Source: a bacterium
GTDB lineage: Bacteria > Hydrothermota > Tepidihabitantia > B3-TA06
Reading direction: 5' to 3'
DNA length: 42,069 nt
Assembly (NCBI GenBank): GCA_012517375.1
Contig: JAAYVC010000022.1
Span: forward strand, 1 to 42,069
A program made the translations under genes and the position numbers. Position 1 is the first letter of the stretch. The number at the start of each line of letters is the position of its first letter. Under the pieces are notes generated by a model. That model made no database searches. It saw only the letters and a list, made by a program, of their open reading frames with translations, and was not told where the DNA came from. Shown here piece after piece: positions 1-42,069 of the stretch.

Positions 1-50
1 CTTTTTTGTCATTGCGAGGCTTCCTCGGGAAGACGAAGCAATCTGTCGCC
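1..50. repeat. Dispersed intergenic repeat, copy at window edge
   Basis: The stretch carries the words CATTGCGAGG and CGAAGCAATCT around a small inverted repeat. Variants of the same words recur at about 379-535, 14485-14640 and 15370-15450, always between genes. No open reading frame is supported here. The left end may be cut by the window. Confidence 0.6.
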
Positions 51-55
51 AACAC

Positions 56-83
56 TTGCGGAATGATGATGTAAGATTATACT
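56..83 (+). promoter_or_regulatory. Predicted promoter of the GIY-YIG gene
   Basis: TTGCGG, a 16-base spacer and TATACT. The -10 box ends 7 bases before the ATG at 91 and no ribosome binding site lies between, so a leaderless transcript is predicted. The -35 box is imperfect and overlaps the end of the repeat. Confidence 0.45.
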
Positions 84-90
84 GAGACCG

Positions 91-378
91 ATGTCCTATT
101 ACGTCTACATCATGATCAATCCCACCAACAAGGTTATCTATACAGGGGTAACAAACGACCTCATCCGCAGGGTGTACGAGCACCGAAATAAGCTTGTTTC
201 CGGTTTTACCAGGAAATACAACATTGTAAAACTTGTCTACTATGAGATATTCCCAGACCCTCAAGGTGCGATTGCAAGGGAGAAGGCGCTCAAGGGCAGT
301 TCACGAAGTCGCAAGATAAAGCTGATAGAGGGCATGAATCCATTATGGCGTGATTTGTGGGAGGAAATAACACAATAG
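91..378 (+). CDS. Small GIY-YIG nuclease-domain protein
   Basis: This 95-residue protein is a stand-alone GIY-YIG domain of the YhbQ/UvrC-N type. YVY (residues 4-6) and YTG (17-19) form the signature; Arg26, His31 and Glu64 fit the conserved arginine, histidine and metal-binding glutamate. It is complete for this small family (about 80-100 residues) and has no DNA-binding extension. The ATG at 91 has no Shine-Dalgarno site but lies 7 bases after a -10 box. Dispersed repeats touch both ends of the gene. Family members nick or cut DNA, but the role of these minimal forms is not established; a link to the repeats is my inference. Confidence 0.88.
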   Translation: MSYYVYIMINPTNKVIYTGVTNDLIRRVYEHRNKLVSGFTRKYNIVKLVYYEIFPDPQGAIAREKALKGSSRSRKIKLIEGMNPLWRDLWEEITQ

Positions 379-585
379 CCATTGCGAGGACCCAAAGGAA
401 CATTCACTTCGTGAATAGATTGCTTCGGTCATCTTCGATGACACTCGCAAAGACATTTCTTTTTTGTTCGTGTTATAAAAAACGTGCGCTGTCATTGAGA
501 GACGTACTCGGGACGGCGAAGCAATCTCATCTGGGTAGCTCGGAAAGCTACTATGTTGGTTGACTAAAAGTTGGTCGCTATGTGA
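379..585. repeat. Cluster of dispersed intergenic repeats
   Basis: Two or more diverged repeat units lie between the GIY-YIG and HNH genes. ATTGCGAGGA occurs at 381-390, ACTTCGTGAATAGAT at 406-420 (again at 1418-1432), and a GAAGCAATCTC word near 519-530. Short inverted repeats such as CACTTCGTG occur inside. A small open frame over 357-563 is a translation of the repeat and is not called. Confidence 0.6.
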
Positions 586-1341
586 TTATTTCTTTTGAGA
601 AGAAAATCGACCGTATTTAGGAACCAGCCCTGCTTCTTCTGGAGTCCGATTAGATTTCGCCGAATTGCAGCTTTGACATGCTGTAACGAGATTCTCAAAA
701 TCGTTGTTGCCTGGAACCATGTGATCTATGCTGCCAGCATTTTGTCTGTTTGGCGATTCAGAAGCGCTGAGCTCATAGTCAGGTATTATCGTAACACCAC
801 AGTAAACGCATTCGTAGTTGTCATGCTTGTAGATGCGTCTGCGCACGCCTTGAGCGATATCCTTCTTCTGAGTTATTGGTCTACCACCTTTGCCGATTTT
901 CAGTTTTTTTTCTTTTTCTCTTTCCTTCCTTTCTAATGCCAACGCTTGTTCATAAACCTTTGAAGCCTCTTCCAAAAAGCCTTGTTTAATAAGATCTAGC
1001 TGCGCCGGCTTATCTATAAGCTTAAGTGCTTTATATGGTTCAATAGCTTCATGTACGAAAAGATCGCTTTTTAGTAACTTTTCAGGTGATGCGTAAGCTT
1101 CTTTGTAAGCTTCTATTTGCAATGGCGCAAGGAATTCTTCGAAAAGAACCTTGATTTTTGATGACTCTGTCTGTAATGATTTCCAAAGATATTGAGTTAA
1201 TTCTGATAGAGGTCTGGAAATATGCCCTGCAAAAGGTGCACCGAACATTATGCTTATAAAGTCATCCCACTTGCGTATCGTTTCTTCAAACTTCTCGTAA
1301 GTTAATCTGAGTTCCTGGCTATAGAATTTCTCTTGTGCCAT
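586..1341 (-). CDS. HNH endonuclease family protein
   Basis: The protein has 251 residues. The C-terminal third is a zinc-ribbon HNH domain: Cys178-x2-Cys181, Asp206-His207 as the catalytic DH pair, Asn217, and Cys222-x2-Cys225-Asn226. The N-terminal 170 residues are helical and charged, with a lysine/glutamate-rich stretch at 138-150, and I do not recognise them. HNH proteins are metal-dependent DNA endonucleases found in restriction, homing and phage systems; nothing nearby (no methyltransferase, no intron) tells which. The ATG at 1341 has no Shine-Dalgarno site; a TTGACA box lies upstream, so a leaderless message is likely. Repeats flank both ends. Confidence 0.85.
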   Translation of the reverse strand: MAQEKFYSQELRLTYEKFEETIRKWDDFISIMFGAPFAGHISRPLSELTQYLWKSLQTESSKIKVLFEEFLAPLQIEAYKEAYASPEKLLKSDLFVHEAIEPYKALKLIDKPAQLDLIKQGFLEEASKVYEQALALERKEREKEKKLKIGKGGRPITQKKDIAQGVRRRIYKHDNYECVYCGVTIIPDYELSASESPNRQNAGSIDHMVPGNNDFENLVTACQSCNSAKSNRTPEEAGLVPKYGRFSSQKK

Positions 1342-1350
1342 GGAATTAAT

Positions 1351-1378
1351 ATACCACTTTTTTATCCTTTCGTGTCAA
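1351..1378 (-). promoter_or_regulatory. Predicted promoter of the HNH gene
   Basis: On the minus strand TTGACA (1378-1373) is followed after 16 bases by TGGTAT (1356-1351), with an alternative TATATT at 1353-1348 at 19-base spacing. The start codon at 1341 is 6-9 bases downstream and has no ribosome binding site. Confidence 0.4.
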
Positions 1379-1394
1379 GGCTGGAAGCATCTTG

Positions 1395-1625
1395 TGATTT
1401 ATAGATAAGGAGCATTTACTTCGTGAATAGATAGTTCCGCAAGCGTCACCTTTCAGAGCTTCGGATGCTCGAAGCAACCTCGCAAAGATAATTGCTAAAT
1501 TCCCCCTCCTTGATGGAGGGGGGTAGGGGGCGGCGAAACCCATTATATGGCCGATCTTTTGTGCTTTTAAGCTCCACCTTGCCCCTAACCTCTTCCCGTC
1601 AAGGGAAGGGGACCCATAACACCCA
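1395..1625. repeat. Dispersed repeats and C/G-rich inverted repeats
   Basis: The 395-base gap between the HNH gene and the next gene is mostly repeats. ACTTCGTGAATAGAT (1418-1432) is shared with 406-420, and GAGCTTCGGATGCTCGAA (1456-1473) is shared exactly with 15414-15431. A C-run/G-run element (about 1500-1535, CCCCCTCC then GGGGGGTAGGGGG) and a CCCGTCAAGGG element (about 1598-1608) follow. No RNA gene or coding frame is supported. Confidence 0.6.
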
Positions 1626-1673
1626 TTCTTTTTGTTTCACAGATGTGTTTAACCTTCTTTATAGTCAACTTGC

Positions 1674-1701
1674 TTGACAATTAACCGAGCGTACCTACAA
1701 T
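1674..1701 (+). promoter_or_regulatory. Predicted promoter, leadered
   Basis: TTGACA (1674-1679), 16-base spacer, TACAAT (1696-1701). Transcription would start near 1708 and give a leader of about 29 bases containing TGGAGG before the ATG at 1737. Confidence 0.6.
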
Positions 1702-1736
1702 AACCTCTATGAGAGATATAACATGGAGGTTCCCAA

Positions 1737-2699
1737 ATGGGTAAGTTCACCTTTGTCCCCGTATGGATTATTCAGGACGTTATCATCTACGTGCTTGCCG
1801 TCATCATGCTCGTGTTCATCGTCAAGCGCGAGAAGCATCCGGCGTCCACAATCCTCGAATTCGTATGCTTCGTCTTATTGAACGCGGCTGTGTTCGAGAA
1901 CTTCGCCACGCTGCAAGGCATGTACGGCTACGGCCGTTCCTTGATAATGATATTCAACGTGCCCGCATCCGTTCCCGTAATGGAATACATCGTCGTCTAC
2001 ACCGCTCTGCGGCTGGCTGATTCAATGAAGATTCCCACATGGACCAAGCCCATCTTCGTGGGTGTGTTCGGCATGCTCACAGACTTCTCGCTCGACCCTT
2101 TAGCGGTCAGCCAGCGTTTCCAAACACTCGAGGGCACGATAGGCCGCTGGACCTGGTTTCCGGGCGCTGCAGACATCCAGGTTTTCAACATCCCCGTATA
2201 CAACTTCACGGGCTGGGTGCTCCTCTGCGGATACGCGGCGGCGATGTTACTCCTCGGCAGGTGGTGGTTCAAGAAGTCCGGCTACAAGAACGCGGTCGGC
2301 ATGGCGTACCCGCCTTTGGCCATGATAGCGGCGCTTGGCGTGCTCATGAGCCCTCTCTCCAACTTCCTCCTGTGGCTCGAACCCATCTTCAAGGGGAGAG
2401 GGGGGTACTCCGAGGTCATTATGATTTCGGCGTTCGCGCTGGGGTTCGTTCTCATCCTCGCCCTGGCATGGCGCGGCAGGATGACTCGGAAGCTCTCTTG
2501 GAACCAGGACTACATCATCCCAGTGACGTTCACTTTTTTCCACACGTCCAACATTTGTTTCACCGTCATCGGCGGCTACTGGCACATCCTTTCGCTCACA
2601 CTGCCTGTGGCGGTTGTGCATCTGGCGATAGTCTTTTTCATCTTCATACGCGGTCTGAAATCATACTCTCCGAAGAGTTCTACACCTCGACCATTATAG
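1737..2699 (+). CDS. Polytopic membrane protein, distantly CruF/DUF422-like
   Basis: A 320-residue integral membrane protein with about nine hydrophobic segments (near 9-29, 39-57, 68-91, 105-119, 157-176, 187-214, 226-245, 258-278, 284-304). FEN and YGYG near 54-66, an acidic TDFSLDP motif near 115-121, RWTW and the PVYNFTGW motif near 152-159 are arranged as in the carotenoid biosynthesis family PF04240 (CruF, bisanhydrobacterioruberin hydratase). No other carotenoid gene is in the window, so the substrate is unknown and the assignment rests on motif order only. A TGGAGG site precedes the ATG by 6-7 bases. The gene has its own promoter. Confidence 0.5.
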   Translation: MGKFTFVPVWIIQDVIIYVLAVIMLVFIVKREKHPASTILEFVCFVLLNAAVFENFATLQGMYGYGRSLIMIFNVPASVPVMEYIVVYTALRLADSMKIPTWTKPIFVGVFGMLTDFSLDPLAVSQRFQTLEGTIGRWTWFPGAADIQVFNIPVYNFTGWVLLCGYAAAMLLLGRWWFKKSGYKNAVGMAYPPLAMIAALGVLMSPLSNFLLWLEPIFKGRGGYSEVIMISAFALGFVLILALAWRGRMTRKLSWNQDYIIPVTFTFFHTSNICFTVIGGYWHILSLTLPVAVVHLAIVFFIFIRGLKSYSPKSSTPRPL

Positions 2700-2706
2700 A
2701 ATAATA

Positions 2707-2734
2707 TTGACACATCCCGTACCCGGGATAAACT
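2707..2734 (+). promoter_or_regulatory. Predicted promoter with inverted repeat in the spacer
   Basis: TTGACA (2707-2712), 16-base spacer, TAAACT (2729-2734), then 7 bases to the ATG at 2742 with no ribosome binding site. The spacer holds a perfect 6-bp inverted repeat, ATCCCG-TACC-CGGGAT (2714-2729), placed where a bound repressor would block polymerase. Confidence 0.5.
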
Positions 2735-2741
2735 TGTTAGT

Positions 2742-3317
2742 ATGGGTTTCCTCAAGTGCTGGCTTACAAGTTACTTCAATCCAGGCAGGGCGTTCGAAAA
2801 TCTCAAGGATAAGCCCATCTATTGGGGAATTTCAGGAGTTCTTGCTTGCTGGATAGGTCGCTCCGTCCTTATAATCTTCCCCCTTTATCTCCTCGGATAC
2901 GAACCATTGACCGAATCGTGGCTGGCGTTCCTTCCTACCGAGCACTACTACCTTGCCGAGATATTCTTCCTTCCCGTCCTTGGACTCCTGCAGTGGCTTA
3001 CCGCGGGCTCGTTTATGTACCTTTTGCTGAGATTCGTGAAGGGCATCCGCGATTTCGACACTGTACTCAACTACACAGGCATGGCCGCACTCATCGTTTT
3101 TCCCGCAGGGCTTTTACTCGACTGGGTAACAATCCTTTCGGGAGGCTGGAATCTTATGGTGCTCGCAATAACACATTCGTTTCTTGCGCTGTACGGCATA
3201 TTTCTTGGTTCGGTTGCCCTAAGCCGCATCTTCAAGCTTCGCTTATGGCTGGCACTCGGATTTACGATACTCGTGACGCCTTTAGAAATCCTATGGGGAG
3301 CGATATTCTCTAGATAG
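2742..3317 (+). CDS. Yip1-like small membrane protein
   Basis: A 191-residue protein with five likely membrane segments (about 28-54, 69-98, 108-132, 136-160, 168-189) and a short N-terminal cytoplasmic segment with NPGRAFENL. That opening followed by a five-helix bundle is typical of bacterial Yip1-domain proteins (PF04893), whose function is not known. No catalytic motif is visible. The start is chosen because the -10 box is 7 bases upstream; there is no Shine-Dalgarno site. The gene stands alone, with a fresh promoter downstream for the next gene. Confidence 0.5.
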   Translation: MGFLKCWLTSYFNPGRAFENLKDKPIYWGISGVLACWIGRSVLIIFPLYLLGYEPLTESWLAFLPTEHYYLAEIFFLPVLGLLQWLTAGSFMYLLLRFVKGIRDFDTVLNYTGMAALIVFPAGLLLDWVTILSGGWNLMVLAITHSFLALYGIFLGSVALSRIFKLRLWLALGFTILVTPLEILWGAIFSR

Positions 3318-3330
3318 GTACATAAACCTG

Positions 3331-3358
3331 TTGACAAGCCACGCTTTAGCCGTAATCT
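3331..3358 (+). promoter_or_regulatory. Predicted promoter of the helical-protein pair
   Basis: TTGACA (3331-3336), 16-base spacer, TAATCT (3353-3358). A leader of about 24 bases would carry AAAGGAGG before the GTG at 3389. Confidence 0.6.
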
Positions 3359-3388
3359 CAGTCGGTAGCAGGATACAAAGGAGGCAGC

Positions 3389-4210
3389 GTGCCCGATTTA
3401 TTAGAAATCACGCGTGATTATCACAAAATCGTGAGTAAAAGACTCGAAGCGAGCGGATTATCGCCGGAGCAGCTTGCGGTTCACAAGCGAACTCTCGAAC
3501 TTGCCGCATCCGTAAAAGATGTAGGCGACCTCGAGGCAAAAAAGGAAGCGGAGGACCTCACCTTCAAGCTCGCGCAGTCCATATCCATAGACAACTGGAA
3601 TGCTAAGGCCAAGGCGGCCTTAGAGTCCGGCGAGTGGCTCGCAAGGGATGTGTTCGATGAAACATGCAAAGAAGCCAAAGCCTCGTCCAACCACGCGTCG
3701 CTCGCCAAATCGGTCGATGAGGCGAGCGCCAAAGGCGCAGAGAAACTCGCAATCCAGGAATACGTAAAGAGCTCGTTCCTCTCCGCATTATACGCTATCT
3801 TTGCTTACCGCATCACTCATCCCGCCAACGCCGAAGAACGCAAGAGGCAGAAGGCGAATCTCGACATTTACTCCTCGGAGATAAAAAAGAAAGGCGCAAA
3901 CTTCGAGCAGCTTCTCAAGGATACTTACTTCAAAAGCTTTGCTCCGCTATCCGGCGAGCAGTGGCAAGAGGTTGAAAAGGTCTGCAAATCCATGCAATCC
4001 GCTGAGACCGACAAGCAAGCTCAGACATCTCTCGCAGAGGACGTCAAGAAGGCAACCGAGGCGCTCAAGGGCAAGTCGAAGGAACTCAAGGAGCTCCAGG
4101 TCTACATAGAATCGACTGGCACGCGAGAAGCATACCTCGGTATTTCCCCTAAGGTTGAACCGGGGCCGTATACATTCGAAAAGATATGGGAAGGGAGCAG
4201 AGATGAATGA
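3389..4210 (+). CDS. Unrecognised helical cytoplasmic protein, first of a coupled pair
   Basis: I do not recognise this 273-residue protein. It is rich in Ala, Lys, Glu and Leu, is predicted almost wholly alpha-helical with coiled-coil-like stretches (about 40-65, 150-180, 205-235), and has no signal peptide or convincing membrane segment (one moderately hydrophobic stretch near 128-142). The start is GTG with a perfect AAAGGAGG site 5 bases upstream. Its stop overlaps the next start in ATGAATGA, so the two proteins are probably made in fixed ratio and may form a complex; that is inference. Confidence 0.75.
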   Translation: MPDLLEITRDYHKIVSKRLEASGLSPEQLAVHKRTLELAASVKDVGDLEAKKEAEDLTFKLAQSISIDNWNAKAKAALESGEWLARDVFDETCKEAKASSNHASLAKSVDEASAKGAEKLAIQEYVKSSFLSALYAIFAYRITHPANAEERKRQKANLDIYSSEIKKKGANFEQLLKDTYFKSFAPLSGEQWQEVEKVCKSMQSAETDKQAQTSLAEDVKKATEALKGKSKELKELQVYIESTGTREAYLGISPKVEPGPYTFEKIWEGSRDE

Positions 4211-5282
4211 GCAGGTTCGCCAGATGGTAGCGGGATTTGCGCTCGCGTACGAAACGTACAAGGGCATGCTGTCCGCAGAAGAGTTCCGCCCGCTCGAGTC
4301 GGTCTACAAAGAGATGATGACAATTGCCGAGGCCGCTTCCGATTTCATGGCTTTCAACGACGCTGCCACGAAGGCCGATATCTTCACGCGCCTGTCTGCA
4401 GAACTCGGAAAGGCTCAGGCTCTCATCGACTCCAAACCCAAATCCGAACGCAGGACGCTATCCGCCGATGGATTCATCGCTCAATACCGCATTCTATACG
4501 AGCAGGCGCAGTCGACGCCGCACGCATACCGCACGCGCGAGGTTTACGAAAAGCTGCTTGCGCTCGGAGAAGGCGCGCAAACGCCTCTCGATGTTGTCGC
4601 AAAGGCAGAAAGGGATAACCTCTTTCACAAGATAGGCGCGATGGGTGTCTTCGACACCTACAAGCTCGACTACGACAAGACCGATCCGAATGAAACCATA
4701 CTCAGAGATTTCCGCAAGGACGTTATAAGAATCGCAGAAGAATCCAATACCGCAGATGAGCTTACGTACAAGGTCGACAAGCGTATGTACGAGTCGCAGA
4801 AAGAGATAGCGCACGATAATTTCATCACCCAGATGATTGCCAACCTGGTGGACTCGTTCCTGAATCTCGAACTCTCCAAGGCAGCCGTAAGGATAGGAAA
4901 GAACGAGTACATCGTGGCCGTTGCGATTTACCGCGAGGAGGCTCGTGAGGCATACCGAATCCTTAAGGACGAGTTCGGATTGGACTGGGATAAATTCATC
5001 TCCACCGAACGCTACAGGAAGCGGTTTCTTATGCAGTCGGCAGTCCTTGCGGAAACCGTCCGCGTTTTTCAGGCGATGGCGCCGGAGAATCTCGAATGGA
5101 TGCGTGAAACGCTCTTCGAAGAGATACTCTCCCCGCTCTCCCTTGCAGATATCATCCTGCGCAAGCCGGCAAAAGTCTTTCATCCGCTTGCCATGGAGGA
5201 ACATTCTAGAAAACACGGCATAGACGCAAAGCTGAAGTCCAGAGCGCAGGAGCTCCTCAAGGATTTCTACTGGGCGAAATGA
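4203..5282 (+). CDS. Unrecognised helical cytoplasmic protein, second of a coupled pair
   Basis: This 359-residue protein is not recognised. It is helical, charged (many Arg, Glu, Lys), with no signal peptide or membrane segment. The frame is open back to 4155, but the ATG at 4203 is preferred: it follows a GGGAG site and overlaps the preceding stop by eight bases, a usual coupling geometry. No catalytic signature, zinc motif or nucleotide-binding loop is visible. The 62 bases after the stop hold no clear terminator, so the following lipoprotein gene could be read through. Confidence 0.75.
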   Translation: MNEQVRQMVAGFALAYETYKGMLSAEEFRPLESVYKEMMTIAEAASDFMAFNDAATKADIFTRLSAELGKAQALIDSKPKSERRTLSADGFIAQYRILYEQAQSTPHAYRTREVYEKLLALGEGAQTPLDVVAKAERDNLFHKIGAMGVFDTYKLDYDKTDPNETILRDFRKDVIRIAEESNTADELTYKVDKRMYESQKEIAHDNFITQMIANLVDSFLNLELSKAAVRIGKNEYIVAVAIYREEAREAYRILKDEFGLDWDKFISTERYRKRFLMQSAVLAETVRVFQAMAPENLEWMRETLFEEILSPLSLADIILRKPAKVFHPLAMEEHSRKHGIDAKLKSRAQELLKDFYWAK

Positions 5283-5344
5283 ATCGCTCGAAACCTTTTA
5301 TCTGAAACTTGCGTCGTCAATTATGAATCTTAAAGGAGAAGTGC

Positions 5345-5698
5345 ATGAAATTTTTAATCAATTGGATAGTAGCAGTTTTCGCGGTACTGGCTCTCGGGTG
5401 CAGCGGCGTGTCACAGGCAGGGATAAGGATAGACAATCCCGACGACAAGGAAGTCAAATTTGCGGGCTACTACGAAAGCAACTCAGGCAGAAACGAAATA
5501 GACGGAGTCACGAGGGCCACTTACAAGGTTCAGGTCTCCGACACCGGCGATTTTATTAGGATTGCTCTGGTCAAGGCGGACGCCACCGACACCGTGAATG
5601 AGCTTCGAGTCAAGCTTTTTTACGCCGGTCGCCGGGGTATAGCCACAGTCACTGAACCGGGCGACAGCGCCGTAATAGAATACGAAGTCAGGTTCTGA
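5345..5698 (+). CDS. Small predicted lipoprotein
   Basis: A 117-residue protein with a type II signal peptide: hydrophobic residues 4-17, lipobox LALGC with Cys19. The mature part is about 98 residues, probably beta-rich, with alternating polar/hydrophobic strands and a C-terminal VIEYEVRF strand; family unknown. AAAGGAG lies 6 bases before the ATG. It would be lipidated and anchored on the periplasmic side of a membrane. It follows the helical pair by 62 bases, but shared function is not shown. Confidence 0.8.
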   Translation: MKFLINWIVAVFAVLALGCSGVSQAGIRIDNPDDKEVKFAGYYESNSGRNEIDGVTRATYKVQVSDTGDFIRIALVKADATDTVNELRVKLFYAGRRGIATVTEPGDSAVIEYEVRF

Positions 5699-5754
5699 CA
5701 GGATATAGCATTTTTGCATCTGCCGAAAGTGCCCAATATAAATAGCTTTCCCTA

Positions 5755-5804
5755 TTGACAAAACCCTCCATATTCATATCCTTGAAGCGCTTTTTCAAGG
5801 AGGA
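5755..5804 (+). promoter_or_regulatory. Promoter plus hairpin overlapping the ribosome binding site
   Basis: TTGACA (5755-5760), 16-base spacer, TATCCT (5777-5782). Just downstream CCTTGAA (5780-5786) can pair with TTCAAGG (5794-5800) across a 7-base loop, and the 3' arm runs into the AAGGAGGA ribosome binding site (5797-5804). Since transcription would start near 5789, the 5' arm may not be in the RNA, so it could equally be a DNA operator. Confidence 0.4.
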
Positions 5805-5807
5805 TGA

Positions 5808-6344
5808 ATGAAATATCACATTCTAGCAATTGTTCTTTCTTTCTTTACCGCTTCGTCTCCTTCCGAGGTAGATGAGAACGCCTTGCGAAGGGAGATAACC
5901 TACATTGAACGCGCGGCGGATGAACTTGCCAGGCTCAATATCGACGTAGCAGACAGGCTTCAGAGGCGCAGGATCGCCTCAAAAATCGACGCCATATACG
6001 AAGCCACGGAAAGGATTCGGCTTCTTCTCGATCAGGATACGGTTCCGAAATCCATAAGGGACGATGATCTCATTAGCTTCATTGAATCCCTGGGGAAAGC
6101 GAGTTTTGGTGACACTAAGGTCGACATGGTCAAGGAGTTTGCCGGTTCCAACTGGTTCACGGTTTCGCAGGTAGGGCTTATTTGCGAGGAGATACCTTTC
6201 GGTGAAAACAAGGTTGAGGCTATTCTTGCCCTTTACCCGCACATCGTAGATAAGGAGAACGGCTACAAACTATACGAATTCGTGACCTTCTCCGATGACC
6301 GCGAACGGCTGAAGAAAGGACTCGAGGAACTCAAGGGAAACTAG
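5808..6344 (+). CDS. Exported DUF4476-domain protein
   Basis: The protein has 178 residues: an N-terminal signal peptide (about 1-16), a helical charged region (20-80) and a C-terminal DUF4476 domain (about 88-175). The domain is recognised from its pattern of short helices: LISFIESLG, FTVSQVGLIC, IPFGENKVEAILALYPHIVD and a final FSDDRERLKKGL. DUF4476 is common in exported Bacteroidetes-type proteins and its function is unknown. AAGGAGGA precedes the ATG. The next gene starts 7 bases after this stop, so it heads an operon with the protease and the hydrolase genes. Confidence 0.7.
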   Translation: MKYHILAIVLSFFTASSPSEVDENALRREITYIERAADELARLNIDVADRLQRRRIASKIDAIYEATERIRLLLDQDTVPKSIRDDDLISFIESLGKASFGDTKVDMVKEFAGSNWFTVSQVGLICEEIPFGENKVEAILALYPHIVDKENGYKLYEFVTFSDDRERLKKGLEELKGN

Positions 6345-6351
6345 ATACCCT

Positions 6352-7176
6352 ATGCGCATCGCGGTCATCCTTAGCCTTTTTTTTCAAGGCCGTTTTGATC
6401 CCCTTAGCCTTCATCTTCCAAGAAACGATGCAGATTATCTCTCGAAAAGGGTCGCAGCTATAGAGGACACTTCGGGCCGGTTCCTCGGTTCGGGGTTCTT
6501 CGTCTCGCTCGACGAGCGGCCCCGCTGGGTATACCTTGCTACCAACTTTCATGTTGCCGGCCGGAGCGGACGAGTGATCGCTTTCGTGAACGGACACTCA
6601 TATACTGTAAGACCTTTCGTAAAGGACAGCATCGCAGACATCGTTCTCATGACAATAGATGTACGCCAAAGGAATGCATCGGATTCCTTTGGGGATCCCG
6701 ACTCGCCGGCCTCAGAGACCCCTCCTCCCTCCTTTTCGTTGCCGGCAACCGTGCAACGCTCACGTTTCATACTCGACCGTTCCCTGCTCTGGCCCGGAAT
6801 GTTTACGGTGCTTTCCGGCTACCCGTTCGGCGCCGGACTCGATTACCCATATTCGCCTTCTCTTTCGTTCGGACGCATCTCACGCATGGACGGCCAGGAC
6901 TCAATGATCCGCATCGAGGGGATTCTGGACCTTGGCTCGAGCGGCTCGCCCGTTTTCACATGGGTATCCTCCGACGCAGGAGAGAGAGTGCGGCTTCTTG
7001 GCATGGCTCGCAGCTTCCAGGTTGCCAGATGCCTTTCAAGCCAGGCTGGCGATACGCTCGTTGTTCAATCCGGTCTCTACGAGATAGTGCCGGCGTGGCT
7101 TATATATAAGGTTCTCTTAAAGGCGGATTCTACAGTAATGGCTTTCATCTCTAAAAGAAACGAAGAGGAGCAGTAA
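6352..7176 (+). CDS. Trypsin-like serine protease
   Basis: A 274-residue chymotrypsin-fold protease. The catalytic triad is visible: His67 in TNFHVAG, Asp96 in SIADIVLM, and Ser197 in GSSGSP (195-200), the variant of GDSGGP usual in DegP/S1C and glutamyl-endopeptidase-like enzymes. No PDZ domain follows, so it is not a full DegP. Residues 2-12 are hydrophobic and may act as a short signal peptide, which would place it in the envelope; this is uncertain. A proline-rich insertion lies at 117-130. The ribosome binding site is weak, so translation probably depends on the DUF4476 gene 7 bases upstream. The stop shares one base with the next start (TAATG). Confidence 0.82.
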   Translation: MRIAVILSLFFQGRFDPLSLHLPRNDADYLSKRVAAIEDTSGRFLGSGFFVSLDERPRWVYLATNFHVAGRSGRVIAFVNGHSYTVRPFVKDSIADIVLMTIDVRQRNASDSFGDPDSPASETPPPSFSLPATVQRSRFILDRSLLWPGMFTVLSGYPFGAGLDYPYSPSLSFGRISRMDGQDSMIRIEGILDLGSSGSPVFTWVSSDAGERVRLLGMARSFQVARCLSSQAGDTLVVQSGLYEIVPAWLIYKVLLKADSTVMAFISKRNEEEQ

Positions 7177-7517
7177 TGCCTTCTAAACCTTCAAAAAAGA
7201 AACTTTGCGACCACTGGGGTGAAGATGCATGCACGATAGAGGGCCTGGTGCTCGAGCGTCTGGGCGATTTTTACAGGGTTCGCGGCAAAGCGACAAACGC
7301 CATGGAATGCACTCTTCCGCACCTCCGGCTCAAGCTAACGATTTACAACTCCAAGGGAGCGAGCATCGTGGAGGATGTATTTCACATCACTAACCGCAAA
7401 CTCGCTCCTCATGAGTCGTCGGAATTCAAGATAGAAGGCGAGTGGATAAGGGGAATGAACAGGGCAAAAATAACTTTGCATGCCTATCCTGTGGAGAAAC
7501 GATATGAGCATATTTGA
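7176..7517 (+). CDS. FxLYD-domain protein (split partner of the next gene)
   Basis: The protein has 113 residues and is essentially one FxLYD-type beta-sandwich: VRGKATN (about 34-40), LPHLRLKLTIYNSKG (48-62), and a closing strand KITLHAYP. The same domain, with a shared leading pattern Trp-x-Glu-x2-Cys-x-Ile, is the N-terminal half of the proteins at 8604 and 9831, where it is fused to the hydrolase. Here it ends in TGA and the hydrolase follows in another frame, overlapping by 14 bases. This may be an old frameshift or the ancestral two-gene form. No signal peptide is seen. Confidence 0.75.
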   Translation: MPSKPSKKKLCDHWGEDACTIEGLVLERLGDFYRVRGKATNAMECTLPHLRLKLTIYNSKGASIVEDVFHITNRKLAPHESSEFKIEGEWIRGMNRAKITLHAYPVEKRYEHI

Positions 7518-8184
7518 ATCGAAGCCAAGATTTCGCGAGATAAACACCTGGCAGGACGAATTGAGGCTTGGTTCAAAGAGAGCGGTTCTTCAGCGGGGCG
7601 ATATACTATTCATCGGCGGAGAGAACGTCACAGATATAACAGGCGTTTTCGGAACCGCGGTGACGCTCGTCACGAACAGCCCTTACTACCACATGGCAAT
7701 CTACGACCACGCAGGCCGGTTCGTTCACGCAGGGTGGCCCAAGGTAGAAAGCCGGGACCTCCGCATCTTCTACCTCAAAAAAAGCAATGGGATACTCACC
7801 TGGGGCCGGCCGAGGCACAGAGACGGCAGACCTGTAACAGAGGAGGAGGCGTCAAAGGTCATAGCGTTCGCAGAGGAGCAGATTGGCAGACCCTACGACA
7901 TAATGGCGAACCTTTCCTTTCTTTTCCGCGTGGACGGTCTTCCCGAAGTGCCTCCCTTTGTCCGCAAGATGTTCCAGGACCGCAACTGGCTCGAGGATAA
8001 CAAGAAATGGCACTGCTCCGAGCTCGTAGGCGCTTCATGGTTCAAGGCCGCAGGAGTCATCTTTGTTGAAGATATGGACAGCAAGAGCTATCTTTCTCCC
8101 GCAGACATCTACGACTCGCTTTATCAGGACGTGGTCTGCACCCTCAAGCTCCGGGACGGCCGCTTCAAGCTCCTGACAAAATAG
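7504..8184 (+). CDS. Permuted NlpC/P60 (YiiX-like) cysteine hydrolase, copy 1
   Basis: From the ATG at 7504 the protein has 226 residues; the frame is open to 7480, but 7504 has a GGAGAAA site and matches the paralogs. The order is that of the circularly permuted NlpC/P60 fold (PF05708 type): RGDILF (31-36), His63 in SPYYHMAIYD, VHAGWPKV (74-81), QIGRPYD (126-132), then the nucleophile Cys171 in KWHCSELVGASW. Such enzymes hydrolyse amide or thioester bonds in peptidoglycan, lipids or proteins; the substrate cannot be read here. Coupled to the FxLYD gene by a 14-base overlap, last in the operon starting at 5808. Confidence 0.8.
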   Translation: MSIFESKPRFREINTWQDELRLGSKRAVLQRGDILFIGGENVTDITGVFGTAVTLVTNSPYYHMAIYDHAGRFVHAGWPKVESRDLRIFYLKKSNGILTWGRPRHRDGRPVTEEEASKVIAFAEEQIGRPYDIMANLSFLFRVDGLPEVPPFVRKMFQDRNWLEDNKKWHCSELVGASWFKAAGVIFVEDMDSKSYLSPADIYDSLYQDVVCTLKLRDGRFKLLTK

Positions 8185-8313
8185 CCCGTAACACCCGTAA
8201 CACACCATCCCGTCGATCACCGAAGAATACGAAGCATTGGCTTTTATCGTCGCCATTGCATGTCTTTGGGGATCCCCACCCGTAACACCCCCGTAACACC
8301 CCCGTAACACACC
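8185..8313 (+). repeat. CCCGTAACAC tandem repeats (left arm)
   Basis: Two short arrays begin immediately after the stop of copy 1: CCCGTAACAC at 8185-8206 (period 9) and again at 8277-8313 (period 11, three units). They are the reverse complement of the GGGTGTTAC array at 8470-8536. The 70 bases between the two sub-arrays hold nothing I recognise. The arrays are contiguous, with no unique spacers, so this is not a CRISPR. Confidence 0.85.
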
Positions 8314-8469
8314 ACCGACCGCCACCCCCGTACCCAAAGGGCTCTCTCATATTTGCGTGCAGACCTCCGGTTTTCCATTCTTCAATAATATATCACCACT
8401 GCCCAATTAGATAGAGATGCATCCCAGGATGTGCGGCAATCGGAGGGGGAAAGGGTGTCGGTGCGTTGC

Positions 8470-8536
8470 GGGTTTTGCGGGTGTTACTGGTGTTGCGGGT
8501 GTTACGGGTGTTACGGGTGTTACGGGTGTTACGGTA
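8470..8536 (+). repeat. GGGTGTTAC tandem repeats (right arm)
   Basis: About six units of a 9-base repeat, GGTGTTACG, perfect at the right end and degenerate at the left (GGTTTTGCG, GGTGTTACT, GGTGTTGCG). It ends in GTTACGGTAAC, itself an inverted repeat, two bases before the -35 box of the next gene. It is inverted relative to 8185-8313, so a transcript across this 419-base gap could fold into a long hairpin. Between the arms (8314-8469) I see nothing coding. Confidence 0.85.
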
Positions 8537-8538
8537 AC

Positions 8539-8566
8539 TTGACAAAATTCGCCTGCATTATACAAT
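8539..8566 (+). promoter_or_regulatory. Predicted promoter of hydrolase copy 2
   Basis: TTGACA (8539-8544), 16-base spacer, TACAAT (8561-8566). The -35 box abuts the GGGTGTTAC array. A leader of about 31 bases carries GAGGAGG before the ATG at 8604. Confidence 0.6.
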
Positions 8567-8603
8567 CCATCCAAAAACATAAACACCTTTTCGAGGAGGA
8601 TAT

Positions 8604-9656
8604 ATGCATTACCCTATCTGCGAGAACTGGGACGAAAACGTCTGCGAGATAAAGCTCGATAAAGGAGCGAAACCCGAGAAGCAGGGGAACTTTTTCCGTG
8701 TCCAGGGTTCTGTCAAAAACGTGCATGCCGATAACTGCAATTTACCTCATATAAGGCTGGACGTCTCCTTCTTCGATAAAAAGGGAAAGCCTTTGGATGT
8801 GGGAGTACTCGGGGAGGAGGAGGAGAACGTTAATCTGCGCGGCAACGTCGTTCACGTGAGCGACAGGGCAATATCACCGAATGAGACAACCTTTTTCAAA
8901 TTCGAAGGCATCTGGAACGACATGATAGAGAAGGTTGAGGTCAAGACCCATCCGAAAGAAGAAAGGCTTCTCCTGCTCGCGCCGTCCGTGCCTGCGGGGC
9001 TGGAGCTTACGCCTATCAACTCATGGCAGGACAGGATATCGTTCGAAGGGAAATCGGCGGTAATCCAGAGAGGCGACATCGTGCTCGACGCGGGACCCGC
9101 ACAAGGGGTCATCAGGGTCTTCTCTGCCATGATAGCGATGGTTACCAACTGCCCGTACCATCACGCCATGGTATACGACTGCGGATGGAATGTCGTTCAT
9201 GCGACGTGGCCCAAGGTCGAGCGCAACTCCCTCGAGAACCTGTACCTGAATCAGCCGGACGCGGTACTAACGTGGGTCAGGCCGAAGTACAAGAACGGCA
9301 AGGCCGTAACTGAGGCAGACGCAAAAAAAGCCCTCGCTTTCGCCTCGAAGCAGATAGGCTGCGACTACGACATCATAGCGAACGCCGGATTCCTCTTCCG
9401 CGCCGACGGGCTTCCCGGGATGCCTTTGGAGATAGAAAAGCTATTTCAGGAGCGCAACTGGCTTGCCGATCACTCGAAGTGGCACTGCTCCGAACTTGCA
9501 GGAGGGGCGTGGTGGCTTGGCGCCGGGCTCGAACTCGTGGAAGATATGCGGCAGAAGGACTTTCTTTCACCGGCCGACATCTACACCTCGTTCTACCACG
9601 ACATCGTCTGCAGCTTTGTGATAAAAGACGGCAAGGCGAAGCTTTATACAAAATAA
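8604..9656 (+). CDS. FxLYD plus permuted NlpC/P60 cysteine hydrolase, copy 2
   Basis: A 350-residue fusion of the two domains that are separate genes at 7176 and 7504. The N-terminal FxLYD domain covers about 1-117 (LPHIRLDVSFFDKKG at 47-61) with an extra acidic loop EEEEN at 71-75. The hydrolase covers about 135-350: RGDIV (156-160), His187 in CPYHHAMVYD, VHATWPKV (198-205), QIGCDYD and nucleophile Cys295 in KWHCSELAGG. No signal peptide or membrane segment is visible. The ATG follows GAGGAGG by 6-7 bases. It has its own promoter, so the copies can be expressed independently. Confidence 0.85.
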   Translation: MHYPICENWDENVCEIKLDKGAKPEKQGNFFRVQGSVKNVHADNCNLPHIRLDVSFFDKKGKPLDVGVLGEEEENVNLRGNVVHVSDRAISPNETTFFKFEGIWNDMIEKVEVKTHPKEERLLLLAPSVPAGLELTPINSWQDRISFEGKSAVIQRGDIVLDAGPAQGVIRVFSAMIAMVTNCPYHHAMVYDCGWNVVHATWPKVERNSLENLYLNQPDAVLTWVRPKYKNGKAVTEADAKKALAFASKQIGCDYDIIANAGFLFRADGLPGMPLEIEKLFQERNWLADHSKWHCSELAGGAWWLGAGLELVEDMRQKDFLSPADIYTSFYHDIVCSFVIKDGKAKLYTK

Positions 9657-9661
9657 CTAAT

Positions 9662-9736
9662 CCCGTAAAAATCGCTGCGTGATTTTTACGGGGACCCAGA
9701 TGAAGCCCTTTTAAATCGCGTTGCGATTTAAAAGGG
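9662..9736 (+). repeat. Pair of strong hairpins between copies 2 and 3
   Basis: Hairpin A: a 12-bp perfect stem CCCGTAAAAATC (9662-9673) with GATTTTTACGGG (9681-9692), loop 7. Hairpin B: a 14-bp perfect stem CCCTTTTAAATCGC (9706-9719) with GCGATTTAAAAGGG (9723-9736), loop 3. Neither is followed by a T-run on the plus strand, so they are not classic intrinsic terminators. Both begin in CCC, end in GGG and share an ATCGC-type centre, and a relative lies at 10945-10971: a small hairpin family. Confidence 0.75.
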
Positions 9737-9770
9737 AACCAAAAAAACAATACATCAATCTTGGATTGTG

Positions 9771-9798
9771 TTGACTTTGAATAGCCTCTGGTTAGTAT
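9771..9798 (+). promoter_or_regulatory. Predicted promoter of hydrolase copy 3
   Basis: TTGACT (9771-9776) with TAGTAT (9793-9798) at 16-base spacing; TATAAT at 9796-9801 is a better hexamer but at 19 bases. The leader carries CCGGAGG before the GTG at 9831. Confidence 0.5.
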
Positions 9799-9830
9799 AA
9801 TCAAAATCGAAATTATTCCGGAGGCAGCAA

Positions 9831-10865
9831 GTGGAGATTTTAACCGCAGTACGAAAAACCAGTCAAGGGCACGGAACTGACTCGAGTAGAAGCTGGTCTG
9901 AAAGCGCCTGCGCCATAAAAAATCTCGAATGGTCAAGGAGAGGGGATTTTCTTGAGGTTTCGGGAACCGTTACAAACTTGACGCAAGAGAGCCTTCCGCA
10001 CCTCATGCTCCGCATCAAGCTCTACAACAAGGACTCAAGGCTGCTCCTTACCGACGATTTTCATCTCACCAATCGGTTGCTCAAATCAGGGCAAACGTCC
10101 GCTTTCAGGTACTCTTGCGAGTACAGAAACGGCATCTCGCTCGCAAGCGTCTCGGTCTGTCCATACCCCAGCGAGCTCGATATCTCCGTTGACCCTTCAC
10201 CCCGCATCAGAATCCGCGAGCTAAGCTTGCTTCAGGATGAGCTAAGCGTCGGCAACAAGAAGGTAATTATCCAGAAAGGTGATCTTGTGTTCGCGCGTGT
10301 GGACGATGTATTAGACAAATCTGCAGCCCTTGGCGGACCCGTGCGTCTTGTTACAAGAAGCCCTTATTATCACATGCTGATATACAATCATGCTGCAAAA
10401 TTCGTTCACGCCTTCTGGCCTGCTACCGAGGAGAACGATCTATTTGATTTTTATCTCAAAAGACCCAATCTGCTTCTTGCATTCGGACGCCCCCTGCACA
10501 AGGATTTTTCTGAAGCCACGCCCGAAGAAGGTTCAAGGGCCGTCGAGTATTCAAAGACCCAGATAGGCAAGCCTTACGACGTTGGTGCGAACTTCTCCTA
10601 CCTCTTCCGTACTGACGGAGTGCAGAAGATGCCTTACTTCCTCAGGAGATTTTTCGATAAAAGCAACAGGCTAAGAAGTTCAAGGAAGTGGCAGTGTTCG
10701 GGGCTGGCTTGTGCCGCATGGTTCAATGCAGCCGGCATCGAATTCGCTGACAACCTCCAAGACTACATATACCTTTCGCCTGCCGATATGGCGGAGTCTA
10801 ATTACACAAGGCTTTATGCCTATCTTAAGGTTTCGGACGGTGAACCTACACTTCTGAAAAAATAA
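9831..10865 (+). CDS. FxLYD plus permuted NlpC/P60 cysteine hydrolase, copy 3
   Basis: A 344-residue protein with the same fusion as copy 2. FxLYD domain about 20-112 (VSGTVTN at 43-49, LPHLMLRIKLYNKDS at 55-69); hydrolase about 128-344 with QKGDLVF (148-154), His181 in SPYYHMLIYN, VHAFWP (192-197), QIGKPYD (244-250) and Cys289 in KWQCSGLACAAW. The Glu after the nucleophile in copies 1 and 2 (CSEL) is Gly here (CSGL), a hint of altered activity. The GTG start follows CGGAGG by 6-7 bases. Sequence differs widely from copies 1 and 2, so the duplications are old. Confidence 0.84.
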   Translation: MEILTAVRKTSQGHGTDSSRSWSESACAIKNLEWSRRGDFLEVSGTVTNLTQESLPHLMLRIKLYNKDSRLLLTDDFHLTNRLLKSGQTSAFRYSCEYRNGISLASVSVCPYPSELDISVDPSPRIRIRELSLLQDELSVGNKKVIIQKGDLVFARVDDVLDKSAALGGPVRLVTRSPYYHMLIYNHAAKFVHAFWPATEENDLFDFYLKRPNLLLAFGRPLHKDFSEATPEEGSRAVEYSKTQIGKPYDVGANFSYLFRTDGVQKMPYFLRRFFDKSNRLRSSRKWQCSGLACAAWFNAAGIEFADNLQDYIYLSPADMAESNYTRLYAYLKVSDGEPTLLKK

Positions 10866-10944
10866 TACCCAATAAGCTGCCCCAGGATACTGCATGACAA
10901 TCCCCGACATTTTCTCAGCTAATCGGCAACTTCAAAGGGGGGTG

Positions 10945-10971
10945 CCGTAAAATTACGCGGTGATTTTACGG
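10945..10971. terminator. Hairpin between convergent genes
   Basis: CCGTAAAATTAC (10945-10956) pairs with GTGATTTTACGG (10960-10971) across a 3-base loop, with one G-U type mismatch. It sits between the convergent ends of hydrolase copy 3 and gatE and resembles hairpin A at 9662. No strong T-run follows on either strand, so termination is inferred from position. Confidence 0.5.
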
Positions 10972-10975
10972 GGCG

Positions 10976-12898
10976 TTAAATAATTTCGAGGAGTTTGCGA
11001 GCCTTTTCAGGCTCTGCCTTGCCTGCGCTCTGCTTTATTGCCTCCCCTGTAAGGAAGTCGAGTTTCAAATCTCGAGTCTTGAATGCAATATCCGTGAAAT
11101 CGTTTTTGACTTTTTTGCACAAAACCTCGAGCTCCTCTTCGTTAAGAGGAGAAGGCGGTTCCTGAAATTCGCCGTATAAAAGCCTCTCGAAAGCCACGTA
11201 GACGCCGTATCGCGGGGTGTTGCGTTCCGAGACGAGAGTAAGAAAACGCTCAAGATTTTCGTCCGACACATATGGCGGATTGAGCCCTACCTCTAACATG
11301 TCCCTTGTTATTTCGCGCCTCCATGAAATCAAAACCTCGGCGAGGAATCCCGGTTCAATCTGGATTTTGTCCACCAGCCTGTCGAAGAGCCTTGCTCTTG
11401 TATCTATCGCCAACTCTTTTGCAAGATGTTGAGGGATGTCCATGTTCTGGTAGCGTTCCTCGCGTTCCCACGGACGGGGCGCCATATCCTTGGCTATCCT
11501 CTCCACTCTTTCTCTGGCAAGCGCTATCGGCGGAGAGTCCGTATCAGGGTACATCCTGTCCGGACCTGGAAGAATGCGTTCAAAGTCGGTACGGCAGGCA
11601 TCAGGCATGTGCTGGCGCGTTTCCTGCGGTACGAACTCGGTAGCTTCCTTCGCCCTTGCGATTACCTCATCTGCGGCGGTCTTTGCATCCTCAACGGTTC
11701 CCCAGACGAGCACGACCGCATCGTTTGAAGAAGCCTTAATGGCCTTGCGCAGCCGAACCTCCTCCTCAAGACCAATCCCCTCGCCCTTCTCGTCTAGGAT
11801 GAACATGTTAGGCATCTCATCTAGGCATGCTATCACACGCACGCGCCCCGCAATCTCGTTAGCAAAAGTCAGCCCAGGCTGTGTCTTGTGTCTCAGGAGT
11901 TCGTCCCAGCCCTCGAGTACTACCGCTTTCACAACATTTCCCCGCTTGACCCTTGCCGAAAGTCTCTCCGAGGTAGAATTCGTCATAAGACTCGTAACGT
12001 CAACCTCCCTCGCGCTGAAACTCTCCGCAGTAATCCCCTTCTCGGCCAGCTTTTCCTTGAGTTCGAGGAGCGCCTTATGCCGCAAGGCTTCGTAGTGGGT
12101 GAGCGCCCGAATGTCAGGCGTTCTCGGGACACCCTTTATCTCGACCCTGTCTGAACCTGCAATCGATACGTTGACGTCCTGGCGCGCGGAGCCGATGCCC
12201 CTTCTCACCCTCCCGGACGCTCTCAGCAGTCTGCCCAGAAGTTCGTCTACCTCCGCCGCCTCGTGCGGGGTGAACATGTCCGGTTTTGTAACAATCTCAA
12301 TCAAGGGCGTCGAGAGGCGGTCCGTTCTGAATATTATCGTATGGCCTTTGTCCTCCACCTCCCTGCATGCGTCCTCCTCAAGCGCCAGCTGCTGGATCCT
12401 CACTTTTCTTCCCCTGTACGGTATCCAGCCGTTGACGCCGATTATGGCTGTGCGCTGGAAGCCTGTGGGAATCGAACCGTCCAGATACTGCTTGCGCGTG
12501 ATGTGCACCTCGTCCACAAGCTGGCAGTTCAGCATGAGCGCTATCTCTATCGCATAATCCAGAGCTTCCTGGTTTATGGGGAAGGGCGGGGTGTCGTCCA
12601 TCTCGTAGGTGCAGACGTTGTCCCTGTAGAGCTGGTATATGACCTGTTTTTTCGTCTTGAACTCCATGAGCGCGGTGCCGTCGTATGTTCCCATCTCCGA
12701 GAGCGTGGGCCGCATGTGTCTTAAGATAACGGCATCCGGCTCATCGTTTCTGTATCCCACCGGGCAGTGGCAGAAGAGCTTCTTTTTGGTGTTCAACTGC
12801 TGGTGAATCTCGAGTCCGCACTTGAAACCAAGTGCTGAATAGAACTCCTTGTCGTCGAAATCCACGCCCTCGGTCAATTTCTTATGCCACGCATCCAT
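10976..12898 (-). CDS. gatE: Glutamyl-tRNA(Gln) amidotransferase subunit E, archaeal type
   Basis: A 640-residue GatE. With GatD it converts Glu-tRNA(Gln) to Gln-tRNA(Gln). Signatures of the GatB/GatE kinase domain are clear: GLEIHQQL near residue 26, DGSIPTGFQRT, the FRTDRLSTPLIEI block and a SARQDVNVSI block. The central GAD-type insertion and a C-terminal YqeY-like tail fit GatE, which is longer than bacterial GatB (about 480). The frame is open to 13165, but the ATG at 12898 is chosen: it shares one base with the gatD stop (TAATG) and starts the protein just before the conserved GLEIH region. GatE is generally regarded as archaeal, so its presence beside bacterial genes is notable. Confidence 0.92.
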   Translation of the reverse strand: MDAWHKKLTEGVDFDDKEFYSALGFKCGLEIHQQLNTKKKLFCHCPVGYRNDEPDAVILRHMRPTLSEMGTYDGTALMEFKTKKQVIYQLYRDNVCTYEMDDTPPFPINQEALDYAIEIALMLNCQLVDEVHITRKQYLDGSIPTGFQRTAIIGVNGWIPYRGRKVRIQQLALEEDACREVEDKGHTIIFRTDRLSTPLIEIVTKPDMFTPHEAAEVDELLGRLLRASGRVRRGIGSARQDVNVSIAGSDRVEIKGVPRTPDIRALTHYEALRHKALLELKEKLAEKGITAESFSAREVDVTSLMTNSTSERLSARVKRGNVVKAVVLEGWDELLRHKTQPGLTFANEIAGRVRVIACLDEMPNMFILDEKGEGIGLEEEVRLRKAIKASSNDAVVLVWGTVEDAKTAADEVIARAKEATEFVPQETRQHMPDACRTDFERILPGPDRMYPDTDSPPIALARERVERIAKDMAPRPWEREERYQNMDIPQHLAKELAIDTRARLFDRLVDKIQIEPGFLAEVLISWRREITRDMLEVGLNPPYVSDENLERFLTLVSERNTPRYGVYVAFERLLYGEFQEPPSPLNEEELEVLCKKVKNDFTDIAFKTRDLKLDFLTGEAIKQSAGKAEPEKARKLLEII

Positions 12899-14286
12899 TA
12901 CCTTAGACCTCTTTTCAAGAACTCCTCGATTTCTGGAAGCCCGCCCTGGAAGATTAAATACCCGTCGTGAGGCTCGCGCTCCGTTATCTCGCCGTTGACC
13001 GGCGTGTTCATCATCTGCGCCACCTCCTGTCTTTCGTGCGTGTGCGCGAGCACCCAACCGAGCTTTATGTAGGCGACCTCGGGCAGCATGTTCAAACAAG
13101 GCACGACGCCCAGTTCCATCAAATCTCTTCCCGTGTCGTAGACGAACATCTGAACATAGCCCCACAAGGTCTGAACGGTCATGACCACCGAGATGCCCTG
13201 CTTGCAGGCCTTGCGAAGCGGTTCGTAGAGCGGCTTGTTGACGTGTCCGAGGCCGGTGCCTGCTATAACGATGCCCTTATAGCCGTTGTCTATCAATGAT
13301 TCTATGATGTCCGGCTTCATCGCGGGGTAGTAGTAGACTATAGCCACGCGGTCGTCGAACACCGCATCCACCTTCACATTGCGGTCGTCTCTTCTGGGCT
13401 TGAAATCCTTGCGTAACGGCTTCACCTCGTCCGGCGTGCAGGTCGCTACAGGTATATCCGAAAGCGTGCGAAACGTCGAGCGGTAGGAAGAGTGCATCTT
13501 GCGGACCCTCGTACCCCTGTGCAAGAGATTGTACGAATCCGAAGTTGGCCCGAACATGCAGACCATCACCTCCGCTATCGGTCCTCTTGCCGCCGTGTTG
13601 CAGGCGCACCTCAAATTAAACGCCGCGTCCGAGGACGGTCTATCCGACGAACGCTGGGAGCCTACCATGATTATCGGCACGGGCGAGTCCTGAACCATGA
13701 AGGTCAATGCCGCCGCCGTGTGGTGCATGGTGTCGGTTCCGTGGCCTATCACTATTCCCGCTGCCCCTGCCTCTATCTCTCTTCCTATGGCCTTTGCCGT
13801 AGTGATGTACTGCTCTGGTCCCATGTTCTCACTAAATACCCCGAAGAGCTTCTTCGTCTTCAAATTGCAGATATCGGCTAGCTCTGGCACCGCGCCGTAA
13901 AGCTCGCCCGGGGTAAACGCCGGAATAACGGCACCCGTCCGGTAGTCCAACCTCGAGGCAATAGTCCCCCCAGTCCCCAGGAGCGTAACGTTAGGCTTTG
14001 CGGGATCGAACGGGAACTCCTTTTCCGGAATCTTGTAGTGCGCCTCGCGGAACCCCTTCTCGGTTACCCTCTTTATCCTGTCAACTGCCAGGCCTACATT
14101 GTATCCGGTATCCAGTTTCAAAACCATGTGCTGGTCGTCGGCCTGTTCGGAGCGTGGAAGTATGATGCCTTCAAAAATCCCCTTGTCGGTCTCAATCTCG
14201 ACGTCCGCCCATACCCGCGCCCCCATACTCGAAAGAACCTCGCGCGCGCGTCCGCGGTAGCCTTTAAGTTGGTCAGTTTCGTTCAT
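12898..14286 (-). CDS. gatD: Glutamyl-tRNA(Gln) amidotransferase subunit D, archaeal type
   Basis: A 462-residue GatD, the glutaminase/asparaginase-like subunit that supplies ammonia to GatE. An N-terminal beta-barrel domain (about 12-75) precedes an L-asparaginase type I fold. Catalytic residues read as Thr105 in LGTGGTIA, Thr184-Asp185 in GHGTDTM and Lys263 in RKMHSSYRSTF, matching the four-residue set known in GatD of Methanothermobacter. The N-terminal domain distinguishes it from plain asparaginases. AAGGAAAAG precedes the ATG. The gene opens a two-gene operon with gatE, which starts inside its stop codon. Confidence 0.92.
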   Translation of the reverse strand: MNETDQLKGYRGRAREVLSSMGARVWADVEIETDKGIFEGIILPRSEQADDQHMVLKLDTGYNVGLAVDRIKRVTEKGFREAHYKIPEKEFPFDPAKPNVTLLGTGGTIASRLDYRTGAVIPAFTPGELYGAVPELADICNLKTKKLFGVFSENMGPEQYITTAKAIGREIEAGAAGIVIGHGTDTMHHTAAALTFMVQDSPVPIIMVGSQRSSDRPSSDAAFNLRCACNTAARGPIAEVMVCMFGPTSDSYNLLHRGTRVRKMHSSYRSTFRTLSDIPVATCTPDEVKPLRKDFKPRRDDRNVKVDAVFDDRVAIVYYYPAMKPDIIESLIDNGYKGIVIAGTGLGHVNKPLYEPLRKACKQGISVVMTVQTLWGYVQMFVYDTGRDLMELGVVPCLNMLPEVAYIKLGWVLAHTHERQEVAQMMNTPVNGEITEREPHDGYLIFQGGLPEIEEFLKRGLR

Positions 14287-14321
14287 TTAATCTTTTCCTT
14301 CGGGTCTTTGTATTGGGAGTG

Positions 14322-14349
14322 ATGATACTCCACATGTGTCAAAAGTCAA
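14322..14349 (-). promoter_or_regulatory. Predicted gatDE promoter
   Basis: Minus strand TTGACT (14349-14344), 16-base spacer, TATCAT (14327-14322). A leader of about 29 bases includes AAGGAAAAG ahead of the gatD ATG. Confidence 0.55.
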
Positions 14350-14399
14350 GAAGTTAGGAACACAAAGAGTGCTTTGTTTTCACCTTCGGGATTTTCCAA

Positions 14400-14640
14400 T
14401 CACATGTTTATCTCCCCCTCCCTGGTGGACAGCGTGCCCCTTGGGGTGCCTGCATCCCATAGGGTAGGGGGGAAGGGGGCGGGGAGTCATTGCGAAATTA
14501 AATCGTGGCTCCGAAGGGCGGCGCTTGCGGAACAATCTCATAGCAGAGAGCTTATGCACATGGCTCTAACTTGCTTGCTTTGAGAAAGTGCCGTGAGATC
14601 GCCACGGTCGCCTTCGGCTTCCTCGCGATGACAAAACTGT
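14400..14640. repeat. Dispersed repeats between gatD and the broken HNH gene
   Basis: This gap contains a C-run/G-run element (about 14412-14482, CCCCCTCC then GGGGGGAAGGGGG) with an internal insertion, followed by a CATTGCGA...GAACAATCTC unit (about 14489-14540) and a GAGATCGCCACGG...CCTCGCGATGAC unit (about 14595-14634). They are variants of the elements at 1-50, 379-535 and 1395-1625. No coding frame or RNA gene is supported. Confidence 0.6.
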
Positions 14641-14644
14641 TTAC

Positions 14645-14672
14645 TTGACAAGACAACTTAGATGTGTAGCCT
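14645..14672 (+). promoter_or_regulatory. Predicted promoter of the broken HNH gene
   Basis: TTGACA (14645-14650), 16-base spacer, TAGCCT (14667-14672), then 8 bases to the ATG at 14681, with no Shine-Dalgarno site: leaderless type. Confidence 0.5.
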
Positions 14673-14680
14673 CTCTTTAA

Positions 14681-15343
14681 ATGCCCGAATTTACATACGA
14701 CTTGAGCGCAAAGAAAGTTAAGCTTACTGATGCCGAATTACTATCCTCATTGGAAGGGTTTGCGGAAGAAGTGGATTTTAGATATTTTCCGACAACTGAA
14801 TACGATAGGTGGAAAACCAAGATAGCAACTTCAAACACGATTGTAAAGCGATTCGGGTCATGGAACAAAGCCCTTCGCATTATCGGAATTGAAGGTGGTC
14901 ATGAACGTAGATATACACCTGAGGAACTTATTGAAAACTTAGAAGTTGTGTGGAAAGAATTAGGCTATCCACCAGGGAAAAGAAGGTTAAGTAAATATGG
15001 TTTGAAGATTTCGGAAACCCCGTATAAGAAGATTTGGGGAAGTATTAAGTCTGCATGTGAGTTCATATATAGGTATCATGAAGGCAAAATCTCCCGCGAA
15101 GAACTTCTTAAAGATAATATTGAGAAAGTTAATAGAGATTCGATACCTTTGAAAGTAAGATGGGAAGTGCTTAAAAGGGACAATTACAAGTGCGCGATGT
15201 GCGGATAAAGTCCTGCAAAGACTAATGACATTGAACTAGAAATAGACCATATTATTCCTGTTGCTAAAGGTGGCACTAATGATATTGATAATTTACAGAC
15301 TTTGTGCCGGAAGTGCAACCAAGGGAAGAAAGATAGGATGTGA
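14681..15343 (+). pseudogene. HNH homing-type endonuclease interrupted by one in-frame TAA
   Basis: Two helical repeats of the HNH-associated homing type come first: IVKRFGSWNKALRIIGI (about 54-70) and a second around 78-130. The HNH domain begins at PLKVRWEVLKRDNYKCAMCG (156-175), but codon 176 is TAA. The same frame then continues open for 44 codons with everything the domain needs: the DH pair in EIDHIIP, the NLQTLC block and a second zinc pair, Cys-x2-Cys-Asn, before a final TGA at 15341. One base change (for example AAA to TAA) explains the break. The 175-residue product lacks the catalytic histidine and half the zinc site, so it should be inactive unless the stop is read through. Repeats flank both sides. 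Confidence 0.85.
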
Positions 15344-15600
15344 CTTCCGTAGGGGTCGACCTTCAGGTCGGCCCGAAAAGAATCACGAAATTGCTCCCTA
15401 CGTTCGCCCTGCGGAGCTTCGGATGCTCGAAACATCCTCGCAATGACTTTTATTCTCCTCCCCCTTGATGGGGGAGGCTGGGAGGATGTGAAACTCAAGA
15501 GCAGTTAAAAGTTTGGCTCACCGCCCCCTACCCCCCTTCAAAGGGGGGCGAATTTCTCCCCCTGACGCGCAGCGTCAAACCTGGTCACGAAGCATTAAAC
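15344..15600. repeat. Dispersed repeats downstream of the broken HNH gene
   Basis: GAGCTTCGGATGCTCGAA (15414-15431) is identical to 1456-1473 and is followed by CTCGCAATGAC. Two C/G-run elements follow (about 15458-15485 and 15523-15560), and a small hairpin TGACGC-GCA-GCGTCA (15563-15577). Nothing coding is seen. Confidence 0.6.
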
Positions 15601-15636
15601 CGGACTCGTGCGGGGTCTTATGAGGGGACTTTGTAC

Positions 15637-15711
15637 AGTTTTTGACCAGCTTTTGGGTAGCTTTTGACCATCTTTTGTCCAGTTTTTGTCCATAAAACGT
15701 GACCACGTTTT
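15637..15711 (+). repeat. Five 11-bp direct repeats plus palindrome upstream of glmS
   Basis: Five contiguous 11-base units (15637-15691) have the consensus AGCTTTTGACC: units AGTTTTTGACC, AGCTTTTGGGT, AGCTTTTGACC, ATCTTTTGTCC, AGTTTTTGTCC. Two bases on lies a perfect 8-2-8 palindrome, AAAACGTG-AC-CACGTTTT (15694-15711), then ACGAAT-6-ATTCGT (15717-15734). With one unit per helical turn, the array is arranged like protein-binding sites on one face of DNA, 70-140 bases before the glmS promoter. An operator role is inference. Confidence 0.6.
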
Positions 15712-15777
15712 GGCATACGAATTCCAAGATTCGTGCTACGAAACCGGCGGTCGGGAATTTAGCAGAATTTGGCTGCC

Positions 15778-15805
15778 TTGACAACCGCTCCGGGCTAGTT
15801 ATCAT
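15778..15805 (+). promoter_or_regulatory. Predicted glmS promoter, leaderless type
   Basis: TTGACA (15778-15783), 16-base spacer, TATCAT (15800-15805), then 8 bases to the ATG at 15814. No ribosome binding site and no room for a glmS ribozyme after the predicted transcription start. Confidence 0.6.
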
Positions 15806-15813
15806 TAAACCCA

Positions 15814-17622
15814 ATGTGTGGATTCTTTGCAATCTCCTTTAATAAAGAGCGCGCGGATCTTGGTCAGATTCTATATCGAGCAGGTACGCGTCTTGCATAT
15901 CGCGGCTACGATACAGCCGGTGTCGCTACAATCTCTGAGAGCGGTCAGCTTGACCTTCGTAAGGACGCAGGCGAGGTCGAAGAGCTGAACGAGATTCTTG
16001 GATTCTCGCATATGACCGGCCAGCGCGGCATCATTCAGCTGCGCTGGGCTACATTCGGCTTTCCCAATAAGGAAAATTCCCAGCCCCATCACGACTGTAA
16101 ACGCTTCATAGTCGGAGCGCACAACGGCAACATAATAAATACCAGGAACTTGCGCGAGGAGTTATCTTCCGCCGGTCACAATCTTGCAGGCGAAAACGAC
16201 GGCGAAGTAATCCTTCACCTTCTTGAGTCTCCGTTCTATGAAACGAAAAACCTGAGACAGGCGGCACGCGAGGCGTCTTCGAGAATAAAAGGAGCCTATG
16301 CCTACGTCGCCACGACGCTCGACGGCGACGGGTTCGTCTCAGTAAAAAGCGGTTCATCCCTTTTCTTCGGCATAGGCGAAGGCTTCCGCTGCGTTTCGAG
16401 CGACCTCATTGCAATTCTCGACCTCACGCGCAACGTCATGCAGCTTCAAGATGGGGAGCTTATTCATTTTACATCCGACAATCACGCCGTTTACGATCTT
16501 CACAACGTGGATATCCCTCTAAACAGGGAAAGCGAAATACTGACCCTTACTCCGGAGGAGGTTTCGAAGGGTGACTTTCCGCACTTCATGCTTAAGGAGA
16601 TTCACGAGATTCCATCCAAGGCGCAGGAAGTCATTCGGTATCTTCCCAAGGCTGAGCACACATCCACTGTAGTAGAAAAAATTACAAGCGCCAGACGCGT
16701 TTTCTTTGTGGGCGCGGGCTCTTCTCATTTCGCTGGACTACTTGGTTCATTTTACTTCGGTCGGCTTGCCAAGATACCTGTGACCGCGTCTTTCGGATCG
16801 GAGTTTCTCGAAAAATACCCGGATTGCGTGGGTGAAAAGGACGTCGTTCTTTTGATCTCCCAAAGCGGGGAAACGAAAGATATTAAAAATGTACTTGATG
16901 TAATCGAGAATCGAACGCAGGTTATCTCTCTCGTTAACAACATAGGCTCCACACTTGCCATGCGTTCAACATATGTCGTCCCGATTGCTTCCGATCTGGA
17001 GATAGCGGTTCCGGCAACTAAGACTTACGTGAACCAGGTCATAGCGCTTCTCTATCTTGCTCTAAGAGCGGCACAGCTTAAGGGCGGGAACGGGCTTTCC
17101 GCGAGGGAGTTTCTTACGCTTCCAGGTCTTTTGCAGAGGGTTCTTCAAAACGAGAGCAAGGTCGCATCGTTCGCGGACGAATTATCCTTGTGGCCTGATG
17201 CATACTATCTCGGATACGGGATGAGCTATCCTGTCGTGATGGAAGGAGCGTTGAAGATGAAGGAGATAACATACCTTCACGTAGAGGGTATGTACTCAGG
17301 AGAGTTCAAGCACGGACCTATCTCCAGGCTTGAAGAAGGCTATCCAGTGCTTTTCGTGGCTTCAGCTCCTGAAAAATACTACATACTTTCTCACGTGAAT
17401 GAAGTCAGAACGCGCAAGGGGAGGGTCTTAACAATTGGTCCAAGCGATCCGGAACTCGAAGCAGACAGCGATTTGTACTTTCAGCTTCCGGACGCGAGCC
17501 CTGTACTTATGCCCATACTTGCCACGGTACCTTTGTATATGATTGCCTATAGAACCGCCGTCGGAAAGGGCTGCAATCCTGACAGACCGCGTAATATCTC
17601 CAAGACGATTACGGTCGATTAA
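15814..17622 (+). CDS. glmS: Glutamine-fructose-6-phosphate aminotransferase (isomerizing)
   Basis: A 602-residue GlmS, making glucosamine-6-phosphate from fructose-6-phosphate and glutamine, the first step to UDP-GlcNAc for peptidoglycan. The N-terminal glutaminase domain starts at the nucleophile Cys2 (MCGFF), with RGYDTAG, RWATFG and GAHNGNI motifs; the two histidines usual around RWAT (HTRWATHG) are absent. Two SIS domains follow (about 285-420 and 455-590), with SQSGETKD, GALKMKEITYLHVEG and EFKHGP blocks, and the C-terminal NPDRPRNISKTITVD tail is intact. The start must be this ATG, because Cys2 has to be exposed. The gene stands alone, with 110 AT-rich bases after it. Confidence 0.95.
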   Translation: MCGFFAISFNKERADLGQILYRAGTRLAYRGYDTAGVATISESGQLDLRKDAGEVEELNEILGFSHMTGQRGIIQLRWATFGFPNKENSQPHHDCKRFIVGAHNGNIINTRNLREELSSAGHNLAGENDGEVILHLLESPFYETKNLRQAAREASSRIKGAYAYVATTLDGDGFVSVKSGSSLFFGIGEGFRCVSSDLIAILDLTRNVMQLQDGELIHFTSDNHAVYDLHNVDIPLNRESEILTLTPEEVSKGDFPHFMLKEIHEIPSKAQEVIRYLPKAEHTSTVVEKITSARRVFFVGAGSSHFAGLLGSFYFGRLAKIPVTASFGSEFLEKYPDCVGEKDVVLLISQSGETKDIKNVLDVIENRTQVISLVNNIGSTLAMRSTYVVPIASDLEIAVPATKTYVNQVIALLYLALRAAQLKGGNGLSAREFLTLPGLLQRVLQNESKVASFADELSLWPDAYYLGYGMSYPVVMEGALKMKEITYLHVEGMYSGEFKHGPISRLEEGYPVLFVASAPEKYYILSHVNEVRTRKGRVLTIGPSDPELEADSDLYFQLPDASPVLMPILATVPLYMIAYRTAVGKGCNPDRPRNISKTITVD

Positions 17623-17732
17623 TTAAAGTATGGATGAAATAGGACTCGGCATCAAGAAAAAAATCCAAAAGATTTATTATCCTAAAAGTTTGAAAAATAT
17701 GATTTTTATCAGCAGAAAATTCGGAGGAAATC

Positions 17733-20570
17733 ATGTGGTCTAGACGAATACGGGTTATGGTTTGTATTGTGGGGATTGCTCTTCCGCTCTTTGGGCAGTA
17801 TTACTACGAGAAAAACAAGATTCAGCGTGAGGTAACCCCTACTTATACCTATGAAACAGAGCATTTTTCCGTCTATGTAGAAGAGGGCGGAGAACAACTT
17901 GCGCATTTTTCAGGAGATATACTTGAAGAAGCCTACAAAAGCCATTCTGCGGATTTCGGGTTCGGCCTTGAAGTCAAAATCCCTGTTATCATTTACAAAT
18001 CCCAGCCCGACTTTGCATCTACAAATATAATCCTTGAACCTATTGAGGAGGCTGTCGGCGGTTTCTCGGAAACGTTCAAGAATCGCATTGTTGTTCCTTT
18101 CTCTGGTTCGTATTCCGAACTCAGGCAAGTTCTTCAGCACGAGCTTGCTCATATTTTTCAGTTCGAGCTGTATTACTCCCTGACGCTCTCGAATCTTTTC
18201 GCCATAATACCCGGATTTACTCCGCCTTTATGGATTATGGAAGGTTCAGCCGAGTTTAGTTCATCTCACGGCGGCGATGAAGAGGACGCATTCATGAGAG
18301 ATCTACTGCTTAACAACAACATAATACCCCTCGAGGAACTCGAATACTGGGGAGGGTATCTTGTTTACAGGCAGGGTGAGTCTGTCTTTCTTTTCATTGA
18401 GGACCGTTACGGTCGCAAGAAGGTTTTCGAGCTTCTTAACGAGCTTCAGATAAGACGTGGGATGGATGCGGCTTTCGAGAAGGTCTTTGGAATGAACGTT
18501 AAGGATTTAGGCAAAGAGTGGATGAATTGGCTGAGAATGCGCTACTGGCCTGAGGTTGCGAGGCTGGATAAGAGAGGAATCCAGGCAAGGCTTTTGACCG
18601 ATCACGCGAAGGATTTTTCCTACTACAATGGAAGCGTCGCTATCTCATCGACAGGTGCGAAAATAGCTTATGCGTCGAGTAAGGATGACTATATTACTAT
18701 AAACGTCATCAGCGGGTTTGACGGAAAGCCCTTGAAGAAACTCCTCAGGGCAGGACAGTCGGCCACGTTCGAACGCCTCCCTCTGCTTCGAAGAAATATG
18801 GCATGGTCACCGGATGAATCAAATCTGGCCGTAATCGGTTTTTCAAAGGAGAAGCCTGTACTTTTGATGATTGATTATTCAGACGCCAAGGTAAAGAAGC
18901 GCTTTAAACTGAAGGTTGACGATGCTCATTCACCCGTTGTTTCATCGGACGGCAGCCAGGTCGTTTTTGTGGGCATAAATGAAGGTGAAAGCGATCTCTA
19001 CTCAGTCAATCTTACTTCGGGAAAAGTCGACCGTCTAACCTTCGATGCATATGAAGAAAAGGACCCTTCCTTTTCAGGCGATACCGTGATTTTCATCTCC
19101 GACAGGCCGGACAGGGACAGTGTCTGGACAATCGGAAGCTACTCCTTATTTGAGCTGTCGCCGTCAGGCAGGATTAAAAGGATATCCCCAAGATACGCTA
19201 ATCTCTCCTCTCCCCATGTCGTTAACGGAGATTTATTCTTTGTAGGAGCAGGTTTCCAGCTTTACAGAATCGCGGCAGGCGATTCCACATCGGTCAAGCT
19301 TACCGACTGGTTCGACAAGATAGAGGAATTTTCTCCTGCGGCTTCGGGTAAAGCCGCATTTCTTCTGTACAACAATTCAGGATGGGACGTTGCGGTCCTC
19401 AACGGCACTATAGGAGGGCTTGAACCAGTTAAGGATACTTTCAAGGTAGAGGATCAGCAAGATCATGCCTTGATGGCTTATTCTAACGAAGATATTACTA
19501 CGGAAGATCTTACACCCTACAAACCAAGATTTTCTGCCGACTACATCTACGGTACAGGCGCATACTCCTCTCTGTACGGCGCTCAGGGAAGCTTCAGCCT
19601 GGGGATAAGCGATATGCTTGGCGATCACAGGATATATGTAGATGCCGAACTTTACGGAGACATTCTCTATTCGGATATTGCCGTTACTTACTGGAACTTC
19701 AAGAGAAGAATAGACTGGGCTTTCGGCGGGTATCAGCTCGCCGATTTCTACATGTACTGGGTATCGAATACCACGTTCGACTATATCAAGAGCGCAAGAA
19801 GAGGGGCAAGCGCATTGGTATCCTTCCCTTTCAATAAGTTTTTCAGGCTGGAAACAGGGCTTGACGGAATGGCGGTAACCAATCATGAATACTACGGATG
19901 CTATTACGACAGCCTAGGCCAGTTATACTGTCAATACGATACAACATACACATATCCGCTGTTCCAAGGGACTGGCGCACTTGTATTCGACAATGCGCTC
20001 TGGAAATATTCCACACCGATGAGGGGCTTGAGACTGCGGCTCGAGGGTTATACTTCTTTTCTTTCTCCAAAGATATTTCAGACGACCTTCGCCGACCTGA
20101 GGGGGTACCTGGCTGTCACTCCAAAGGCATCTTTTGCGCTCAGGACGGTTGCAGGAGCAAGCTTCGGCGATGATCACGAATGGTTCGGACTCGGCGGTCC
20201 CTACGATGTCAGGGGATACAATCCATACCTGCCTTCAGTGGGTTCCAAGGTTCTCTTCTCCAACCTGGAACTTAGAGTTCCTTTTGTTGATTTGCTGAAA
20301 TTGTCATTCCCGCTTCCTTTGAGGTTGAGCGACTTAAGGGGAGTAGTGTTCACGGATGCAGGCTTTGCGTGGGATGAGGAACCGCCCGTTCTCTGGGATT
20401 CGAATGGACGCCTGGTTGATCTTAAGGCGAGTTTTGGCGCAGGCCTAAGATATCTTCTTGGCTACTGGATGCTTAAGCTCGATTTTGCAAGGCCTTACCA
20501 AAAAGAGGACCCCGCTCTTACGGGCTGGGATGTCTGGCGCGTACACTTCAGGATAGGAGCTGATTTTTGA
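17733..20570 (+). CDS. Metalloprotease - beta-propeller - Omp85-type barrel fusion
   Basis: A 945-residue outer-membrane protein with three parts. After a signal peptide (about 1-21) comes a peptidase-MA-like zinc protease: HELAH at 136-140 and Glu170 in WIMEGSAEF as third ligand. Residues about 295-585 carry TolB/PD40-type propeller repeats (for example GAKIAYASS and DGSQVVFVG). From about 600 to the end there are beta-barrel strands with the Omp85 hallmark GGPYDVRGYNPY near 820 and a C-terminal Phe, as in BamA/TamA-type surface antigens. No POTRA domains are visible. It would sit in the outer membrane with protease and propeller in the periplasm. TCGGAGG precedes the ATG. The next gene overlaps its stop. 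Confidence 0.82.
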   Translation: MWSRRIRVMVCIVGIALPLFGQYYYEKNKIQREVTPTYTYETEHFSVYVEEGGEQLAHFSGDILEEAYKSHSADFGFGLEVKIPVIIYKSQPDFASTNIILEPIEEAVGGFSETFKNRIVVPFSGSYSELRQVLQHELAHIFQFELYYSLTLSNLFAIIPGFTPPLWIMEGSAEFSSSHGGDEEDAFMRDLLLNNNIIPLEELEYWGGYLVYRQGESVFLFIEDRYGRKKVFELLNELQIRRGMDAAFEKVFGMNVKDLGKEWMNWLRMRYWPEVARLDKRGIQARLLTDHAKDFSYYNGSVAISSTGAKIAYASSKDDYITINVISGFDGKPLKKLLRAGQSATFERLPLLRRNMAWSPDESNLAVIGFSKEKPVLLMIDYSDAKVKKRFKLKVDDAHSPVVSSDGSQVVFVGINEGESDLYSVNLTSGKVDRLTFDAYEEKDPSFSGDTVIFISDRPDRDSVWTIGSYSLFELSPSGRIKRISPRYANLSSPHVVNGDLFFVGAGFQLYRIAAGDSTSVKLTDWFDKIEEFSPAASGKAAFLLYNNSGWDVAVLNGTIGGLEPVKDTFKVEDQQDHALMAYSNEDITTEDLTPYKPRFSADYIYGTGAYSSLYGAQGSFSLGISDMLGDHRIYVDAELYGDILYSDIAVTYWNFKRRIDWAFGGYQLADFYMYWVSNTTFDYIKSARRGASALVSFPFNKFFRLETGLDGMAVTNHEYYGCYYDSLGQLYCQYDTTYTYPLFQGTGALVFDNALWKYSTPMRGLRLRLEGYTSFLSPKIFQTTFADLRGYLAVTPKASFALRTVAGASFGDDHEWFGLGGPYDVRGYNPYLPSVGSKVLFSNLELRVPFVDLLKLSFPLPLRLSDLRGVVFTDAGFAWDEEPPVLWDSNGRLVDLKASFGAGLRYLLGYWMLKLDFARPYQKEDPALTGWDVWRVHFRIGADF

Positions 20571-21772
20571 TTGTGGAGAAAACAATTCTGAAGCGGTGGC
20601 TTGTTCCTTTCCTTGTTGTTTTTTCCGGTTGTGCATCAGTAGTAAGACCTCCAGAAGGTTTGACTTATGAGCGGATACCATACTATGCATGGGACGGCTT
20701 AAAGAATCAGCGTTCATTCAAATTCGACTACAGTATCGGAAGGAAAACACTCGCCTTCTCAGTCGACGGTCACGGTTCAGTAGTCATGCCTGACGCCTTG
20801 CGCTTCAAAGGTACCTGGAAACTCGGCGATGAAGAAAAGGTTCTTGATGTTGTAGCCGCAGGCGACTACGAACTCGATAGGGAAGACGGTCAATGGCTTC
20901 CACATCAGAGAAGCGAGGAAGCAAGAATCGTAGAACAAGTAGATAGGGTTATTCGGGACGCCCTTCTTACAAGAAATTACAAGGGATTTACTCTTGAATC
21001 CGACGAAGGAAGGACTATTAAATTCTCATTCAAGCCGAACATCGCCTATCTTGATCCCGGGTTTCAGAAGAAGTTTTCTGGTGAGTTGTTTGTCGACGGC
21101 AGAACGCTTCTTGCAAAGGAAATAAGGGGATTGTCAAATGATTCCGACATTGCATTTAACTTCAAGATACGAGCCGTTAATCAAAGAAGGGGAATCGACA
21201 TGCCTTACGCTTCGAATTTCAGCGTCTCGTATTCCCTAGAGAATGTGCCTGCGTCCAATGCAAGTCGAGTCATGCACTCGCGTCTTAGAGAACTTGGTCG
21301 AAAATCAAAGATACGGGTTTCACAAGATCAGCTTACGGCAACACTAGCCTTGCCTCTTGATGAGGCTCTTGCCCGCAGTATTGCAGGAACGGGCAGGCTC
21401 TATATCCTCGGATTGAATCTTGAAGGCGGCGGGGAGCGCATTAATACTCGCGGTCAGGCTACGGATATTTTCTACATCCAGGATACTGTAGCCCGGCCGC
21501 AGATACGTTCTGCAGGACTTGAATTCGATTCCTTGAGCAGGCCGGTAATCAATATAGCGCTTGCTAAAGCTGAACCCAACTCGCGTGTCTTCGATTATTT
21601 AGGTATTGTTGTGGATGGCGTTTTATACGAAGTAATTCCGATTGACACCAAGATGGATTTCGTTAGAATTGCGAATGTGTCGACATATCAGGAGGCCTTA
21701 GCCCTTATTGTGAAACTCAGAAAACCCATGAAAGGCAGTATGACTTTTTTAAATGAGGTGAAGCTTAGATGA
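20567..21772 (+). CDS. Lipoprotein with a C-terminal SecD-P1-head-like domain
   Basis: A 401-residue predicted lipoprotein: Arg/Lys, hydrophobic 12-19, then SGC with Cys22 (Phe at -3 is unusual). Residues 30-240 are beta-rich and unrecognised. Residues about 245-395 follow the pattern of the SecDF P1 head: a strand-rich half, then FDYLGIVVDGVLYEVIPI, a VSTYQEALALIVKLRKP helix and a final strand. No membrane helices of SecD follow. The TTG at 20567 is chosen because AGGAG lies 7 bases upstream; it overlaps the stop of the barrel gene. GTG at 20573 is an alternative. Its stop overlaps the next start (ATGA). It probably works with the barrel or the glycosyltransferase in the envelope. Confidence 0.7.
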   Translation: MIVEKTILKRWLVPFLVVFSGCASVVRPPEGLTYERIPYYAWDGLKNQRSFKFDYSIGRKTLAFSVDGHGSVVMPDALRFKGTWKLGDEEKVLDVVAAGDYELDREDGQWLPHQRSEEARIVEQVDRVIRDALLTRNYKGFTLESDEGRTIKFSFKPNIAYLDPGFQKKFSGELFVDGRTLLAKEIRGLSNDSDIAFNFKIRAVNQRRGIDMPYASNFSVSYSLENVPASNASRVMHSRLRELGRKSKIRVSQDQLTATLALPLDEALARSIAGTGRLYILGLNLEGGGERINTRGQATDIFYIQDTVARPQIRSAGLEFDSLSRPVINIALAKAEPNSRVFDYLGIVVDGVLYEVIPIDTKMDFVRIANVSTYQEALALIVKLRKPMKGSMTFLNEVKLR

Positions 21773-23268
21773 AGTTCGATTTGGTGCTTGCTCTCTATGC
21801 CGTGGTAATGATTGTTCTTACCGTTTACGCTCTCCATGCTTGGATAATGTTTATTTACTATCTTCGTGCGCGGCGCAGGGATAGACCAAGCGTTGAGGCA
21901 TCTTCAGACTTTCCATTGGTCTGCATACAGCTTCCGATGTACAATGAAAAATACGTTGTTGAGCGGCTTCTCGAACAGGTGACAAAGATGGACTGGCCTC
22001 GTTCTAAACTTGAGATACAGGTTCTTGACGATTCAACAGACGAGACAACTGACATATGTCGACGTGCGGTGGATAAATACAAAGCGGAAGGGTTCAAGAT
22101 TAAACTCTTGCATCGTATTGACAGAAAGGGCTACAAGGGAGGTGCGCTGACTGCAGGTCTTTCAAAGACAAAAGCTAAGTACGTAGCTGTTTTTGACGCC
22201 GACTTTCTTCCTGCTGAGAGCTTCCTCAAAAAAACCATTCCTTTCTTCAAGGATTCTAATGTGGCGGTGGTTCAGTCCCGCTGGGAGCATCTAAATTACG
22301 ATTATTCAATACTCACAAGAGCGCAAGCCATTCTGCTCGATCAGCATTTTGCCGTGGAACAAGATATGCGTTGTCGTTACAAGCATTTCATGACCTTTAA
22401 CGGAACCGCAGGCGTCTGGCGCAAGAAGGCAATAGAGGATGCAGGAGGCTGGGATGGCGACTGTCTGGCTGAAGATGTCGATTTGAGTTTCAGGGCTCAG
22501 CTTAAAGGTTGGAAGTTTATTTATATTAACGACTTGAGAAGCCCATCCGAGTTGCCTGTTGACGTTGCAGGCTTCAAATCTCAGCAGTTTCGCTGGGCAA
22601 AAGGAACCATACAGGCAGGCCGTAAGCTTCTGCCGGATATCCTTACGAGCAAATTGGGGCTTATAGGAAAGTTCGAGGCTGTAATGCATCTGACAGCGCA
22701 TCTTGTATATCCTATGATGTTCCTTCTGGCTATTTTGACATTACCCCTGCTTCTCGTACGCAATTCAGGGATCGATTACAGGCCCTACTTCGCTTTTATG
22801 AGCGTTTTTTCGATAGGCGGTTTACCTTATTTTGGATTATACCTGCTTGCCCAAAAGGATTCCTATAAGAACTGGAAATCTAGAATCCTTGCTATTCCGC
22901 TTGTTGTTTCAACGGTTATGGCGCTTTCAGTCAACAATACCCTTGCAGTCATCGAGGGTTTTTTAGGCAAGGCTTCCGAGTTTGTCCGCACCCCGAAGTA
23001 TAACATCAAGGATCGTAACAACGCTCAAAGCCGCAAATCTTATAAGACCAAACTAGGTATCTCGACTTTCATAGAGCTCATTCTGGGGCTATATCTCGCT
23101 GCAACGGCGGTATATGCCTTGCTTACACTCCAGTTTGCTATTCTACCCTTTATAATCCTTTATTCCTTAGGGTTTCTTTCCTTCAGTTTTTCGTCTATAA
23201 CAGCGGCACTTAGAAGGGAGACGGTTGGAGTTGCGGAGCCTTTGTATGATAAAGCAAAAATCGAATGA
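21769..23268 (+). CDS. Processive family 2 glycosyltransferase, CslA/cellulose-synthase-like
   Basis: A 499-residue membrane GT2. A membrane helix (about 6-30) precedes the catalytic domain with the D,D,D,QxxRW set: Asp87-Asp88 in LDDSTD, Asp143/Asp145 in FDADF, Glu235-Asp236 in AEDVDLSFRAQ, and QQFRW at 272-276. Four C-terminal hydrophobic segments follow (about 300-325, 340-360, 375-395, 435-480). GTAGVWRKKAIEDAGGW resembles glucomannan/mannan synthases (CslA) and related glucosyltransferases. No PilZ domain is visible. It should polymerise or transfer sugars from a nucleotide donor on the inner membrane. ATGA overlap with the lipoprotein gene puts it in the barrel operon. Confidence 0.85.
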   Translation: MKFDLVLALYAVVMIVLTVYALHAWIMFIYYLRARRRDRPSVEASSDFPLVCIQLPMYNEKYVVERLLEQVTKMDWPRSKLEIQVLDDSTDETTDICRRAVDKYKAEGFKIKLLHRIDRKGYKGGALTAGLSKTKAKYVAVFDADFLPAESFLKKTIPFFKDSNVAVVQSRWEHLNYDYSILTRAQAILLDQHFAVEQDMRCRYKHFMTFNGTAGVWRKKAIEDAGGWDGDCLAEDVDLSFRAQLKGWKFIYINDLRSPSELPVDVAGFKSQQFRWAKGTIQAGRKLLPDILTSKLGLIGKFEAVMHLTAHLVYPMMFLLAILTLPLLLVRNSGIDYRPYFAFMSVFSIGGLPYFGLYLLAQKDSYKNWKSRILAIPLVVSTVMALSVNNTLAVIEGFLGKASEFVRTPKYNIKDRNNAQSRKSYKTKLGISTFIELILGLYLAATAVYALLTLQFAILPFIILYSLGFLSFSFSSITAALRRETVGVAEPLYDKAKIE

Positions 23269-23406
23269 ATTCTACCTTGTATCGATAAAACCACTCCTTA
23301 TAATCCAGAGAACGATTGTTGACGAATTCGATATTAATTCCGTCCCATAATAATGGCTTTTCTGAAAAGACTATTGACAAAAATCAAGAAAGCCGAAGGG
23401 AGTAAG

Positions 23407-26400
23407 ATGAGAAGGATTACAACAATTTTGTTGTTCTACGCAACAACGGCAGCTATTGCTGCACCTCAAGTAGTTAGCCAGACTCCTGGCGGAGTCGAAA
23501 TCAAACTATCAGATAGCCGGGAAATAAATCTACTGCAGTCGCATTCGCGCATAAACCTCAAAGAAGTATACCCTGATGCGGAGATGATAGGCCTACCGGG
23601 CGGTCCGGCGCTCCCGCGATACAGATTGCTTGTGGGCCTACCTCCAGAGGGCGAGGTAAATTTCAACTACTCAATAGGTTCTCGCAGGGAGCTGGATGGA
23701 GTTGAGCTTGAAACCTACACCATGCCTGGAATTGGTCCTGCAGTCAAAGACAACGCCGGCTGGGCTGATACCCTGACCCCCATAGCTTACTATGTGACCA
23801 GGTGGCGAGATTATCGAATCGCGGTTGTTGAAATAACACCACTCAGATACTTTTCAAAAGACCGCCGGCTTGTTATCCTGTACGATATAGACATCAACAT
23901 CTCCTTTGGAGCAAATGCAGGAATGTCTCGTTTCGAGGAAGACCAGTTTGATGAAATCTACAAGGGTGCGATTGCAAACTATGAACAGGTCAAGTCAGAG
24001 AAAATAAAATCTGCAGCTGAAATCAATAACCCGTTTTCAGAGTCCGGCAATTGGATAAAAATAACCGTGCCTGAGGATGGCGTTTATAAAATCGGGTTCA
24101 CGGAATTAAGAAAAGCAGGGGTAGATCCTTCAAAGATAGACCCTTCTAGCCTCAAGATTCTTTATCCCCGCAAGAGTTCGCCTGAAGAACCATTCCCCGA
24201 TACTCTTTCAGAGCTGCCTTGTTTTGTTCATGGAGAAGGTGACGGAAGGTTCGATCGTTCCGATTTCATGATTTTCTTCGGGCAGGGTGCCAATCACTGG
24301 AATTACACCGAGCGCAAATTCGAAGTAAATCCTTATGTAAAGGAAAATGTATATTGGCTGACCTGGGGAACCGGAAAAGGAAGTAGGATTAAAACCCGGC
24401 CTGCATACGTCTCAGAAGATGCCCCTTTGACATCTGCGAAAAGCGTCCTTCACTTTGAGGAAGACAAGGAATGCCCGGCTCGTTCAGGATTTCTTTGGTT
24501 GTGGAAGAGCATGCAGAAGAACACATCCATTCTGCGTGACAGCTTTACGCTTAGTCTTGAAGGAATCACTAAAATCGACACATTCACTTTCAGGGCTTAT
24601 GCAGATTCTGCAGGAGGGGGGTTCCGGTTGCTGGTCGGATCAGATACTCTTGATTATCGTCCCCTTATAACGAACGGCGTGATATCGGATCCGGATTACT
24701 CGGTTTCAAATCCGGAGATAGAACCTAGTGATCGGTGGAATCTCATAGTTGAATTTTTCGGAGATGGCTACAAGGGATTTTATCCTGATTGGATACGGAT
24801 TGTTGGTGATAGGAGCTTATCCTTCAACGAGAATCCATACTGGGTAGTAACTGAAGGGGACCAGAACTATCGAATCGATGACTTGAATGCAACACCTTAT
24901 CTTTTCGATCTCTCCGATCCTCAAGATCCTGTTCTATTAACGGATTGGGAGAATAAAAACAGCCAACTGACATTCAATCCGCGGAGTTCTTCAAGCATCC
25001 CTCTCTGGATAGCCGACAACAAAGGTATTAAGACGCCGTCTCTGCTTATGGCTAATCCAGGTACGTTATGGACTGAAGACTGGCGGGTAGATTACATAAT
25101 CGTTTCGACAGATGAGAATTTTGATGCCGCTAATGAATATAAAGATTACCGCAATGATAATCTGGAGATTAAAGGGGTAGCCGATCCTAAAGTAAAAGCG
25201 GTAAACATTGAAGATATTGTTCAGGATTTCGGTTACGGACTTGCCGAGCCTCAGGCTTTAAGACATTTTCTTTCGTACGCGTATTCGAGCGGACTGGCAA
25301 GACCGCGCTACGTTCTGCTGCTTGGTGACGGAACATACGATTACAAGAACAATTGGGGGTACGGTTCAAGACCCGAGTATCTTCTTATTCACACTAAAGA
25401 TTATCTTCTCGATCCCAACGTGTTGACCGGGTCTGGCGCAGCTGAAGACGGCTGGTTTGTTGAATTCGACGACAAAGGCTTTTTCCCTGAAATGTCTGTA
25501 AGCCGTATTACGGCTAGAGACAATAACGAAGCCAGGAATATTCTTGACAAGATAAAAAGATACGAATCCTCGCCTAAGGAAGCCTGGTCATCACGTGTTC
25601 TCCTTCTTTCAGATGATTTCTACCAGGGAAGCTTGTCTAAGCCGGATGATATTACCAATCACGTTTCGGCTTGTGAGAAACTAGAAGAGCTTTTATATCC
25701 CGAGTTCGATCCGGTTAAGGTTTATCTTTCCGACTACTCGTTTGTCGGGGGACTTAAACCTGGCGCCCATGACGCCTTGATGTATGCGCTTGACAAGGGC
25801 GCTCTCCTGTGGTTCTATTTCGGACACGGTAAGGGCGATCAGTTAACGCATGAGAAGGTTTTTCTAACAACCGATGTGCCTGCAGTATCAAACGGAAGCA
25901 AACTGCCTCTAGCTATGTTCTGCTCATGCGGTATCGGAAGATTCGAAGATACGCGCTGGGAATGCGTTGCAGAAGAACTGGTAAGAAACTCAGAAGGAGC
26001 TATTGCATCTATTGCAGCAACCAAAGGTACAGGGCCTACGAACAACGAGAAACTTGCAGATAGTCTTGTCAACACATTCCGGAATCTCAAACATGCCAAT
26101 CTGGGTGACGTTTTCTTCGCCATTACGCCTATTGACAAGATGTACATTCTTTTTGGTGATCCGGGAACGAGCCTAGTGTTTCCTGAAACGGGATCATTTT
26201 CTTCTACGCCGGTTGATTTTACGACCGCAGATACGGCTGAGATTTCCTTCAATTCCAACATGGCAAACGGCAGTTGGTTTGCTTCGGCTTACGGAAGCTG
26301 GTTCGAAAAGACCGCCGAAGGTTCATCTCAGACGTACAATCACAAAGGAGAGCTATTGTATTACTCGGAGGGGGCTCTCTCAAGCGGTGAAAAAATCCTT

Positions 26401-27204
26401 AAGTTTCTCGTACCAACCGGAATCAGGGAAGGCAGCCTGGCTTATTGGTATATATTGTGTGCAACCGATGACTCCCTGAAGGTCTTCAGATATGATTCCC
26501 TTGGGGTCTTGGCCGGTTCGTCAACATCTTCTGATCATAAAGGTCCACTTGCCAGCTTCATCGTTAACTCAAAAGAACTCATTGACGGTGATACGGTGCC
26601 TTCGTCCTTCACTCTGGAGATTGAGCTCGAGGATCCATCCGGTATTAATCTTACCGGGCTTCCAGGTGTAGGACTTGGTGGCGGAAACCCGTTCAGCATC
26701 ATGATAAATGACCAAAAAACAGAACTTGCTTCCTATTTCGAGTATGAAACTGAGAGCGGCGAAGCTGCATCTAAGGGTAGGGTAATTCTGCCTGTAGAAC
26801 TAAGCAGTGAACAAAATAAGCTTATCCTTTATGCGGTTGATAATCTCCGAAATACATCTAAGTACGAGTTGAATGTATTTTCTTCCTCAATCAGTAGTAT
26901 TGAAATCAAGGATGCGCTCGTATATCCTAACCCGGTATCCTCTTCTGCGGATTTTACCTTTGAAGTAAACGTGGCATCAAAGGTTTCTATTCAGATATTC
27001 TCAATCAGTGGAAGACTTCTCAGAAAGCTTCCTGCTGTTTCTTATCCATCAGGATTCAATCTCTATCCATGGGACGGATTGGACGCCCAGGGCAGACCCT
27101 TACCTAACGGCGTGTATATTTACCGATTGAGCGCCGAGGGCGAGGATGAAAGGTTTGCAGGATTGCGTACAGCGGTAAACGAAAAGTTTATCGTTATCCG
27201 CTAA
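23407..27204 (+). CDS. Gingipain/PorU-like C25 cysteine protease with FlgD-like C-terminal domain
   Basis: From the ATG at 23407 (GAAGGGAG just upstream; an earlier ATG at 23353 lacks one and would bury the signal peptide) the protein has 1265 residues. Signal peptide 1-19; a C25-propeptide-like region with LPGGPALPRYRLLVGLPP; a PorU-like region with GVYKIGFTELRKAGV; then the C25 caspase-like fold with His807 in YFGHG and Cys841 in SCGIG, 34 residues apart as in gingipains (33). The last 90 residues form a FlgD-like Ig domain (YPNP, ISGRLLRKL, PWDGLDAQG, LPNGVYIYRL), the type that carries type IX secretion signals. It may be a secreted protease or a sortase like PorU; the sequence does not decide. 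Confidence 0.85.
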   Translation: MRRITTILLFYATTAAIAAPQVVSQTPGGVEIKLSDSREINLLQSHSRINLKEVYPDAEMIGLPGGPALPRYRLLVGLPPEGEVNFNYSIGSRRELDGVELETYTMPGIGPAVKDNAGWADTLTPIAYYVTRWRDYRIAVVEITPLRYFSKDRRLVILYDIDINISFGANAGMSRFEEDQFDEIYKGAIANYEQVKSEKIKSAAEINNPFSESGNWIKITVPEDGVYKIGFTELRKAGVDPSKIDPSSLKILYPRKSSPEEPFPDTLSELPCFVHGEGDGRFDRSDFMIFFGQGANHWNYTERKFEVNPYVKENVYWLTWGTGKGSRIKTRPAYVSEDAPLTSAKSVLHFEEDKECPARSGFLWLWKSMQKNTSILRDSFTLSLEGITKIDTFTFRAYADSAGGGFRLLVGSDTLDYRPLITNGVISDPDYSVSNPEIEPSDRWNLIVEFFGDGYKGFYPDWIRIVGDRSLSFNENPYWVVTEGDQNYRIDDLNATPYLFDLSDPQDPVLLTDWENKNSQLTFNPRSSSSIPLWIADNKGIKTPSLLMANPGTLWTEDWRVDYIIVSTDENFDAANEYKDYRNDNLEIKGVADPKVKAVNIEDIVQDFGYGLAEPQALRHFLSYAYSSGLARPRYVLLLGDGTYDYKNNWGYGSRPEYLLIHTKDYLLDPNVLTGSGAAEDGWFVEFDDKGFFPEMSVSRITARDNNEARNILDKIKRYESSPKEAWSSRVLLLSDDFYQGSLSKPDDITNHVSACEKLEELLYPEFDPVKVYLSDYSFVGGLKPGAHDALMYALDKGALLWFYFGHGKGDQLTHEKVFLTTDVPAVSNGSKLPLAMFCSCGIGRFEDTRWECVAEELVRNSEGAIASIAATKGTGPTNNEKLADSLVNTFRNLKHANLGDVFFAITPIDKMYILFGDPGTSLVFPETGSFSSTPVDFTTADTAEISFNSNMANGSWFASAYGSWFEKTAEGSSQTYNHKGELLYYSEGALSSGEKILKFLVPTGIREGSLAYWYILCATDDSLKVFRYDSLGVLAGSSTSSDHKGPLASFIVNSKELIDGDTVPSSFTLEIELEDPSGINLTGLPGVGLGGGNPFSIMINDQKTELASYFEYETESGEAASKGRVILPVELSSEQNKLILYAVDNLRNTSKYELNVFSSSISSIEIKDALVYPNPVSSSADFTFEVNVASKVSIQIFSISGRLLRKLPAVSYPSGFNLYPWDGLDAQGRPLPNGVYIYRLSAEGEDERFAGLRTAVNEKFIVIR

Positions 27205-27220
27205 AACTGAGAAAAAACTC

Positions 27221-28003
27221 TTGAAAGAGTTAACCTTATGGCTTGAGCCCTGGATGGGCGGAACTCTTCCTGTTTCGAGCATTTTTTACTCATGCGGGAA
27301 AAGAGTCATTTCTAACTATATACTTGGCTCCTTAAAACCCTCAGCCAGAGAACGCGCATACATGCGGCTTCTTGTTTTTTTTGAAGAAAAAATACGGGGA
27401 ATCAAGCGCGCCAAGATAAGCGTCATTCATTCCGATATTACTCTAAAAGATCCAAGGTTTTCATTCGCTCAAAGCGAATCACTTGATTTGCGAGAAGATT
27501 TAATCTTCTCATCTTCCTTTGCTGATATTCTCGCGGACCAGACTATTCTCCACGGAGCGCTTGAAGAAGGAGATAAAATGAAACTGATTCTTCAGGCATT
27601 ATACGGCGCACAACATCTGCTTGGCAATATTGACAAAGCCCGCCGTTTTTTTATTGATGAATGGAATTCTTTAGAAATTGTCAATAATGAACCTTTAGCC
27701 GAGTCTATTTCTCCTGACGGAGAACTGTACAGAATGAATTTAAGACCGTCAAAGGAGATAGGCATATCGCCGGCATCATTGTTTGATTGTGTTGTAACTT
27801 CAGCTCAAAAAATTACAACTGATAAAGAAAAAAGAAGCAAGAGTCTATCCCATCAATTAGAATCCCAACCGGTACATCTTGATAATTTGGACTCTTTACC
27901 ACCAAGGCATAGCGCCCCTTATCGCCAAAGAAACAATCCTTCATACCGTGTCATTGATTTTGAACAAATATCCATTCTTTTGAAGAAAACTGGCATTGCA
28001 TGA
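27221..28003 (+). CDS. Unrecognised protein downstream of the C25 protease
   Basis: The frame gives 260 residues from a TTG at 27221, 16 bases after the protease stop. That TTG lies inside a small hairpin (AACTCT-TGAA-AGAGTT, 27216-27231) and has no ribosome binding site; the in-frame ATG at 27254 (249 residues) is an alternative. The N-terminal 190 residues are mixed alpha/beta with no catalytic motif that I can see; the tail (about 195-245) is polar, rich in Ser, Gln, Pro and Arg, and probably disordered. No signal peptide or membrane segment. Probably cotranscribed with the protease. Confidence 0.6.
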   Translation: MKELTLWLEPWMGGTLPVSSIFYSCGKRVISNYILGSLKPSARERAYMRLLVFFEEKIRGIKRAKISVIHSDITLKDPRFSFAQSESLDLREDLIFSSSFADILADQTILHGALEEGDKMKLILQALYGAQHLLGNIDKARRFFIDEWNSLEIVNNEPLAESISPDGELYRMNLRPSKEIGISPASLFDCVVTSAQKITTDKEKRSKSLSHQLESQPVHLDNLDSLPPRHSAPYRQRNNPSYRVIDFEQISILLKKTGIA

Positions 28004-28037
28004 GACTGTCAAGAAGAAAGTTATGCCAAAGAAGTAA

Positions 28038-28598
28038 TTAGTGCCACTTTAATTCCCATCGGCATACTTGCCCTCCGTTCTGCCAACGACAGCTTAGTTC
28101 CTCAACACAGACTTCCTTTCCGCCCAGCAGCTCGCATCCGCGTTTGAGCCAGGATTTTATTATTACGCAATGAAGGGCTCCACCGTTGTAGTCAGCAAGC
28201 TCTAGTAACGCTTTTTTTTGATGTTCATCAAGCACGGCAAGGCGGAATTCGCCTGAATCGTCGTAACGAGGCCATAGATGAGGCGTTCGTCTTAGCGCAC
28301 TAGGAATTGAAACAAATGCGACAAGCGGTTTAAGAACTCCGCCGAGGTCGACTTCGGCAAGATAACTACCGAGTTCGCCAAGTATTGATTCATCGCCTCC
28401 CCCTATTTCACTTACGATATGTTCGTAAATTGACGTAAGATGTTCAAGAGGATACCACAATCTGGATTCGGCTTTTGATAGAGTGTTTGCAGCATCGGGC
28501 TGCATTTTAGCCAGAAATAGCTCGAAATCTTCTTCCGAAATCCGTTTCGATATCCAGTTTTTTATTGTTTTGAAAGAGTTACCTCTTGTACTTGCGAT
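28038..28598 (-). CDS. Small globular protein, DUF2378/TIGR02265-like, apparent AUC start
   Basis: The first ATG (28505) gives 155 residues, but the frame is open to 28607 and the upstream codons read like genuine protein (RGNSFKTIKNWISKRISEED). A perfect AGGAGG (28609-28604) sits 5 bases before codon ATC at 28598, and a TTGACA-17-TATTCT promoter ends 12 bases before the AGGAGG. No ATG, GTG or TTG exists in frame between, so AUC is the likely start and the protein has 186 residues. The pattern WYPLEHLTSIYEHIV, GGGDESILGELGSYLAEVDLGG, then a C-terminal Cys/Trp-rich strand set resembles TIGR02265/DUF2378 proteins of unknown function; family call moderate. Confidence 0.6.
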   Translation of the reverse strand: MASTRGNSFKTIKNWISKRISEEDFELFLAKMQPDAANTLSKAESRLWYPLEHLTSIYEHIVSEIGGGDESILGELGSYLAEVDLGGVLKPLVAFVSIPSALRRTPHLWPRYDDSGEFRLAVLDEHQKKALLELADYNGGALHCVIIKSWLKRGCELLGGKEVCVEELSCRWQNGGQVCRWELKWH

Positions 28599-28620
28599 TA
28601 ATGCCTCCTATAAAGACGTA

Positions 28621-28649
28621 AGAATACTAAAAAGCAAGCTATTTGTCAA
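28621..28649 (-). promoter_or_regulatory. Predicted promoter of the AUC-start gene
   Basis: Minus strand TTGACA (28649-28644), 17-base spacer, TATTCT (28626-28621). Transcription from about 28614 leaves only AGGAGG and a short spacer before codon 28598. The rest of the gap to uvrB (28650-28772) is AT-rich, with no clear terminator. Confidence 0.55.
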
Positions 28650-28772
28650 GGTAAAGAATTACTTGTTTGATTTTTTCTTAACAACATCGAAGTAAAACTT
28701 AATATGATCCTTATAGCGCATGTTAAGTTTATAAATTGCGCTTATAATCAAAAAGCATTATTAAAGATGTCT

Positions 28773-30782
28773 TTATTTCCCTTTGCTCTTTTTAAGAATC
28801 TCTTTGTCTATCTTGAGTCTTAGTTCGTTTATCCTGTCCCTGTAGACGACCGCTTTCTCAAACTCCAGCTGTTCTGCAGCATCCTTCATCAGCTTTTGAA
28901 GTTCTGAAATCATTTCAACGCGATCCTCTTCGTTCTTAGGTTCATTGCTTAAGTCTATCTCAGTAGTCTTTCTGCCGTCTGCGACTCCTGTTGTAGCAAG
29001 CACCTGTTCTATTGATTTTTTTATGGTCTGGGGAGTTATACCTTTTTCTTCGTTGTATCTTATCTGTTTCTTGCGACGGCGTTCGGATTCGTCAATGGCG
29101 GCTTGCATGGATTTTGTTATTTTGTCTCCATAAAGGATAACGAGGCCGTTTACGTTCCTTGCTGCTCGTCCGGCGGTCTGAATCAATGAACGAGCATCGC
29201 GCAGGAATCCTTCCTTGTCGGCGTCAAGGACTGCGACGAGTGACACTTCAGGTAAATCAAGACCTTCCCTTAAAAGATTAATGCCTACAAGAATGTCAAA
29301 ATCACCAAGTCTGAGACCTCTCAGCAGGTCAACACGTTCTATCGCGTTTATCTCAGAATGCATGTAATGAACCTTGAGATTCATTTCAGCAAGATAGGTG
29401 GCTAGATCCTCCGCCATTCGTTTTGTAAGTGTCGTAACCAATGTCCTTTCGTTTCTCTCTACCCTTGTACGTATCTCCTCGATGAGATCGTCGACCTGAT
29501 TTGCAGTTGGTCTTATTACCATTGGAGGATCAACCAATCCTGTAGGTCTTACAACAAGTTCAATCACTCTGTTCTTTGAATTGAGTAGCTCATAATCGCC
29601 TGGAGTCGCTGAGGTATAAATTCTCTGACCGGCAAGCTCTTCAAATTCGGAAAATTTGAGAGGTCTGTTATCCAGAGCGGAAGGAAGCCTGAAACCGTGA
29701 GTTACAAGATTTTCCTTCCTGATGCGGTCTCCTTTGTACATGCCGTCTATTTGCGGAACTGCAACGTGCGATTCATCAACAATGATAAGATAGTCCTTTG
29801 GAAAGTAATCCAAAAGACACCATGGTCTGGAACCAGCCGGCCGTCCCGAAAGGTGTCTTGAATAATTCTCGATTCCTGGACAGTATCCGACTTCCCTGAG
29901 CATTTCTATATCATATTTTGTTCTTGTACGCAGGCGCTGGGCTTCCAGGAGCTTACCTTCCTTTTCCAGTTCGCAAACACGCTCCACCATCTCCTCGTGA
30001 ATCGCCTTTAGGGCGTCCTTAAGAGAGGTTTCTGAAACCATGAAATGCCGGGCAGGAAAAACCATTACGCTTTTGGGTTCATCCTTGATCTTGCCTGATA
30101 CGGCGTCGAATCTTTTAATTGACGTTATGTCGTCACCAAAGAACTCGACCCTCAGTGCTATGTCTTCGTGAGCGGGCCATATTTCCACCACGTCACCCTT
30201 TACTCTGAAGGAGGAACGCTTAAGTTCGTAGTCGTTTCTAGAATACTGCTCACGGACAAGATCAGAAAGGAGTTCGTCTCTATCCAGTTCCTGTCCCACC
30301 TTTATCATCTTAACGCGGTCGGCAAACTCTTGTGGTTCGCCAATATTGTATATGCACGATACCGATGCAACTATGATAACGTCTCTTCTTTCAAGTAGTG
30401 AAGCGGTAGATCTAAGCCGAAGTCTTTCAATTTCTTCATTAATATCAGCTTCCTTCTCTATGTAAAGGTCGTATTCAGGAACGTACGCTTCGGGCTGATA
30501 GTAGTCGTAGTAGGATATGAAGAACTCGACGGCATTCTCCTGAAAGAACTGCCTATATTCACCATAAAGCTGGGCTGCAAGCGTTTTGTTGGGACTCATA
30601 ACGAGAGTTGGTCTGTTTACTTGTGCAATTACATTTGCCATTACGAACGTTTTACCTGACCCTGTTACACCCAATAGCGTTTGATGTCTTACGCCCTTGT
30701 TCAAGCCTTCCACAAGTTGTCCTATAGCTTCTGGTTGGTCACCCTTGGGAACGAGATCTGTAGTTAGTTTGAAGTCTTTCAC
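28773..30782 (-). CDS. uvrB: Excinuclease ABC subunit B
   Basis: A 669-residue UvrB, the damage-verifying helicase of nucleotide excision repair; the length equals the family norm (about 670). Walker A GVTGSGKT at 38-45, the beta-hairpin YYDYYQPEAYVP, the DESHVAVPQ Walker B region, helicase motifs V-VI (TAGRAARN), and a C-terminal UVR domain (about 625-660) that would contact UvrC. The start is GTG at 30782, sharing GTGA with the stop of hicA, so uvrB appears translationally coupled to the toxin gene. No uvrA or uvrC is in the window. Confidence 0.96.
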   Translation of the reverse strand: MKDFKLTTDLVPKGDQPEAIGQLVEGLNKGVRHQTLLGVTGSGKTFVMANVIAQVNRPTLVMSPNKTLAAQLYGEYRQFFQENAVEFFISYYDYYQPEAYVPEYDLYIEKEADINEEIERLRLRSTASLLERRDVIIVASVSCIYNIGEPQEFADRVKMIKVGQELDRDELLSDLVREQYSRNDYELKRSSFRVKGDVVEIWPAHEDIALRVEFFGDDITSIKRFDAVSGKIKDEPKSVMVFPARHFMVSETSLKDALKAIHEEMVERVCELEKEGKLLEAQRLRTRTKYDIEMLREVGYCPGIENYSRHLSGRPAGSRPWCLLDYFPKDYLIIVDESHVAVPQIDGMYKGDRIRKENLVTHGFRLPSALDNRPLKFSEFEELAGQRIYTSATPGDYELLNSKNRVIELVVRPTGLVDPPMVIRPTANQVDDLIEEIRTRVERNERTLVTTLTKRMAEDLATYLAEMNLKVHYMHSEINAIERVDLLRGLRLGDFDILVGINLLREGLDLPEVSLVAVLDADKEGFLRDARSLIQTAGRAARNVNGLVILYGDKITKSMQAAIDESERRRKKQIRYNEEKGITPQTIKKSIEQVLATTGVADGRKTTEIDLSNEPKNEEDRVEMISELQKLMKDAAEQLEFEKAVVYRDRINELRLKIDKEILKKSKGK

Positions 30783-31012
30783 GAATAGATAAGAGCCAGT
30801 ATTTCTTCGCGCTTGATGTGCGCCGCTTTTAGTATCGCTTCGACTGTACCTGCAGGCAGATCGCGTCTGTGAAACGGTACCGAAACCCTTGTGTTTTTAT
30901 CTGTAGAATGCATTATAACGTGGCTTCCAGACTGATGATCTTCATGGAAACCTGCAGTTTTCAGTATGCGCATTATTTCTCTTGATTTCAAGGCTGGGAT
31001 TTTATTCATCAT
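30779..31012 (-). CDS. hicA: HicA-type mRNA interferase toxin
   Basis: A 77-residue HicA with the double-stranded-RNA-binding-like fold. LKSREIMRILKTAGF (8-22) is helix 1, GSHVIM has the catalytic His31, and VPFHRRDLPAGTVEAILKAAHI is the C-terminal half. HicA cleaves mRNA until neutralised by HicB. Two adjacent ATGs start the gene (31012, 31009) inside the end of hicB (11-base overlap). Order is hicB then hicA, the reverse of the classic hicAB order but seen elsewhere. The stop overlaps the uvrB start. Confidence 0.9.
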   Translation of the reverse strand: MMNKIPALKSREIMRILKTAGFHEDHQSGSHVIMHSTDKNTRVSVPFHRRDLPAGTVEAILKAAHIKREEILALIYS

Positions 31013-31226
31013 TCACAGATATCTCTTCAACATAGCAGTTCGAATCGTCGCAAGAAGAGTCACCGTGCTCCTTCAAGCATTTCTTATAGCATTCTATTGC
31101 ATCCTTGATCATCATTCGCACCTCTTCTATGGTTTCACCGTAGGAAATACATCCATCTAGAGAGGGTACGCAGGCTGTATAACCTCCTTCAGGTTCCTCG
31201 CGGATAATCACCTTAAAGCGACTCAT
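31002..31226 (-). CDS. hicB: HicB-type antitoxin, short form
   Basis: A 74-residue HicB-like protein: FKVIIREEPEGGYTACVPSLDGCISYGETIEEV is the partial RNase H-like fold that covers HicA. The usual C-terminal DNA-binding domain (ribbon-helix-helix or HTH) is absent; the tail is acidic with three Cys (59, 64 and nearby residues). So autoregulation through HicB itself is uncertain. The ATG lies 5 bases after a -10 box with no ribosome binding site. First gene of hicB-hicA-uvrB. Confidence 0.88.
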   Translation of the reverse strand: MSRFKVIIREEPEGGYTACVPSLDGCISYGETIEEVRMMIKDAIECYKKCLKEHGDSSCDDSNCYVEEISVNDE

Positions 31227-31231
31227 ATAAT

Positions 31232-31259
31232 AGTATATCTTATCTAGTTATTCCGTCAA
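31232..31259 (-). promoter_or_regulatory. Predicted hicBA-uvrB promoter
   Basis: Minus strand TTGACG (31259-31254), 16-base spacer, TATACT (31237-31232), then 5 bases to the hicB ATG: leaderless type. Its -35 box is 9 bases from the -35 box of the divergent nadC promoter; together they make the inverted repeat GTCAAC-7-GTTGAC. Confidence 0.6.
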
Positions 31260-31268
31260 CCTCTGTTG

Positions 31269-31296
31269 TTGACCTTTTGCGTAAATAGCTTAGAAT
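31269..31296 (+). promoter_or_regulatory. Predicted nadC promoter, leaderless type
   Basis: TTGACC (31269-31274), 16-base spacer, TAGAAT (31291-31296). The ATG at 31304 is 7 bases downstream; the ATG at 31298 would lie upstream of the predicted transcription start, so 31304 is preferred. Confidence 0.55.
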
Positions 31297-31303
31297 AATG
31301 AAT

Positions 31304-32158
31304 ATGAGTGAACGATCCTTTGATCTTGTGGTCCGTGAAATAGTAAAATGGTCGTTAGCTGAGGACATAGGGACAGGGGATGCAACCACTAATTCCACGA
31401 TTCCTGAAAAAGCGTCGGCAAGGGCCATAATTTTATGCAAAGAAGACGGAATACTTGCCGGAATTCCGGTAGCTAATGAAACCTTCAGACAGGTAGATCA
31501 TAACAGTCAAATAACTTTTGACTACAGCGATGGCGATCGAATAAAGAAAGGCAAGCGAATAGCCGAACTGTCCGGATCCGCGCGCGGTATTCTTACAGCT
31601 GAACGTACAGCGCTAAATTTCCTCCAGAGGCTTTCAGGAATCGCGACTATTACAGCTCAATTCAGGGATGCAGTCAAGGGCACTAAGGCAAAGATTACGG
31701 ACACCAGGAAGACCACTCCTGGTCTTAGGGTCCTTGAAAAATATGCTGTTCGTTGCGGGGGAGGGATAAATCACAGGATGGGTCTTTATGATATGATTCT
31801 CATTAAAGACAATCATATTGCTGCATGCGGATCGATAACTAATGCAGTTAAAGCCGCAAAAGAAACACAAAGGGGACTCAAGATTGAGGTAGAATGCAAG
31901 AGCATTAAGGATGTGAAAGAAGTCATTGGTCTTTCAGATATTGACAGAGTAATGTTCGATAATATGTCTGTAGACAACATCGAACAGGCAGTCAAGATAG
32001 TCAACTCCAGAATTGAGACGGAGGCTTCAGGCGGCGTCAACCTGAAGACCGTTCGCGAGATAGCTCTAGCAGGTGTAGATTATATCTCCGTGGGATACAT
32101 TACTCATTCTGCAAGAGCCCTTGATATCTCGCTTGAAATCGTCTCAATGGAAGGTTAA
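31304..32158 (+). CDS. nadC: Nicotinate-nucleotide pyrophosphorylase (quinolinate phosphoribosyltransferase)
   Basis: A 284-residue NadC from the preferred ATG (286 from 31298). It makes nicotinate mononucleotide from quinolinate and PRPP in NAD synthesis. Motifs: EDIGTGDAT (N-terminal domain), ERTALNFLQRLSGIAT, TRKTTPGLR with substrate-binding Arg/Lys, KYAVRCGGGINHRMGL, IKDNHI, VECKS and FDNM in the barrel. Length is typical (about 280). recJ starts 3 bases after its stop. No nadA or nadB is in the window. Confidence 0.95.
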   Translation: MSERSFDLVVREIVKWSLAEDIGTGDATTNSTIPEKASARAIILCKEDGILAGIPVANETFRQVDHNSQITFDYSDGDRIKKGKRIAELSGSARGILTAERTALNFLQRLSGIATITAQFRDAVKGTKAKITDTRKTTPGLRVLEKYAVRCGGGINHRMGLYDMILIKDNHIAACGSITNAVKAAKETQRGLKIEVECKSIKDVKEVIGLSDIDRVMFDNMSVDNIEQAVKIVNSRIETEASGGVNLKTVREIALAGVDYISVGYITHSARALDISLEIVSMEG

Positions 32159-32161
32159 GGA

Positions 32162-33895
32162 GTGTCTTTGGCTCGCCTTGGCGAGGCACGTTGGGTATTC
32201 GAAGATATACCAGGTGAAAAGATAAAGGATCTGGCAAAACAACTTGGGTTACCTTATTTGCTCGTTGTAGTGCTATGGAAGCGGGGATTAAGAGACGAGA
32301 TATCCATTAAACGCTTTCTTAATCCTTCGGAGGAGATTCTTCATGATCCGTTTCTTCTTCCCGATATGGAGTCGGCAGTGACAAGGCTTCTTGCCGCTAG
32401 AGACAGGAATGAAAAGATTCTCGTTCACGGCGATTATGATACGGATGGAATATCAGGGACTGCTCTTCTTATAAGAGGCTTAGCCCGTCTGGGTTTCAAT
32501 GCAGGTTTCTATCTTCCTCACAGAATCCGAGACGGATACGGGCTTTCCATAAAATCAATCGAGGAGGCGAAAAGAATAAATGCTTCACTCATTTTGACTG
32601 TTGATTGTGGTGTGACTGCGATTGAAGAATCAAGAATCCTTAAAGAAGAGGGATTTGAGCTTGTAATTACCGATCATCACGTACCTTTGGAATCATTGCC
32701 TGAAGCTGCGGCTGTTGTTGACCCCAAGAGAAAAGACTCCCGTTATCCCTTCCAGGAGCTTTCAGGAGTGGGCGTCGCTTACAAACTCCTTGCAGCCCTT
32801 TCGAGCCAGGTCAAGAATTGCGATTACGATGTCAACGATGATCTGGATTTAGTCGCTTTGGGAACCATTGCAGACGTAGTTCCACTGAAGGAAGAGAACA
32901 GGTTTTTTGCTAAATTCGGCCTTGAAAGATTATCAGAATCCGATAAACCGGGTGTATCTTCACTTCTTGAAATAGCAAAAATGAAAGGCAAGGCAGCAAC
33001 ATCTTCAAATGTAGCCTTCGGAATTGCACCGCGCCTTAATGCATCAGGACGAATGGCTGATGGTTTGATGGCTTTAAGGCTTCTTCTTACCGATGAGGAA
33101 ACTGAGGCAAAAAAACTGGTCACAGAGCTTGATAAGCACAACAATCTTCGCAAACAGACGGAAGATGCAATGCTTGAAGATGCAAGGGTACTCACCGAGA
33201 GTATAATGGCTGAACCTTCGACAAAGGTAATAATCTGCAAGAGTCCCGAGTGGCACGAAGGAATACTAGGTATAGTAGCCGCAAGGCTTGTTGATGAGTT
33301 TTATCGGCCCGTAATCCTTTTTACTGAAAAGGACGGTGTACTAAAAGGTTCCGCCAGAAGCATTCCCGGGTTTCACATCTTCGAGGCTCTTTACTCAGCC
33401 AGGGATACAATCAGTAATTTTGGAGGCCATGAGGCTGCTGCCGGACTTGTTCTGCAACAAACTAGGTTCAAGGCTTTTAATGAATCCATCAACGCTTATG
33501 CATCTTCGATTCCTGAAGAGGTGTTCATTCAAAAGTTGAATCTAGATGCGGAGATAGAACTCAGCGATATTGACGATGAAATTCGAAACGGCATCAACAA
33601 ACTCAGTCCGTTCGGCATAGGAAACCCTGAGCCGTGTTTTATGACAAGAGGCCTCGAGATTGTTGGAAATCCAAGGGTGTTCGGGAAAAATCATCTTGCT
33701 TTTACCGTTAGAAAATCAGGCGCGACATTTCCTGTAATGGCTTTTAGAAAGGCTGATCTCATTTTGACTTTAGAACCAGGCAAAAAGGGCGCCTTGGATA
33801 TAGCATACGAAATAGCCGAGGATAATTACTGGGGGAAGAATACCGTGAAACTTATTGCTAAAGACATTCATCTTAATATACATTCGGAGGAATAA
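32162..33895 (+). CDS. recJ: Single-stranded-DNA-specific exonuclease RecJ
   Basis: A 577-residue RecJ, a 5'-3' exonuclease used in recombination and repair. DHH-phosphoesterase motifs: HGDYDTDG (89-96), LTVDCGVTA, TDHHVP and DPKR; the DHHA1 domain has SARSIPGFHIFEAL and GGHEAAAGL; a C-terminal OB-like domain follows (about 450-577). Start is GTG after TTAAGGA. It shares one base (TAATG) with pgeF and lies 3 bases after nadC, so nadC-recJ-pgeF form one operon. Confidence 0.95.
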   Translation: MSLARLGEARWVFEDIPGEKIKDLAKQLGLPYLLVVVLWKRGLRDEISIKRFLNPSEEILHDPFLLPDMESAVTRLLAARDRNEKILVHGDYDTDGISGTALLIRGLARLGFNAGFYLPHRIRDGYGLSIKSIEEAKRINASLILTVDCGVTAIEESRILKEEGFELVITDHHVPLESLPEAAAVVDPKRKDSRYPFQELSGVGVAYKLLAALSSQVKNCDYDVNDDLDLVALGTIADVVPLKEENRFFAKFGLERLSESDKPGVSSLLEIAKMKGKAATSSNVAFGIAPRLNASGRMADGLMALRLLLTDEETEAKKLVTELDKHNNLRKQTEDAMLEDARVLTESIMAEPSTKVIICKSPEWHEGILGIVAARLVDEFYRPVILFTEKDGVLKGSARSIPGFHIFEALYSARDTISNFGGHEAAAGLVLQQTRFKAFNESINAYASSIPEEVFIQKLNLDAEIELSDIDDEIRNGINKLSPFGIGNPEPCFMTRGLEIVGNPRVFGKNHLAFTVRKSGATFPVMAFRKADLILTLEPGKKGALDIAYEIAEDNYWGKNTVKLIAKDIHLNIHSEE

Positions 33896-34647
33896 TGGAA
33901 AAGCGTGCGCCCCAAAAGATCGATTGGGTGATGGTCGAATCAGAGGGATTTCGGTTCTACAATCTTAATCCTGAGGAAGGGATTCATATTTATTTCACAA
34001 CCAAGACTACGTTTAATGACTCAAATGAGAATGATACGCAAGTTTCAGAGCAAATCAGGGCGCTTGGATTGTCGGACTCCATCGTAACCATGAAACAGAC
34101 TCACTCCGATACCGTTGTATCGGTTGATTTCCCCCAGGAGATACAAGCCGACGCCTGTTTTACAACCATGACGGGTATTGCTCTGGTCGTCAAAGTAGCA
34201 GATTGTGTTCCTATCTTCCTTTGGAGTGAGCTAACAAAACTTATTGGTGTAGTGCATGCCGGATGGCGAGGCACATTATCAAAGATAGTCTTGAGATTTC
34301 TTGAAACCGTAGAGGGAGCCTTAAAACTGCCTCCTCACATGATAAAATACTCCCTTGGACCATCTATCGGTAATTGCTGTTATAAGGTTGGTCGCGACGT
34401 AATAGAAGCCTACGAAAGGTTGTGGCCGGAATCAAAGAATTTCTTTGAGAAGAAACGTGGGAACACTTATCTTGACTTAAGATCCGCGAATAGATTTCTG
34501 CTGAACTCCGTTGGAGCTCTTGAAGCAAAATCTCTTAATCTGTGTACGCACTGTGAGTCAAAGCGGTTCTACTCTTATCGCAGAGATTCCGGAAAGGGAA
34601 GGAATATCGGAATAATAATCATGGGTGAAACAAAAGCGTTGACATAG
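33895..34647 (+). CDS. pgeF: YfiH/PgeF family multicopper-like protein (laccase domain)
   Basis: A 250-residue protein of the YfiH family (PF02578). The metal-site residues His70 (MKQTHSD), Cys104 (VADCVPI) and His121 (VHAGWRG) match E. coli YfiH His71, Cys107 and His124. Members were called polyphenol oxidases; more recent work assigns purine nucleoside phosphorylase/adenosine deaminase activity and a role in peptidoglycan editing (PgeF). Last gene of the nadC operon; a new promoter lies just inside its 3' end. Confidence 0.92.
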   Translation: MEKRAPQKIDWVMVESEGFRFYNLNPEEGIHIYFTTKTTFNDSNENDTQVSEQIRALGLSDSIVTMKQTHSDTVVSVDFPQEIQADACFTTMTGIALVVKVADCVPIFLWSELTKLIGVVHAGWRGTLSKIVLRFLETVEGALKLPPHMIKYSLGPSIGNCCYKVGRDVIEAYERLWPESKNFFEKKRGNTYLDLRSANRFLLNSVGALEAKSLNLCTHCESKRFYSYRRDSGKGRNIGIIIMGETKALT

Positions 34648-34667
34648 TTGATACTTTTTCTTATTCT
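34639..34667 (+). promoter_or_regulatory. Predicted promoter of ecfT-like-truA-tal, leaderless type
   Basis: TTGACA (34639-34644), 17-base spacer, TATTCT (34662-34667), then 6 bases to the ATG at 34674. The -35 box overlaps the last codons of pgeF. No ribosome binding site is present. Confidence 0.55.
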
Positions 34668-34673
34668 TTTATC

Positions 34674-35336
34674 ATGAATCGTCTTCACACGGTTTTTTCA
34701 ACCATATCACCAGCCGTACTAATTACATCGGCCACTATGTTTATTGCCCTTTCTCCTTTTCTGAATAGATGGGAGGAGCTGATTCTGGCAGCAGCAATTA
34801 TAGTAGTATCTTCTGTGCTGGGCAGGACAGGCATTATTTTTTGGTTGCGTTACTTAAAACTATCAATGCCTCTTGTATTATTGAGTGTTGTTTTTAATTG
34901 GATTACTTTTCTGCCTGAGGGTTTTAGCTCATTTCTAAATCCTAAGACTCTTACACAACCGGGAAGCCTTGATTTATTATGGAAAGCTCTAATGATTGGA
35001 GCCAGGCTTTCTTTTGCAATATTTCTTTCTCTATTTCTTGTTCATATCTGTAGTCATGAAGAATTAGTCTGGGGGGTTGCAAAGCTTTCAAAAAAAATAT
35101 TCAGTAAGCCGCAGATAGGAGAGGTTTTAGCTCTTTCCTTGTTATCGGTTCCTTTTTTTCTTGAAAATTTGTCTAAGGTCCGAAAATGGAGAGATATTCC
35201 TCAGGCGATTCCAGAGGTTTTCGTTAAATCACAATCGATTACTGCACATCCTGTTGAGATTGAAGCCAAGAAACCTGGCTGGTTCCTTTTGTCATTGAGC
35301 GTTGTGTCGCTCGTAACAGTGATTATATACCGATGA
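34674..35336 (+). CDS. EcfT/CbiQ-like transporter membrane protein
   Basis: A 220-residue membrane protein with about five segments (10-30, 35-50, 60-80, 105-125, 198-218) and a cytoplasmic helical region (about 125-165) with SHEELVWGVAKLSKKI and SLLSVPFF, as in EcfT/CbiQ T-components that couple ATPases to vitamin or metal transporters. It is shorter than EcfT (about 265) and the Ala-Arg-Gly coupling motifs are not clear. Support comes also from context: ecfT next to truA is a known gene order in Firmicutes. No EcfA ATPase or S-component is nearby. Its stop overlaps truA (ATGA). Confidence 0.6.
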   Translation: MNRLHTVFSTISPAVLITSATMFIALSPFLNRWEELILAAAIIVVSSVLGRTGIIFWLRYLKLSMPLVLLSVVFNWITFLPEGFSSFLNPKTLTQPGSLDLLWKALMIGARLSFAIFLSLFLVHICSHEELVWGVAKLSKKIFSKPQIGEVLALSLLSVPFFLENLSKVRKWRDIPQAIPEVFVKSQSITAHPVEIEAKKPGWFLLSLSVVSLVTVIIYR

Positions 35337-36100
35337 GGCTAAAAGCAGTTATTGAATATCTGGGTACAAACTACTACGGATGGCAAGTCCAGCCGGATAA
35401 GGTTACTATCCAGGGAACGATAGAGAAAGCGCTTTTGCAGATCACTTGTAATGATATAAGGATAACTGGAGCAGGGAGGACAGATGCAGGAGTTCATGCA
35501 TTGGGTCAGGTCGCGTCATTTGACTATACAGGGCACCTTGACACTTATCGTTTGCGATACGCTTTGAATTCAATACTGGATAGGGATATTTTCTTTCGCA
35601 GCATCGAAGAGACGAATCCGACATTTGACGCCAGGCGGGATGCATTCTCCAAGCTTTACAGATACAGAATTATTAGGGGTCGTTCTCCACTTCGCAGAAA
35701 TACGGCGTGGGAGTATCATTTCTCACTGAACGTTGAAAAAATGCGAGAGGCTGCCGCTTTACTTCAAGGCACCCATGATTATGCTGCTTTTTGCGAGGCG
35801 GAGGATCCGCGAACCAGTCTTAAGGTTGATTCAATCGATGTCTCGGAAAAGTTTGACGAAGTTGAGATAGACGTCAGGGCGCGCGGATTTCTTTATAAGA
35901 TGGTTCGAAGGATAGTAGGCGTAATATTAGACTGCGGAAGGGGGCGGATAGTATTAGAAACAATACCAAAACTATTCAGCCGATCCAAGCCTTGTCAGAT
36001 AATAACGGCACCGGCAAATGGACTTGCGCTGATTGGAGTCGATTATACGCAGGTGTCTGAAGATAATAACTTACGGGCACATGCAATGAAGGAGTATTAA
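35333..36100 (+). CDS. truA: tRNA pseudouridine(38-40) synthase
   Basis: A 255-residue TruA that makes pseudouridine at positions 38-40 of the tRNA anticodon arm. Catalytic Asp51 lies in [14 protein letters not shown]; also YYGWQ at 14-18, [11 protein letters not shown] and [11 protein letters not shown]. Length is normal. It overlaps the upstream membrane-protein gene (ATGA) and shares one base with the downstream transaldolase gene (TAATG). Confidence 0.95.
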
Positions 36101-36759
36101 TGCAGCTTTATCTTGATACTGGAAACATCAAAGAAATAAAGGAAATTGCGGACTGGGGAATTCTTGATGGAGTGACAACCAATCCCTCTCTGCTAGCCAG
36201 AGAAAAAGACTGCGGCGACTACCGCTCGCTTCTTAAAGAGATTTGCGATATTGTGAAAGGTCCTGTCTCCGCAGAAGTAACAGCCTCCGATACGGAAGGG
36301 ATGATCAGGCAGGCGAATACCCTTTCGGAAATCTCAGAGCATATAGTAGTAAAGATACCGTGCGTTCCCGAAGGGCTTAAGGCAACTACAATGCTTTTCG
36401 AAGAAGGCATTCCGGTCAATATGACTCTTGTCTTTTCACCCCTGCAAGCCTTGCTCGCTGCGAACGCAGGAGCAACTTACGTTTCTCCTTTCGTCGGAAG
36501 GCTTGACGATATTGGTCATGAAGGAATTGAAGAAGTAGGCAAGATAGTCGATATATATGATAATTACGGAATAGATTCTCAAGTTATCTTTGCGAGCACC
36601 CGACACGTTGAGCATGTTCTTCAGGCAGCGTTGATGGGTGTAGATATATGCACTATGCCAGCATCAGTTTTCCGTCAGCTTGTCAGGCATCCCCTGACCG
36701 ATATCGGGATTAAGCGTTTTCTTGATGATTGGGGGAAAACAGGATTTAGCATTGACTAA
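36100..36759 (+). CDS. tal: Small (TalC/FSA-type) transaldolase
   Basis: A 219-residue TIM-barrel enzyme of the FSA/TalC family. Schiff-base Lys85 lies in [17 protein letters not shown] and SPFVGRLDD are family motifs. Two positions that separate the activities read Glu59 (SAEVT) and Phe131 (SPFVGR), as in transaldolases, rather than the Gln and Tyr of E. coli fructose-6-phosphate aldolase. I therefore predict transaldolase activity in the pentose phosphate pathway. Third gene of the ecfT-like-truA operon. Confidence 0.92.
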
Positions 36760-36805
36760 TCCTTATCTTTCAAGATATATTCATGCAAGAATATAAAAAG
36801 GTGAT

Positions 36806-37978
36806 TTGAAGAAGGCGTTGTCTATATCACCCTGGTCCTCCATGTGGTCTCAGGGTGAATCAGGAGGTTCACCGTCCGAGGCGTATTCAATTGAGGCTAT
36901 GATTGAAGCGGGTTTCGATGTAACTCATATTTCTCCGGGGCATTCCAGGTCAACCGAATATGAAAGAAGGGGTAATCTGCGATTTATCCGTCCTTCAAAT
37001 CCCTTTGATGATTTCAGGTTTCTTCTTGATACTGGCATTGCTATCCTTTATCGTTTTCCTGCGATTATGCGTTGGAAGAATCTCGTATTAAGATGGCTAA
37101 AGAGGTCGCGAGAAAGATTCGATTTGATTGTAGGACATTCCTCTGAAACCATTTTTGCCCTAAGAGAAGCTTCCCGGTATCTGGGGGTTCCAGCTCTGGC
37201 GAGACTTTATGGGATAAGCGCTACGTTGGAACTTTTGAGCAAAGGGCTGAGGCGTGAATTGTACTTTGACTTGATATCCTTGTTGCGTGATCCGCCTGAT
37301 CATATTATTCTTACGAATGATGGAACTTGCGGAGACGCTATTGCGGCTCAGTTCGGGATATCTCCAAATAAATACGATTTTCTGTTAAACGGTTATGAAC
37401 CGGTAATACCTTTGATGCCTTGTCATGAAAGGATGCCGAACTATGTTCTGACTGCTTGCCGTCTGGTTGACTGGAAGCGTGTGGATCGAATCGTCAAGGT
37501 AGCTAGTCTACTTAAGGAGAGATTGCCTGGATTGATATTCCTGATTCTGGGAGAGGGCCCTGAAAAGCCCAGGCTGTGTAATTTGATAAGGAAAGAAAAG
37601 GTAGAATCCACGGTTAAATTAATAGGTAGCGTTTCTCGTTTCAAAATGTATGAATACCTGCGGGGTGCTACGATGGTTCTTTTTACTCAGGACTTATCTA
37701 ATCTTAATAACACCGTTATCGAATCGATGGTTTTCGGAAAACCGGTTATAACCATTGATGCGGGATGTACTGGAAAGATAATCCGGCACGGAAAGACCGG
37801 ACTTATGTATCCTGCAGACGATATCGAATCTCTGGCTTCGGGTGTCGAAAAACTTGCTAAAGACGAATCGTTGCGTAGAAATTTGGGGCAGAAATCAATG
37901 GAATTCGCACTTAAAACATTCAAGCCCTGGCCCGAGAGAATTAGAGACGAAGCGGCAATTTACAGAAGATTTATATAG
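36806..37978 (+). CDS. GT-B glycosyltransferase (family 4/1)
   Basis: A 390-residue glycosyltransferase, start TTG after AAAAGGTG. The N-terminal half has a donor-side GEsGG-like loop (SQGESGGSP, 15-23); the C-terminal half has the GT4 pattern: LTACRLVDWKRVDRIV, LGEGPEKPRL, IGSVSRFKMYEYL and the NNTVIESMVFGKPVI loop that binds the nucleotide sugar. No membrane segment. It opens the polysaccharide locus on the plus strand; its last 8 bases overlap the end of the flippase gene on the other strand. A TTGACT box at 36752 is a possible promoter. Confidence 0.88.
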   Translation: MKKALSISPWSSMWSQGESGGSPSEAYSIEAMIEAGFDVTHISPGHSRSTEYERRGNLRFIRPSNPFDDFRFLLDTGIAILYRFPAIMRWKNLVLRWLKRSRERFDLIVGHSSETIFALREASRYLGVPALARLYGISATLELLSKGLRRELYFDLISLLRDPPDHIILTNDGTCGDAIAAQFGISPNKYDFLLNGYEPVIPLMPCHERMPNYVLTACRLVDWKRVDRIVKVASLLKERLPGLIFLILGEGPEKPRLCNLIRKEKVESTVKLIGSVSRFKMYEYLRGATMVLFTQDLSNLNNTVIESMVFGKPVITIDAGCTGKIIRHGKTGLMYPADDIESLASGVEKLAKDESLRRNLGQKSMEFALKTFKPWPERIRDEAAIYRRFI

Positions 37979-39260
37979 TCTTTAGTCGCTGAAGAAGTAT
38001 TCGGAAATCATCAAGTCGAGGAATAAATATTTCTGAGAATCTCAAGCCGCCTTTTCGGACTAACAAAATTATATAATAAACCGTCATTGCTAGGACGGAC
38101 GCACTAAAGGCAACTACAGTAGCCCACGGACCAAGATGAGACAACAGTAAGATGTTGCCTAATAAGTTTACACAGAGCGCAATTGCGCTTGCGGAAAAGA
38201 AGTGCCATGGTTTTCCCCAACTTGCGATTAAAAGTGAGGTGTAAAGCTGTGGAATGGTATATACGACGGTTGCTGGTAAGAGCGCCCATAAGAAGGGAAT
38301 GCTTGGTGTAAAAGCCTTTTTAAAAAGGATCGGGATCAGCCACGGTGCGGTTGCTGCCAGGATAATGGCAATTACGAACGTAGCGATGAGAGAAAGCCGT
38401 ATTGCTCGAGCTGCAAATTGTTCCTTGTTTTTTTCTCCTACTACTGCACCATACAAAGCCATTGCAAGGGCTTGTGGAATAAGCATCAAGAGATTTGAAA
38501 CAGTCATTGCCTGTGAAAGTAATCCTACTTCATCAGGCGGACGGAACTGTTTGAGCAATATGACTCCTACAGTAGCATTAGTCTCAAGGGCTATTCTTGC
38601 CAGGTATACTGCAATGGTAAAGGATATCGCTTTAATGAGAAAGGAAACGTCAAATTTTGCGCCTCGAACGCCGGTTTCTCTAAATGAGAGTATTGTTGTA
38701 AGTATTGCGTTGAGGGTTTGGGCTGCAAAGTAGGCCAAAGCAAAACCTTCGACTGAAGGCCAGATTAAGTACAAGAGAATGGTACACAAAGCGGTTCTTA
38801 CGAAACTCGAAATCAAATTGATGATGTTCATGACGCCTATGCGGTTTCTTCCCAGCAGGCAGCTTTGAGTAGTAGTGTAGACGACGGTAAAAAAGGTTCC
38901 CCCTGAAAAAAAAGTTTTTGTTATTGCAGTTGCTTCAACAACCGTCAATGATATCGTCATCCAGGTGCAAAAAGCGGCAATTAAACCTGTCAATAAAGAA
39001 ACGAGCGTGGAAGTCAGGAGTACATCTTTGGCTTTAAATGGGGGCTTGTCAATAAAAAAAGCAACCGAGTTTCCAAGTCCCAAAGACGCAAGTGCAATTA
39101 CGATGCTTGCTATGTTCATTGCCGGGGTTATAATTCCCTTTCCTGCAGGACCTAGTACTCGAGCAAGTATTAGATTTGTGATGAAGTTTAGTAAGGATAC
39201 AGCCGAGAGGGTAAAAAAGGTTCCGACAGCTTTCGATGCGAAGCCACCTCTATTTTTCAT
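37971..39260 (-). CDS. Polysaccharide flippase (Wzx/MATE-like)
   Basis: From the ATG at 39260 the protein has 429 residues with about 12 membrane segments. The opening KAVGTFFTLSAVSLLNFITNLILARVLGPAGKG is typical of polysaccharide-specific flippases of the MOP superfamily, which move lipid-linked sugar units across the inner membrane. The frame extends to an ATG at 39296 (441 residues), which would overlap the previous gene by 34 bases; 39260, two bases after the previous stop, fits the locus better but has a weak ribosome binding site. Last gene of the minus-strand polysaccharide operon. Confidence 0.87.
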   Translation of the reverse strand: MKNRGGFASKAVGTFFTLSAVSLLNFITNLILARVLGPAGKGIITPAMNIASIVIALASLGLGNSVAFFIDKPPFKAKDVLLTSTLVSLLTGLIAAFCTWMTISLTVVEATAITKTFFSGGTFFTVVYTTTQSCLLGRNRIGVMNIINLISSFVRTALCTILLYLIWPSVEGFALAYFAAQTLNAILTTILSFRETGVRGAKFDVSFLIKAISFTIAVYLARIALETNATVGVILLKQFRPPDEVGLLSQAMTVSNLLMLIPQALAMALYGAVVGEKNKEQFAARAIRLSLIATFVIAIILAATAPWLIPILFKKAFTPSIPFLWALLPATVVYTIPQLYTSLLIASWGKPWHFFSASAIALCVNLLGNILLLSHLGPWATVVAFSASVLAMTVYYIILLVRKGGLRFSEIFIPRLDDFRILLQRLKTI

Positions 39261-39262
39261 AA

Positions 39263-40387
39263 CTAATGCTTCTTTGTTAGAAGAGTATCGTAACATCTTT
39301 CTAATAAGTCAACCGTCAATCTTATGTCGTGAAAATCTTCCACGAATTTTCGGCCTTCTCTTGAGATTCTTGGCCATTCTTTAACATCCTTTAGGAGGTC
39401 AATTATTTTCGACGCCAAATCTTTACAGTTGTTTTCTTGGGCCAGATAAGGATATTCTGGGGGAAGGATGAAAGGGATATCTGCATGTATTGTGGATACA
39501 ACAGGCAAACCGCGCGCTTGAGCCTCAAGGATAGTTGTGGGCGCTCCCCCCTCTGTTTCTCCTTCTTTGGAAGTCTTGCTAGGTGCTAAAAAGAAATCTG
39601 CATCTTCGAATTCTTTGAGATAATCATTGTAGTTCAAAAAACCAAGAAAAGATATGTTCTTCAGATTCCTTGATACAACGTAACTTTCTGCCGCAGCTCT
39701 TTCCGGTCCGTCGCCGACTATTCGAAGCTCCATGAGCGTTCCATTGTCCCTCAGGATCTCAACGGCCTTTAATGCATCGAGAACCCCTTTCTTTTCTATC
39801 ATTCTTCCAACCCACAAAGCCTTAGGTAATCCTGAAATGCCCTTATGCTGACGAACGCGGATTTTTTCAAGCGGAATGCCTATCCTTTGAATGACTATTT
39901 TCTCAGCAGGAGCGCCTAAGGCGACTAATGCCTTTTTCATGAAGGGACCTTCTGCAAAAAAAAGATCGCATTTCTTGAATAGTTTCTCGTATCGGCTTCG
40001 CCAGATTGCTCTTTTTGGAAGAAGTGAAACATCTTGACCATAGAATGTTACCGCCATCGGTAATCGCAGGATATTCTTCAACGGCATTGAATACGCACCC
40101 CATGTACCGAAATGCGCATGCAGCAGGGATATCTTTTCTCTCTTGAATAATTCAGCCGACAACTTAAGGGAAATATATCGAAATGGCGTGATGAATTGCA
40201 TTCCAGGTCGAGGAAGAGGGATTCCTGTTTCGTACAACACCCCTTTATTAAAGACAAACTTGTCCAGGTTCTTCGACAACAGAGAAACAGCTACCGGTCT
40301 GTACCTTTTCATGTAAGACAGCTGATGGTATATGAAAGTCTCCGATGATTCAAAAAAACAGTAGTGGAAGTGACCTACGGATATCAT
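39263..40387 (-). CDS. Family 4 glycosyltransferase
   Basis: A 374-residue GT-B enzyme. LLHAHFGTWGAYSMPL and VTFYGQDVSLLPK lie in the acceptor domain; ALWVGRMIEKKGVLDALKAV, IVGDGPERAAAE, and the EGETEGGAPTTILEAQARGLPVV loop, with its paired glutamates, form the nucleotide-sugar site of GT4 enzymes. Such enzymes add sugars to exopolysaccharide, O-antigen or glycan repeat units. ATGA overlap with the upstream acyltransferase-like gene. Confidence 0.9.
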   Translation of the reverse strand: MISVGHFHYCFFESSETFIYHQLSYMKRYRPVAVSLLSKNLDKFVFNKGVLYETGIPLPRPGMQFITPFRYISLKLSAELFKREKISLLHAHFGTWGAYSMPLKNILRLPMAVTFYGQDVSLLPKRAIWRSRYEKLFKKCDLFFAEGPFMKKALVALGAPAEKIVIQRIGIPLEKIRVRQHKGISGLPKALWVGRMIEKKGVLDALKAVEILRDNGTLMELRIVGDGPERAAAESYVVSRNLKNISFLGFLNYNDYLKEFEDADFFLAPSKTSKEGETEGGAPTTILEAQARGLPVVSTIHADIPFILPPEYPYLAQENNCKDLASKIIDLLKDVKEWPRISREGRKFVEDFHDIRLTVDLLERCYDTLLTKKH

Positions 40388-41295
40388 CGAGTTTTGCTGT
40401 TTATGAAGTATGAGCCAAAGATTCTTGCCGGACCGACAACCGTCAAATGCTCTTCGGCTACCGCGCCGAAGCCTTCCTTGAACCTTTCAACTCCTTCAAG
40501 CCCTGAGCTTGGTCCGAAATCATACACTTCCAATCCTCTTGCTTCCATTTCTTCCATGATACTCCAATGCAGAAAGTGTCCGGCGCCAGCTAAAGGCTCA
40601 TCAATGCTTGCGCCGTGCCAGTAGACGGCTCTTTTCTTTTCAAAAAAGACCAATGCACAGGATTGAGGAAGTCTGTCTTTCCATGCGATAAAGAAGCACC
40701 CCATGTTTTCCGGAAGAATTATTTCTCTGATGCGGCGGAAGAAATCCTCCTTGTAGATCCTTGCCGGACGTTTTTTCCATCTTGCCAAAGAGATTTCGTA
40801 AACTTCCAGATAGGCTTTGAAGTCTTCGTTTCTTCGCGCAGGTGCAACGATAATACCTGATTTTTGGGCTTTTCTCAGCTGTCTCTTATGATTCTCACTT
40901 ATCTTCTTATGCCTGTCCTTAATCTTTAGGAGATGGGTTTTAATAAACACAGTTCTGAATTCGGTGTTCTTGAATGGTGAATCCGGTCTGAGATGAACAA
41001 GAAACCTTCCTCGCGTTCTTTTATCCAGTTCTCTCCAGTATTCGGCGATCACCTCACGTTCCGGTGTTCTTAAGGCAACCGGGCCCGAAGGAACACCTGG
41101 AAGTGTCGACTCATAACCCTTGAGAAATCCCTTTGCCAATTTGATTTCTCTCAAAGGAGTAACAATTTCCTTCCATTCAAAACTTGCATCCTTGCCCAGA
41201 TCTTGAGTGACTTTGTGCCATTGAGAGGAAGAAAAAAAAGTGCTCCACGGCGAGTTTTTGTATGCCTCATCCCATACTTTGTGATCAACGAGCAT
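40384..41295 (-). CDS. FemAB/BioF2-like acyltransferase
   Basis: A 303-residue protein from the ATG at 41295, which overlaps the aminotransferase stop by 11 bases; an upstream ATG at 41325 (313 residues) is less likely. The tandem GNAT fold is recognised from the SENHKRQLRKAQKSGI helix (near 133-148), AYLEVYEISLARW, and the GHFLHWSIMEEMEARGLEVYDFG segment with ERFKEGFG near the end, as in PF13480 and FemAB proteins. Relatives transfer amino acids or acyl groups to cell-wall or polysaccharide precursors; next to an aminotransferase, N-acylation of an amino sugar is plausible. Confidence 0.8.
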   Translation of the reverse strand: MLVDHKVWDEAYKNSPWSTFFSSSQWHKVTQDLGKDASFEWKEIVTPLREIKLAKGFLKGYESTLPGVPSGPVALRTPEREVIAEYWRELDKRTRGRFLVHLRPDSPFKNTEFRTVFIKTHLLKIKDRHKKISENHKRQLRKAQKSGIIVAPARRNEDFKAYLEVYEISLARWKKRPARIYKEDFFRRIREIILPENMGCFFIAWKDRLPQSCALVFFEKKRAVYWHGASIDEPLAGAGHFLHWSIMEEMEARGLEVYDFGPSSGLEGVERFKEGFGAVAEEHLTVVGPARIFGSYFINSKTR

Positions 41296-42069
41296 AATAA
41301 TCAAGGAGTTTTGCCACGGCGTCAATTACATCATTTGCGTCCTTTTCGGATAATGCTGGAGAAAGAGGTAGAGAGATGGTTCTATCGGATATTTTTGCAG
41401 CGCAAGGAAAATCTTCTGGCTTAAACCCGAAGGTTTTCCTGTAAAAAGTCTGCTGGTGAAGAGAAATAAAATGTATGCCAGCACCAATGCCTTCAGCCTT
41501 GAGAGCTTCCACGAAATGGTCTCTGTCTATCCTTATCTTCTCAAGCTCAAGTCTTAAAGGATACAGATGTTTAGCGTGTTTGCCTTCTTTCGGTTCGGGC
41601 GGTATCTCGATTCCCCTCATATTTCCAAAAACCTTGGAATATTTTCCCCAAATATCATCTCTTCTTTTCCAGCTAAGATCAATTCTTTCCATCTGATGAA
41701 TGGCCAACGCAGACTGCAAATCAGTGAGATTCAACTTGTAACCTGGTGCAACCGTATCATAGAATTTAAATCCCTCATCCTTGAAACGATTCCAGGCGCT
41801 CCGCGTAACGCCGTGCATCCTCATAAGCTTCAATCTTTCCGTCCAATCATCCCTATCCGTTGCAATCATTCCTCCGTCAGCTGTTGTGATGTTTTTGGTT
41901 GCGTAAAAACTGAAACAGACGGCGTCGCCCAATATTGCAACGTGTTTGTTCTTGAATCTGGACTCTATTGCATGTGCGGCGTCTCCTATCACGGCTATAC
42001 TTGAATATTCTGCCAGGCTTAGGATTTCACCCATATCACATGGATAGCCATGAAGATGTACGGGGATAA
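41285..42069 (-). CDS. DegT/DnrJ/EryC1/StrS aminotransferase, 5' part outside the window
   Basis: The first ATG seen (42034) is internal: the frame stays open to the window edge and the extra codons read PVHLHGYPCDM, a DegT family signature. So at least 261 C-terminal residues are present of a usual 370-400. The PLP lysine is in FYATKNITTADGGM; GDAAHAIES replaces the usual EDAAHA, with Gly for Glu. YKLNLTDLQSALAIHQM and GIHFISLHQQTFY are further motifs. These enzymes aminate keto sugars of nucleotide-sugar precursors. First visible gene of the minus-strand polysaccharide operon. Confidence 0.9.
   Translation of the reverse strand, partial: IPVHLHGYPCDMGEILSLAEYSSIAVIGDAAHAIESRFKNKHVAILGDAVCFSFYATKNITTADGGMIATDRDDWTERLKLMRMHGVTRSAWNRFKDEGFKFYDTVAPGYKLNLTDLQSALAIHQMERIDLSWKRRDDIWGKYSKVFGNMRGIEIPPEPKEGKHAKHLYPLRLELEKIRIDRDHFVEALKAEGIGAGIHFISLHQQTFYRKTFGFKPEDFPCAAKISDRTISLPLSPALSEKDANDVIDAVAKLLDYYAR

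Follow-up and report, generated by a model that had tools for sequence, protein, structure and literature searches.

A second lineage of GatDE in WOR-3 bacteria, probably an accessory Glu-tRNA(Gln) amidotransferase beside GatCAB

Introduction

The closest described relatives of the system reported here are the archaeal amidotransferase GatDE, with solved structures from Methanothermobacter (2d6f) and Pyrococcus (1zq1), and the bacterial amidotransferase GatCAB. The transamidase subunits GatE and GatB are homologous, but GatB is devoid of the AspRS-like insertion, and the glutaminase is of the amidase type in GatA and asparaginase-like in GatD. In archaea, GatDE is the only route to Gln-tRNA(Gln). 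A 2022 review considers GatDE to be now restricted to archaea, a distribution on which the LUCA scenarios that it describes are based (PMC9499178). The pair read by archaeal GatDE is A1:U72 of tRNA-Gln (PMC9499178), and published identity data indicate that bacterial amidotransferases read U1-A72 (PMC9976931). GatCAB is reported to be retained despite the presence of AsnRS and GlnRS in Bdellovibrio, Deinococcus and Thermus (PMC4206432).

Here, we describe a gatD–gatE pair from a WOR-3/Stahlbacteria metagenome-assembled genome (MAG) of 2.54 Mb (96.9% complete, 0.3% contaminated). It is located on contig C22 (JAAYVC010000022.1), whose 42,069 nucleotides are hereafter called the window. Like archaeal GatDE, the pair consists of two subunits, with the same order of domains, the same catalytic residues and membership of the same curated family. 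In contrast to it, the pair belongs to a separate deep clade, "type II," whose tail domain is poorly conserved and which coexists with GatCAB or GlnRS, and the host tRNA-Gln carry U1-A72 instead of A1-U72. With GatCAB, it shares the homologous transamidase subunit and the reaction, the latter predicted from sequence for this GatDE; the host genome holds a separate gatCAB operon besides gatDE. The retention of an amidotransferase beside direct synthetases is reminiscent of Bdellovibrio, Deinococcus and Thermus, except that their amidotransferase is GatCAB while here it is GatDE, accompanied by GlnRS or GatCAB.

The gatD–gatE Locus

The locus comprises the following features of the window:

12898..14286, minus strand: gatD, Glu-tRNA(Gln) amidotransferase subunit D, 462 aa
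10976..12898, minus strand: gatE, subunit E, 640 aa, ATG start at 12898
14322..14349, minus strand: sigma-70-like promoter match TTGACT-16-TATCAT, 5' of gatD, weak (10/12 match)

The genes overlap by one base (TAATG), the final base of the gatD TAA being the A of the gatE ATG, and both are full length, in agreement with an earlier note made from the letters of this DNA. GatD contains GatD_N (PF18195) and the asparaginase-like glutaminase domains PF00710 and PF17763 (Pfam). It passes the cut-offs of two NCBIfam equivalogs, NF003217 and TIGR02153 (517 bits against 324), which describe it better than do models of asparaginase I/II. Thr105, Thr184, Asp185 and Lys263, the catalytic residues of GatD, which the note had pointed out, are all present, are invariant across eight aligned WOR-3 GatD and align to the solved GatD chains.

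GatE is composed of a cradle/kinase domain, an AspRS-like insertion, and helical and tail domains; Pfam searches found GatB_N, and the GAD insertion scored below the cut-off. With 526 bits for NF003107 and 455 bits for TIGR00134, the protein lies above the cut-offs of both NCBIfam equivalogs (456 and 320, respectively) and is not a GatB, the best GatB model giving 170 bits versus a cut-off of 338. For both subunits, the nearest solved structures are the Pyrococcus and Methanothermobacter GatD and GatE, and neither an asparaginase nor GatB. The WOR-3 GatE profile spans nearly all of chain C of 1zq1 and 2d6f, including the tail. Similarly, when GatE was modeled with AlphaFold (mean pLDDT 88.7), the top PDB match was 1zq1 chain C (TM-score 0.81 by target), followed by 2d6f and then by GatB. 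The residues that it has in common with canonical GatE and GatB span the catalytic region. Both genes are under strong purifying selection, with dN/dS values against family members of 0.03-0.04 for gatD and about 0.07 for gatE, synonymous sites being close to saturation.

The promoter that had been assigned to the operon is only partly borne out: there is a single sigma-70-like match, but it is weak, and chance alone would give 2.2 matches of that quality over the region scanned. No Rfam match to a riboswitch or T-box was found in the window.

The neighboring genes are bacterial: uvrB, glmS and recJ, as previously noted, together with nadC and a gene for an Omp85/BamA-like protein. Since gatDE is present in all eight sampled genomes of the family, several of which share neighbors with the window, the contig is not chimeric, and the archaeal chimera that had been envisaged is rejected, as is contamination. 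As a functional clue, the neighborhood in the window's family offers just glmS and unrelated genes that are conserved; neither glnA nor a tRNA gene adjoins gatDE there. Two further features of the window are on the plus strand. At 14681-15208, between gatD and glmS, lies an ORF that carries a homing-endonuclease-associated (HNH) repeat; at 23353-27204, a gingipain-like protein of peptidase family C25 has a propeptide and weakly matches a sorting tail of the Por secretion system. The G+C content of the window passes from about 0.47-0.54 at 1-16500, which includes gatDE, to about 0.43-0.44 at 27000-42069.

Glutamine and Asparagine tRNA Routes in the Host Genome

Family searches of the MAG, on which the absence claims for the host genome rest, found a single class Ic Glu/Gln synthetase gene, which codes for a bacterial GluRS; GlnRS was not found, as the earlier note had guessed. 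They also located AsnRS on contig C121 and a gatC-gatA-gatB operon on contig C81, where gatC extends past the contig start. Among the 44 tRNA genes are two tRNA-Gln (anticodons UUG and CUG), each of which has the U1-A72 pair as well as G73; the host tRNA-Asn likewise has U1-A72. In both tRNA-Glu genes (L065:1501-1572 and L074:133-207), the first pair is apparently G1-U72 and not G1-C72.

GatCAB and GatDE occur together in 8/8 family members, and AsnRS in 21/21 WOR-3 genomes checked (20 above the cut-off and one split). In a genome of the sister family (G064), GatCAB is present while GlnRS and GatDE are both absent, so that GatCAB must make Gln-tRNA in this organism. A restriction of GatCAB to Asn, as suggested in the note, is thus unlikely, given AsnRS, the gatCAB operon, the U1-A72 pair of tRNA-Gln and the case of G064. 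Most likely, GatDE and GatCAB both act on Glu-tRNA(Gln) in the host. Because GlnRS is missing, the host GluRS would be non-discriminating. An Arg of the GluRS anticodon domain, known from Thermus, was considered as a marker of a discriminating enzyme and dropped: it is found here and also in 4gri, a non-discriminating GluRS, and was therefore judged uninformative.

A Second Clade of GatDE

In every build, GatE trees separated the canonical archaeal sequences (Thermoplasmatota, Pyrococcus and Methanothermobacter) from a second clade with a support of 100, and the careful 44-row tree, whose rows also served for the AU test, supports this split at 100/100. The GatD tree shows the same two-way split (support 100). 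The second clade, type II, contains every sampled bacterial sequence and several Thermoplasmatota, and neither GatD nor GatE of the host groups with the canonical archaeal clade. On these trees, the host GatDE is no recent loan from known archaea and represents a deep second lineage.

Of the 147 genomes of the WOR-3 phylum, 13 have a GatE above the cut-off, to which G139, where the gene is split across two contigs, can be added (14/147). These GatDE occupy four places in the GatE tree: GatE of the host family is sister to Caldisericota (100/98), and the remaining copies either group with Eisenbacteria or Myxococcota or lie near KSB1. A single WOR-3 GatE clade is rejected (p-AU 4e-10). GatDE is therefore not phylum-wide, and the view that it is an ancient trait of the phylum does not hold. 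Since the WOR-3 copies are scattered in the tree and their monophyly is rejected, lateral spread of type II GatDE between phyla is likely. The earlier description of an archaeal-type, possibly laterally acquired operon has to be reframed: the clade is separate from canonical archaeal GatDE, and the likely transfer is between phyla. A quick tree placed Thermoplasmatota outside the bacteria; the careful 44-row tree gives no direction of transfer between archaea and bacteria.

Two Thermoplasmatota, G215 (L254, L243) and G224 (L237, L238), possess a canonical GatE with an adjacent GatD plus a type II GatE. For the type II copy, no gatD was found in the flank covered, as was the case within flanks of at most 4 kb for the type II gatE of L118, L119, L123, L141, L142, L146, L153 and L187. 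Type II GatE differs from canonical GatE in having a far less conserved tail domain, a more conserved cradle, and invariant residues specific to the subfamily.

Type II GatDE Beyond WOR-3

When the species genomes of GTDB were scanned using the alignment of WOR-3 GatE, at least 585 type II GatE loci were confirmed. The scan patterns were drawn from the type II clade, so that this survey is uninformative on canonical GatE in bacteria. The best 80 of these at least 585 loci span more than a dozen bacterial phyla plus three archaeal MAGs, and include complete chromosomes (CP054675, CP070718, CP070707 and CP070631).

Type II GatDE almost always accompanies another route to Gln-tRNA, namely GlnRS or GatCAB and, for two archaeal genomes, canonical GatDE. 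Such a route exists in all 14 WOR-3 genomes with GatE, 11 of which have GatA (whole or fragmentary) without GlnRS and three (G084, G103 and G133) GlnRS without GatA. It also exists in 45 of 50 type II genomes outside WOR-3, whose completeness figures are not given: 21 have GlnRS without GatA, 11 GatA without GlnRS, 13 both and five neither. Among the four complete chromosomes, GlnRS is found in G162 and G182, GatA in G172 and both in G183. The five genomes devoid of GlnRS and GatA were considered as candidates for GatDE being the sole bacterial glutamine route. This possibility was rejected: two of the five are also without a GluRS match, and in the order of the sole-route candidate, GatE relatives without GatB mostly have GlnRS. 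Assembly gaps are hence likelier, and the five genomes probably reflect such gaps.

Three archaeal MAGs, G151, G155 and G169 (L122, L127 and L144; two affiliated with Thermoplasmata/Thermoplasmatota and one with Euryarchaeota), combine type II GatDE with a GlnRS well above the cut-off, a binning error being possible; a review states that no known archaeon has GlnRS.

Glutamine Synthetase and tRNA Genes Near Type II gatDE

The distance between glnA and type II gatDE is at most 4 kb in nine loci, which belong to several lineages, and in L126, L135, L138, L143 and L175 the genes are near-abutting in the order glnA-gatE-gatD. Five of these glutamine synthetases were checked; three are type I GlnA above the cut-off and two are more distant members. 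If the loci are taken as independent, with 0.5% for each, the probability that this association arose by chance is roughly estimated to be far below 1 in 10,000. The tRNA genes found near type II gatDE, with no others, are a tRNA-Gln(CUG) in two archaeal loci and a tRNA-Glu(CUC) immediately upstream of gatE in the WOR-3 genome G133. Both tRNA-Gln(CUG) have A1-U72; one is located between gatE and glnA (L122:3692-3765) and the other adjoins gatD (L144:5271-5342). The archaeal lineages of L122 and L144 also hold GlnRS, and GlnRS and GatDE may split the isoacceptors. The adjacent tRNA and glnA genes favor tRNA-Gln as substrate and a tie to glutamine supply.

Discussion

The host gatDE probably encodes a functional glutamine-dependent Glu-tRNA(Gln) amidotransferase of type II, accessory to GatCAB. 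We infer catalysis, substrate and accessory role beside the genes, residues, selection, phylogeny and co-occurrence observed above. By homology, GatD would hydrolyze glutamine through its Thr/Thr/Asp/Lys set and pass the ammonia to GatE, which, with ATP, would activate the γ-carboxyl of the Glu carried by tRNA-Gln and then amidate it. As no GlnRS was found in the MAG, its single GluRS would have to load Glu onto tRNA-Gln. The resulting Glu-tRNA(Gln) would be a substrate common to GatDE and GatCAB, making GatDE a second, accessory enzyme and not the sole route that it is in archaea. Several observations count against this reading: archaeal GatDE reads A1:U72 (PMC9499178) and the host tRNA-Gln carry U1-A72; conservation of the tail domain, the presumed point of contact with the tRNA elbow, is far lower in type II than in canonical GatE, which speaks against a simple carry-over of the archaeal function; and the glnA link is missing in the window's own family. 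In addition, a substrate other than Glu-tRNA(Gln) might explain why another route is constantly present. It is possible, although we hold it tentatively and as the less probable reading, that type II is a functionally distinct paralog in bacterial phyla and some Thermoplasmatota, dedicated to Glu-tRNA(Gln) correction or acting as a nitrogen-status enzyme coupled to glutamine synthetase, and operating beside GlnRS, GatCAB or canonical GatDE.

A change of substrate, toward another aminoacyl-tRNA, a non-tRNA carboxylate or glutamine metabolism with the neighboring glutamine synthetase, is unlikely. It would account for the near-constant company of another Gln-tRNA route, the two archaeal genomes holding canonical and type II GatE together, the relaxed tail with its subfamily-specific invariant residues, and the glnA-gatE-gatD clusters; yet tRNA-Gln or tRNA-Glu genes adjoin type II gatDE at three loci, and catalytic residues, fold and curated-family scores are still GatE-like. 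That GatDE makes all Gln-tRNA(Gln) while GatCAB is limited to Asn-tRNA(Asn), the arrangement of archaea that possess the two enzymes, seems quite unlikely. The presence of AsnRS in every WOR-3 genome searched, the service of GatCAB for Gln in G064 and the retention by tRNA-Gln of the pair that GatCAB reads all weigh against it, despite the missing GlnRS, the coexistence of both amidotransferases throughout the family, and the precedent of GatCAB kept beside AsnRS and GlnRS (PMC4206432).

Loss of function is very improbable: the cell has a further route at its disposal, as expected for a redundant relic on its way out, but the low dN/dS with near-saturated synonymous sites, the open reading frames and the conservation of the pair in all eight family members oppose it. 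It is extremely improbable that the pair was recently acquired from a known archaeon or that the contig is an archaeal contaminant. The restriction of GatDE to archaea in the review (PMC9499178) and the higher G+C around gatDE than in the right half of the window would be in line with such an origin, whereas the family-wide presence with common neighbors, the bacterial surroundings and the trees that split off canonical archaeal GatE and GatD contradict it.

Collectively, these data point to type II as a variant subfamily of GatDE, with a putative biological role. Its occurrence in more than a dozen bacterial phyla, complete chromosomes included, contradicts the view of GatDE as archaea-only, and the LUCA scenarios built on this view need revision. 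No paper describing GatDE in these bacteria was found in the open literature, to which our search extended. NCBIfam models already name type II proteins GatE; the gap hence lies in literature and biology rather than annotation. With names already assigned and subscription papers outside the search, no claim of priority is possible. The question raised is why a bacterium would have two complete routes to Gln-tRNA(Gln), for which the clusters with glutamine synthetase and tRNA-Gln genes are concrete leads. If type II were indeed a distinct paralog, it would constitute an unrecognized second layer of bacterial glutamine coding.
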